This document shows, piece after piece, positions 1-64,000 of a stretch of 64,000 bases of DNA. The notes under the pieces were generated by a model. The model saw nothing but the letters and a program-made list of their open reading frames with translations. It ran no database searches and had not been told where the DNA came from. This stretch comes from Amphibalanus amphitrite (lineage: Eukaryota > Arthropoda > Thecostraca > Balanomorpha > Balanidae), in the NCBI RefSeq assembly GCF_019059575.1, contig NW_024882305.1:271805-335804 (forward strand), read 5' to 3'. Positions within the stretch are counted from its first letter, which is position 1, and the number at the start of each line of letters is the position of its first letter. The position numbers and the translations under genes are program-made.

Positions 1-264
1 TGAAACCACGAAAAGACTGCAAATACGCGGCTAATTCGAGCCGACATACGCCGAATCGCGATTCCGGCCAAACATGGTCTCGAAAAGTAGGTCACAGGTC
101 AAAGTTCATTTGGGTCAGGGTCATGAAATTTTCAGGGTAGGTGTAACATTGATCAACTCGAGGGTACTGAAAGTTTCGTCGCGATCGGCCGCTTTTTACG
201 CGAGTTATTCGCGAAAAACCGAGGGGGGCTCGACCCCCCCCCCCCCCATACGGGCGAGGGTTAA
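1..264. mobile_element. Right end of a TTAA-flanked (piggyBac-type) non-autonomous element
   Basis: The segment ends in a G-run/C-run hairpin (about 222-247), then GGGCGAGGGTTAA, with TTAA at 261-264. The same arrangement (mirror G and C runs, then GGGTTAA) ends the elements at 15885, 20350, 21477, 22619 and 47089. TTAA duplication with CCC-starting inverted repeats is the known hallmark of the piggyBac superfamily. The interior has AGGTCA-like words shared with the 15-kb copy. The left end lies outside the window. No transposase is visible. Confidence 0.55.
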
Positions 265-332
265 ACCTCAAACTCACACTGTTGTCTGTTTCACACTGTT
301 GTCTGACTCACACTGTTGTCAGCATTGTAAAA

Positions 333-631
333 TGGCTGCGGAGTCGGAGTCGGAGTCGGAGTCGGAGTCGGTCGTAGTCGACAGTTGTGACCGGAGTCGG
401 AGTCGGAGTCGGAGTCGATTTTAGAAACCCGAGCCGGAGTCGGAGTCGGAGTCACCGAAAATCTGTCGACTCCCTAGCCCTGCTAGGTCTGCGGAGTCGG
501 AGTCGGGAGTTGGAGTCGGTCGGAATCGACAATTCTGCCCGGAGTCGGAGTCGGATTCGGAGCTGGTTTTTGAAAGCCGGAGTCGGAGTCGGAGTCGGAG
601 TCGCCGAAAATCCATCGACTCCGCAGCCCTG
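333..631. mobile_element. hAT-like MITE, tandem dimer built of GGAGTC hexamers
   Basis: Direct 8-bp repeats TTGTAAAA (325-332 and 632-639) flank a 299-bp block, the target-duplication length of hAT elements. The right end is GACTCCGCAGCCCTG; the left end keeps GGCTGCGGAGTC but has lost the terminal CAG. The block is two units of about 150 bp (333-482 and 483-631), each with GGAGTC arrays, a GTCGACA/ATCGACA centre, a CGAAAATC motif and a terminal TAGCCCTG or CAGCCCTG. It lies in intron 1 of the BuGZ gene. Translations of the array give Arg-Ser or Glu-Ser repeats, which are not a real protein. Confidence 0.75.
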
Positions 632-639
632 TTGTAAAA

Positions 640-1497
640 TGCTTGTATGTTTCTCAACCATTTGCGCCCTGCATGTAGGTTACATCATTTTGATCTTTCA
701 ACTTTCTCAACTCAACTTGCCTCATTGCCAACGTCTATGTCAATGTGTGTTCTTTTTTTATAAATTTTGTCCGAACCTTTTGAATGGAAGGATTCACAAG
801 GACAGAGCTCCCGCTAAGCGAAGCTTGTTGCGTTGACCCTACCCTCTACCCTCCGATCGCGCAATTCCGGTTCTATGGCAGAATTTGGAGTCAAAAGTTT
901 AACGTGCGCACATAGCCGCGCACGGCCGGTCCCCTCACTGACTTCGCCTGGCTATGGCCTGCCACCAACCGCAACCATACCTGTCAGGAGGCTCATAAAC
1001 TTCGAGCGCCCGTCGCGCCTCAAACCCGGACTGTTGTAACCGGCAACGCGTGCTCTCACCACGCGGAGTCCAATGAAACGAAACGAAGGCTCAGTAGGTA
1101 CCTACCTATTTTATTTACAAAGTAGGTAGGTATATTTGAAATAATTCGCATTAAACATTAGAAATGTGTAAGGGCAACGGTTTGATCCAGGCAAGATCAG
1201 TCTGCCACATATCAGGGAAATTGTCAACTTCCTGGAGACTCAAAACTTGATTCTTGAAATGAGAGGCTATCAAGAAGCTGATCGATTGCCTAGTGATGCC
1301 AGTGTCGCCTAGGCTTCCATGTTGGGTTGGATATTGTGATTCAGTACATATTTTGTCAAATGAATCCGAACAGCTAGACAGACAGAACCCCTCTGCCCAC
1401 TGCTAGGGGTATGTACAAAAATTTTGACTGTAAATGTGTCCAAAGCAGCTGACATGTCAAAAGAGCACTGTAAAAATCCTTAACCAGACAATCACAG
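640..1497. other. Partial intron 1 of BuGZ, no further gene seen
   Basis: No exon was recognised here. The expected first coding exon (Met plus a Lys-rich stretch ending in Trp, about 14 residues in the family) is not present, so it should lie upstream of position 1. A short inverted repeat of GTAGGTAC/TACCTA words is at about 1096-1133. Confidence 0.5.
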
Positions 1498-1624
1498 GTA
1501 CTGTAACCGTGAGTTTGATGACGAGAAGATTCTGATCCAGCATCAGAAGGCAAAGCACTTCAAATGTCATGTGTGCCACAAGAAACTGTACACGGGACCG
1601 GGTCTATCCATTCACTGCATGCAG
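1498..1624 (+). CDS. ZNF207: BuGZ exon with zinc-finger pair
   Basis: The acceptor is AATCACAG before 1498 and the donor GTAAGT follows 1624. One base completes a codon from the missing upstream exon, then the frame reads [20 protein letters not shown] and continues with [20 protein letters not shown]. Visible zinc ligands are the Cys of YCN, the His pair of the first finger, and CHVC with the first His of the second. The last His of finger two is in the next exon (VH). These fingers are near-invariant in the family, which makes the assignment firm. Confidence 0.95.
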
Positions 1625-4600
1625 GTAAGTAACAGGGTTTCTCGGCTCTCACTGGATTCTCCTGAGCATGGGCCTTTGTCAGTGGTTGGAGCCAGTAGAG
1701 TTGGTACCGACTAGCGACGAAATACTAACACATCTGGAGTGTATGTCGTCCATTTTAGCATTGATTGATGTCAACAAACTTAAGTGTTGTTGATGAACGA
1801 ACAAAGCAAAGTAGCGTCTACCAAACCAGTAGGTATGCTAGCTGCTGCTAGAGACATGCTCTATCTGTCATTTTGTTGTCATTTTATCACTGGTCACCAG
1901 CGACCCAAATTTAGGTCCATATTACCATTATCGACGGCGCATTTCCTCTCCGCAGGTTCACAAGGAAACAGTGGACAAAGTTCCCAATGCTCTGCCCAAC
2001 CGGAACAATATCGAGATCGAGATCTACGGTATGGAAGGTATACCAGAGGAGGACGTGCGGGCACACGAGCAGAATCTGAAGAACAAGGGCAGCAACAAAA
2101 ACAACGACGATGATGGTAAGTTGCCCGACGTCCAAGACTTTGTGACTAGAAAACAACAACGTAAGACGGACCTTAGGGTTCTTATATTTCTACCAGTCAA
2201 AAAGGGCAGTCAATGTCGTGATAGGCTGTTTTAAATTAGTATCTTTTGTTCACTGGTCATGATTATTGACCATGCTGTGATGTTGAATCGATAGTTTTAT
2301 AATCACTTTGTTATTACTTAATTTGTCTTGCGTCATGCCTGAAAAGTTTCCTAATAATTATGTCGTTAACGTAGTTTTCTTTGACGTCATTTCCACTCGA
2401 TGACGCCTCCAATGACGCCCCCCCCCCCCCTCAGATGACGACTCGAATCCAGCCGGCGGTCCGGCCGGCCCGTCTCGCTCGTCCCAACTGCACCCGTCCA
2501 CCCAGCAGCCGTTCGGCGCCTTGCCCGGTATGGCAGGGCCCGGAGCGGCCGGCGCCGGGCCCCCCGGCATGGCCGGGCCCGGCATGATGAGGCCCATGGG
2601 GCCCATGGGAGGAGGACCCGGCATGGGACCGTACGGCATGCATCCAGGGTAAGTGTGCTTGGGGAAAGTAAGAAGACGATGACCGATGTCGAATAAGTGT
2701 ATACGTTTTGTAGACAGCTAACCCTGGTAATGTCAAATATACTTTGTAATTGCAAAATAATGGCGGTGATTAAGTTTGCGTCATTTTTTTTCCAGCTGCC
2801 TATAATATGAATAATCTCGGGATCATTTTGTGTATTTAATGTCTAATTTTACTGTGAATTACAGTTTGGTTTCAGTTATATGCTCTCATCTCATTGAAAG
2901 AATTACGGATTTTGAAATGCGATCATTCACCACTAGCGACTGGGAACCTATTTCAAGACTTGCAGCTTGTTACGAGTTTCACACCATCTCATCCACCTGT
3001 TTCATTTCAGGGAAATCTGACCTCACCTCTCTCCATTCACAGCATGATGAACCAGATGGGCGGCATGGGACCCATGGGCCCGATGGGTCCGATGGGCCCC
3101 ATGGGTGGCATGGGCCCGATGGGCGGCCGGCCCATGGGGATGCCCCCTGGTGGCCCGTCTCGGCCCCTGTTCCCGGCGGCTCAGGTGACTGCGGCTCAGC
3201 CCGGCTTCCCCGGACCTGGAGCGGGCATGGATAGCGGGCCGCGGCCGGCCTTCCCTGCCTATAGGTGAGTTGGGTGGGGTGGGGTGTTCGTTGACGGGAA
3301 AGCTGGGCTTACGGCATGGATGAGAAATGCTACATTTTGATCCCTGCTTACCGTCATCTCGCCTTAGGGCTATGTGTGGAAGGTTATCCGCCGATGGGTT
3401 GGACAATATTGGTGGATAGGTCTTTTTTCTTCTTAAGATTATGATGTCTTTCACTGTCATCATATCCGGGGCTTGTGCCTTTTTCGTTCGACAATTATTT
3501 GATCATAGACCTCTGTATACCGAGGTCTATGATTTACTGTCACCTAATCACTAACTGATAAAATAACTGATTATACTGTCACGCCATTTTCATGACGTGA
3601 ACAATTAACATCTCTCACGGGAGCATCTGCACGCGCCACGTGCAGGTGCTCCCCCATCACACCGCATCGGTTCGGCGGATGGTGGCCATCAATTTCAATG
3701 AATGGGGCTATGCGGGGGTGAATGAATGGATGTGGTAGGTAAACCGACTCTCGAGTTATAAAACATTTACTATTAGGGCCGTTGTGGTCATGGTCAGATT
3801 TCTGTGTCCAGTCCAGGTCTACAGAGGTCTATGATTCGATACGTTTCGTTACATACGTTGGTATGCATTTTGTAATGCATGCTGTTTTTCATTACGAAGT
3901 TGAAGTGGGATTCGATTGGAGTCGACAGATCTACCCGGAGTCGGAGTCACAGTCGTCAAAATTTTACCGACACCGACTCCAGGGTCAGAGACGACATTGC
4001 ATGGCTCAAAGTCATTCCCCACACGTAGTTTACGGAAAATGTTGCGTTCGTTGACCTTTCCAAGAAAGATTTTGTCGAAGCTAAGCCGGCCATACTCTGG
4101 TTTCGGACCATATTTTTAAGCTTGAAAGGCAGAAGAATGCTTCTGCGCCAGAACCTGCTTTTAGTTCACTTTGTGTTATTTATTAATATATTTGCAACGT
4201 AAGTCCGTGGAACGCGGAAGGCATTGTTTCAGGCAGGGTGAAACTCGGCTCCGACATGAACTTAAGTCGTATGATGTGAACTTTAAGAGAGATGTCCGGA
4301 GTCTGGGCTTAAGTCGGAGTTGGACTCGGGGTCGATTTTTGAAGCCGGGGTCAGAGTCTCTAAAAATCCTTAGGCTCCGCTGTCCTGCTGAGATACTTGT
4401 TTCTGATCCACAATTACTGCGTATATTTCGTGACATTTTGCTTATTTTGAACGTCATTTATACTGTATATTACCGATGCTACTAGCATTTCATGTCTTGC
4501 CGATAACTGTCGTCAGCCTTAGATGTCAACCTTGAGTGTCAACCTTAAGTGTCATTTGTCAACCTTAGGTGTCAAGTGTCAACCTTACCGCCGATGACTG

Positions 4601-7600
4601 TCAACCTTAGTGCAACCACCGAGTACCGACAATGACCACGTACTACTGACCTCTATGTGACCGTGGCCTGTTCCCCTGACCTGTGACCTTTACCTACACC
4701 CTCTTATTCTGCTTCCACAGCCAGCCGTCGGCCACAGTAACCCGTCCGGGCGCTCCGGTGGTGGGAGCTGCCTCGGTCCCCGTCCAGGGAGTGTCATCCG
4801 TGCCCTCCATGGGCGGGCCGGGCGGCGCCCCGGTACCCACCGCGTCAGAGATCAGCAGAAAACCGGCGCTGATACAGCAGGGAGGCGCCACCAGCAAGAT
4901 TGTCCATCCTGAGCAGGATATCTCGCTGGTGAGAGACAAGGGGATGAACAGAAACAGACGGATGCACAAACAGGGACAGACTGAGGGAGTCGCTGGTTTA
5001 TTGCTGGTGATATTGCAAGGAAGGAAAATGGATAGAGGGCTGTAGCCGGATCTTTGTTACCCCCTGCTACCTTGCAACCACCCTGTTTTATGCCTGTTGC
5101 CTCGTTCACGGCATCCCAGCGTAACTTTCGTTCTGTATCACTCCATTGCTCAGTGTTGGAGTCCTTGGAGGAGCGTGTAAGATTGGTACTGGAAACCCAT
5201 GTTCGTGCCTTCAATCGTGTATATGCATGATTGTCTTGTTGACCCGGATATTATCCCGCTGTTACTCTGTTGCTACCCCCTTTTCCCGTGTCCCCAGGAG
5301 GAGCGTCATGCCCAGCTGGCCCACTGTTACCCCGACATTACCCGCACCCTTCCCCCTCTTATTCCCAGGAGGAGCGTCGCGCCCAGTTGGCCCGCCTGGT
5401 CTATTACCCCGACATCACTCCATTCTTATCCTGATATTAACCCGTTGTTTACCCCCTTCCCCCTCTCGTCCGCAGGAGGAGCGTCGCGCCCAGCTCGCCC
5501 GCTACCGTCAGCCCCAGGGCCGCGGCGGTCCGGGCGCCGCCCACCAGCCCGGCCAGGGTGGTCCGATGGGAGGCGGACACCCACAGGGCGGTCCGATGGG
5601 CGGCGGACACCCGCAAGGTGGAGGTATGGGCGGTCCGCGGCCGCCCCACCATATGCAGCAGGTGAGGAGAATGGGAGTGAGGGGCGGGGGAGAGACTGGG
5701 ATGGTGGGAGAGACAGAGATGGAGGGACAGGAGAAAGTGAGACTGAAGGAACGGGAGGGGTTGAGGAGAGTGAAGGGACTGAGAGGGACTGGAATGAGGG
5801 GGACTGAGGCCGGACTGAATCCGAGAGATAGGAGGACGGAGACTTAGGGGATGGAAGGGTCTGAGACTGAGACTGAGGGGGTGGCAGGCAGTGAAGAAGA
5901 GACTGAAGTTGAGAGGAATGTTCGAAGTTTTATCGACTCTTCCAGCTGCAGGAGTGGCATTATTGGTGGGTCGACTCTATTTGGATCATCTCTCAAACCT
6001 CGGCTGTCTCGAGCTGTCAGCCCCACGAGTGGAGCTCACCGGAGAAACCGCCGCCCCGGTTGAACTGTCTCGGGTGTTTGAAGTTAAATACGAGTTGAAG
6101 TGCTGATGGGTTCGCCAGGCGACGCATTTGTGGGTGTTAAAGGTGTCATGCGACGGCCTGGTGGTTTCCTAAGAAGCGATTTTATTTGATCATTTTGCAT
6201 TTGGCTCGATGCTGAAATAACGCCTGCTAAAGTATGCTTTTTAGTTTCCGGTTATGTTTATTTTTACCCGTGGTTGGCGTCACATGCGTTGCTACTGGTG
6301 ATTTGTCGTCCAATTAAACACTCCAACTCTGTTCGACCGTGACACTAGTCAGTTCGCCCAGTCTCCGCCAGACGGTGCTAGTGTCGCCTGTTGCCACGGT
6401 ACTGCAGAATGCCGCCAGCGACCATTGATCCCTGAACAACCGCTCTGTTGCAAGTTATATAACCTCGCCCATTTGACACGTGTGTTCATTCGAGCCCCGC
6501 CCTTGTCTGGGGAGACGCCACTAGCGCCGCCCGCGGCCGTCGGTGTAACACTAGTTTGTTTCTCTGCCGACAGATGGGGATGATGCGCCCGGGCGGGCCG
6601 CAGCCTGGTTTGCTGGGCGCCCGGCCGCCTGGAATGGCTGGAGGTGAGTGTAGAAAGGCAGGCTGAGCCGCCTCTAGAACAGCACTTATTGCTGCCAAAG
6701 TTGGTCACAAAGGCACTTAATGCCACCAGTAGCGCATTAATTAAATTAAATAATTGTATTCATGGCACCATCAAAGCAGGAAACGGATTTTCCGCGGAGA
6801 TCTCTTGAGGCCGGTTTTCCCGGCATTTCTATGGAACAAACGGGTCGTTATGTAACAACTGATACATGTTTTCCGGATTTGTGGTCATAACGAAACGAAA
6901 CGTTGAGTATGGACGAGGTTCCGTGTAGAATTGCTTTCAGTTCTGTGACGTTGGTTATATGGAATGTTTGCAGCTATGCTCATGTTTAGGTGATATCGTG
7001 TGATAGCGGGTAGTGTGTAATAGTTAGAGGTGCATCTCATATTGTCTTAGAGAAGGCTCATAGGCTCATAGGCTCACAGGCACTTTTGCTATTTGAACTC
7101 GGATGTGCAGACTACGGTATTCGAATGTCATGTTCTATGTTATGCGTCGCAGAACTTGCCATCAGGCAGGTCATTGACATTGTTTCGTGACTGCTGAGGG
7201 GATTTACTCCCAAAGCTTCGCACTATTTCCTTATCAACGTTTCTTACAAGATGCTAATCGTCCCGACATCGATTTAGTAGCGGAATAACGTCAAGGCGCA
7301 TGAAATGTGCGGCTGCGTCCGTTATTGGCGTAGATATTGTGATACAGCGTTATTTCTGATGTTTACAAGCAACCGTGTCGAATAAGCTTTCGAAACATGT
7401 TACGTAAGACACGTGAGGCGCGGGCTTTAACACATTTTTAGTGATTTTGTCATGCAAGTTATAACTGCACATGCCAGTCGGACCTTACTGACGATTTTCA
7501 TTATGTTAGCAGGTGTGTTTTCCTGTATTATGCGCTTGCGATGCATCTTGCAGAACTGCTGGGATATGATATAGTACATTTAGCTGCCGAACCTGGGGAC

Positions 7601-9391
7601 TGAGGTCAAGCCACTGTAAACTTTGCGCGACTCTGTATGTTTGTACGTCGATCACCATAGGCTCAAGCGGCTGGCAACGTGCTTAATCATCTGTGTGTAT
7701 GAGTGTTCTAGAATGATCGTCATGTGCACGTGCCATCGCTATCTCTCCCCCCCCTCCCGCCTACTCCTCGCCCCTGAAGATCTCGCTTCATCCGTCAAGT
7801 GCAGTGGTAAAGTGTCCCAGCTGCTAAGCACTTCTCGCCAGCATTTACCGTCCATGCAAGTTTGAGCGACTGGGAACTTTTACAACTCGTTTCGCGGCCC
7901 GTCTCTGCCGACTGCCGCGCTGACTGAGAAATGATTGTGAGTTTGAACCACCTGGCTATGACCGTCGAATATTCAGCAAGATGGGTGTGTCGCCAAGATG
8001 TCAGTCCCATCAGGTCATCCGGTGTGGCCACGAGAGTAACGCGAGGTCAGGTACGGACAAATGAGGTGGGTCCAACGAGGTAGGTGGTGGAACCTTCGGA
8101 GAGCGAGAGTGCTAGATAAAATGTCGAGAGGGCACGAAGCAAAATTCATTCATACTGGGAATTTATGCGTATTTTATTGTCCATTTATATAAGACTTGTG
8201 ATCAGATGAAATTGCAAGCATAACTTGTCTCACGTAGCTATTTTCTCAGCAATTACGAGATAGTCTTACTCCAAATGGGTGAAGCATATGATCCAGCGTT
8301 TTCGTTTTACGATGCATTTTGGTGACTGCTAGGCTGCAGCTATTGTTACATAAGCCTGCCTCATTTCATTCGCATATTTAAGATCAGCCAAGACATATCA
8401 CTTTGGCATATGACTCGCAAGTCACAACCTTTCTATTTCAACCAGCTCGAGAGGCCTAGAGACCTCGTTCGTTGAGGTTGGGAAGGACCAAACCCCTCTG
8501 GGTTTTCACGCTGAACTTGGCTGACAGAACCGGCCGACATTTCACAGCGCCAGAGAATCAAACGTGCGTTGTTGGGCGCTTAGAGCGGCCCCCAGCCCGG
8601 CTCCCGACCATCGGGACTGGGCTTGGCGAAATGTCGGCACATCTCCTGTTCTAGGTGGTCTGAAGTGCCCTCGGCCCCGTGCGGAAGGGTCTGAAGAAGG
8701 CGCTACCTCCGGCAGCGAAACAGAAGTGATATAAGAGAGGTGGGAGATGAGTAACTTGTGTGATAGGAGAGGTTTTTCTTCAGGCGACTGTGTGTCCGAA
8801 ACGGTGGGTGTAGGGAGCTTCGGCCCTGCCCCTGCTTCTCGATGCCTTCGGAAGCTAACGGTAGGAACACGACTAGCGGTACTCAAAACGGTGGGTCGGT
8901 GGGTGTATGAGAGAGCTCAAGCTCTGTCCCTGCCTTTCCAAATCTTCGGAAGCCAACGGTAGGGACGCTTCGTCTTCGAAACACTCCGGATGCAAGGTGT
9001 GTAACGCGATTTGTGATATCGTTGTGCGCTGTTGTTCGCCTTTGTCTGGCCTCGTCCGGCGTTTGGAATAGGTAGGTGCGATCGGCCCGACCGATTCGCC
9101 TGCCCTCTATCGACGACTGTTTGACTCACAAATACAAGGTGGGTGATACTTCTACTACGGTCAACGTGTATCAAGACTGCGAGACTCTCCACCAAACCAG
9201 GGAAGTCAGCACGGCTCGATGGGCCGTAGACGCCGCGCTATGGCCTCCTGCTGAAGACAGGTAGGCCGCTGTGGTGTAACCAGCCACTGAGACCTGCCAG
9301 TCTTCATCGAACGCACGGTAGGGCGGTCTGTCTGTCTCTGCGTCCCTCTAACGCCCGTCCCTGTCCCGCAGGTCCGCCGCGCCCTTACTGA
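1498..9391 (+). CDS. ZNF207: BuGZ/ZNF207 homologue (spliced gene, 5' exon outside window)
   Basis: The spliced reading frame is the join of 1498-1624, 1956-2115, 2435-2648, 3043-3264, 4721-4928, 5476-5661, 6574-6643 and probably 9372-9391; every junction keeps phase with GT-AG introns. In the known family the protein has two N-terminal C2H2 zinc fingers, a Pro/Gly-rich disordered middle that drives phase separation, and a GLEBS motif that binds the checkpoint protein Bub3. It works at spindle microtubules and kinetochores and also in the nucleus. All three parts are visible: fingers in the first exon, Gly-Met-Pro repeats in exons 3-4 and 6, and [11 protein letters not shown] followed by EERRAQL across exons 5-6. 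About 400 residues are encoded here. The identification is very secure; only the last exon is tentative. Confidence 0.95.
1956..2115 (+). CDS. ZNF207: BuGZ exon 3' to the fingers
   Basis: Acceptor CTCCGCAG, donor GTAAGT, 160 bp. It begins [17 protein letters not shown] and contains [16 protein letters not shown], a strongly conserved family block just after the second finger. It ends with an Asn/Lys-rich stretch running into Asp codons and leaves one base that the next exon completes as GAT. Confidence 0.95.
2435..2648 (+). CDS. ZNF207: BuGZ exon, acidic start then Pro/Gly/Met-rich
   Basis: The acceptor follows a run of about 14 C (2417-2430) and TCAG. The exon opens [20 protein letters not shown], matching the acidic/Ser block after the fingers in the family, then turns into Gly-Pro-Met-Ala repeats ([17 protein letters not shown]). 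Donor GTAAGT follows 2648. It is part of the disordered region that in the known protein forms condensates. Confidence 0.9.
3043..3264 (+). CDS. ZNF207: BuGZ exon, GPM repeats and PLFPAA motif
   Basis: The acceptor TTCACAG ends at 3042. The frame gives [18 protein letters not shown] repeats, then SRPLFPAAQ and RPAFPAY, both corresponding to conserved family blocks. A stronger-looking acceptor (TTCATTTCAG, ending 3010) lies 32 bp upstream, but using it brings an in-frame TGA within four codons. Donor GTGAGT follows 3264. Confidence 0.85.
3905..3990. repeat. Degraded fragment of the GGAGTC MITE
   Basis: The words GTCGACAGATCTACCCGGAG, GGAGTCACAGTC and CACCGACTCCAGGG match the centre and end of the 150-bp unit of the 333-631 element, with many changes. 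No target duplication could be found. It lies in the BuGZ intron between 3264 and 4721. Confidence 0.5.
4290..4387. repeat. Second degraded copy of the GGAGTC MITE
   Basis: It contains GTCCGGAGTC, GTCGATTTTTGAAGCCGG and TCTAAAAATC and ends TTAGGCTCCGCTGTCCTG. This follows the order of the intact unit at 483-631 (GATT..GGTTTTTGAAAGCCGG, CGAAAATC, CTCCGCAGCCCTG). The left end may reach about 4235. No target duplication was seen. Confidence 0.55.
4519..4607. repeat. Short tandem repeat of GTGTCAACCTTA
   Basis: About seven irregular copies of the word GTCAACCTTA (with GATGTCAACCTTGA, GTGTCAACCTTAAG and GACTGTCAACCTTA variants) follow each other in the intron before the GLEBS exon. No coding meaning is apparent. 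Confidence 0.6.
4721..4928 (+). CDS. ZNF207: BuGZ exon, first half of GLEBS motif
   Basis: Acceptor CTTCCACAG, donor GTGAGA. After a Val/Pro-rich stretch the frame reads [20 protein letters not shown] and then PEQDISL, ending exactly at a codon boundary. The block from SKIVHP to DISL is the conserved first half of the Bub3-binding GLEBS motif; the Glu-Glu pair opens the next exon. Confidence 0.92.
5298..5475 (+). repeat. Two extra copies of the GLEBS-exon acceptor and exon start
   Basis: Polypyrimidine plus CAG plus the exon start GAGGAGCGTC..GCCCAG occurs at 5298, at 5369 and at the true exon start 5476. The copies would encode [12 protein letters not shown] and [13 protein letters not shown]. 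The linkers share TTACCCCGACAT and CTGATATTA-like words, so the unit has been duplicated in tandem with drift. Neither extra copy has an obvious donor. From 5369 the frame stops at TGA 5432-5434; from 5298 it is out of register with the real exon. Confidence 0.85.
5476..5661 (+). CDS. ZNF207: BuGZ exon, second half of GLEBS motif and Gly-rich tail
   Basis: Acceptor CGTCCGCAG, donor GTGAGG, 62 codons. It opens [18 protein letters not shown]. The paired Glu residues are the ones known to be needed for Bub3 binding in the family. The rest is a Gly/Pro/His repeat with two [10 protein letters not shown] units and ends PPHHMQQ. Confidence 0.92.
5662..5925. repeat. Purine-rich degenerate GA repeat in BuGZ intron
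   Basis: The stretch after the donor is almost all G and A, with recurring GAGACTGA, GGGACTG and GGAGAG words. It reads open in some frames but has no domain or splice structure. The rest of the intron to 6573 holds nothing recognised. Confidence 0.55.
6574..6643 (+). CDS. ZNF207: BuGZ exon, Gly/Pro-rich tail
   Basis: Acceptor CTGCCGACAG, donor GTGAGT, 70 bp. The frame from the previous exon continues as [20 protein letters not shown] and MAG, in keeping with the Pro/Met/Gly tail of the family. It leaves one G for the next exon. If the donor were not used, a stop would follow within a few codons (TGA at 6664-6666). Confidence 0.8.
6644..9371. other. Long intron or 3' region of BuGZ, no coding exon seen
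   Basis: This stretch shows no exon with good splice sites in the needed phase until 9372. It contains a run of C at about 7748-7759 and the tandem repeat at 8789-8967. I see no transposon ends with clear duplications. Confidence 0.4.
8789..8967. repeat. Two-copy tandem repeat of about 95 bp
   Basis: The order AAACGGTGGGT, a GAGCT-rich stretch, CCCTGCC, TTCGGAAGC, AACGGTAGG occurs at about 8797-8865 and again at about 8885-8965. No function is apparent. Confidence 0.55.
9372..9391 (+). CDS. ZNF207: Probable terminal micro-exon of BuGZ
   Basis: After the acceptor CTGTCCCGCAG the single base left by the 6574-6643 exon is completed as GGT and the frame reads GPPRPY then TGA at 9389-9391. A short Pro/Arg tail ending in Tyr fits the family's C-terminus. 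GACG followed by GTAAGTGCG at about 9395-9402 looks like a donor, so a 3'-UTR intron may follow. The call rests only on phase, splice site and the tiny peptide. Confidence 0.5.
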
Positions 9392-9402
9392 ACTGACGGT
9401 AA

Positions 9403-9475
9403 GTGCGCCGCCGTCGACGCCGCTGCCGATGATGCCGTCGACGATGCTGTCATCGACGCCGTCGACGATACCCCG
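9403..9475. repeat. GCCGTCGACGAT-type short tandem repeat
   Basis: Irregular repeats of GCCGTCGACG and GATGCCG fill this stretch just after the probable BuGZ stop. A GGAGGTAAGC donor-like site follows at about 9485. It may be untranslated exon sequence or simple repeat. Confidence 0.45.
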
Positions 9476-9499
9476 TCGGCTTCGATGGAGGTAAGCGGC

Positions 9500-12400
9500 T
9501 CTCTTCTCGCCGCTCCGCAACGGACCATCTTAGGCGCACCGTCGTCGCGGCCGCCCCCGCTCCGCGTCTTCTTTCGGTGGGGGTTGTGGGGATGCTCGCG
9601 TCGCGGGGATGGGCGGTGATCAAGAGGAAGAAGAAGGCGTCATCACGGGGTGGTGATGTTTTAGGAGTTGTGGACGTTGTAGACTCCCTAAAGGGTCCAT
9701 GGTGACCCTCTGAGGCGCCCCGATTCATTCGTACTGCTCGCGAACTGTGCGATCGGTGCGCTCATTCCGCGAATTTGGACTGTCATTGTAACGTTCTACA
9801 GCAAAGGATGCGTAATGTCTCCGCTCTGTGTCGTATTCAATTCATTCATCCGCCGCTGTGGCGTGGCCAATCGAACGTTCACTACTGATATTTGGTGGTC
9901 CAGAATACAGGTTCAAAGTCTACACTGGTTTGCTGGTTTTGTGGAAGTTGTTGAGTGGTTGTTTGAAGGTCAGGTGCACCCTAGCAGAGGTTAAGTCGAT
10001 GAATATTCTTAGGAAAGCCACAAGTCGAGAACACGCTCATAAAATATATTAGGAAATTGGAAGTCTGAAGTCATGAAAGCAGCATGTGGTTAATGATTCA
10101 TGGCCTGGAATTGCTGCGCAGGGGGTCGTTAACGATGTGCGCCTAAATAATTGTCATTTGTATAATTATCTTAATTAAATAATTGTAATTGTTATTATTC
10201 TTTGAATTAGATGGTCTTGTTCGGCCACGATGACTCAGATTGTCACAGGCAAATAGCCAGGCTGCGTGCGATGCGCATTATGTGTTCTATCGTTTGCCGT
10301 CTCACTTTTTCTTTCCGGTAGTTTTCGTTTTATTTTACCTGATTAGCTTACAGTCTACCAAATGCTAGCAGCAATATGCGTCTGCTGGGCAACTTCTCCT
10401 CTTGGCCACTTTCTCTTATCTTTCTCTCCTTAGTTTTCGTTCAAATATGAAGATTTTCTTGTATATCGAACCATCCAGCCCAGCAGTCAGTTCCTGCAGT
10501 AATGCAACCAGTCATGTGACTAGGAATCCACGAGATGAGATATCGGCCGTTGCATCTGGCACAAGGTTCGGATTCAGCCATGAGAGGTGCAGCATGACCT
10601 TAATTATTATCCATAAAATATGCTTGTGAGCATATTCGGTATTTCGCTACGAAATGTCATACCGTAATGGTCTTTTAACAACCTTGTTATTGTACGTATT
10701 TCTGCAATGTGCAGCTTTATTAGTGTGCTGCACCGACTAACCTTCGGTATCCAGTGTTTGCCCAGTGGTTTGCGGCTGTGTGCTACATGAGCAGATGTTT
10801 GCTTCGTCGTCAGTGTTTGTCCCGCTGTTTGCTGAAGTTTGTTCCGCTGGAAGATGACTGCTGTGTCGGTTAGTGTTTGTGGTCGCTAGTAAGGGTGGCT
10901 TGCAGCATCAGGTAATGTTTGTCCCGCTGTTTATTTCGATTTATTCAACCATCAGTCTGTCTCGTTGTATGTCCTTGGCTGCTGCCACTACCCCACGAAC
11001 CGGTCTGTGCCTCCTGCTCGCGCTGGCTGGTCGGCCCATGGCAAAGCGTAAACTGGTTATCGTCCCCAGCTTTAGTTACCAAAATTATTTACCAATCAAC
11101 GAGACACTACTGCGTCGTGGGGCTGGTATCCGCTCAATCTATGTTTCAACTGGCATGCGTGTAGAGAGGATCTCTTCAAGACATTTGGTTGCTTATGTAA
11201 GTTGCGTATTGTTGCGTTTCGTCATTGTACTTATAGGAGCGAGCGAATCAGTTGTGGGCTGCGCAGTTTGCTATCAGCCGTGACTGGCACTGGGACTCTA
11301 GAACATTCAACGTGCCAATCCAACAGAGAACCGACACTGCCGCCGTCAAATTATTGGCCGTACTCGGTATTAGATATTTGACTGAAGTGTTTGCATTTGA
11401 CCCTAAAATATCATTTATGGTCTAATTAGGCACTGCGTCTTGGTGCTATTTGATCGGTATATGTCGCAAGTACCTACACAAAGTCCCTCTACCTATGCTA
11501 ACAGAAGGGACAGGAAGTTTGAACTGCTTGAAATGGTGGCGTTCTTGCGCAACGACGTTTGAGCTGGAAATTAAATGGCTCGTTCTTTGAGAGTCGAAGA
11601 CTACCGAAGAACAATGCGTTTTGCATAATTTAGGATCTAAACCTACACATCGATTTATAAGTCGGTAATAAATTGCGTCTATTTAAATGTCTCCCTATGC
11701 TGCGTTTCAGCCTCCAGGACTTTTAAGAGTATCTGATCTATCGTTGGCGTTCAATGCAGTCAGCATTGCCCGTGTTTTCCGTCAGTTTTAGTTTACCGTT
11801 ACACCACTGGTAACGTGCTAATTCATTGCATCGCTAGCAAGCTGATGCACCCCCTCCATTTAACCGTGCAACATTGCACCTTGTTTTGCTCCCTGCTCGA
11901 CGCTGCAGGCACGTGCCTAGTTAGCACCTTTCCCGCAGAATCAGACGCGCCGGGTCAGCCATCCGGTCGGCTTCTCTACACGCGCAGCACTGACGGACAC
12001 GCACATTGCGCAATGCGGCCGCACGCGGCTCGCACCCAGAGCGCAGCGGGAAAAGTCACTCAACTGGCAGCGATCGGTGCCTAGATCCGAGGGGTCACCG
12101 AGTCCAATGCTGGGAGGGACGTGCGCTTAGAGACTGGTGAAGTTGGGTTAGAAGCGAGGTCGTCGAACGCGGGCTGGTTCCGACTGCAACAGTGCCGAAC
12201 GGGTTTAGTGCGGGAGTGAGCGGGGACGATGGCACATAGATGTGTCGAGTTGATGCGTTAGTGGTCTGGGCGGACGCGAGCGATGAAAGAGAGACGTGAC
12301 GAGTTGAGGCGTTTGCACTCAGCGGCTTACTGGCTGGGGATAACGCGAACGAACCGCGAAATGTGTCGAGTTTGAATGCGGTTCGGTTGTCGACATAGGT

Positions 12401-13380
12401 ACCTCGAAACGAGCGATGTGGTGTGGTGTGCGCTCAACTCATATAATAACGATGGCGACGGACATTATTTCGCTCGATAGTCGGTCGTTGTGGCAAAATT
12501 CACGCCCTTTCGTGAAAGTCGTGACATAATTGGACAGTTATGACGGTCTTGACACCTATGTAAGCGGAAGTCAAAGTATCGCATAGCTCGTATCAAGCCG
12601 TTCTGTTCGCGAAAGAATGGTGAGAACTTGTAGATTAGACCCGCCGCTTTGAAATAACCCAACCCAACAAGGCCGCAGTACGCTGGCATCTATATTTTCC
12701 CATGGTGTAATCAAGCTAGGCGGATGTGGGTTTCCATTCAGGCGTCAGCTCCCATTTGAGTGATGGTGCTGTGACGGATAGGTATACTTTGCTCGCTGCT
12801 GCAATGGGGCTCTGAGTATCGACAGAGGGGTCGCGGCAGCGGAGACCGCCGGAGAGGAATGACCGATGATGTTTGAAATCGCTCTAACATAGAACGAACT
12901 GGATTTGTGGCTGGGATTTGGGTCGAATCGGCTCGGATCATATCAACCACAGAGTGGGGAAGCTTTTAGCATTACGGCTGGTGAGGCAACGGTCATGGCT
13001 TCGACATGCTTTCTTGCTGTTGGGCGATGCAACAAGCGGTCTTACTGCGAAGTTTTGCTGTGGTGAGTTGTCGCAGAACCCAGCGAAAAGTCGCCGCATT
13101 CGTCAACTGGTATGTGTAACCTGTGCTTTCAGCGAACAGTTTCTACATTCTTCAATGGCTCCGCTCGCTGTGAACCATCCATACCACAGAGTCGTTTGCA
13201 GCTCCGCACCCATGATTACCAACTGTTATCCATACACTTTGTACCGCACTTCATTCGAGCAGCGTGCACGCCACTGCGCCCTTACCTGCCTGCTGTCTGC
13301 AGTGGAACGTATTCTATAGATCCGGCTGCATTTACCCTGTGCATCCGCGCTCAACTTCCGTTCACCACGGTTGGCAGGGG
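9500..13380. other. No recognised gene
   Basis: Open frames are short and lack domain or splice support on both strands. No inverted-repeat element with target duplication was found. An AATAAA is at about 11667 but cannot be tied to a transcript. This is the intergenic side of BuGZ. Confidence 0.35.
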
Positions 13381-13399
13381 TTCGAGTTGGGGCCAGGCC

Positions 13400-13635
13400 G
13401 GCCGATATATTGACAGCGGGCGGGGGGGGGGGGGGGTGCAGTGAACAGGTAGTGCAGGAGCACAGTGACAGCAGGGGTCGAGGGCAGGCGGCGGGGGCCG
13501 AAAGGGGGAGGGGGGACAGTGAACATGAAGTGCGGGGGCAGGCGAGGGGGGCACAGTGACCTGGTGAGTGGTGGTGCATCGAGCAGTTGCAGCAGAGCCG
13601 GAAGGGGAAGCGGGGCGGGGGGGGGGGCAGTAATA
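13400..13635. repeat. G-rich degenerate tandem repeat
   Basis: Long G runs (about 13421-13436 and 13611-13627) flank repeats of ACAGTGA, CAGTGAACA and GGGGGCAGGCG. The strand has many GGG tracts, so G-quadruplex formation is plausible. No coding support. Confidence 0.55.
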
Positions 13636-14891
13636 GTTCAGGCTGCCCCGCTGTTACGTCGCCATTACGATTGTATGCACCATGAACATTGAACAGTCCA
13701 GCCGAGGGAGCGCCCTCTCGTATCCGGTGTTGGGTAATAATGGATCAAAGAACAGCTAAATTTCATCAGACCGGACGCCTACCGCGCGCGAACCTGCCGA
13801 CCTTTAGTCTAAGTTCTAACTTTGTACTCGTCTGAGCGGCGGCGTGGCAGGTTACGTTCCCGGTATTTTATAAAGTTATTCAGACTCCAAACGGCTGAGG
13901 CATGAGGTAAAGGTGCTAAGTGCTTATTATGACCCCACTCCACGAGTTTGACCTTATGATCTCTGCGTGAGTGACGGCCGCCAGACTCAAATGTCGTTTC
14001 ACCTGTTTGGTCTAGATAGGTACGAGCGAACTGGTGGATGTAGGTATGAATGAATATAAATGAAGGAATGAATGTATAAATGAATGAATGAAGTGCGAAT
14101 GGTCATTTACCTTTGTAAGACGGTTGTTTTAACCCTCGCCGGACCTATTGGTTTTCTACATACGCGCCGGCCGAGGGGGGGGGGCGGGTACGACCCCCCC
14201 CCCCCTCCAAGGGCGGCGCCACCGTGGGGGCAGTGGGGGCAGACTGCCCCCACTGGCAGGAGGCCGTGGGGGCAAGACTATGTTTTTGCCCCCACAAAAT
14301 TTGGCTGATGTATGGAAACAGAAGACCAGGGCAACATTCATTATAGGCGGTTATAATAGTACGCCTGTTTTTGACAGTCCTCGTATCAAGTGTGTCAGCA
14401 GAACGTTCGTTCTCGGACCATCTGTCGCATATCTCCTACTCCCACTCATTCTCCTACTCATTTTCATTCACCAAAAGGCTGCCCTCGAGCTTGATCTCGA
14501 GGAGGTTGAGAAGCAGTTTACCAAAGTCGGCCAGAGAAGAGATCACCCTCTTTTGGGAACCCTTAGACTGAGACTGAGCTCAGAGAGGTATGACAAAATG
14601 TGATAGGTATGTATATCCCGGGTTATCTGGAATTGTATGTGGGTCGCCCTAATGGAGCTTATTCTCGTACCTATATCAATCGTATGTGAGAGAATCGCAC
14701 ATATACGTACTACGGGAAAAGGAGAAATAGGTACTGACTATAGTTTTGAGGAACACACCATTTTACATCTCAACGAACAACATAACGTTTTCACAGGTTT
14801 GTGTCTCGCAATCAAGTTTTATAGTTTTATTTCGGCCGGGCCCGGGGGTAATCCTAACCGTACCGCAGCCCGGGGTAGCCCTCCCCCCTGT

Positions 14892-15885
14892 TTAACCCTA
14901 TTCCTGGCGGGCTCCGCCGGGACAAGAAACTGGCGGGGGGCCGATTCGGCCCCCCCCCCTTCAGATCTCAAAAACTACACATCGCAGCGACAAACGGTAA
15001 ACGGCATCGGATACGCACGGTCAAGATCTACAATTTTTACTAAGGTCATTTTCAGGTCAGGTCAAAGATGACGTCACAGGGGTCGAAAAAGTCAAAATGG
15101 CGGCGCTAGATATGGAGAGAGTTTTTCTCGAATAACTTTCGAATTAGTCAAGATAGGAACAAACTAAGGGCATCATCGTGATCCTCTTGTCAATCCGCAT
15201 CGAATGATATATATGTTGACCTCGAAAGGTCAAGGTCAAAGGTTGACCTCAGGTCACGTGACTTCGAGGTCATCATGTATATCATTCGATGCGTCTTGAC
15301 GAGCTGAACACAATGAGACCATCCACGCGTCTGTATCTTGTTCCTGTACGGAGTTATTGGCCAAAAACCTTTGGTGACCTTTGATGACGTCACATGACCT
15401 CACAGCTGCCCAACAGCAAAACAGACCTCAAGGTAGTGAAGGTTGATCGTATATGAAGTCATGTATGGTATATGGGGCCATTCCGACCCGTTTTAGTGGT
15501 AAAAACAGGGAGTTGATTTTCCCCCATTGACTTATAATGGGGAGGTCGCGAAACTGACCTGACCTTAGGTCACCGATATCAAAATTCCGAGATATACAAA
15601 TTGCACATACTGGTACCCTAACTAAAGCCTGAAGAGAAGAAATTGATCGGTCAAAAACTCTAGCTCTGGCGTGATTGCAAACTTTTCTGAGGTAGGGTCA
15701 CCAAACCGCCTCTGGTGACCTGACCTGAGGTCAGATCAACTCAAAATTTTCAGACATGTTGCGTAGAAGCCTTTTAGGAAAAGTCAGAAAATTTGAGCTT
15801 CCTAGCTCAACGCGTTTGGGAGAAATAACCAAAAAACCTCAGGGGGGGGGGGCTCCTGAGGCCCCCCCGCCAGGAATAGGGTTAA
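14892..15885. mobile_element. TTAA-flanked piggyBac-type MITE, 994 bp
   Basis: Both ends read TTAACCCTATTCCTGGCGGG on opposite strands, a 20-bp match that includes the TTAA at 14892-14895 and 15882-15885. G-run/C-run hairpins follow each end. There is no transposase reading frame. The middle has a palindromic core of about 96 bp (15197-15292) with CGAATGATAT arms around AGGTCA-type repeats, and TGACGTCA boxes. TTAA duplication with CCC termini points to piggyBac. Confidence 0.85.
15197..15292. repeat. Palindromic core with AGGTCA half-sites
   Basis: The arms GCATCGAATGATATATATG and CATGTATATCATTCGATGC face each other around GACCTCGAAAGGTCAAGG, GGTTGACCTCAGGTCACGTG and CGAGGTCATC. Related cores are at about 21873-22000 and 38845-38985. 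AGGTCA is the known half-site of NR1 and related nuclear receptors. Confidence 0.8.
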
Positions 15886-17103
15886 AGGAAGACTGCCACC
15901 TTCAAAAAGTTTTCTCAGATCGGCCTATGATTTATTCCCTGGACAAAACAAAACTTTAGAATTCACCTGACAAAGTATCATCACGTGAATCGCGAAAAAA
16001 ATTGTCGATTATCATACAATTATCAATCGGTTAATGTCTAACGACAATGTTTACACATCACTAGACTTCAAGGTCATAAGATTATTACATTTTATTTGAA
16101 AAAGTAGGGTATTTTATGATTTACTAATATATGATTTCATAAGAAATTGGCCATGTTTAATTTATTTTGCATTTAAGTTCGTAAAACATTTAAAAATCAT
16201 GGCTCATTTGGAATGGGTCTGGCCCATGTTAAACCCCATTTCCCACACTTTTTTGGAAAAAATGAACTTTTGAATATATAAGTTTAACTTTTATTTTGAC
16301 ACTCCAAAATTCTTCTCTGATCTCGAAACAATCAAAGTTTTGACATATATTTACCAAAAGATAAGAAAATTCATGTTTCAAAGTTATCGATAACAGTAGA
16401 GATGTCGGTTTTCTTGGACTAAAAAAATGGCATCAAACTGAACTTTGGTCTCCGATTTCTCGCAAACGGGTTCGAATTTCGGAAAACCGACTTCAGTCTG
16501 GGACATAGGTGGCTCAGCTCTAGTGAAAACCGTTTTGAGGAAAAAAGGTGGCAGTCTACCTTTAACCCTATTAGTGGCAGGCTCCTGGCTACCCATATTA
16601 GTGGCAGGGGGGCTGTTTACGACCCCCCCCCCTTGATATCTCGAGATCTAACCGGCCGATTTTCAAAATTCAAACGGCATTCGATTTGGCTCAACGAGAT
16701 CTACATTTCTAAAAAAATAAAATTAAAAAATGTCAATAGGGGGGTAGAGGGGGGTAAAAACGGGCAAATTGCAGATACATTTTAGACTGTTTATCACGGC
16801 CAGGTTTCTGAACCAATCTTAACGCAACTTTTGCCGATCGATAGAGAATGAACCAGGAATTCACATGGATCCTAAAAATATGCATTTTCAAAAATCATAG
16901 GCGGATACAGATCATTGAGATTGGGGGTACACAAAAAGTATAGTAAATAAGGTTTTTGTTGGTACTGTTTCTAAAAAGGGTGGCAATGGTCTTGTTATGT
17001 TACAATTTTCTTATGAGAGAACGACTAAAATTGTATTGGTCATGCATAGGCGGTGTCAGGGCACCTATGTTGGGAGGTAAAAAATAACCCCCCTTTTTGG
17101 ACG

Positions 17104-17840
17104 CCTGGATCCACTGGCGGATCCAGGGGGGGGGGGCCACCGGGGCCATGGCCCCCCCCCCAAAGCCTGAAAGGGGGGGCCAACATATCTTTTGGCCCCC
17201 CCCAAAACGCTTGGAGAAAAATTAATGTGAGAAGGTTGCGTAGTAGATACCTACTAGAATCAGCAGCGTGATTCAATAGCGTAGAGAAAGTCAGGGGCGC
17301 GGGAACTACTTTCAGACTGGGGGAGCACACCATAATAGAGATCAACCTAGGGTCCCCCCAAATCTAGTTTTCTCACCGGTTTTAGGCCACTTATTTTTCA
17401 TCCCTTGGCTTTTTCAACAAAAAAAGAAACAGTTGCAAAAAAGGACGGTATTCCGTTTGAAAGTTGTGGGGGCACCGCCCCCACTGGCGGATTCAAGGGG
17501 GCCACCGGGGCCATGGGCCCAAAAAGCCTGAAAGAGGGGGCCAACATATCTTTTGGCCCCCCAAAACGCTCGAAGAAAAATTAATGTGAGAAGGTTGTGT
17601 AGTAGATACTTACTAGAATCAGCAGCGTGATTCAATAGCGTAGAGAAACCCAGGGGCGCGGGAACTACTTTTAGACGGGGGGGGGGGAGGTCACACCATG
17701 ATAGAGATCAACCTAGGATCCCCCAAATATAGTTTTCTCGCCGGTTTTAGGCCACTTATTTTTCATCCCTTGGCTTTTTCAACAAAAAAAGAAAGCATTT
17801 GCAAAAAGGAGCGGTATTCTGTCTGAAAGTTGTGGGGGCA
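17104..17840. repeat. 361-bp tandem duplication inside the hAT element
   Basis: Blocks such as CCAACATATCTTTTGG, GAAAAATTAATGTGAGAAGG, CAGCAGCGTGATTCAATAGC, GGCCACTTATTTTTCATCCC occur twice, 361 bp apart, with few changes. The second copy ends at a GTTGTGGGGGCACCGCCC block that also follows the first. Confidence 0.8.
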
Positions 17841-20012
17841 CCGCCCGCACGGCCCCAGAGTTGGGGGGGGGGGGGCAAGCTGCCACCACTGCCCCCTCCC
17901 CCCGGTTCCCGCGCCTATGGAGAAACTACCGGGTTTACTAGCTTCCTTCATAAAGTGTCGTCATGTCTTATCGTCACCCGAGAAGGTCTTATTGCATAAA
18001 TATCGATTGAGCTGTCAAGTTAACAAACTTGCTGTGGCAGCCTGACCTGACATGACCCGGCAACTTTTCATTCACGGAATATGCGCAATGAATTTTTCAG
18101 GAAAACTCACTGAGTTGTTGAAAAAAAAAACTTGTTTTGTTTCGTAATTGTACAAGAAGCATATGAGGGACCTTTTTGTCCCTTCCTGCGAAACGGTAAA
18201 AGACTTATTTCGGTCACAGCTCAGGCCAATCTCTAAGGGTCAGTCGGGTCACTTATTTCTTAAAAGGGTCCTTACGGCATCCAAGGACCAATTCCGGCTT
18301 TTGAGTGCGCCACATCAGCATTTGATGCTACGACAGATGTCGAAATCTGAATATATGTTACAGGCCGTATGAAAATTCGGTCCGTTTGCAAACGGCCTGG
18401 CCCAGTCAGGCCATATGAAACTACCTGAAAACACCGGCCGTTTGCAAACTATGACCTGAAATATCAGACCGTTTGAAAACGACCTAGTTAGTTTCGGCCT
18501 AGCGAATCCAGGGGGGCCACGGGGTCATGCCCCCAAGCCTGAAAGGGGAACAACATATATTTTTTGTCCCCAAAAACACTTAAGAAAAATGAATGTGAGA
18601 AGGGCGTAGTAGGTAGAGAGAAAATACCGTATCATTAAAAATCTGTGAGCTTGATAAAAGTGTTGGTCTTGTCTTCACCCAAGAAGTTCTTATTGCACAC
18701 TTTAACGATGGATGAAAGAACCTTCATCCCCTGGTTCTCCTTCATCCATGCTTTAACTCTCGATCGACGTGTGAAGTTATCGTGTAAGGTATCATGAAGC
18801 CGATCGCGACGAAACTTTAGTACCCTCATGGTGACAAAGTCTGAAAATTTCATGACCCTGACCCAAGTGAACTTTGACTTGTGGCCTATTTCTCGAGACT
18901 GTTTGGCCATGTTGGAGGCCATGTTTGGCCGGAATAGCGATTCGGCGTATGTCGGCTCACATTATCCGCGCTTTTATAGTCTTTTCGTGGTTTAAAACGC
19001 TCAAACATGTGATATGGTGTTGCTCCCACGCATTAGGGCGGATGCCAATGTCACCTTACGGTCAAGTCAGGTCATTGACCTTTGATGACCTCGGTGCACT
19101 TTTCCGAGTTAAACATGTTTCTAGGATAGTTTCGTTTAGCTGATTTTGAATTTAGCATTTTGCAGCCATTTGAACATTTACGAAGCAGTTTTGATGCCTT
19201 CGTATCATGTTACGTAGCTGCCAGTGGTAGTGGACACCTGCTATACGGACGCCCATAAGTACTCCTACTGGTTGATCTGACCTGACCTGCCCCGACATGG
19301 TCTAAACGCATGAAGACATTATCTATGATCCAAACTAACATGAAATTTGTGATCAGCACAAAAAAACGTATTACAGCCTTACTTTAGGAGGTTATGACAG
19401 GTCCTGATTTTCCCGTCTTTTGGGTCTGTGACCTGACCTGGGCGGTGTTTCACGGCACGCTGCCAGCCGCTGCCAGCGCTGATGGCACTTTTGGTTTCAA
19501 TGGAGACATCAACAAGCCTATACCCACAACACTACCGAAGGCTGACCTTAGCTCGCGGAATGCGCTGTCAGCGGCTGTCAGCACGACCGTGAAACACCGC
19601 CCTGGAAGGTCAACCAATGACCAAGGACCTTAAAATCGGGTATCATCGGCTTCGTCTCGTCACTCACGGGCAACACGCCTGTTTTTTTTTTTCCGCGAGC
19701 TCTAGCTTAATCAGGGGCCGAACGGCAGGGGGTCCAACCGACACCTCCCAGCCCGCGACGCACCGACCCGGAGCGGGCTAATTGGTCGACAAAAGCGATT
19801 TGAAGTGTTTTCAAAGTAATATTTAGGCTCGGGTTGGGTGGGCTACCATTTCTATTTTTTTTTTTTAGTTAAAAAAAAATATCGTTTCAGGGCTGTGACG
19901 AAAAAATAAGTGGCCTAAATCCGATGAGAAAACAGGATTTGGGGGTACCCTAGGTTTGGTTACTTGCAGGAGTTGGCCCCCCCCCCAAAACGCAAGTCTG
20001 GATCCGCCAGTG
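17112..20012. mobile_element. Nested hAT-type element, 2.9 kb
   Basis: The direct repeats CCTGGATC at 17104-17111 and 20013-20020 (8 bp) flank ends CACTGGCGGATCCAG and CTGGATCCGCCAGTG, a 15-bp perfect inverted repeat. Both features are typical of hAT. The interior has a 361-bp direct duplication (for example CCTGAAAG..GGGGGCCAAC at about 17166 and 17527), a third partial copy at about 18495-18620, and long G and C runs. No intact transposase was recognised. It sits in another GGCGGATCCAGG-type repeat. Confidence 0.85.
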
Positions 20013-20350
20013 CCTGGATCCGCCTATTATAGCAAAAACGTGTCAAAAGAGGATGCACAATAACTTTGTATATGTTATCACATGATACCTTTCATTCACT
20101 GTTCGTAAAACTGGTGCAGCATCGTGATCTTCGCCCAAATGACTCGCTTCACGAATAGGACCCCCCAATTCCCAGTGCTCTGGAGCCGCCCCTGGTAAAG
20201 TTATGAACTTGAAATTTTCAGGGAATGTGCCCAATTTAGTTTAAGGAAAAGTCAGAAAATTTCAGCATCGTAGCTTCAGCGGTTTCGGAGATATTCCCGA
20301 AAAACCTGAGGGGTGGATAAAAACAACCCCCCTGCCACTAATAGGGTTAA

Positions 20351-21477
20351 TAAGGCAGCTACGGAAGCAAAAATGGTACCAAACAAAAAGTAGGTATCTA
20401 TGAGAAGATTCTAAAGCACCTAAACTTTTTGACCTCAGGTCAGTTTTCAAGGTCAGAATTCAAGGTCAAAGGCAAAAAACCCGCAATTATGTAGTGGTCT
20501 CAAAGTACGTGTTCCAGAGGACGGCATGGTGCATAAAATCGGCTAAAAGGGATGTTGAACAAAAGAAGAGAATCCGTGGATTCCGATGATGTGCATAACA
20601 TTCAAATTCAAGGTCACGATCATGCTCAAAATTGACCATAAACTTTGCACTTTTTCTTATATCTTGTATATTAAATTCCGAGATGTTTTGATATGTTTTC
20701 AAGCTTAGCGGACCCTTATTTGTGCTTTAGCTTACGATACAAGGCTGCTACAAGGTCAAAGTCACAAGAGAGTGTCCTTGCTAGAGGCTATTTCACTATT
20801 CAAGTCAGGCATGATAATTAAGACATGTTTTGCCATACTGAGGCTCTAAATGAATGCTTACAGCAAAACGGATGCCAGAGGCCCAGAATCATGATCAGCG
20901 GCTACGAAATCATCACAAATGACCTTCCATGTGTAAACAATCAACCAAATGTCATTCGAGGTCACATGAGGTCAACATAAAACTTGACCTTTTCCAAACA
21001 ATACATATGTCATTCGACGCGTCCCGACAAGACTAATACGAAGGTATCACTGCCGTAGCTCCAAGACCATTTTTGTTGAAGTTATTTGCGAATAAAGAAA
21101 CTAAAGCCCCAGCTCGGGGTCGTTGCCCTGACCTCTGACCTCAGGTCACCAAAGTTAATTAAGTATTTTTTTCTAGGTCAAATGCTACACAACCGTGCTC
21201 GTAATTTGTCTTTATCTCTAAAACTCAATTTTTGGCAGCTGGTTGAAGTTCACGTCTGTGACGCCGAAGTTTGCCGTGCAGAAGTCTAGAAAAATCGGCC
21301 CTGAGACATTATCAAGGAGGCTAGGTCCAAATTTTTTGCTTCAAAAGATGTCAAATTAATGGGGGATAAGGTACAGCAAGTTTCGTCTTTCTATCCCTAA
21401 GCGTTTGTGAGGTATCGCAAATATTCGCCAGGGGGAGGCGAAAAACGCCCCCCCCCTTCCGGGCCCGCGAGGGTTAA
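20351..21477. repeat. Sequence related to TTAA elements with orphan right end
   Basis: The stretch has many GACCTCAGGTCA-like words and ends in CGCCCCCCCCCCTTCCGGGC then GAGGGTTAA (TTAA at 21474-21477). No clear left partner was found, so it may be a truncated copy. Confidence 0.45.
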
Positions 21478-21869
21478 TGGTTAAACTCAATACGCCTATG
21501 CATGAAACCTGAAACCAAAATAATTTTGAATGACAACATCTAGGGACAAGGTGCTAATGGATTTTGCAGATCGGCGTTATCAAACAACAGTCGGGTCAGT
21601 CTCAAGCTTGCCCCCACTGGCGAAAATTCGTGGCGCCGCCACTGCCCCCCTCGCCGTTTCGCCCCTGGTGGAGCTAGCGCGTCGCGGAAAAAACGAGCGT
21701 GTGCGCCGTTACGAGACGCAGAGATTGGTACCCGATTTTAAGATCCTAGGCCAACCGGTGACCTCTGAGGTCAGGTCAAGTGCCCCAAGGTACGGTTCAG
21801 GTTTTGGTGAATAACTTCGCAAAAACGGCCGCAGAGCGCCGATTTAGGCAGCATCGTGTTCGTCTCGCT

Positions 21870-22000
21870 CAGGCGCGTCGAATGATATACTTTTTGTCCG
21901 GGTCAGGTCAACTTGGGGTGTTGACCTCAGGTCAAGGTCAGGTCAGCACCCCCAGGTCACGAAGTTGGTCGAAAGAGGTCATGTTGCATATCATTCGATT
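21870..22000. repeat. Second AGGTCA palindromic core
   Basis: CGTCGAATGATATAC at the left faces GCATATCATTCGATTCG at the right, around TCAGGTCAACTTGGGGTG, TTGACCTCAGGTCAAGGTCA and GGTCAGCACCCC. It is a diverged relative of the 15197-15292 core within the same transposon cluster. Confidence 0.7.
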
Positions 22001-22619
22001 CGGCAGGTCTTCCTGAGTCCATTGGTGGCTTTCCCGACTCGCTAGCTCAATTTGATCAAGAGTTATTGACGAAAAACTAATATGACCTTGATGACGTCAT
22101 AAATGACGTCACGCAAGGTCAACATTGCAAAAGTGACGCATCTAACCTTGCAAGGAGTGCATAAAATCACGATTCTGTGTGCTTGAGATAGTTGGAGATC
22201 GTTCCCGGCGCCAGAATAGCAGTTTTCATTTTTCCCCATTGACTTAATAAAGGTGAGGTCACGAAAATGAACTGACCTCATATGACCTTTAGGAAAAATC
22301 CGAGATATACAAGTTGTGGGACTCATAATGGATACTAGATCCTGCAAGTTTCATTTCCCTGTGACATCTCCTCTGGCAGTGAGGGCGTTGCGAAGTTGCG
22401 ACATCTGAAGACCGTGCAGGGGTTCACTTATGACGTCATAGGTCAGTGACCTGACCTAACCCAAAAATGCGGTTGGTGTCAAAAGATCCGGCTTGGATCA
22501 AAGGTCAGGTATGCCAAGTTTCAGCTCTCTATCACCAGCGTGTTCGGAGCTATCGCGAAAAAACCCTATGGGGGGGGGCGGCACCCGCCCCCCCCCCCCC
22601 TCGGCCGGCGGAGGGTTAA

Positions 22620-24780
22620 ATGCCGCAATGCGCCATAAACTGAGTTATTGCACCAGGTGTGGCCTGTGAGGTAATACCACCCGACCGTGAACTTCCGACA
22701 GACGCTAGCGGGTAGCTGTAATAATTACATTAAATTGTTACAGACGACCACTCAGTTCTTTAATCAGCTTCAGCCCTCAAAGTGTAAGATATGGACGTTG
22801 TGCTCCCTGCGAATACGAAGTAGTCTGGTGCTTCCGTCTCCTCCCGTCTCCCATAACCTTCCCGCTAGTTCTGGACCTATATCCGTCTAGTTTGCCTGTC
22901 TGTGTGTCTCTCTGTGAGTGTCATTCCTCCGTTTCTCTCTTTCACTTCCAAGCCATCGACACAAACACCTCAACCACACTCACATAGTCACATATCCAGC
23001 GCTGTATTCTTTGTTGAGCGCGAAAACACATCAAGCGGTACACACAAGCAGAGCGCAGTACATCGCTCGCTGGGTACCTTATACTCTGTACCCGCTGCAC
23101 AGAACACCCGTACCCGCACACTGGAGGCGCTAGGCGCTCGGGGCAGCAGAGGGCGGGCACACGACCGTTTTGATTTCCATTTGAGCGTCAGAAGTGGCGC
23201 AGTTAGTTTGGCGATGGTAGATGTAGTGACGAATCCAGAGTGGGCTAGGCCCTTCTAAATATGAAAACGTAGTCTAAATAATGCGCTAGATTCGTGTCCA
23301 AAAATGTGTGAAGACTCATTGTCATGAATTTTGCATAATGTTTCTTGGTCTTATCGTTAGCAAGACTCGATGTAGCATGGAGAAATATACAAACTTTGAC
23401 ATTTTTGAACTTAGTTCTAGCGATCCGATTGGCATCATTTGATTGTCCGAAACCCAGAGAGCAGCATCGAGCCCACAGGCGCATTCTCTGGATCCGCCCA
23501 GACATATAAAAGATACTTCTTAGAGATGCTCTTGCTGCTGGGCGTATAGTCTAGGCGGCAGCGAAAGGTGACACCGAATTGCTTTATATCGAGCACAGCC
23601 CCAGTACGTCTCGAGTATGTCTGAAGCACGTCTCAAGAACGTCCGAGCACGTCCGGCTAGTCCCAGTACTTTCCAGAACGGTAGCAGCACGATCGAATTC
23701 GTCCCGAACAATGCCCAAGCCCGGTGTCAGGCTAGTCCCGAATTCGGCGTCTGTAGTGGCGCCCTTTCCCAGGGTACCGAATACCGATAACCCTTGACCC
23801 ATTGGCAGCATTCTTGTATTGGTTGTGGAGTGAGGGAGTGCTCAGGGAATGTTGCATAGCTGACGTGCTGCCTTTTGTTGGTTGCAAAGTGGATTAGATT
23901 AGAGAGCAATGCCATTGATTGACCCGCCAAGGCGAAAATGTCAATGCCGAAAAGGAGAGGATGCATGGACGATCATGTATGTACGTTTCTAAGGACTGAA
24001 TGCATTGAGGCTAAATGCCACTCTTTGAAATGTGTGGATGTCTAAATATAGAACTGAAAGGCGTTGCTACTGCCTGAAAGGGCGGGATGCATAAAGGACA
24101 TTTATGTGTTGACTGCTTGCATAGAGGACATTTTCACTGCTTGAAAGAGGACTGGGTCGTGATGCATAGACTTGTGGGGGCAAACAGGGGACACATCGTG
24201 AGAAGCAGATCCACGTGACCGGATGACTGACCCGAACGAGCGTCAGTGGGGACCCGTGAAGCCGAACGTTTTGCGGACAGACCTAGAGACAATGATATGC
24301 CGGGGCGCAGAAAGTGTCAGGTGTCCTAAGCTACGATGATTTGTCGCAAGGCGTAAGAAATTGAATGCAGCTTGGGGACGAACGCGATAAATGGCACGAA
24401 TTCAGTAAAAGCTGTGATAATTTGAACGGTTCTTTTCCGTCTTATTCGTCTCGTTGCAAAAAGTCGCGTCCGTTTTATCTAGTTTTTGGACGAATGAGCG
24501 AATTGTACATCGATAGCTTCTCACCCTGACCCCGCAGTGGCCATTTTGATTTGGAGCCGACGGATGAAACACGTAGGACTGGCTATACAGCAGTGTGACC
24601 CCTCCCCAGCGCCCACAATAACACACCGTACACGAGTGGCTGGCACTGCGCAGAAGAGTTTAGGGGCGCGGCTGGGCCCGGCTCGCCCGGCCACTGACTA
24701 ACGACGGCAGTGTCCCGTACCCTTTAGCGTCGAGCGTGACGCCGCGCAGCGCTGTGTACATAATATTAGCACATCCAGGT
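22620..24780. other. No recognised gene
   Basis: No reading frame with domain or splice support was found. About 23600-23760 holds a weak, short-period repeat of words such as CACGTC, CGTCC and AGTCCC. The region lies 3' of the receptor gene. Confidence 0.35.
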
Positions 24781-24798
24781 TCGTAAGTGATCACACAC

Positions 24799-25105
24799 AC
24801 AATCCAACACTACCGCATTCCAATACACACTTCTACAATCTAGCATCCAACAAAATACCACACTCCAACACACTTCCAACAAAATACCACATTCCAACCT
24901 ACCACACCCAAATTCCAACAGTCCTTCACTCCAACACTCAAAGCCGATCACAGTAGCACATTCCGGCGCCGTAGCACCGCCTGCTCGTCGGGCAGGTTTA
25001 GAGTGTTGCCCACTTCCCCGCCGCTGCGGCCTCCCCTTCATCACAACACTGCATAGAAAGCCGATCACATTGAAAGATATACCCGGCGACCCGCCAGGCA
25101 GGTTT
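24799..25105. repeat. A/C-rich degenerate repeat 3' of the receptor stop
   Basis: Repeats of CATTCCAACA and ACACTTCCAACAAAATACCA fill 24799-24945. Then AAAGCCGATCACA and GGGCAGGTTT/AGGCAGGTTT occur twice (about 24951-24998 and 25059-25107). This would be 3' untranslated or flanking DNA of the minus-strand gene. No AATAAA on the minus strand was found close by. Confidence 0.5.
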
Positions 25106-25274
25106 GACAACGCCACGCGCCGACATCAGAGCCGCTCACTGCGACGCTCTCAACGAACCCGAACGCCACTCGGTGACCTAGGGTCCACCGCGGGCGAAAC
25201 AGACACCTTCACAGCGCGCGGTGCGTTCTCTTTGCACTGGTTCCCTTCGTGGTTTGTCTCTGCGGCGAGAACGC

Positions 25275-25522
25275 TCACGGATACGCACCGCCCGACACAG
25301 CTCCGCCACGGGAAGTTCGGTAATGCGGCGGCTGCTGAAGCAACACCGGAGCCGCCAGCGGCTGGAACGGCGGCGGCTGCTGCGGCAGCTGCAGCTGCTG
25401 CTGCTGCAGCTGTTGTTGCTGCAGCTGCTGCTGCTGGAGCTCCATCTGCTGTTGTAGTTTCATCTGTTGTTGCTGTTGGAGTTTCATCTGCTCCTGCTGG
25501 TGTTGCTGCTGCTGAAGTTTCA

Positions 25523-25557
<35 letters not shown>

Positions 25558-25678
25558 GGCAGGAACGGCTGCAGCCCCTCCGCTCCGGTCTGCGGCGGCG
25601 GGCTCCACTCGCCCGGGTCGGTCAGCATCTTCTGTTCCATCGCCTGCAGGCTTGGCCCGAGTTCTGCGAGCAGCCAAT
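25275..25678 (-). CDS. Receptor last coding exon, Gln-rich C-terminus
   Basis: Acceptor GTGATACAG lies just upstream in transcript direction. With the G from the previous exon the frame reads DWLLAELGPSLQAMEQKMLT, then EWSPPPQTGAEGLQPFLPQ and long Gln runs mixed with Leu, Met and Lys. It ends RTSRGGAVSGGAYP and TGA (25277-25275). The Gln tract comes from CAG repeats that are likely variable in length. LDWLL at the exon start matches the LXXLL pattern and LLAEL resembles an AF-2 core. A possible donor (CGGGCG|GTGCGT) near the end cannot be excluded. Confidence 0.85.
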
Positions 25679-28600
25679 CTGTATCACACATCGACGACCG
25701 CGGTCACGTGGGCTCCCGGCCGCCAATCAGACGACTCGACCGCGGTCGATCACGTGGGCTACGGCAAGACCAATCAGATGAGAAGACGGCTCCAGACGGC
25801 TAATCGGATGGCAGGATCGGGTCACGTGGGCGCGGACAGCCAATGAGATGGCGGGAACAAGTCACGTGGGCCTCGGATGGCAAATCAGATGGCAGGAGCA
25901 GATAACGTGAGCTCCGGATGACAAATCATACGGCAGTACCAGGTCACGTGGGCTACAGACAGCCAATCAAGTGGTAGGACCGGATCACGTGAGCTACGGA
26001 CAGCCAATCAAGTGGCGGGACCGGATCACGTGGACTCTGGACAGCCAATCAAGTGGCAGGACTGGGCCACGTGAGATACGGACGGCCAACCAGATGGCAG
26101 GAACGGGTCAAGGTGCCGTCTGGTGGCCGACAGGATTCATTTCAAATGCATCTCGATAATTGACATTGCGATTGCCCTCACTAAGTACCTTCGCACTGGT
26201 GGGGAGGGGGGGGGGGGGGCAACCAAGGAGCCGACCGCTCAGGTTTTCTGCAGTAGTGGAAAGTTCGTTTTATTCTTATTGACGTCAAGATGACGTGATT
26301 CTAACGACTAATCCCACCACTGCGAGGGTATGTTTGGGCCCTACCAAACAGTGGTTCAACATATCACACCGCATATAACGATGCGTCAGCATAGGGTCAT
26401 CCATTAGCAAATAAAAACACAGTGAACCAACATTAGACATACTGGATCGGTTAAATAGAACCAACATGCTCACAAGTCACAGCAAACATTGAAGTGGCGT
26501 GAAAAATGTTCTTTTGGTGGTGTTAACTACCGTTCAAAGGAAATGTGAGGGAAAGTGTACAGAATTATAACACACTTATGTAATGTTGTGCATCTGTGCA
26601 CATGATAGTGTATGAAATGACGGTATCTGTGTTGGATAAGGAACTTTCATTAAGTGTTAGGTGTAGTATTTGATTTCTGGTAGAGCCGTTTTTATCAATC
26701 AACATCGTGTTGTGTAAGGACGGTGTAGCATTTCACGCCACTTTTCAGGACCGGGGCGGGGAGCGTGCTTGATGCTCACCTAGGATCGCGCTGATGTCGA
26801 CATCGGGAGCCGAGCAGTTGGCCGGGTCACCGTCAGATGGCAGTCGCATGCAGTCTGTCCCGGGAGGTCCTGGTTGTCGGCCATCACCGAAAAAAGGACC
26901 GCTGTAGCCGGCAGCGCCGTACGGCTCCGAACCCCTGAGAAACGGGCAGAGATGGGCTCTGATGGAACAGGGAAGGCTGAGCGTTAGGCGGCACGGGCGG
27001 ACATCGATAGCAGCGCCTCTATCGGTCACTAGGGAAAGCTGGGCTGTAGGCGACGAAATACCGGCTGAGTTGTCACACGTTGAATAGGTTTATAGCCATC
27101 CGTCTTGTGAAAAAGTTGAACTTTTGCCTTTAATATTTCTACAGGCAATTTTAGAAGTGTCTTCACATGGCTTACAAAACCGTTTAGATTATTGTATTCA
27201 CTTCAAGCCTTCCCTATTGTTCTTGATGATGCGGGAACTATTTCTAATTAGTATTTCTAGCTTATTAAAAGAACATACTGTGCAAACGATGAAAAAAACA
27301 TAAGTGGAAGATTTTAAATGCAATTTTCTCTAACAATTAATGGTAAATTCTCTACATATCAAGGAAAAGGTGCATGCTAACTGATAATTTAAAGTTCTTG
27401 GGGCCAGTTGTTTTCTTCTTTTCTTGCGTCGCCCCAATGGCCGCGAATACACTTGTGATAACGCCTATCGGAAACACAGCGAGGCATGGAGATGGTATCG
27501 TAAGGTAGACTAGGAGAGCGGAGTTCTACGCTTACTTTTAGGAAATACAATGTACTGATACTTTCATGTTCCATCCATTGACGACTGGCGAAGTGAAAGC
27601 CAATGTCATGAGTTCGGAGTCAAACCTTCATGGTAAATGCACGCTATACTTTGGAAGCGGCAGTGACTTTTCTTATTCACGAGCCGAACTCGCTTCTACT
27701 CTCGAAATCCACGGGCCGTGTCGAGCCATACGTCTCGGTCTTTTACGTGATCGTCATTCGGGATGTTCAATTTAATGTCTGAACCCAATATATTGGTAAG
27801 GAGAAATGTGGAACGGTGCCAAAGGGACACAAGCCATGCACACAGTTCGTCTGGCGGTAAATGACCAGATCGCTAGCAAAAAGTTTTGCCGCCTTCTTGG
27901 TATTCTTTCTGGAGGCGGTTTCTGTCGCACCCATCAGCTCAAGTTCCTGTCTCAACTGCAGTTTTAGGCACTCGACGACTAGTGCCGTCAATTACGTGGC
28001 AAAGTTTTGCGAGTGCCCTCGTGTGTGCAACGGTGTGAGACTAACATCAAAACGTGAGCTGACTGAGTCGCTGGGGAGAGCGCCAACGAAAAGGTCAACG
28101 TCTTTCTCATCTATAACCATTCGTGGCCCTCAGAGGCCGGTGTCTGTCTGCCTACTTACCATTGAGGCCATTGGCTGGGAACGGATCCTGGTGAAGGACT
28201 GCCTGCCGGTGCCCCGCAGTCAAGACCCGCCGGTATCGCGCCAGGGCTGTACTGAGCGCCCGCCGGCGGAGAGTTGCGGATGCACTGAGCGCCGGCCGAG
28301 CCGCCGTACTGGCCGCCAGAGGGCTGCGAGGTACGCATGCACTGAGGGCCGGCCGCGCCGCGGTAGCCCGAGGGCGTCTGGGGACTGACTCCGCCGGTCG
28401 GGGGGCACTGCGGACTGGTCCCGATTGGGAAGACGGGCCCGGCGCCGGACGGCTGACCGTGGGCTGGCCAGGGAGGCGCCGTTCGCGGCGTACAGCCAAC
28501 GGAGGACGTGGCTGCCGGCTCCGGCAGACTAGCCCGTCTGGAACAGCGGAATCAGACGGTCAGATCTCAGAGCCCAGTCCTCCATATGCAAAAGCCCGCT

Positions 28601-31600
28601 TGAAGGCAAAACAGTAACAAGTTTGGGCCAGATTCAGCCTGACAAGTTCGGCATGCCTCACTATAAGCACAGACCTTCCATTATAAACATTTTAATGTTT
28701 GTAGGACGATGATTGCATCCAATGATCCATGGCAGTCATCCCTGACACCCTCAACCCCAACAGCAAGAGCTTAGAACCATGCCGTCGGGCAGGCATTCAC
28801 GAAACCTCCTTCGCGTCTTCCCGTTCTCTTACCTCCAGGAGCCTGGCGCCTGCCTCTGCTGTCCCTGCTGAAGCTGCTGCTGCTGATGCTGGTGGTGCCT
28901 GGGATGTAGGTGCTCCTGGCCCTTCTCGCAGAAGTCGGGCCACATGGGGTACGGGTTCAGGTCGATCTTGCTGAACTCTCCCGCTACGTTGGCCAAGTCT
29001 GAGTCGGGGAAACACACCCTGGAATAGGGCGAACGGGTTATAGGACAAGACAAAGAACCCCCGCGACTTCAGCAAAGAAAGGAACATGAAACAAGATGAA
29101 ACGCCACAAAGTGATGCAGCATGCCGACGAAGCGTTTCGCACATATGGAAGCTATTCTAAACCAAGTGAAATGGCGATTCGCAACATGGGAAGCAATATA
29201 AGGAGCAGCATGCTGAAGCACAAGGATTCAGAGTTCAGACCTAACCAAAACCAGAGGTTCTCCCTGGGGTCAAGAGCTTCCCTGAGGCCAGGAGCTGCCT
29301 CTCGTGCTAGGAACATTTCTGTCTTACGTGTTCATGTTGTGGTCCTCCACCAGCGTCCTGAGGTCCGCCAGCAGGTGGAGCATCCGCGGGTAGAGCACCC
29401 GGGTGCTCTCCTCGCCGTGGATGGAGCACATGTAACGCCGGATCAGACATGTGTAGTGATCCTGAAATCGGGACGGGAGGTCAGACGTGTGTAGTGGTCC
29501 TGAAATCGGGACGGGACGGATGCATCAGATTTGTGTAGTGGTCCTGTAATTGCAAAGGATGGATCAGACGAATGTCCTGCAAATGGGACTGATGGATCAG
29601 ATTGATGTAGTGGTCCTGGACTTTGGACGGATGGGTAAGACACGTGTTGTGGTCCAGCAAATGGGACGGATGGATTAGGCATGTGTACTGTGTAGTGGTT
29701 TTGCAATAGGGATGGATGGATCAGACATGTGTTATGGTCCTGCAAGGGACCAGACAGACGAAGACGTAGTGGCTGATGCAGTGTCGCGTCTGGGGTGGCT
29801 GTATTTCTGTATTTCTGTATTTGCGCAAATCACCAACAGGCTTGGCCCAATGACAGGTGAAGTCATATAAGTATATCACACCAAACACACTGTAAAAATA
29901 ATGATCTGTTCTAAGTACAGAAGACTATAGAAGTAAAAGTAAAAGTACCTATAGTGTAAAAAAGACTATAAAGGCAGAGTGTAAATGACTACGAAGGCAT
30001 AACAGATAAATAGTACCTACTATAGAACTACATACGATATACATAAACATTAAAACACTGTATAAGATACTGAAAGTACTGAATATCTACCTACCTAAAA
30101 ATAAAGCATTAGTGATGTATGATGTGCACAAGATAAAAAGCTTAAAACATCACAAGCTAACTTTTACACGACAGCTAACTTTTGTCCTAACATAGCGAGA
30201 AATCACTCCGATCTGCACTATGTGCATGGGTCCACCATTGCAAATTGGCTTTGCATTGACTGCTGGAGGATGCACGGTGAGCATAATGTAGTCAAACAAG
30301 GTCCATGCAAGTACGGAATGATTTAAACATATCTGAAGGTTCTGCACGAATAGGATTTGCGCTCTCTGCATGATAAGCGAAATCCTCCCAACGAATCCAA
30401 CAAATGTATGCCGATGAATGTCAAATTGATTTAGGTACTGCAGAATCCGATGACTGAATGCTAAAATCCCAGATGCTCAACATCCCTTGACAACTACATA
30501 CAATACTGTTGAATACGGCCATCATTGGATTAATCAACATCAAGATAACCGCCCGACAGTCTTGCTCCCAGACCGACCAACCAAACAAGGTCCAGAGAAA
30601 CCTGTCTCACCAATGTACTGGTGTCTGGTGACCACACCCTACCCCTTTCCCTTCTCCTCAGAGAGGACTGACTGGATGGGTCATTATTGTGAGGACCACA
30701 TGGCCCATACCCCTATACCACCGTTCGCGACCGTCTCTTTCCCCTCCTCCTGTTGGACAGACAGCCTTGTATGGTACGAATGCATAATTCACGAGTCCAT
30801 GACGCCGGTCCTGTCGCCATCGAGCTTCCTTTCTGTTTGCCCATCGCATGTGAATCGACCCGCAAAGTTCCGTAAGGCATGTACCTCAATTTCTGTCCCC
30901 AGGAGAAAAGTCCTTATCTCCCCACTAAACGAACCTGCGGCGTAGCAAGTCTTCAGGCCAGTCTTCGTACCCCCTGCCCCATCCCCTTTCTCCCCCCCCC
31001 CAGATGAAGGAACTTGCACACTCACTCAGGGTGGTCCACATTTACATGGTAAAAAATAAAGTTCGTCAGATTCATCGGGCCGGGTCGGAATTCTTGTCGA
31101 TACTATAGCACAAGATTCTGTGCAAAATTTCATTAAGATTGGATGATTTTATCCCGTCCCGCAAAACAGTCAAAGTTTCCATTATATGTACCAGCCTTCA
31201 GTATAGGGTGAATACTTGTCTTTCAACATTGCCCAGTCGCGCCAGCGGCTATCTACCAAAGAGCTTGCATGCTCAACGCACCAACCCTCTCTAGCCTTCT
31301 CAATGATAGATCTAGTCTTCCTATCAGCCACAGGCAGGAACGATAATCCACAGTTCCTGTTGCAGTTCCTGTTCTCAGTGCCAGGAGCAAGGCCCTGTAT
31401 GCCAGGAGGTGCGAATGCATTACGCTAGTTATGAATTTGCCTGCGTCTGGGATGGCCGCTGAAGCTGCAAAAGGCACACGCTCAATCACCGAAATGTGGC
31501 TTGTTTTGGCAGCCAGAAGCAAATCCTTGCTGGGTGAAACAGCCTCTTACGAAATGCATGACGCATCTTTTCACTTTTCACACCATCCGCCTTCCGGCCC

Positions 31601-34600
31601 GGGACTCCCGAGATCCCGTCCTTCAAGCGGTTTGTAAAGTGGTGGCAGCTCACGGACCGAGTGTCGTTCAAACCGCTCAATGACTTCATTGACTTCGCCG
31701 ACAAGATGATCGTCACCTGACGCGCGTTGCTGATGAAGCAGCGGCCCCGTGATGACTACCGCAATGTGGTGTACTTCACCACCGCCGTGATGGACGGTGA
31801 CTTGGAAGCGAGCATCCTGAAACCGGTTGCCCTACAACGTGCTCGTTGGATGGCAAAGTTGATCAACACGTAAGATCTCTCAAGTCAAGAACACTCTCAA
31901 GAACATTCTGCTGTCAGCCTCAGCTTGCGCTCACCGAGCACGAGAAGAGGACGATGGTCCGGTTCACCACCTTCATCGTCACAAGGTAAGTAGCACCGTG
32001 ACTGTCTGCCCACTGATCGACCTCAGCATCGTGAACTGACATCGCCCTCCGCAAAGGCTCCTACCGCTTGCCACACAGATATCGGACGGTAACCGGGCAA
32101 GGTGATGGGCAAGGCCATCGGTCTCTCCTTCTTCAACGACGGGACGACGGTCGAGGAGAAGAGGCGATCGCCACCTCCATGCAGCAGCGGCTGAGAGAGA
32201 AGAACCCTGCCGCGCCAAAGTCGCCCTCGACGCAGTGGGGCAGCGCTCGCTGGCGTCGTTTGCATCTGTCGGTCGGTACATCCCTCGGGGCCAGCCACAA
32301 TTTCCTCAAAGTCGACTCCGCCGAGTGGTCAGACAATGACGACTTGACCACTGCTCATCGGCGACCGGCACATATACGGGTGGTGAACGACTTTGCGAGA
32401 GCTGGGTATTGCACTGTTGCCCTCACCAGTGGGAAATTTTTAGCGCCATCGCGCACGGCAAGGAATAGTGAAAGCACTTCCTTCAGGTCGAGGAGCACCA
32501 CTGCACCGGGCGTTGCATCCGAGAGGGATATTATTGGTGCTATTGGTCTCAAGATAGGGGCCCAGGCGACCTGTAGTTCGGATGCGGTGAATACCCTCAC
32601 CCTCGCCACAATTCGAGTGGGGGTTGCGCTGGGTGGGAGGAGGGACGCACTCGGCCCGACCTGTGGGGAGGGTAAGGATATTCACCGCATTAAAACTTCA
32701 GGTCACCTGGGCCCTTATATTGAGACCAATAGTACATGATGGCATGCACGGTGGATTTTGTTCTTTTATCTATACCAGATATGCTATTTTCACGGATGCC
32801 CATTCCACTCTGATGTGTTTCTCTCCTTTGCTGTTCTTTTTTAATGACTGCTAGTGCGTATTGAGCGAAAAATGTGGACTGAGTGCGAAAATTCGTATTA
32901 TCGCTCATCCCGTTATTGATAACATAGGGAAAACTTTGGTCGCTTTGCGGGACGGGATAAATTTATCCGATCGGAATAAAATTTTGCACACAACCTTGTA
33001 TCATGGTATCGACAAGAATTCCGACCCGGCCCGAAAGATCCTAGAAACTTTTGCAAAATGGACCACCTATTGCACAGTACCTACTGAGTTATAATGGCAT
33101 TTGAGTCCGTGAGGCCCCAACCCACGTCTCAAGGAAGAAAACCGGCCTCTCCCTAGCCATGAACTAAACCTGCAGAGTGCTGTGAAACCGGTTCCTATCA
33201 CCATCCTACCCACTCCCCTCTCCATATTGTACGAACCTGCAGGGCACCGCTGGCCTCAAAGTCCGTTAGGCCCATCTCTCATGTCTCTCATATCCTTGGA
33301 AGAAGGCCCTCCCTATCTATATCCCCTGTGGACCTAACCTGCAGTGTGCGGATGGTCTCCAAGTATGTGAAGTCAGTCCCCATTCCCCTCTCCAGAAAGT
33401 TCCCCTCTCCATATTGGACGAACCTGCTGAGTGCAGAGTCACGTGCCGCCGGTCCTAATCACCCTTGCCTTCTTTCCCTTTCCCCTGTGGACCGAACCTG
33501 CAGGGTGCTGATGGTTTCCGAGTCGGTGAGGCCAGCCAGGTCTGAGGAGAACATGACCACCATCTGAAGGAGCATGTTGGTAGTCTTGTCCAAACCCAGG
33601 CTCTGCATCCGCTGTGGGAGGGAACGGGAAGGGAGGTTAGGGGGCACATATACAATGACCGGGCCGGAACGGCACAGCCAGGGTCAAGGTGCACACATAC
33701 ATAGGTACACTAACCCAGGGTGGATCGGCAGAGCCAGGGTCAAGGTGCACACATACACTATCCCTTACCCAACCGGATCGCCCGGGACGGGTCAGGGGGC
33801 ACGCATACACTGACCCAATATGGATCGACCGGGACAGGTCAGGAGGCACACATACATTAACCCACCCGGATCGACACGGTCAGGGTGGGTGCAATGCAAC
33901 CTAACACCAGCCGGGCTAGATAGACGGATGCAGTGCGCGCACATGTACCCGGCAAGCACTGCACGAGGTCGAACCGTGAATGGCGGATCAGACCTACGTC
34001 ATGTATGGTACGACGCAACTTCAGCCGCTGGGACATGGTAGCTGTTCGAACAGTTGTTTGAGTAGTTGGTTATGCACTTCCTACATCATATGGATCAAGT
34101 GTAGACCGCAGCTTTTCAATAGTTCCAACCGAGACGCAAAAAGAGCGCGCCGATTCTCCGCCCGTAAATCAAACAAAGACAATCATTGAAAGCAAGAAAC
34201 CTATAGCATGCGAAGCTGTGGGTTCCTCGACGCGAAAGCGTGACGAGATTGCATTTGATATTGTAAAGGCCAAAACTGTTAAAAATATTCATCATAGCAC
34301 TTCCGAGCTTACCAAATGCTTTAAACGTAGCTCGCCTTCGTGAATCGCCAGTGAGTGAATCGTCATAATGCTGTATGTATGACAACTTATCCAAACCCCA
34401 CGTTTGGTCGCTAATTAACTGGTGAATGTAAAAGCTTCTAGCGGAGCCAGCGAGTGACCGGCACGGCGATGTTTACTCCGTGGGCGGCGCGAGCTCCGCG
34501 GCGTGCCCTCCAAGGCCGGGAACATGGGCGGTTATGCAACCTCCGCACAGCATGTTTACACGGCACAAACCGGCTCATGTGCGCAGCACCAGCCGCCACG

Positions 34601-37600
34601 CTGGGTTAACTTCGGGGGTTTCAATTACTTTTGAAGGGAAGTTGCATGCGTGCTTCTAAATTGCATCCGGGAAATATTGCATATGGCTACAATGTATGTA
34701 AGTTATGCCTACCATCTTGCCGTCAATAAAATATACCAGAGATGAGGGAAATAACTGTTTCTATGCGAGATGCAGGGAGGTATGCACCAGTATAACGCCT
34801 TTTGGGGCGACTAACGGAGCGAGCGAGAGGGTGGGCCTTCACGTGCGAAATTTAGAGGGGGTACCTCCAACTGACTTGTGCACGGCACCCTACTAACCGG
34901 TCTCTAGCGATGTGCCAAATTTGAGCACAATCGGCCCAGCCGTTCTCGAGATCTGGAAGCGGCACCCTGCACGTGCGCACGTGCAAAATGGGTCCCAACT
35001 GACTTTTGCACGGCACCCTACTAACCGGTCCCTAACCATGTGCCAAATTTGAGCGCCATCGGTCCAGCCGTTTTCGAGATCTGGAATCGACCCCTGCACG
35101 TGCGCACGTGCAGCAGCACCCCAATTCTGGCACATGGATATGCATTGCCTAGTGGGTGTCTACCTACATGCCAACTTTCAGCGCAATCGGCCAAGTAGTT
35201 ACCGAGATATTGCAACAATTACAAAAGTGACACCTCTTCGTTTTGCACGTGGCACGTGCATAAGGGGTCACCCACATGCATCGGGAATAGTCCAATACTT
35301 GGTAGAAGGAATGAAGCTACCCTACAAAAATTACCGCATGTAAATCGGTCAAGTGGTTGCTGAGATATAAGCCTCGCAAAAGCGTGACCACGGCCGGCCG
35401 GCCGGCCGGCCGGCCGGCCGGCCGCTCATACTCAGAAATTTCCGTTAATCTAAGGAAAGACTACGCTCGCTTCGCTCGCTCCGTAATCAACATCTTTTGT
35501 AGTTGCTTTTCAGTGCTAAAGCATCGATAAACAGGTCACAGAAAAACTGGTTTATAGTTGCACCAAAATAAATAAGCATTGAGGAGGGTCTTAGGGCCGC
35601 CCGGCTCGAATGCCTCTCAGTTGAGTTCAGAATGAACGTTTGAAATATATATCCACTCCAGAACCCTCGATAGATGAGCTTTTCCCGTCCATACGATATC
35701 ATCCTGTTACCCGTAGGCCGTAGGCGGCTAGAATTATGAGGTCTGGGAGATGGTGTGTCTCTCATGGAGCACTCTTTCAAAGGATAAAGGCCACGACAAC
35801 GGAACGTCTACACAATTGAACGTAAAGCTCCGATCCGTCGTGTTACGTAAGTTGGCAATAATGTCCACGTAGCCGCGTTCATGTGAATAAATCGGCTTTC
35901 ATTTAACTGGAAAAGTGACTCAGGACTCAGGTAACTCATTCATTTCCATACAAAACGCATTGAAATCTGAGAAACTCGCGGGAAAATCTGGTTATTTCGA
36001 CAGGAAAGGCAGCAAACGGAACAGCCGTAATGCTACCTCGACACTTGATTTGGTGAGAGAAAGGGTTGGGTTGAATCCAATAAAACATCAGGTTTTCGCC
36101 AATGAAAAAAACACTTCAAATGAAAATCGACGACTGCATTTATAGACTTTATGGCCAATGAATGTTTTAAACGTTTAATTTCCCTATTCCTCATTTTAAC
36201 AAGAGCCTTACTCTATTAACTGGATAAACTCCTACTGTACTCAACCTCTTCGATTAGCTCACTGGCCAGTCCAACTCGACAACTCATCAAACATCTTCAG
36301 ACCCACACTTACCTCGACGAACTGCTGGTGGTTCTTCATCAGCTTGGGCGTCATCACCGACCTCAGGTCGCTCATGCCGACCTTGGCGCCCACCGCCTGC
36401 GCGTTGAAGAGCGTGCTGTTGGCGTCGTAGACCATGGTGCCGCGCAGAATCAGCACCGCCAGCACGCCTGCCCACGGGGCACACAGGGTCAAGGTCAAGG
36501 TCAGGGCCGCGCGGCCGCCAGAGGCGGATCGAGCGCGGAAAATGGGGGAGGCGCTTGGCTGTGGAAAATGTGCTTCCTTTTAATGATCGTCTAATACTTT
36601 CTTTAAAAGCGTTATAGAATTCCCAGAGCTGCTTCAGTCTCGTTTGCATTCATCACAGCAAGTGTGCATAAATTTAAGGCAGAGTTTAGAATATTGCCCG
36701 GACGTGACCTTTTCCCCGGCATCCAACCGGAAACAGCTGGCTGCCATTTTAAAACGTTATTCTGTGCCAACGCCATTGCAATTGGATATCGAGACTGAGA
36801 GCCCCATACAAAGCAAGAGCACATTTAATTTTTGTACCGTAGGACGTTATCAGTTCTTGCGGTTTTGTTTGCAAGCAGTGACGCAGTTTACTCATCAGAA
36901 AGAGAGCCTCGTTCAGAAAGGCACAACCGACTCGTTCGCTCGACACAAGACACAAGTTTTTTTTCCGAATCCGAGAAGAGCCTCACCGTCTTCTTTGGAA
37001 CAGAGATGTATCGAGATTGCATTTGTATCGTAACCTCTTTGAGGAGTGACGCATCGTTTTCTATGAGTAACGCCTTTATCTTTTTTAGATGTAAACGTGC
37101 TGTACACTGTACAGTTTCCGGTTATATGACAAACCGTCTTTGATAGGTGCCATATCGTCTTTCAGAAGCAAATGCATGCCGGCTTTCAGGAGTAGGCGCC
37201 ATTTCCGCGGATGAGTCCCGTACTGTGAGTTCCGAAAGGTATAGCTAAACATGCGTGTCGTGCCGTCCTCTACAATTATAATCACCGTACCGTTTTTCAG
37301 CAGTATCTTTTGGTCGTTCTGCGGCAGTTGTCGGAACTGAGGCAGTGTGGCGATGAACGACACCAGCCGGGACACGGCGTTTACGAACACCCCCACAACT
37401 CTGGTGGTGGTCGGTGGCCGAGAGTCGGGTGGAGCCTCGGGGTCCAGAGGGACCGTGTTGTACCTGGGGAGAGAGAGGGGAGTGTGTGAGAGAGAGGGAG
37501 GAGAGGGGGAGAAAGAGAGAGAGAGAGAGAAAAAAGAAAAAGAAAGAAAGAAAGGAGATGGAGAGAGTTGATAGAGAGAGAAAAATAATGGGGAGAGGGG

Positions 37601-40600
37601 TAGGAAGGGAGGGAGGCGGAAAGAGGAATTGAAAATAAAGGAAGAGTGAGAGAGGAGAGTGAAGGAGAAGAGAGATGGAGATGATAGAGATCAGAGTGAA
37701 ATCCTTATTCCGGGTCAATGGGAATGTGGCGTAGTACCATACCTTCTTGGCAACCGGGAAGGGCAGGACGTACACAACTATGATGCAATACTGAGGGGGC
37801 TGATTCGAGCTATGCTGCGGAGCTGTGGTCTATCCCTGTGGTGTGAGTGATGCTAGGTTATGCGGATATGATACAATATGGCGAGGGGGAAAGTTCCATC
37901 GGGACGGCAGCTTTGCAAAACGCATTGAGGGAGTTGAAAGGTCAAACGAACTAGTGAATCCTTTGGAAATAAGCCAGCAAATTACACAAGCTGAAGGAAG
38001 CTATACCCGCGGGACGGGAATGAGGATGACCAAAATTATGTCATCTATGTAAGTAGCGCAGTAGCAGCATGGGCTCTTGGACTGAAATTGCATCACTACC
38101 AATGGAGGCCCTAGCTGCGGTTGAATGGCTGTGACGATGCTACAGTGAGATCCAATACGCTGCGCAGTGCAGACTCAGCATCCGATTGTACCGGTCAGCG
38201 CTGACGGAAACGGCTCAGCACTGACAATGGAACTCTATTGATACATGCCATCTCGGCACGTTTACTGCCGGTTCAGGAACGGTACAGACAAGACAATAGA
38301 TACAGAGGTGGACCCCGTCGACTGTCGAGAAACAGGTTTAAATGGCAAACGTCCCCTCTATAATAGGGGAGAGTGGGGTAATTTGGCCGCTTTTTTTTAG
38401 AAAACGATGTAACTAAAAATCGACAACACATTTCTGCATTTTCTCAACGCTGACAGGTGTGGCATACATTTTACTTCCTTGGACAGTAAACTTGAAATGA
38501 TTGAGTAACTACTTATATTAAAATTGTGGCGTATTACAAAGGTCTGCAAAGCGGCCAAATTGCCCCACTAGCAGGGTTATTTGGCCGGGGGTGTGGGGCA
38601 ATTTGGCCGGTGTTAGTTTGAGGCCATGATTTTTGTTATAGGCGGGTCAGCTTCACATTCAGCAATGACGCGTGTCCTACGACGCATTTGAAGAATTTTG
38701 GAGGTTGACTCAGCCGTCACAGGGGTCGAAAATAGTCAAAATAGCGGCTCTAGATGCGATGACAGTTTTTTTACGAATAACTTTTGAAGTAATCAAGTTA
38801 GGTCAAAACTAAAAACACCATCGTAATTCTCTCGTCATTCCGCATCGAAACATGTATGTGTTGACCTCGAGAGGTCAAGGTCAAGGTCAAGGTCAAGGTT
38901 GGCTTCAGGTCACGTTACCTCAGGTCGCTTGACCTCAAGGTTACGTGAGTTCAAGGTCATCATGTATATCATTCGATGCGCCTTGACGAGCTGAACACAA
39001 TGAGACCATTTGCGCGGCTGTATCTTTTTTATGTAAGTATTTATTAGCAAAAATGCGTTAGGTAACCTTTGATGACGTCACATGCCCTTACAGCTGTCCA
39101 ATAGGAAATATGGCATCAAGGTAGTCAAAGTTGGTCATGAATTATGTCCTTTATGATATAATTGACCATGACAACTCGGCCGTCCCAGCATAGTGACTCT
39201 GAGCGCACCGGCCAAGTTGCCCCGCTAGTCCCGGCCAAATAAACCCACATTGCCATTCTGAAAATTTTTGTCTATAAAGTCGTCATGGCTGTACAGAACT
39301 AGATGAAATTGCTCGTGGAACCACTGAGCACCCTCAAAAATGGCGCTATAATATTTTAATTCGTTTACAGCCCAAATACTACATGTTATACAAATTTTAA
39401 ACAGAAGTAAAAGTTACCATTTTCTAACGTAATTCACCTTTTATTAATTTTGAATAAAACTAAGAGGGGGAAAGCTTTGACATTTGTTCTCCAGTTAGTT
39501 CTGCCGATGACAAATGAATAAAGACTAAAGCTATTTCATTCACTTTTATCAGCTTTCGTACAGGTGGGGGCGGCCAATTAACACCACCGGCCAAATTACC
39601 CCACTCTCCCCTACGCCCATGCATCTGCAGCACACCTGTTATGACGGATAAAAAATCGGTGTTGAATATGTCAATTTGACCTACACCATTCTTATTTCTA
39701 TCAGTACCTATGTGGTCAATAAAACATCACAATCCATCGAGACATGTAGCGATGGATAGCCATACGTTTTGAAAAAGATGGCAGATGGCACTGCTCGAAA
39801 GTTGATTAATTACAATAATTCACCGGCCGCGCGGGGGACTGCAGTCTGCAGACAATCCCCCAGTCTGTCTTATGGGAAGGTCCTGATAAGGCGTATCGGC
39901 ACCGGCCATGCGGCTAGCGCCATTGTCTCAGGGCTCAGCCAGTGATGAAGCTTGGTGCCACGCCTTGGCAAGGAAACCCATGGGAGGGCCTTTCGGGGGC
40001 TTATCCCCGAGGGGCTGGGACTTTTGATGATCCTGTTATTGTCGATGGTTAAGCGCATTGCGCACCTCAGGGGTCTTTTTTATAATCAGGCTCTTAAAAT
40101 TCAAAACTTCCATATGGAAGTAAAAAGGTAACACGCGAAGGATTGCCAAGGGCATAAAGTATTTCCATTCATCTTTTTGAGAAAAGATGAAATATTGGAT
40201 GTCTTATTTTTATTTCTAACTGGAGTTAACAAAAGCATTGCAGCTTACCAGCCACCCAGCATAGATTGAACTTCCATTTTGTCCGGACTCCACACTCCCC
40301 CTCCCCAGAAGTCGGGATTAAATTCTGAAGATGATCCGTAGTCCGCAAATATCACCAATCAGCAAGTCTGGCAGATAAACCGATCCTAACCAACCCGACT
40401 CCTCCTTTTCAGGAAGGGGAGACAGTGCTTCCTCTATATGCTACCCCATGTGATATCGAATTCAAGTCAGTTCCCTGTAGCTACCATGCGCCAGTCAATT
40501 TAACTTCGAGAAATGAGTTCAGTTAACTCCACGAAAATGCATGAAGCGTTTGAGCAGTTCTCAAAGTTTGTTCGTTACTTAAGCGATTAATGCCGTTTGC

Positions 40601-43600
40601 CACTATTTGCTTACCCACTTGTCAGCGTATATAGGGATGATCTGTGATCAATGTATACTTCAGAATTCAATGATACGGCGTTCGGAACTTAGTTCAGAAA
40701 GTAAGATAATAAAATAACTCAACCAGGACTAAATCATGTTTTGGCTGGATTCTTTTCCGATGTTTTAGTTTCCTGCTCCTATAGGAAGTCTGCAGGCTGT
40801 TTTCAGTTCACTAAACCGCGAAAGTCACTCGGTATATAGGCATGGCCTGGTGACCAGCTTCAAACAAAGAGGCCACCGCTGGACGCGATATTCCCAATGC
40901 ACATTTTACCAAAGGAACAGCGCAAATGTATGTGCATACATTGGTACCCACTGGCCAGGCACCCCACCTTGAACAAGCACACTGCTGCGAACTCTGAAAC
41001 AGACGAACACACCGCACATAGGCGCAGAAAAATTGCAACAGCGCCAAAAACAGCCGTGTAGGCAGCAAAGGCCGTGAGGCAAACATAGCTGGAGACCAGC
41101 AACTTGTAGAGAATGCAAATATAATGAGGTGACATCATCTAATAATTCCAACAGAATTGGAAAGCTAACAACCGTTGGTTCGATCAAGAAAAATAGTCGG
41201 AACGTAATTGGATCCTTGCAAATTTGGTGCGGTGCCGCACCTACATAACTGTTACGTTGTGGCATTTACCGATACCTATTCGGTATCTTATTGTGTCTTC
41301 TCTTCTATAATTAGACATCTTCCGGGTGCCCACATATCCCTAACCGCCGCCCGTTATAACGGGCTAGGCGTCGATGCCTGGCCGTTAGACTGTACCGCTG
41401 AGTACATCCGTGCTTTGCGGGCGGGTATATCTCACCATCTATCGTTCCATGGCTGCTGTCTACCTGCAGCAGCGATGAAATGTGTCACGATATTTATAAC
41501 GTGATTAAATCGAAGGTCACCCAGTCTCCAACGAGCTTTATTGAATATTGATTAATCGACAGGTAAGACATGAACGAGCTTTCAACGAATTTTTAAGCTA
41601 TTCCATTTTTAGTCCCTCAGAAATGACACGATTATCACATGTAACGAGATATTTTAGCCGAGGCGAGCATGAAATGGCATTGACTGCTTTGACAGGAATA
41701 ATATTAAGTCGTCGATGAACTTTAAACACACGGTGAAATCAATTTGGTGACGATCACCACGGCTCCAGTCTGGATTAGATAACATTCAGCATATCTAAAT
41801 TCTAATATGAATGTGCATGAGGAGTAAACAAGATTTGGTTATGTAAGCCAATGTGGCATGTACAGCCCACCGCTAAAGTAATGTAGGGTTTTACCAATCT
41901 CAACGGTTGGCTTTGACTGGCGATTGTTTAATGCGGAGTGATCGAAAAGAAGATGGCAATAGCTAAAGTAGCAGCTGCAAGGGTGACGATACATATAAGC
42001 TACATTCAAAGTTTCATTGTAGTCTGGCTAATCGTTCCTAAGCTTCAGAAGCAGAACACACCCATGACTGAAACCCCACATTATTTCTGCTGTGGACTGT
42101 ACTTACGAGGTCTTATAAACTCGTTGATCCACCCAAGAAAAAATGAAATGCATGCCGACAAATATCGCCAAAAGAAAAGCTTTCTCTCTGCCCTATAAAT
42201 CAACAAACTATCAAAAATCTTAAATGGGATGCATGTGTCATGTGACAGTGGTAGGATGTCTCTATGATAGAGCCCTTCAGTCAGTTAAGCATTACGATAA
42301 TAGCGCAGACTGCATATCCTTTCCCGTTCTCTGAGTGTACAACCAATGTGCAAACCTGACAGTCTTCAACTTCGCCAGAAAAAAAATCACGAGTTATCAA
42401 ACGACATAAAAACCTGTACGATTCCCCTTTTTCCTCGGCTGCAGAACATATCTGACCCCCGTGGAATGTGCATAACCGGCCTGGCCAGGCGGCTGGTCAG
42501 TGGACTTGGCCCACTGCCAGCACAGCGCCTGGCGACCGTGGTGTCCCTCAGACTTCATGGACACTGCGGCGAAATGAAGCGAGCTGTCTGGGCATGCAGC
42601 GGCATATTACCTGATCAAAATGCAAGGAGGCGTTCCCTGAGGGACGATCCTGCCTTAACTATGTCCATGTTGTGCATGTGTGTGGCATGAACATCACATC
42701 AGAATGATAAACGTCGGCAGATTTTCCCTGTATTCCTACCATTTTTGGGCACGCTCGACCAGGGGCGGATCCAGAAAATCTCCAAGGGAGGGGCCATTAG
42801 AAACCAGGAGGCCCCCCCCCATAATCCCACCTGTTGGAGGCCCCATCTTCCCACTTGTTGGCCCCCCCCAAAAAAACTGCGTCTATTGAGCTTATCTAGC
42901 TGTTCAGGCAACATCTCAACATCTGTGCAGGCTTGGAGGCCCTCTGTGCAGGTTAGGAGGCCCTGTAAAAGTGGTCATCTCTGTGAGTATAAGAGACCTC
43001 CAAGTTATGAAAAGCTTTACCAATCTTCTAACAAAGAAGTCTTCTCAGCTAGTCTTCTAAGAAATAACTAAGTGGGTAGGTAAAAAAAAAAACTCCTCGG
43101 ATTTCGGCCACTTTATTTTCAGGAGGCCCCCTTTTCAGCTTTTTAACTTTTTAACTTTTTTTATTTTTGAAAAAAATCGGCCAAGGGGGGGGGCATGGCC
43201 CCCATGGCCCCCCCCCTTGTATCCGCGCCTGCGCTCGACATTTATCGTGTCTGCAGGAAATGCGTATTTTTGACGATCGCAAAAGTGCCATGGAATCCTC
43301 CATTCAAACTCCGATAAGGACGTTGCAAGGTTGTCTGCTATTGCATAAGAGTGCAGTCGCTACCACAGAGCATGTCAGTGTCACTTCCGCTGTAGCGGTA
43401 AAGGATTTTCCGCTGGTAAATACTTTCACAAATAATAACGAAGCAATGTAAATAAATGTAACTACGCTCTTGAAACGAATCATGCGAAATGGCCAAAGGA
43501 CCAGTGGCTGGCTGGAGACTGTAATAAGTTATTAGTGTGACAATGATCAGCCATGGTATGGCCTACTGTCCCTACAAACTTTTAAAAACGCCGGAAATCT

Positions 43601-46600
43601 GATGTAACACAGTGGTATTATGCAATAAAATAAACTGGGAAGCATTACGTTTTGCATACTTTTGTGGCAAGTCACGCAAGGGAGGCAAATGGGGGCACAG
43701 TGTCAGATGCGTACTACTTTGATCTTCAACGACATAGAAACATGTCGCTTTGATCCTTATCATATAGAAACAAAATTAATGTGTCGTTTAATACAGGTTT
43801 GACATGCATAATCATGGAATCGCTTTTGTCCGTTCCTTCAAATTGCTGTTCTACATCTAACTAATTGGCTGTCACATAATTGGCTGTGTCACCGTTTTGT
43901 GCATTTACTGTATTGTGTTTTGTATTTTGAGAACACATATTACTGATCTTCAGGACTTAAAAATAATGGAAAGTAAAACTTTATTTTCATAAGAAACCGC
44001 TTAACTAGAAGATACATTGATTGCACCCTCTTAGCCCTGACTAGGATGGGAACCAAGAAAGGGGGCATTGACCGCGGTTCCAGTTTGGTCATGGACCTTC
44101 ATTATTTGTATGTCACTCATATAATGTTTACAAAGTCCTTGGAACTTAACTTACTGTCATTTGACTCCTCACAAAACTGTCGGCTAATTTATTGAGCATT
44201 GCAATCAAGCATTGATTAACGAACTATAGGCATGCAAGTGGGTAAGCAGCCATTGATAGTGATAGAGCGTTCAAAGTTCAAAGTTGCTGAACGAAGGTCG
44301 TTCAGCGTCAACTCTATGCTTATTTGTCATCCAATCATCTCTTAGCTTCAGCTCAACACGGTTTTAGGCCACGACACTCAACAGAAACTGCATTGCTCAG
44401 CGTATCCGACCATATTTTATCTGCGACAGACAGAGGTGATCTTACTCTACTCTGTCTGATAGATTTAAGTAAATGTTTTGACGTTATCGACCATTCCAAA
44501 CTATTGACCAAACTAGAGCAGCATGGAGTTGACGCTGAATGGTTCCGCTCTTACCTATCAAACCACACACAGAGTGTTTCCATCACTGACCCTGTTTCTG
44601 GTCGAAGGTGCCTCTCGCGGCCGCTGCGAAACAGTGTGGGGGTGTACCAGGGGTCTGCCCTCGGGCCATTGTTGTACACAGTGTTCGCCAATGACCTGAG
44701 CCTCTGCGCGCCTGATGCCCATGTCGTCCAATACGCCGATGACACGCAAGTGCTTGTGTCCGGCGGTAAGGATGACATTGCGGCTCTGGTAGGGCGCATG
44801 GAGAGCTCCCTCACGTCTTTGGACGTGTGGTTCAGGGCTAATGCCCTGAAGGTGAATGCCTCGAAAACCCAACTAATGGTATTTGGCAGCGGGCCGAACC
44901 TCCGCAGTGTCCCCACGATCGAGGTGCGTTTCCGTGGCGAGACTCTACGCCCGGAACGGAGTGTTAGAAACCTCGGCGTGATATTCGACCCTACTCTGTC
45001 ATGGGACGAACACGTGGCACATGTCGTGTGTAAGTGCTTCGGAATGTTGATTGCCCTCAGCCATATCCGGCATTACCTCCCTCAGAGGGTGATACCAACA
45101 GTTGTGCACGGTCTAGTACTTTCTCACCTTAGGTACTGTATAACTGTGTTCGGTAATTGTACTGGCAAAAATCATAGGCAACTCCAAAAGATTATTCACT
45201 TTTGCGCGAGAGTGGTTGCTGGGAGACGCAAATTTGACCATATTTCGGATATTTTGAAAGGTCCTGACTGGTTTACATCTACACAGCTGTCGGATTACCA
45301 CACACTTTCTCTAGTCCACCGAACACTCCGGTGGGGAGAACCGGCTCCACTTGCCTCACTTTTTATCAAAAGCTCGAATTTACGTATACGACAAACGCGA
45401 CAGGACAACAGTTTTTACCTACCTCGCATCCGATCGGAGGCAGGTAGACGCCAGTTTGCGTACCGGGCACCGCAGCTTTACAACGGTTTGCCGGTGGAGC
45501 TAACTGCCCTCAAGCATGATGCCTTCAAAAAGAACTTGCGTCTTTACCTCAAGAGAGAGTACGAGTAGGTGCTGTTCCGGTATAGTTACCTATCGTCTGT
45601 GAGGCTTATTTACCGCTTGTGAAACTTGTAACTTGCGCTGTGATGTTTCTCTTTTTCTTTTATTATGCGTTTTATGTGTGTATGTGAATGCATGTACCTT
45701 TTTACCCACTTTTACTACTGTTCAGCGATTGTGACACTGGACTGAGAATAGCCACGGCTCCTGTGGATGGTCCAAAGACGTTCAATAAATAAATAAATAA
45801 ATAAGAGCACTTTCGTTATTAACTACCCCGGCTCACGATCGCTTCCCAAAAGATCAGTCAAAGCTTAAAGCTCGAACAATAACTCATTGGAAACCTAACC
45901 ATTGTGCCATTATTTTCAACCATGATTAAAACGACAACAAACCACGATACCACATGGAGGCCCTGGGCCATCATCTCCTTCAAAACCGAGAGTTGCCATC
46001 CACACCGCGAGTCATTTCACCCCAGCCAATCATTATAACTCATAGAGGACACAGCCATCGCCATAGAAATAAAGACGCCATCGCTGTCACCGTTGGAACC
46101 GCACTGTAGGTACTTACGAGGCGTAGAACTTCTGAATGAGTTGGTCGATCTCCCGTTTGTCCTGCTCCGACAACTGCGACGCGGCGGCGGCGGCAGCGGC
46201 GGCGGCAGCGGCGGCAGATGCGGAGGACGCTGAGGTGGCAGTGGCGGCAGGAGCCTCCTGGGGAGGGGAGGCACACGTCGCCGCCAGCGGTGCCGGACGA
46301 CAGTTGCGACCCCCTCCGTCCTCCTCTTCGTTTAGTCTCTGCCGTTTCCGCTCTTTCCGGATCTGAGGAAGGCGGGGGTGTTACTCAGGGTTCATGAAAA
46401 ATTGTGTGGTAAGTGTAAAACGATATGAAGTGCTGGAATACCAAGTTGGTCAGAGATAGGACGTGATAGGTGTCTAAGACTTAACCCGGCGGCCGCTGGG
46501 CCTCCGCGCCACCCGCCGGCCGCTGGGGGGGGGGGGGCATATAGTTGCCCCCCTTTACTTCTGCGACGATATCGTCGCAACGCGAAGAGATAGAGAAGCG

Positions 46601-49600
46601 AAACTTTGCACACATCTTCCTGAATACCTAGCCGAGGTTGTGTCCAAATTTGGTGTCGATCCCATTTGAAATGACGTCACAGTGACGTCATAAGTGAAAT
46701 TATAGATTTGCGACTCTCATATTCCTCACGATACATCAGATATATGGGACCGAATATAAAGGGTCGATTATTGGTCAGAAACTAGATGGAAGTGTTGTTA
46801 GATGTTTTAGGATGACAGCAGGTGCTGTCCAGTTCATTTACAGTCGAGTTTCATGCTCAGCGTCATCAGAAACGGTCCATATCGGAAAACGACAAAACTT
46901 TATGACGTCACTGTGACGCCATCTTAGGTGCTACAACCACCAAACTTTCCTCAAACATTGCCTAGGTATTCATTTGAAGCTATGCCAAGTTTCACGTTCG
47001 TAGCTCATCAGGTTTCGGAGATATTTCACAAAATGTAAAGGGGGGGGCAACTTTATGCCCCCCCCCCCCCCCAGCGGCTCGTGGGTTAAGAGGTACTCCC
47101 ACACGTCTGGCACAGTGAGATGGCTATCAAACGCCGCAAGTTCGGCAGTTAATTTACCGGAGAGCTTTACAACATCGAACCAGCCAGCGCATCAGTCATA
47201 TCAAAGTTCGCTTCCAGGGTTGGAGAATTTGGGGGTGCTCGAGCACCCCCTGAAATTCAAAGGTCACAATATAATAGTGCTCCAGTGGCTGCTTAAATTG
47301 CGGCTGAGACACAAACTGTTTTGCGTAAGTCGCGAGGAGAGTGATGCTGTTGGGAAAGCGTAGCTTTTCTACGCAAGAATTGGACGCTTCCATTCGCCAG
47401 GTGCTGGAAAAGCTCCCCCTGGGATTATGACAATTATCCGCCCTTGCTCGCTTCTGATATAGCTTAGCTCCCTTTCTCAAGTATCACTACAACAGAATGA
47501 AAGAAACAGTTGTTGATGGTAATTATTAGTGCCTCGATGTAATTACGTATCTGCCGGTGAGTGTTCGTATTTGGATCGTGTAATTGGCAAGTGTGACGAG
47601 ACGTGGTGCTGTCATCGTTCATGAGCACGACTTAAACCATTTCGGACGAGTTTGCTGCCGATTTTGTATGCTGTCCGATTGAGAAATTTTGGGCTATATG
47701 TGAGCTGCGCCATGTCAGACTGAATGAGGGATACCGTGACGAGGGTTCACGTCACGACGTCTCCCAGCTTGTGACGTCACATGGCTCGGCGTGACGTCAC
47801 ACAGTTTACGTGACGGTCGTCCGGGCGGCGTCTTTGCACAGCTGTTTGTCATGTCAGCCATTACAGTTACTGGCAGCTGCTGTCAGAGACGCTGTCAGCA
47901 AAGCAGATGTGAGTTCCCTTCATCATGCAGGATAAAATCGTGTCCAGTCGGTGCCCAGTAAAACACAAGCTGTGGTAAAGTTGGCAACGAATTGAAAACG
48001 ACGAATTTAAATGAGGATTATTATCGTAAACTTGCTCATGTATCAAAGCACAGGTTTCAGTAACCGGTAAGAGACAAAAAAAACTTGAAACGTTTACTTA
48101 ATCAGACTTTTACATCGATGGTCTCATGCTGCTACTCATACATGATTGATGTCCGAGTTATTTACTTCTCACAGCTTGCATTTAATTCTCGCGGATCCCT
48201 TTTCTTGCTTGCTTTTCACATGCAATCTCATCAACAGATGCTAAGCGTTTCTTCTGTGCTGGCTCCAGATCTGTTACAAGATGGCGTCCCAGCCAGGCAC
48301 GATATGAGCGTGCTATGAACCAAGCCTCCTCAATGACCACAGCTGTAAGCCGAGTGTTTTCCCGGTGTTTGTCCATGAATAATAGAAAAATGTAATTACG
48401 GATCTCTCGTTCTCTATGCACTGACAAACTAAGTGAAATACCAACAACCAGTACAGTTTTGTCCAGATCTCAAACCGGTACACTGAATATTCACAGAAAA
48501 TGGGCAAAACGAATGGTGAGAGAAAAGTACTGGTGGCTGGTGCTGAATAATAATGACAGGTTTTACTGACCTTTAACGGGTTGTGGTAGTGAGACATAAT
48601 GGTGAGAGAAAATGGTGTGAGTTTATCGCAAAAATACGTGATGAAGACGCTTCACTTTGAATGCCTGACATCGGACCAAAGCAAAACAGTTCATCTTCCG
48701 GCACGGCACCTCGAATTGAGGTAGCTGTCAGTTGACATGCAAAACTTCCGAACCGCTCAGATTGCTTGTGTCACGGGCTGGAAGCTTGTCATAAACTGAG
48801 ACATTCGAGTTTCTTAAAAATACAATAAAAAAGTAACCGTACTCTCATAATTAAAATCAAAAGTCTTAAAAAAGGCCAGATAATCTCGAGGAGCTTTCGG
48901 CTTACGCCTTCTTCAACTCGCTCTCTGAGAGAGCGAGTTGAAGAAGGCGTAAGCCGAAAGCTCCTCGAGATTATCTGGCCTTTTTTTTAAGATTTTTGAT
49001 TTTAATTATGAGAGTACGGTTACTTTTTTATTGTATTTTTAAGTATGTCTATGTCTCTCAAAACAGTGCTCACAACAATTCAGACATTCGAGTTTCATTC
49101 ATTCATTCATTCATTCGTTTTAGCTGGCCGAACTCGTTGTTCTTTACAACCCACCAGCCATTCACAGACGAAATGGCTCAACAAACTGAAAAGAATTGAA
49201 TCAGCAAAATCATCTTGGATTGATTGAATTCCTTGGGCCATTCTTTCGCGGAAGGACACAGCATGATGACAGTGGACTAACACATCACATTTTCCACGTA
49301 TTACTATTTCTACAGTCGTCGTGAGCGACCACAGTGAATTAACTTATTACCAGCCGGAAACTGGTTATTTGGAACGGCGACAGCCCCGGCCGGAATTCGG
49401 CACTGTGACTGATATGTGGTCATTCACACCAGACGCCAATAAACCAGTCTCCGACTCGACAGAAACCATCAGTAAAGGTCAGTTCACATTGGACATGAGA
49501 GAGACCAGCCAGACGGATGCCTGCAGGGAATAGTGGATGCAAAATAAAGCCGCCACGTGAAACGGGCCATTTTTTCTGACGTCTCCAGCCTCTAAGGCCA

Positions 49601-52600
49601 GTGCTTGGGGAGCGGCTGTGTCAATGTCGTATATCCCCAGCTTTATACCGCGATGTGTCCCATGCTTATGAGGGAGACTTTGCGTGACCTTGGTTTGGCC
49701 AGTTGAGGTGGAGGATATTTTCTGTGGGGAACTGCACAGTGCAACGACTGACATTTTGGGAAAGGCGTTTGCAACTTTGCAGGCTTAAAGAGCGTATGGT
49801 TAATATCAGCCTCTGTTTAAACTAAAACTGTTGAGCTATATCAAGCACCAATCCATTTTACCAGTCCACTTAAGATTAAATATTTATTGACGTTGTGCAG
49901 CTTCGCCCAGTCCAGTTAGCATGTTCTGTGCACATGGCATTACAAAGCTGCCTTGCCCTTATCAATAATCGATGTCTACGTAATTCCTGAAATACACTGC
50001 ATAGCACATCACATTCATGGGATCCTTATAGCTAATCGATGTATACCTTCGACCAACATGAGTACATAAGATTATATGTAATAAGTTTCAAACTCCACCG
50101 ATTGAGCGCACGACTGGTGGCGAACCGGTCAGGTCAGGGGCAATCGGTTTGCTCCGCTCGCCGCTTCGTGCACCCGATAAGCGGAGATGGCGATGACTCG
50201 ACCTTTGACCTATGCGCTGCACTTTTGACCCCCGGCCTTCACGTTACGTTCAGTACGTTCGCTACGACCTGGCGCAAAGGAAGGTCTCGAATCTCCTGCT
50301 CTCTTAAGTCGGTGCAAGAGTATGTGATTATCCAAGGCACGTGAGTGTTCATGAGAACGGCATAAGGTCAGAGGAATACATGTAAATGTCAAGCAACGGT
50401 GCTATTCTCACGCGAGATAATTCATGGGATAAATATAGTTCTTTTAAATTTGTATCTATCAACATAGCAACAGCTTCTTAAACGATTTTCCAGCTTTCGC
50501 TATAGTAAGATAACATGCAGCCCGTAGATTTTTTGCAGCGAAACGCCGTTGTGCATGCTGCACAGTGCACAGCCTAACAGTCAACGGTGCACAGTCGGTG
50601 CCAGCTGCACTGTCAGTCGCTAGAGTCCAGCGAGTCTATTTCTGTTCTGGACTAAATCACAGAGTTCCGTTCAGAGCAGCGCTTTACGCGAGTTGAAGGG
50701 CAGAACTCGACCAAAAGACCTAATTTTAACGCTGCATCTATTGCACTGCATGCCATGAATGCGAAATGTTAACAGCGTTCCCCTCCGAAAGCTCATTACT
50801 GGAGCCGCCTTTGGGAGTTGCATCAGCCTGATAATGGGAGTAATCAAGTCTCAGACCCGGCCGGCATGTGGTAGATGGTATTCAAATGGCCAGATCCGGC
50901 GTGAGGGAACTTACAGAGGTAAATGTGCGGGCGCGAATACTCTGTTCAAAAGGTCATCGTGATTCATCGATACTTCGAGCTAAATTTCACAATTAGCCGT
51001 CGATAGATGTACAGAAAGAGGATTATCAAAACATGTACAGGGACCCGCAGTTGCTTCTGTACACACTAGTATTTCAGCGTATTCTTTGCCTGTGACACCG
51101 TTGGAGGCGAATTGGGAAATGATTGTGTGCTTATTAAAACCACCATCTGAAGGGCTTTAAACTGATGTGCTGCTCTCCTAATTCAGTGAACTTTTTATGG
51201 CTATATCAGCAAAACATTGTTTTCAGCGCTTCTTCCTGCCCCATTCCTTCTGAAACCTGGAACCGCTTATTCCATTTACTCCTGCCATCTGACGATGGTC
51301 GTGCTGACTACTAGTTCCGGCGCTAGTTACTGCTCCAGTTTTGCACTCGGCACAAACTCAGGCGGCCGTGGCTCGACCAGGGGAGGGTCGGACCGAGCCG
51401 ACTGCCTGGGGCGCGGTTAGATCGGACGGCGGACGCCCTGCTGGGGAAGGGGACGGGAGTGAGGGGGAGGGGAGGAGGTGGTCACGTGGTCCGTCCAAGC
51501 TCGCAGACGGCCTGTCCTGCGCCCAGCCATGTTCCGTGATCCAAAATGGCACGAGAGCTGTGGAATGCTTGGAGGAGACGCTTCGAAAGCGAACTTCAGC
51601 AGCACTAATTTACCGTATTCTGTGGAGATAAATGAATTTTATCTTAATGCAGAAAAAAATTGTATGCCTAAGCTGTATAGGCTGTATCTTTTTAAAAGTT
51701 GTAAATAGGATTATTTTTAGGGACAGTTATAGGTTTCGTAAACACAGTGAATTGTGTTACATTGAGCCGTTTCGCTGTTCTGGTTACTAACTGAAGAGTT
51801 ATCCTTTTTTCTCACAGGGAATGACAATACAATAACAATACGAATAAAACCAGACGTTTCGCACAAAAAAGTGCCTCCGTCAGTGGCAAGAAATAAGTAA
51901 TTAGGCATACATGTTTTCTTTCGCTAAAATCGATGAAGTAGTTATCTTTATTTTTTAAAGATATATTTTCAGCAGTCTTTTAAGCACATCACGGAAGCAT
52001 CACGGAAGCATCCATACTATCTAATGTTTGTCTCATTGATTGTTGTGGGTGCCAAGGTCACGTGAAACTCAGGTTAAGGTCATTTACTTGAAATGATTTC
52101 GGTTAACTTCCTTAAATTTACACCTTTTTACTGTGGTTTTTAGGAAGTGTTGGTTTGAAATTTAGCACTCATTTTAGCATTTGAAAACTAGGCATACTTA
52201 GGTATCAGTTATACAATATGGTGCAAGGCTGTAAGTGCTGGTTAACATTCTATGGATAGCCGGCAGAACGCCTAATGGGTGATCTGGCGTGACCCGTCCT
52301 ACCCCAAATGCTTTGATACATCATCTTTGATCAAAGCAAGTGCAAATTCGGAGTCAGAAACAAGCCAAGTCCCAGCAAACTTCACTTGTAGAAATTCTAG
52401 CGGGACCCAATTTCCGTGCTTTTGGGTTATTAACCTGATCTGGGAGGTCAACCAGTAACCTAGGATCTCAGCATTGACCAGGACATGAAAATAATTGGCT
52501 TTCTCTCGTCAGCGATGACCAGGACCCTCAAATCATCGGATTTCTCTCGTCACGAGCAGCTCGCTCTTTTTTATTTTTCAGCGAAGCTCTGGCTATATTT

Positions 52601-55600
52601 ATCAAGGGCCGAATGGCTGAGGGTTTCTACGCCCCTCCGCTACATGTAAGACGCTGAAAAGACATGCCTAAGTGGGTGAGGGTTAAATATCGATTGGTTT
52701 TTAAGTGCCGAAGCCCGAAGCACTTTAATTTACTTCGATAGCAGTTTTTAAGACCAACGAGCTCGAATACTATAACTTCTTGAACAATGTAAGCACCACA
52801 TAAAATGAATCGTAAGAGAAGCGGCTCAAGATTAAGGAGCTATGAGACACTCATAATAAAAAACGGCATATATTAGAAACTGCACCTAACTTGCACTGGT
52901 TTTTAAACCTTTTCGTTGCAGACTGGTAGATTAAATTTTAGGATTGATTTCAGCTGATGCTCAAATGGAGCTATTCATTCGTTCATTCATGCGACCATCC
53001 AATTCCATTCATAAAAGAAGCCAGTGACAAAATTGTTCATTTTAGATAAGTGTGAAATACAAACTCAATAAAAGTTTAATGATACGGCAAATTTGACATC
53101 TTTTATAATGAACAGACAAAAAAACTTTAACAAATCAAAGTTGAGAGCCCCAAATAGGGGAGAGTGAGGTAAGATGAGCCAAGGGGCAAGTTTAGCCACC
53201 CCATGTTTCTCAGCTCCTATGGCGCTAATTGACTTGAGCTTCCATGTGCCGTTCGCTTACGATGTTGCAGTCTTTCACGTGAGACGGCAACGTTCTCACG
53301 CTCAGCACCCGGTAACATGTGGTATCGCCCCTGATAACTAAGACATGTTTTGCCTTTAAAATGAGATGGTTGTTATCTGCGGTGTATGGTTATTTTCCTT
53401 AGCGGGTGTCATTAATCGAAAATGGCCACGGGTGGGGCAAGATGACCCATTTTCACCTGGGGAAAATGAGCCGGGTAAGCCATTGTTGTCTCCGCTGTCG
53501 AAAACCAAACTGAGCTGCGCTTGCTCCTGCTGAATAAAATGGTAGGAAATTGTTTTTCTTTGTTGATTACACAAGTTGTAAGTGATTTGCAGATTATCTG
53601 AAGGATAAAATGATTTCTTCCGTGATAGAAAACTTGACGAGCTATTGGAAGGCTTAAAACAGTCACTTTTTTGATGGAGGAAAAAACCTTGCCATAAGTA
53701 TCTATGCCATGGAGTAAATAAAAGAGCCCACTCTTCGCCGCGCCAGCGAAAAGAAAAGGTTCGCTTTTCTATCCATGCTCAATTTTCCCCACGACGTGTC
53801 TCAACTTACCCCGCCCATGGGGTAAGATGAGCAACGTGCAAGATGATTTTTGACGTAGCCTTTTCAGTACAAAAATAAGCGGTATGAAACATTTCTGGCC
53901 ACCATTACATGCGCAAATCACCACTCTGTCCGTCCAACCCGTAAACGCAGAAAAATGATTAGTAAGTTAGCCTGTAGCTTAAGAAAAACAAAAAGCGACT
54001 CAACTTACCTCATTCTCCCCTACGTAACATAATTGAGGGCATTTTTTAGGCCATCACAGTATTTGTCAACAATTGTTGTTTGGGGGACTGGGGAGGGTGG
54101 TTACTGGCTCATAATCTGTCCCCCCCCCCCCCCAAAAAAAAGAAAGAAAACGAAACCGATCATCCGCGAAAAGAACTATTGAGCTCGAACCAAGGTGACG
54201 ATTTGACGAATCGATTTATAGGTATGCAGGATGACTAACGATGCCACTTTTTGACTTCTTGTGTCAAATAAATTCCATCATCTGGATAGCACGTCAACAT
54301 TCTATTTGACATTTTGCAACAAACGTATACTATTTGGCGCGACTAGCCTCATAAATGATCTGAAACTAAAACCGTTTCTTCGCAATTAACTTGACCCACG
54401 TCATCCCAGCTTATGCACGACAAAAATAAAATAATGCTTCAGGATCACTGGCCTGAATTCCAATGCTTAAAGTTTACTCAAAACCGGTGTGGCTGAGGCA
54501 CTTCTTCGCTACATCTCGTGACGGCCACCATTGTGTTGCATTTTTCGGTAAGCTATAAGTTGATAAGGAAAGGATTGGTGAGTGGGTTGAAAACAGCCCT
54601 CACCCTACACCTTCAACTCCCTCCCTTCTTCAACATAAGTAACCGAAAGATCTGGCGATGGTTTATCCACCTCCTCTGCCGCCGCGCTGCGAGGCCTCGA
54701 TTCGTTCGGTATGTGGCTTCCTGAGCGGTCCTCCCCGGAGGCAAGGTGAAAGGTCATGGCCTGTATCAGAAATTTATACGTTGCTGAATATGTTTTATAG
54801 TTCTTCCAAGGCCTTGGACACCGTTTTATTATATCGGATAAGCATTGCACTTTCTTGTCAATCAATACATCTAAAGAAAACTTGATCATAATCTTATACT
54901 GCGGCAATTGTAGTTCTGCTTACGGTTGCCTCTTTGTGATACGGGCCACCACCACCTCCACTGCGCTGGAGCTCTGGCGTTCTACCCCTCCCCGCTACGG
55001 ACCGGCCCTCGGGCTAGGTGTGTTAGTACTGAGCGCAAACCTGTAGTAGTCACGTGACTTTCATTCACGTAGCGGGAACGGAAGCTATAGGCGATACCAA
55101 GGACGGGCTCTGGGGAGGCAACCGGCGCGGAAAAATAGCACGATTGTAGTTTTGGAAGAATATCTGTTGCGGTAAGAGGAATTATACAAAACATACGTCC
55201 TCGGAGCAAACATGTGTTATTCCTCCATACTTTGCACTACATCTCCTTTCTCCAATGGCCAGCACTTAGCAAATAATAGCGCAATTCTAAATCGGTAATA
55301 TATGTGTACAGTAGCAACTGCGGGTCCCTGTACCAACAGCTTTCTCTATTGATATAGAGAAGTCCGTGCATGTAGCTTTAATCGCCTGCCTCTTCGCACG
55401 TGCATATACAAAGTTTTCTTCCATCTACTTGGCGCGTTAAATATTTATTATTGAAAAGCGTTTGGCCTCGTGCCACCCGAACCAATGTGCCGTTATATAA
55501 GACGGCATTTGAAGATATCGCATAGTCACGTTCCAAGAAACCTCAATAGCAGAGCTGTGAGCACCGAGAGCAGTTATGAGAAACCTCTGAGTTTAGTCTG

Positions 55601-56136
55601 AGGTTGGGCAATGAATATTAAATATTCCAAAACAGTTATTTGATGTGCGGAAAATAGGTTCCAAAGACGCACGTTGTGCACCAAATATGTATGCTACCAG
55701 CATACCCATGCGTGGTACATACATTCTGCGTATGAAAATGTGTTTTTACTTTTGGATGTGTTGCGTTATGCATAGGTACAAACTGCGCCATGCAGGGACG
55801 TATGTGTAGCATGTAGCATGCATGCGAGCATGTTAACATGCCTGGACAATGGGCATTCATGCATTTTGAATCATTTAGGCTGTAGGCAACCATGTTTGGT
55901 ATCTCTATGACGTATCCAGTAAAAATGTGAGTGCGTAAAAATGAGTATAAATGGAAGAAATAGATAATCTTTTTCATTCATGATAACTTAATAGGTAGAT
56001 TGTTGGCATTGGGTACATAAAAATATCACATCTTTGTCATCGGATATAGTGTAGCCATACCTTGTCCTGCAATTGCCGCTCCTCTTCGGACATCACCCAG
56101 CGTTTCTCCATGCCTATCTTTAGGCATTTCTGAAAC
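25275..56136 (-). CDS. NR1-type nuclear receptor (HR96/VDR-like), spliced, 5' end outside window
   Basis: Minus-strand exons, in transcript order: 56136-56061, 46362-46118, 37463-37291, 36467-36313, 33611-33498, 29461-29328, 29018-28833, 28537-28160, 26934-26780 and 25678-25275. Every junction is GT-AG and keeps phase; about 672 residues follow. The parts are the end of the second zinc module, a basic extension, a hinge with poly-Ala, ligand-binding-domain helices with the PQNDQKILLKNG signature, then a long Pro/Gly/Gln-rich tail. Nuclear receptors of this group are ligand-regulated transcription factors binding AGGTCA half-sites. FQKCLKIGMEKRWVMSEEER and LSEQDKREIDQLIQKF suggest NR1I/J, but the P-box exon is missing, so the subgroup is inference. 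Confidence 0.93.
25674..26115. repeat. 41-bp tandem array of CACGTG and CCAAT boxes
   Basis: CACGTG occurs at 25705, 25751, 25823, 25863, 25945, 25986, 26027 and 26068, with AACGTG at 25913. CCAAT occurs at 25723, 25770, 25840, 25963, 26004 and 26045, with decayed forms elsewhere (for example CCAAC at 26086). CCAAT starts 17-19 bp after CACGTG in every intact unit. The first CCAAT (25674-25678) is the edge of the last receptor exon read on the plus strand. CACGTG is bound by bHLH factors such as USF, and CCAAT by NF-Y. The array lies in the last intron. Confidence 0.9.
26116..26779. other. Receptor last intron, rest
   Basis: A G run at about 26203-26219 and AT-rich unique DNA; no exon or element seen. 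Confidence 0.35.
26780..26934 (-). CDS. Receptor exon, Gly/Pro-rich tail
   Basis: Acceptor CGTTTCTCAG, donor GTGAGC, 155 bp. With TG from the previous exon it reads WGSEPYGAAGYSGPFFGDGR, then MRLPSDGDPAN and APDVDISAIL, leaving one G. The acidic-hydrophobic end runs into DWLLAEL in the next exon. Confidence 0.85.
26935..28159. other. Receptor intron, no gene seen
   Basis: AT-rich at 27100-27400; no transposon end or exon with support was found. Confidence 0.35.
28160..28537 (-). CDS. Receptor exon, low-complexity Pro/Gly/Ser/Cys tail
   Basis: Acceptor GCTGTTCCAG, donor GTAAGT, 378 bp. The A after the acceptor completes the AG left by the previous exon, giving RRASLPEPAATSSVG, then blocks such as GTSPQCPPTGGVSPQTPSG, QCMRTSQPSGGQYGGSAG and QCIRNSPPAGAQYSPG. 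A loose repeat of about 19-20 residues with QC-x-R and GAQY/GGQY is visible. I know no domain of this kind; it reads as a disordered region. The correct phase at both ends is the main support. Confidence 0.82.
28833..29018 (-). CDS. Receptor exon after ligand-binding domain
   Basis: Acceptor CCTATTCCAG, donor GTAAGA, 186 bp. The frame reads TVCFPDSDLANVAGEFSKID, then LNPYPMWPDFCEKGQEHL, then His/Gln runs (HHQHQQQQLQQGQQRQ). In most receptors the AF-2 helix 12 would fall here; no hydrophobic-hydrophobic-x-Glu motif is seen. Confidence 0.88.
29328..29461 (-). CDS. Receptor exon, helices 9-11 of the ligand-binding domain
   Basis: Acceptor CGATTTCAG, donor GTAAGA, 134 bp. It reads DHYTCLIRRYMCSIHGEEST, then RVLYPRMLHLLADLRTLVED and HNMN. 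The block R-x-L-x-x-L-x-x-L-R-x-L is the usual helix 10/11 dimerisation segment, and ADLRTL-x-EDH is close to the VDR/NR1 form. Confidence 0.92.
29441..29755. repeat. 39-bp minisatellite copying the exon 29328-29461 edge and acceptor
   Basis: About eight units follow one another from 29441, each with ATCAGAC, TGTGTAGTGGTCCTG and an AAATGGGACGGATG-like word, period about 39 bp. Unit one is the first 21 bases of the receptor exon plus its acceptor; on the minus strand the next unit still reads as an AG followed by DHYTRLT. Drift increases away from the exon. Confidence 0.9.
29756..31028. other. Receptor intron, no gene seen
   Basis: AT-rich and unremarkable, with short GTACCTA and AAAGTA repeats around 29920-30100. 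No exon or TE end was recognised. Confidence 0.35.
31619..31990 (+). pseudogene. Decayed ORF inside the 31-33 kb element, first part
   Basis: One frame from 31619 reads SFKRFVKWWQLTDRVSFKPL, then DFIDFADKMIVT, a TGA at 31718-31720, and continues as MKQRPRDDYRNVVYFTTAVM and ALQRARWMAKLINT to TAA at 31871. A second piece after a frameshift gives LALTEHEKRTMVRFTTFIVT near 31920-31985. PRDDY followed by ARWMAK recalls, from memory only, multicopy uncharacterised arthropod and cnidarian proteins. One stop, a frameshift and no initiator show it is broken. Coding in a TIR-bound unit suggests a transposon-encoded protein. Confidence 0.5.
32098..32345 (+). pseudogene. Decayed ORF, second part
   Basis: A frame from about 32104 reads VMGKAIGLSFFNDGTTVEEK, then RRIATSMQQRLREKNPAA and later, after a frame change, LASFASVGRYIPRG. 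It seems to continue the protein fragment at 31619-31990. No start, donor or known domain is evident. Confidence 0.35.
32537..32735. repeat. Inverted repeat with 75-bp arms
   Basis: GTGCTATTGGTCTCAAGAT, GGGGCCCAGGCGACCTG and ATGCGGTGAATACCCT at the left match the complement of GGATATTCACCGCAT, CAGGTCACCTGGGCCC and TTGAGACCAATAGTAC at the right. It lies inside the 31029-33068 element. Confidence 0.75.
33160..33497. repeat. Diverged copies of the exon 33498-33611 donor edge
   Basis: The exon's end plus donor on the plus strand is GGACCGAACCTGCAGGGTGC. Related AACCTGCAG/AACCTGCTG words followed by GTGC-like sequence recur at about 33167, 33233, 33337 and 33420, with intervening CCCTCTCCATATTG words also repeated. 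The copies are looser than those at 29441. Confidence 0.65.
33498..33611 (-). CDS. Receptor exon, helices 7-8 of the ligand-binding domain
   Basis: Acceptor CTCCCACAG, donor GTTCGG (weak), 114 bp, 38 codons. It reads RMQSLGLDKTTNMLLQMVVM, then FSSDLAGLTDSETISTLQ. The F-S-x-D-x-x-G-L-x-D block before an x-x-x-L-Q end is the usual helix 8 region of nuclear receptors. Confidence 0.92.
33625..33900. repeat. Minisatellite of 60-70 bp next to the exon acceptor
   Basis: Units carry GGTCAAGGTGCACACATACA or GGTCAGGGGGCACGCATACA, then ACTAACCCA or ACTGACCCA, then TGGATCG and GGGACAGG. About four to five units occupy the intron beside the acceptor of exon 33498-33611. Confidence 0.8.
33901..34811. other. 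Receptor intron, no gene seen
   Basis: A GC-rich patch (about 34440-34520) has no exon support. No element ends were identified. Confidence 0.35.
34812..35489. mobile_element. GC-end element with internal 120-bp tandem repeat
   Basis: The left end TAACGGAGCGAGCGAG (34812) faces CTCGCTTCGCTCGCTCCGTAA at the right (to 35486), an inverted repeat of about 14 bp. Inside, CGGCACCCTACTAACCGGTC, TGTGCCAAATTTGAGC and TCGAGATCTGGAA occur twice 120-125 bp apart, with GCACGTGCGCACGTGC palindromes at about 34968 and 35097. A run of CCGG lies at 35391-35424. No target duplication or transposase was found. Confidence 0.55.
35391..35424. repeat. CCGG simple repeat
   Basis: The tetramer CGGC/CCGG repeats for about 34 bp without interruption. 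It is self-complementary and CpG-dense. Confidence 0.95.
35490..36312. other. Receptor intron, no gene seen
   Basis: Unique AT-rich DNA; nothing supported. Confidence 0.35.
36313..36467 (-). CDS. Receptor exon, helices 5-6 and beta turn
   Basis: Acceptor CGTGGGCAG, donor GTAAGT, 155 bp. With G from the previous exon it reads VLAVLILRGTMVYDANSTLF, then NAQAVGAKVGMSDLRSVMTP and KLMKNHQQFVE. The helix 5 end (L-I-L-R) and following hydrophobic turn match the NR1 ligand-binding fold. Confidence 0.92.
36468..37290. other. Receptor intron, no gene seen
   Basis: It starts with GGGTCAAGGTCAAGGTCAGG at about 36487, a run of AGGTCA-like half-sites. No exon or element end was seen in the rest. Confidence 0.35.
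37291..37463 (-). CDS. Receptor exon, helices 1-5 signature
   Basis: The acceptor is CTCTCCCCAG, the donor GTACGG (weak), 173 bp. The frame gives YNTVPLDPEAPPDSRPPTTT, then RVVGVFVNAVSRLVSFIATL and PQFRQLPQNDQKILLKNG. F-x-x-L-x-x-x-D-Q-x-x-L-L-K is the family signature between helices 3 and 5. Phase joins exactly on both sides. Confidence 0.95.
37466..37690 (-). repeat. 220-bp polypyrimidine (GA/CT) tract at the exon acceptor
   Basis: On the plus strand the stretch is almost pure G and A (GAGAGAGAGA, AAAGAAAGAAAGAAAGG, GGGAGAGGGG). On the transcribed minus strand it is a CT-rich tract ending directly at the acceptor of exon 37291-37463. It is far longer than a usual polypyrimidine tract. Confidence 0.85.
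37700..38363. other. Receptor intron, no gene seen
   Basis: No element end or exon support. Confidence 0.3.
38366..39611. mobile_element. TA-flanked TIR element, 1.25 kb, with captured TTAA-element core
   Basis: The ends are GGGGAGAGTGGGGTAATTTG and its complement (CAAATTACCCCACTCTCCCC), with TA on both sides (38364-38365, 39612-39613). TA duplication is typical of mariner/Tc1-type elements. Subterminal GGGGCAATTTGGCCG repeats recur inside. Its middle (about 38705-39160) matches the 15060-15440 part of the TTAA element, including the AGGTCA core. No transposase is seen. Confidence 0.8.
38845..38985. repeat. AGGTCA core with four direct half-sites
   Basis: AGGTCA stands at 38872, 38878, 38884 and 38890 without spacing, followed by CAGGTCACGTTACCTCAGG and GACCTCAAGG. 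The outer arm TGTATATCATTCGATGCG is kept at the right; at the left the arm is CGCATCGAAACATGTATGTG. Confidence 0.85.
39614..42751. other. Receptor intron, no gene seen
   Basis: No exon or paired element end was recognised. The 40810-41265 minus strand has hydrophobic open frames in three registers but no support. Confidence 0.35.
42760..43231. mobile_element. hAT MITE, 472 bp
   Basis: Direct repeats CGCTCGAC at 42752-42759 and 43232-43239 (8 bp, exact) flank ends CAGGGGCGGATCCAG and CTTGTATCCGCGCCTG, an imperfect inverted repeat. Ends starting CAGGGGCGGAT are common in hAT MITEs. The interior has C and G runs and GGAGGCCC words but no ORF. It lies in the 37464-46117 receptor intron. Confidence 0.9.
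43240..44290. other. Receptor intron, no gene seen
   Basis: AT-rich unique DNA; nothing supported. Confidence 0.35.
44291..45568 (+). pseudogene. LINE reverse transcriptase, N-terminally truncated
   Basis: The open frame is about 425 codons and has no ATG at its start. Motifs in order, numbering from TTG at 44324: AQHGFRPRHSTETALL (residues 10-25), LIDLSKCFDVIDH with a catalytic Asp (45-57), GVYQGSALGPLLY (106-118), the YADD catalytic box (137-140), and a thumb region with NLGVIFDPTLSWDEHV. The frame is unbroken through the thumb and C-terminal region, so the copy is young. The order and QGS-x-LGP-x-LY style suggest the CR1/L2/Jockey side of non-LTR elements; the exact clade is not fixed. 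Confidence 0.9.
44291..45804 (+). mobile_element. 5'-truncated non-LTR retrotransposon (LINE)
   Basis: Reverse transcriptase homology starts abruptly near 44291, after an in-frame TGA (44288-44290), and runs to TAG at 45566-45568. A 3' tail of about 235 bp ends in AATA repeats (45785-45804), a common LINE 3' end. The endonuclease and the N-terminal RT part are missing, so this is a dead-on-arrival copy. No target duplication was recognised. It lies on the strand opposite to the host receptor gene. Confidence 0.9.
45805..46117. other. Short intron part beside receptor exon
   Basis: Unique DNA; no feature seen. Confidence 0.3.
46118..46362 (-). CDS. Receptor exon, hinge with poly-Ala and helix 1
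   Basis: Acceptor CGCCTTCCTCAG, donor GTAAGT, 245 bp. It reads IRKERKRQRLNEEEDGGG, a basic extension of the DNA-binding domain, then a Pro/Ala/Thr-rich hinge with SASAAAAAAAAAAAAS, and ends SQLSEQDKREIDQLIQKFYA. L-S-x-x-x-x-x-x-I-x-x-L-I is typical of the start of NR1 ligand-binding domains. The Ala run is encoded by GCC/GCG repeats and could vary in length. Confidence 0.92.
46481..47089. mobile_element. TTAA-flanked piggyBac-type MITE, 609 bp
   Basis: The left end is TTAACCCGGCGGCCGCTGGG (46481 on). The right end, reverse-complemented, reads TTAACCCACGAGCCGCTGGG (to 47089). TTAA lies at both ends and long C and G runs follow. The interior holds ATGACGTCAC and GTGACGTCAT arranged as a palindrome at about 46671-46692, and no ORF. 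It lies 119 bp upstream, in transcript direction, of receptor exon 46118-46362. Confidence 0.85.
47090..48798. other. Receptor intron, no gene seen
   Basis: GACGTCAC words cluster at 47750-47820 (TGTGACGTCACATGG, CGTGACGTCACACAG). No exon or paired element end was seen. Confidence 0.35.
48813..49043. repeat. Near-perfect palindrome with 115-bp arms
   Basis: The left arm from CTTAAAAATACAATAAAAAA to TTCAACTCGCTCTCT is mirrored on the right with one substitution and a 2-bp length change in an A run. There is almost no loop (CTGAGAG at the centre). A 15-bp direct repeat AGACATTCGAGTTTC stands at 48799-48813 and 49082-49096. An RNA from either strand would fold into a long hairpin. Confidence 0.95.
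49098..49118. repeat. ATTC microsatellite
   Basis: The word ATTC repeats about five times next to the palindrome. Confidence 0.85.
49200..53154. other. Receptor intron, no gene seen
   Basis: A GC-rich patch at about 51350-51500 (GGGGAGGGTCGGACC, GGGGGAGGGGAGGAGG) has a CACGTG but no transcript evidence. No exon with the needed phase was found. Confidence 0.35.
53157..54020. mobile_element. TA-flanked TIR element, 864 bp
   Basis: The left end is GGGGAGAGTGAGGTAAGATG and the right end, reverse-complemented, GGGGAGAATGAGGTAAGTTG, with TA outside both (53155-53156, 54021-54022). The ends are like those of 38366-39611 (GGGGAGAGTGGGGTAATTTG). Internal words GGTAAGATGAGC, GGGGCAAGATGACCC and TTACCCCGCCCATGGGG repeat the terminal sequence. 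No transposase is seen. Confidence 0.8.
54023..56060. other. Receptor intron, no gene seen
   Basis: A run of C followed by A at about 54121-54142. Otherwise unique DNA; nothing supported. Confidence 0.35.
56061..56136 (-). CDS. Receptor exon, end of DNA-binding domain
   Basis: Acceptor TTTTTCAG, donor GTATGG, 76 bp. It reads FQKCLKIGMEKRWVMSEEER then QLQDK, with one base completing the Arg codon of the usual C-R-F. The Cys is the last zinc ligand of the second module and GM-x-x-x-W-V/I-x-S-E-E-E is the usual C-terminal extension of HR96/VDR-like receptors. The exon with the P-box was not found upstream, so it should lie beyond a long intron, probably outside the window. Confidence 0.93.
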
Positions 56137-59100
56137 CTGAAAAAGAACAGAAACGACATTTCAGAAATGGAAACACGGGCAAAGTTCAAACGGTGATCTA
56201 CATTGATCTTTGACGGCCCATGGCGTTTGACGTAGAGTAAAAGCTAGCGACCGAAGTGCGGCGTAGGTTGAAACGACCTTTCCGACACTGTTCGCCGCTA
56301 CGTGGATCAAGGGTCGAGGTAGGGGGAGCGACAAGCGAAAAGGGCAAACAGACCGCTCTCCCCCCTCCCCCTGCCCCTCCCAGCTGATGCCTGTGGCGAA
56401 GTCACATCATCCACATGAAAATATGCCTGCATGCCGTGTTTTAGCCCTATCTACAAAACAAAAACATGCAAAATATCATGTCATCACCTGGTGTCAGCTT
56501 ACAGTAGCCGACTTTTTAGCATAAACCTGTGTCCCATAAACAAGTAGCATAATTTGTATCGCTTGCCTTCTATTCCCTACACCTGATGCCAGAATAATAA
56601 CATGGAACCCCTAAAACAACTCAGGCATGTAGTTCGAGTCATTCCACGGTGCCCCTTGTCAACAAACGAACAAGCGAGCCAGCTACGGAGACAACTGAGC
56701 CATGATAGAGCCACGGAGAGGGAGACATAGCTAGGCCAGCTACGGAGACAATTCAGCAGGACGAGCCAGCCACGGAGGAAATTGAGTCAGGCGAGCCTAC
56801 TCGTACACCGCCGTGGGAGGGCCGTTTTCCAAATATAGCGGAACCATTTGCGGACCGACCTCCCGTGAGTGCCCATCATCGTAAGGAAGCTCCAGGCGTG
56901 TGGCCAAGAAACCAACTGAGGGAGGGACAGTTGTAAAGAGGTGTGTGTGTGGGGGGGGGGATAGCTGTAGCCAAGGAAGGAACAGTCGTGGAACTAGGGG
57001 GTGCGGGGGAACAGTGCAAGTTGTAACCATGGTGAGAAGCCACTAGCCAGTTATGCTTCATGAGGATACAGTTACAGCTTACTATTCTCCAAAATGATGA
57101 CGGGATAATTGAACCCAAAGTGATGTATTTTGTAGCGAGGAACGGACAGTTGTACATTCAAAACTCGGACAGAGGGTCAATTGTGCAAAAAGCTAGTACA
57201 ATGCACATGCTAGCTTTACTGATGCTGAGAGAGGAATGTCAGCAAATAAATACCCAGAGAAGACTCGAAGCGTCGAGATTGCAATCCACAATGCTTAATA
57301 CCAGAATGGATAACATTTTTAGTAGATCTCAGCAAGACAAATCATCGATTCTATCGACAAACACAACATCGCTCAGCATAAGGTCATGACCCCATGACCT
57401 ACACTGTCCTGACTATACTCCTGGGCGGAGCCCAATATCTAGGTTCGATATACTCGTACTTGTCGGGTTTCGGAGCTTGGCCGTGAGACGGGTCGGATTT
57501 GTCCAGCTCGGCTCAGAGCCTCTGGCGGTATCCAATGACGCCCTCCGAGAGTTCCGAACGAGCAGAGCGAGGCTCGAGTTGACCTTGCGCTGACCGGGCG
57601 CTGTTCATTTCCGCGTGCGCCCTCCCTCGCCGCCTGCAGTGACCGGATGGACGCATAGCAACTGGAGCGTTTGAAGGAGCGATAAGGGCGGTCAATGGAG
57701 GACATCAAAGTCGGAATGGCGTCAGGAATGGTTGGCGGTTAGCAGTTGGTCAAAAAGAGCAGCGGATAGCTAGCGCCTGAGGTGGTCTCATAGTCATTTC
57801 ATCAAACCTACCAGAAGACACATACGAGGCAAGCAGACAAATTGTGCGCAAAAAGTACCTACTGGCAGCTCATCTGTTTATGAAAAATGTAAAAATGTTC
57901 CCAAAAGCCAGATGTCTAAGCTATGTCAAGAATGTCACGTATCAACTTATGCAGGACAGAGATGTCAGGACTTTTAGAGATGTACCCAGCTCTTGGGTCC
58001 GCATACGGCCAAAGGGCGTTTGTTTCGAATCAAGCAAAGCCAACAAAGGAAACCACAATACAAAAGCAATCATTGTCTGATGGGATCTGTTCAAGGGAGT
58101 AAAACATGTCTGGCAAGAGAAGAAGATTGCGGCGGGTGTAGACCACAGCCTATCGGCTTTGCAAAATGCACCTCACTTCCTTCTTCCCTGTCTGACAATA
58201 AAGTATCGAAATTGGGAAAGTACAACATATTCATGCACTGGACAACGATTAATGCCCGTGGCTTCTATATCTCTTGGTGTCCGTCATTGGCCTTGAATAT
58301 AGCGATGTCTGATGTCTGTCTGTCTCATTCCCCATTACTTTTACAATGTTAAACCGGTTTGGTTATCACTATCGGTTCCTCTGCAAGTACCCAGTCAGTG
58401 TTTAAATCCACCATGGTTGATCCCTGCATGGATTACGTATAGACGACGTCGAAGGTCTGTACCAGCCAAGGCGGGTTTCCGTAGCTTTATATCCGAACAG
58501 ATTATACGTTATCAACATCTATTCAATTCGGGGTAAAAAACAGCCAGGCTGTGTACCTAATTTTTCGTTTCATGATTCATGACATTGAACACCGTATGCA
58601 AAAAAAAAACTTGCCCGTAAGTCAGACTCGCGCACAAACCACGACTGACCAGCTCAATGTGATTTACATGCACTTGGGTATCTTGCTTGCGTTTTTTCAA
58701 ATGTTGATATATTTTCAGAATTCGCGTTTAGAATGTGTTTATTTTTGCTTTCCACGCCATTGTCAATCTACATGAGTGTGAACACTAGTCGCACGAATGC
58801 AAGAATTGCGAGTAACCTAATGCGAGAGACGCAAATGAGCAATCAAAACGTGACCTAACAGTCTCGCGCAGATAGCGAGATTCAGTGATAAACATGAACG
58901 TAATCAAAGCCTTATGTCCATTTCATTGTACATATAAAAATGACCAGAGTGCCTGCCCGTGATGTCACAGCTAAATACAGCGAAAACCGGTGGAAGCCAG
59001 TCACGACAGTCGACAGCATAGCTGTATTGGATGCCTTACTGCTTGTTTGACCATGAGGCCAGGAGTCTTGTTAATTAATGGCACCCAGACATTCTGCAAA

Positions 59101-59707
59101 ACTGGTTGTGGCTGGTTCACTCGACTCGCTCGAAAGCCTGACCGACGGCAATCAGTGTTGCGAGTGGAAACTTTGATATGAGCTCCGCTTTTGTTTGAAC
59201 CAAAATTTGAGGCGCGAGTGCACGGCGTCTTAATTTGAAAATGGAATTATTTTGTTGGTCAGCATTCTCTATTGATGGCTCAGGATATTTGAAAGGTCTC
59301 GCATCTCTCAACTAATGATAATCCGGAAGTTAAGTTTCCACATTTCAAACTCAGTACGTTCGGGCATTTACAAGAATTCCAAAGCCTTTTCATATTCCTC
59401 CGACAAGAGTTCCGCGAGCCACTATAATTTGAAAATATAGCACCTGCGCGAAAAGTGCATTGGTTGAAAGAGACGTTTCCAGAGGAAAGATAGGTTCGTT
59501 CACCACTATTGCGTTCCGGTGAATCGAAGCTCGTTGAGTGCGATGGGTTTGGCCTTAACCGCCCAGATAGAGGTTGTATATGTAGGTGCCATTGGCATTT
59601 GGCTGGTTCGCTATTCCTGTCCAAATTGGGAACACTGTTGAATTAGGCTCAGGATCAGGAGCTGGAATCCTTAACACACTTGGATGATAAATGTTCAGTG
59701 GGTAATG
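56137..59707. other. No recognised exon or element
   Basis: This should be receptor intron. Only short unsupported open frames are present. A GT then G run is at about 56941-56960, and repeats of GAGCCAGCTACGGAGACAA occur around 56673-56775. Confidence 0.35.
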
Positions 59708-59715
59708 GTAATGGG

Positions 59716-61652
59716 CAGGGGTGCGGAGCCGGAGCCGGAGCCGGAGCCGTCAAAAAAGGCGGCGACTCCGGCTCCTTTTTTGAAGAGGAAAAACATACTG
59801 ACCTACTACGCATTTCAGACCCTCTGGAACAGTCCTTTTTGGCTCTTTCTCGTTACCTATACGCTTGATTTCAACCAAACTTTGACACAATGAGTTTAAA
59901 GGGCCTACCTAATTTTTACTAATATGGTCTTTTAACAAAATGTCAAAATGAAAGGCACTTGTCATTGACTTATAATGGTAAAAATTGATCGGAAAACTCT
60001 GCACCGTGGTAGAGGCTAGCATGGCGTTGCAGCGTCAGCTGTTGCGCCGCAGCTAAGCTCCGCCCACTGCGCCGCGACACCGGGACCGGTCATTCGCCGC
60101 TCGGGGTCAGAGCGGTGCGGAGCTCTGACGGGCTGGAACAAGACACACGCTAACGCAGGTATCCTTGCGTGAATAAATGTATCTCGCGCGGAGAGAATAA
60201 GGATGAAGAATGCAATGCAGATCGGTGTATGTATAAAACAATAAGCACCCCTTCTAGCTACGGAATGTTTGTTATTCCCTATGCAGACTTAAAATAATCT
60301 TATTTTCAATAATTTATAGCGAGCCTCTCCGCAGCCATTTTCCTACAGGCTATTGTACATTTAAGGAGTAACGGGACAGAATTCACCGGACTGTCTTTGC
60401 ATTCAACGGCCTTATTTAATTGAAGATATCCACATATGTACTTGTAGGTATTTCAAGAATAAATTTTTATTTTGGGGGGTGAAAATAATAGGTAAATCTT
60501 TCCATGACATTTCCACAATGCTTTAAGAATGTTGTTGATAGATCTTAGGTCCGAAAAACAATAAAACAGGGAAAGATATAGGATGACTCAATCTGAAAAT
60601 GTAGATATGCAATATCGAGAGTTAATGATCTCCCATCCTTCACTCCCCCTTGTCAGTCTCTCGTCTATACGTTTATAGTATATTGTCTCGTCTATAGCCT
60701 AAGCTCTATCTTCGTCACTTGTCTCTGGTCTACCATCTTTTTAATTTTGTCTGTCTTTCGTCTACCGTCTTTGTCTCCTGTCTCTGCTCTAGTGGCTATG
60801 CATATTGTTTGTTGTCCACTAGCCAATGTTTACCGTTCGTCTCATTGTCACCTTGTCTCCTCTTCCTTTCTCTTTCTTCCTCCGTCCTGATTTGTCGTAG
60901 AACAGCTTATCAAAAGTTCATAACATGCAAACAAGTGCTCCACTCCGCTGCGCTGCGCGCGCGGCCCGCACGCCGGCCGGCCGGACTGCGACTGCCGCCG
61001 ACATGACCCGAGGCTGGACCGCAAGTGGGCGGAGCCAAGCCGCAGTGTGCTAGTGCGTCTCGACCAATCAGAGGGGAGACAGCGCCCAGCCTGTGTCAGC
61101 CTCTAAGCAGGGCTCTGACGACCTTAACATTATTAGTCAATGATAAGTGCCTTTATTTTTCATTTTTCGTTAATAGACCATATTGATAAAAATTAGGTAG
61201 GGATCTCAAACTACCAATGCCAAAGTTTGGTTAAAATCAAACGCATAAACAACGAGAAATAGCCGAAAAGGACTGTTCCACAGGGTCTGAAACGGATAGT
61301 AGTTCGGTTTGACAGTACAAAGCAGTAAAACATGTGGTATTCAAAATAGCCTTGTTATGCAAATACCTACAGAAGCAACGTGAACAGAAGCAATCCAAGA
61401 CAATTCAATCCTTACAGAAGCAACCCTTCGCCTTTTTTCTTCCACCCGTATTTAATTGTATAGAGGATGTACTGAGTACTGGAGCCGGAGCCGGAGTCGG
61501 AGCCGCCGGAGCCGGACCATTTTACTCGGAGCCGGAGCTGGAGCCGGAGCCGCCATGACATTTCACCCGGAGCCGGAGCCGGAGCCGATTTTTTCTCCGG
61601 AGCCGGAGCCGGAGTTGGAGCCGTCTGAAATTTCCAGGGCTCCGCATCCCTG
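59716..61652. mobile_element. hAT-type non-autonomous element, 1.94 kb
   Basis: The direct repeats GTAATGGG at 59708-59715 and 61653-61660 (8 bp, exact) flank termini CAGGGGTGCGGAGCC and, on the other strand, CAGGGATGCGGAGCC. GGAGCC hexamer arrays follow each end (59727-59748; 61479-61620). Longer inverted repeats lie further in: TACCTAATTTTTACTAATAT at 59905 matches the complement of the 61180-61201 stretch, and GGAACAGTCCTTTTTGG (59825) that of 61265-61281. The two GGGCGGAG/CTCCGCCC blocks (60056, 61026) continue them. The inner 60150-60940 part has no transposase. A complete insertion with exact duplications indicates recent movement. Confidence 0.92.
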
Positions 61653-61924
61653 GTAATGGGTAACGAAAGGGCCAAAGTGCCATGAGGAATGAGGTCTGAG
61701 GGTTAATGCAAGTGAAATGCTGGATGTAGCATGTTTAATGCGAATATCCAGTGACGAACAAAAATACATATACAGGATTAATTTAATACCATGAGCTTTG
61801 TACCTATTGTGTATCCAGATTGTAAAATAATTTGTCAAGACAGTTCTCTTATTGTAAAAGCGGGAACAATTGAAACACGGAAGTCTGCTTATAGGAGCTA
61901 AGCAATCTAACTCAAGTCTCAATC

Positions 61925-62199
61925 TTAAGGCCTGGCTACACTATGCGTTTTCTTCGTGCGTTTTTTGCGTGTTTGCGTGTTTTGCGTGATATCGTTCTAG
62001 AAAAAAGAACGATATTACGTTTTTGTGATGTTTTTCACCTTAAATTTTAGTTACATAAGAGTTATAGGTATTAGCTTTTGTATATAACCAAAGTAAAAAT
62101 TATATTGTTTATAACTTTTTTTCCTAGAACGATATTACGCAAAACACGCAAACCTGCAAAAACGCACGCAGAAAACGCATAGTGTAGCCAGGCCTTTAA
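61925..62199. mobile_element. Short TIR element (MITE) of about 275 bp
   Basis: AAGGCCTGGCTACACTATGC and GTTTTC at the left face GAAAACGCATAGTGTAGCCA and GGCCTT at the right, with the inverted repeat continuing for about 75 bp through TTGCGTGTTTTGCGT and ATATCGTTCTAG. TTAA is directly outside on the left (61925-61928) and TTTAA on the right (62195-62199), which suggests a TTAA target. No ORF. Confidence 0.8.
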
Positions 62200-63904
62200 A
62201 GTTCTATTCGCGTATGGGTGACGGTAACTTGTAAATATTGTAACTAACAATATGCAAATAACTCCCATCGGAACATCAAAGTTCTACTTGGGAGCGATTC
62301 CGAACTCAGGTGGAAAATGGAAAATTCAAATCCGTTCTACTTCATTCCTAAGCTCATCTGCCGCTATGCAATTTAGGTATTTGGGCCGCCATTAGAAGAC
62401 ACATTAGCAGCTGAACAATGAACACACCGCATAGCTCTACATGGCTTTATCAAACTTCAACATAGGAATATGTTACGCGATCAATGAAAAACACCACGCT
62501 ATAGCTTATGACATTAACCTTTTCGGTAATGACTCTAATGCTGTACCGTACCACGAATATAATGTCTGCACATTTAGCTAGATTGGCCCAGTTCATGGAA
62601 TTTTAATTCGCCTCTGCATGACAATATTTATATGGTAAGCTGCTTTAGTCATTATGGCCAAGCGAGGCTATAACGCTGCCATAAATATGATTCTGTTACG
62701 GTTATGATGCAACACTATGGCTTTAGATGCTGCGAAGGCAGACATAATTCGCAGACAAAAACGCTGCTGTTTAAAGATAATCATTTCACCGTCATATTTT
62801 CTAGTAAGTTGTAGCGAAGTAGAAAAATACTTCCTGTAAACTTTGAAACTTTGAACCATGATCATCATCTCTGCTACAAATAAGCAATTATACCTAATTT
62901 TGCCCAAAATATATAACTTTTCGTCCCATATCACCGTTTGTGCTAAATACTTATTTATCATTCGCCATTGGTTGTTTTTCATTTTGTTCTGCCCGAGGAT
63001 GATTTTGCTGGTCCACTTATCAAGTACATATCTCTGAATAAGATAACATATTAAAAAACTTATAAAAAAAAAAACTTATAAAAAACTCTGTTTTGCATCG
63101 ATAAATGAAAAGTTTCCAAATTCAATCACGTGTCACATTTTCCATCGCAATTCGTCTGAAAACTTCGCTTGTTTTATAAATACAGCAACAAACTCCTTTG
63201 TATAATCTCGCTATAGCCTATGAAAGGAGCCGTTCACAATATAACGAAACAAAGCTTGTCAAACCATAACTCAGCTCCATTATGAACACAGGAACAGGTA
63301 ATCCATCAAGCTGAAACAATTAACGCAGCAAATGGTAATAAGTGTCGGAAGCTGGATCCCTCTGCCTTACGGTAGCGCGTCTTCACGATTAGAATCACGA
63401 CAGTAAATTAACGCGTCTAGCTGACGAACGATTTACCAGGACTTTGATCTTATTAGTATCTGATTAAAGTCAGGCATTCGTCGTCTGATGCTTTGATGAA
63501 GCTTGGTAAGTTAAGTTTAGATGGAGAAAAAATACAATATCTTGGCAAAAGGCCGATAGACGTATGCATATGTAGGTAAACCGTGTCTGCTCTCAACTAC
63601 TTTATGCTGTCAGCCATAATGATTTGACCCTCCTATTCTCGTTATCCTATTCAACCATTCTTCATATCACATATTTCCTCTCAGTTGCCTCTTTAATTAT
63701 CTATCCTTTTAACAAGGTGTCATTAATTCTCGCCTCCCTACCGTGCCAGCTAGGGTCATGCTCCTCTCATATTGTCGGCGCCACTAGAGCACGAGCTGTG
63801 ACATGATGACCCTACCATGCCGTGAAGTATCGGTCACAGGTCTGACCTCTTGAGGGCATGTGTGAATTGTGATAGGGTGGCGGCGGGTCACCTCATGGGG
63901 CAGA
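62200..63904. other. No recognised gene
   Basis: AT-rich DNA with unsupported short open frames on both strands. Confidence 0.35.
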
Positions 63905-64000
63905 GAAGAGGGGGGGAAGGAAGAGAGAGAGAGAGAGGAAGATAAGGGAGAAGAGAGAGAGAGGATAAAGAGAGAAGGAGACAGAGACGAGACAGCGCGA
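63905..64000. repeat. GA-rich simple repeat at window end
   Basis: GAGAGAGAGAGAG, GGGAGAAG and GAGAGAAGGAGACAGAGAC follow each other to the end of the window. Confidence 0.85.

Follow-up and report, generated by a model that had tools for sequence, protein, structure and literature searches.

Minisatellites in which each unit carries a transcription factor site are already known, and several human systems can be compared with the array that we describe here from a predicted nuclear receptor gene of Amphibalanus amphitrite. Nearest in place and motif is VNTR2-1st in intron 2 of human TERT, which is also intronic, has a unit of 42 bp compared with 41 bp in our array and contains CACGTG in many of its repeats, but belongs to another gene, and the accessible text of that report mentions neither a CCAAT partner nor a fixed spacing (PMC2915984). 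Nearest in logic is the TSER of human TYMS, which likewise consists of tandem units with an E-box for USF1 and in which the site is lost from some units by a single-base change, as it is from the sixth unit of our array; however, the TSER unit has 28 bp and lies upstream of the gene, the E-box is CACTTG, the repeats are few, and a CCAAT module is not mentioned in the accessible part of the paper (PMC7712088). Nearest in period and CCAAT content is the U3 region of human LTR12/ERV-9 with its 5-17 repeats of about 41 nt, which contain CCAAT (NF-Y) next to sites for other factors and for which enhancer or promoter action has been reported (PMC11853044). These repeats differ in that they are located within a retroviral LTR and that the partners named in the available text are GATA-2 and MZF1 instead of an E-box factor (PMC11853044). 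Our array likewise has CCAAT in repeats of about 41 nt, but a retroviral LTR was not found around it, and for this reason we do not classify it as a member of LTR12. Finally, the human sites of USF1/2 (MITF) together with NF-Y have the same order and orientation, the E-box preceding CCAAT on the strand of the latter, but are described as pairs, a group of which lies in HERV repeats, whereas here the putative sites form a tandem array (PMC7046753, PMC7793273). An array with a full E-box/CCAAT module of fixed spacing in every unit was not met in a narrow literature search that covered few subscription journals.

The window, i.e. the whole stretch of DNA analysed, comprises 64,000 nucleotides of contig NW_024882305.1 (positions 271,805 to 335,804 of the forward strand), and all coordinates below are counted from its first letter. 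Unit alignment, which was anchored on the E-box and is free of gaps except for one base between 25820 and 26105, resolves a minisatellite of ten head-to-tail units, U1 to U10, at 25702-26105 of the plus strand, with a unit of 41 bp, the unit consensus GGTCACGTGGGCTACGGACGGCCAATCAGATGGCAGGACCG and unit lengths of 33-46 bp at the low-coordinate end. The units start at 25702, 25748, 25787, 25820, 25860, 25901, 25942, 25983, 26024, and 26065, respectively. TRF reports period 41, score 157 and 7.7 copies, and with tandem units in the range of about 10-100 bp the array is a minisatellite. An earlier sequence-only reading had placed it at 25674..26115 with a period close to 41 bp. The array is indeed present there, but its proper span is about 25702-26105, and the exact 41-bp period is found only from 25863 onward, as the E-boxes up to that point are 46, 72, and 40 bp apart, the second distance spanning U3, whose E-box went by deletion. 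The four helical turns ascribed to the period are nearly right, 41 bp corresponding to 3.90 turns at 10.5 bp per turn. All eight perfect CACGTG boxes of that reading were located (25705, 25751, 25823, 25863, 25945, 25986, 26027, and 26068), and where it had counted at least six CCAAT boxes there are seven between 25674 and 26049, six of them inside units and in register. The out-of-register copy at 25674-25678 belongs to the first bases of the predicted last exon and has its next E-box 31 bp away instead of 23, and because of this distance and location it is not counted as a unit. With this box, the flanking piece U00 and the partial U11 left aside, CACGTG is intact in eight of ten units, CCAAT in six of ten, and both in six of ten.

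Composite modules of CACGTG and CCAAT are found in U1 (25705..25727), U2 (25751..25774), U4 (25823..25844), U7 (25945..25967), U8 (25986..26008), and U9 (26027..26049), with gaps of 12, 13, 11, 12, 12, and 12 bp, respectively, the E-box being 5' of CCAAT on the same (plus) strand in all six. U5 (25863..25885) and U10 (26068..26090) kept CACGTG, with CCAAT changed to CAAAT and CCAAC, respectively; in U6 (25904..25926) the E-box reads AACGTG and the second box CAAAT, and U3 (25787..25819) has a CTAAT in addition to its deleted E-box. Pairwise identity between units is 63-88% (nine units, U3 excluded) and highest among U7-U9, so that the array looks like the product of several rounds of duplication. 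The boxes are thus copies of one unit and not eight independent events, and this plain origin by minisatellite duplication had not been weighed in the sequence-only reading. A profile made of the ten units and two flanking pieces recovers all ten units from the window and, at E <0.1, no further match in it except 25656-25691, which is itself a member of the profile.

The start-to-start distance between E-box and CCAAT is 17-19 bp in nine of nine readable units (degenerate boxes included, U3 excluded), just as had been claimed, and the distance from the E-box centre to the middle A of CCAAT is 17.5 bp in seven of the nine measurable units. In human ENCODE data, CCAAT is mostly found 17 or 18 bp downstream of the E-box in 2748 regions co-bound by NF-YB and USF1 (PMC7046753), and in another ENCODE analysis the E-box of USF1/2 and MITF lies 10-12 bp 5' of CCAAT, whereas the distance of MYC to CCAAT is not fixed (PMC7793273). 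Since a gap of 12 bp is equal to 17.5 bp from centre to middle A, we take the two published figures to describe one arrangement. With a gap of 11 or 12 bp, five of the six intact modules fall into the published range of 10-12 bp, U2 with 13 bp being the exception. As far as order, strand and spacing can be read from the letters, the array is equal to the reported human USF-NF-Y arrangement, and it is in this strict sense that the earlier idea of a platform for bHLH factors and NF-Y may be upheld. The flanks fit in a similar manner: RRCCAATSR is the flank pattern of NF-Y, and it is matched by five of the six intact CCAAT boxes (U1 fails). A T preceding the E-box suits USF/MITF/TFE better than MYC, and T is the base before the E-box in eight of nine units. 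Moreover, CACGTG N9-15 CCAAT occurs seven times in the window compared with 0.25 expected, and six of the seven are within the array; the seventh, at 35105, has a gap of 9 bp. Neither ERSE nor E-box pairs with a 5-bp gap were seen in the array by eye.

The gene model places the array in a minus-strand nuclear receptor gene, more precisely in its predicted last intron (25679..26779, 1101 nt, phase 1; donor CTAG/GTGAGC, acceptor GATACAG/AT), between the predicted penultimate coding exon (26780..26934) and the predicted last coding exon (25275..25678), which is open to its stop and encodes a polyQ tail. The joined exons keep an open frame and read DVDISAIL-DWLLAELG, followed by the polyQ tail and the stop; since donor and acceptor are both in phase 1 and the joined frame is open, the array can be assigned to the last intron, directly against the 3' splice site. 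An alternative in-frame acceptor would let the exon begin at 25663. The assignment to a nuclear receptor comes from a Pfam match to Hormone_recep, the ligand-binding domain, at 37088-37690 (E 1.6e-4, 21.6 bits, under the cut-off of 23.5 bits) and from four joined translated pieces, for which vitamin D receptor chains are at the top of the best 60 of 189 PDB matches with E <=0.01 (E 6e-9). The remaining receptor pieces submitted to Pfam gave no nuclear-receptor match, and the DNA-binding domain was not found in the examined pieces. The intronic location is therefore supported by the sequence-based gene model, in agreement with the sequence-only reading. For CpG, the window has an observed/expected ratio of 0.90, which suggests an invertebrate-like genome with little CpG loss.

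The reading that we tentatively prefer, at somewhat less than even probability and with a neutral origin almost its equal, is that of an amplified composite site for a USF-type factor and NF-Y, which would act as a homotypic enhancer within the intron. A founding 41-bp unit would have contained one USF/MITF-type bHLH-zip site together with an NF-Y site, the E-box 5' and CCAAT on the same strand after a gap of 12 bp, and duplication would then have led to ten units, in six of which both boxes persist and in two more the E-box alone. NF-Y may open the chromatin and USF-type dimers may bind alongside at the preferred spacing, so that the strength of the enhancer would be set by the number of intact modules. 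The putative target is the receptor gene itself or a transcript with a nearby start. Since the spacing matches and a T precedes the E-box, we infer a cluster of the USF-type/NF-Y kind. The array, the geometry of its modules, the low variability of the E-box and, by way of the gene model, the position in the last intron are what the sequence shows, and binding, enhancer activity and target are proposed on this basis.

How far chance could account for the modules has to be asked for a single unit: as the units descend from one founding unit, the number of boxes is no test of chance. In random 41-mers of equal composition both motifs occur, in any arrangement, with a probability of 0.0004, an E-box followed by CCAAT after 10-12 bp with 4e-5, and the same with NF-Y flanks with 4e-6, values that are only suggestive for the array since a genome holds very many arrays and many noticeable motif pairs. 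The boxes had also been described as better conserved than the rest of each unit, which holds for the E-box and is a trend for CCAAT. Among the ten units the mean pairwise difference is 0.070 in the E-box, 0.142 in CCAAT and 0.344 in the linkers. No other of the 41 6-mer registers varies as little as the E-box, for which column permutation gives p=0.0046 if it is named beforehand and p=0.0015 when U3, which lost it, is excluded, whereas CCAAT by itself ranks sixth of 41 and is not significant (p=0.068); both boxes jointly give p=0.00045 (ten units). Fitch parsimony requires one change in the six E-box columns, three in the five CCAAT columns and 47 in the 30 linker columns (nine units, U3 excluded). 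Neutral simulations on the unit tree, with differing degrees of rate variation, reached the observed E-box value in 0.5-3.5% of cases and kept at least six modules intact in 0.35-1.0%. Furthermore, among 1271 masks of six columns, a gap and five columns, the mask E-box+12+CCAAT ranks fifth, and the four others that score as high or higher consist of the same pair of blocks, either a few columns out of register or with their order exchanged.

The main rival, which we consider about as probable and also short of an even chance, is a neutral intronic minisatellite, whose founder contained CACGTG and CCAAT by chance or as an old regulatory scrap that was spread by unequal exchange, the low variability of the boxes being a chance cluster of invariant columns. 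Minisatellites are common here, as TRF lists 50 rows in the window, including a second array at 29440-29687. The margin of the E-box, which the box-versus-linker comparison proposed in the sequence-only reading did bring out, is gone if any 6-mer may be picked afterwards: P is then 0.13 for the ten units and 0.25 for the seven regular ones, 0.06 for nine units picked for having the E-box position, and 0.13-0.49 in neutral simulation. In windows of 5, 6, 7, and 8 bp our array reaches P values of 0.09, 0.13, 0.14, and 0.30, respectively, and the control array at 29443 with its seven copies 0.67, 0.32, 0.11, and 0.13, so that the control is less clustered at 5-6 bp but equally or more so at 7-8 bp; a second control at 33659 (three copies) gave P 0.33-0.75. 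Because the control at 29443 is comparable at 7-8 bp, clustering of columns alone does not distinguish the E-box array, and conservation as a proof of selection is weakened by the post-hoc and control tests. Decay of the units to 63-88% identity, the box losses in U3, U5, U6, and U10, the loss of CCAAT from four of ten units and the descent of all boxes from one ancestor unit are in line with neutrality as well. VNTR2-1 of TERT reportedly has enhancer activity according to a later paper. In 2010 it was called not known in the accessible text whether the CACGTG minisatellite in TERT intron 2 influences expression (PMC2915984), which leaves room for a neutral array of this kind. Against neutrality stand the order, strand and spacing, which fit a known two-factor arrangement at about 4e-5 per random unit, the overlap of the two motifs with the two blocks that vary least within the unit, and the lower clustering of the control 29443 at window 6 (P 0.32 compared with 0.13). 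It is the fit of the conserved blocks to the known motif pair that does most of the work. Overall, the earlier interpretation is partly supported: the feature is real, regular and ordinary in kind, with an unusually exact fit to a known two-factor arrangement, and a function is plausible. The enhancer, internal promoter, antisense transcript or E-box decoy named in the sequence-only reading are candidate roles.

Tandem repeats of factor sites make regulation adjustable through copy number, and a spacing kept in such a distant animal would mean that the human USF-NF-Y arrangement is old. Since units without CCAAT (U5, U10) or without both boxes (U3, U6) occur naturally and the spacing within modules is nearly fixed, the array is a ready-made series for comparing the contributions of E-box, CCAAT and spacing. 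A bolder version, which we regard as improbable, is that a copy-number-tunable array drives a short transcript for the polyQ tail and that selection keeps the 12-bp spacing as in human cells; if true, the arrangement would be ancient across animals and replicated within one locus.

It is improbable that the array is an internal or bidirectional promoter, from which a minus-strand mRNA for the tail only (starting at ATG 25691 or at the exonic 25640) or a plus-strand antisense RNA would arise. The array edge is just 23 bp from the predicted last exon, and an in-frame ATG (25689..25691, minus strand) lies between array and acceptor, directly upstream of this exon; this ATG and those at 25640 and 25628 share the frame of the polyQ tail, which is closed by a stop five codons upstream of 25691. 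However, a TATA or other core elements were not recognised by eye, the context of ATG 25691 appears poor by eye, and a single in-frame ATG near an exon is often expected by chance.

Less probable still is an element at the RNA level for splicing or 3'-end formation, with the array steering whether the transcript is polyadenylated within the intron or spliced to the last exon with its polyQ tail. Such a role may be imagined since the array occupies the expected site of branch point and pyrimidine tract and is preceded, as read on the coding strand, by an AATAAA (26269..26274, minus strand) within the last intron. At the acceptor (25679/25678) the pyrimidine tract is weak, with pyrimidines making up about half of it as judged by eye, and read-through of the donor adds only GEHQARSPPRS before a stop, so that with the intronic AATAAA the receptor could conceivably exist in a form that lacks the polyQ tail. 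But AATAAA is common (75 matches in the window, both strands), the block with the lowest variability is a palindromic motif of DNA rather than a splicing signal, and the array folds no better than shuffled sequence (z -0.12 for the minus and -1.05 for the plus strand), by which RNA structure was rejected for both strands. Neither Rfam at gathering scores gave a match in the whole window nor ARAGORN a tRNA.

A protein-coding repeat was rejected as 41 is not divisible by 3, and the plus-strand frame of 351 aa that extends into the array represents the polyQ exon read in reverse, stops at 25846 and has no Pfam family at E <=0.1. An origin from a mobile element found no support within the window: between 20000 and 40000 no direct repeats of at least 24 nt flank the array as an LTR pair would, except for CAG-rich predicted coding sequence (60% identity), a second copy of the 41-bp unit was not found in the window, and matches of the intron elsewhere in it are short (14-22 nt).

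The surroundings contain further motifs and repeats. A CRE pair, TGACGTCA at 26280 and TGACGTGA at 26291 (26280-26298), with starts 11 bp apart, is located 175 bp off the array; since TGACGTCA is enriched in the window (13 compared with 0.82 expected), the pair is not taken as support. The second minisatellite has a unit of about 39 bp, with 6.4 copies at 29440-29687 according to TRF and seven copies at 29440-29756 according to a repeat search, and it is the array used above as the control for conservation of columns. A sequence of about 119 bp is present twice in tandem at 34867-35112; the copies agree to 89-91%, lie at a distance of 128 bp and both contain, near their ends, GCACGTGCGCACGTGC with two E-boxes separated by 2 bp. 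Another E-box pair, the third, has a separation of 1 bp and is found at 35246-35258. Plus-strand pieces at 1842-5844, three of which gave no Pfam match at E 0.01, presumably resemble ZNF207/BUGZ, and at 44291-45565 an open plus-strand frame with an RVT_1 reverse transcriptase (E 3e-26) lies opposite the receptor gene. Of the nuclear receptor half site AGGTCA, the window contains 119 copies compared with 31 expected, concentrated at 15043-22507 and 38862-38959; part of this excess is due to a dispersed repeat, as 15072-15472 resembles 38715-39160 with 75%, and at 38872-38899 AGGTCA is repeated 4.7 times head to tail.
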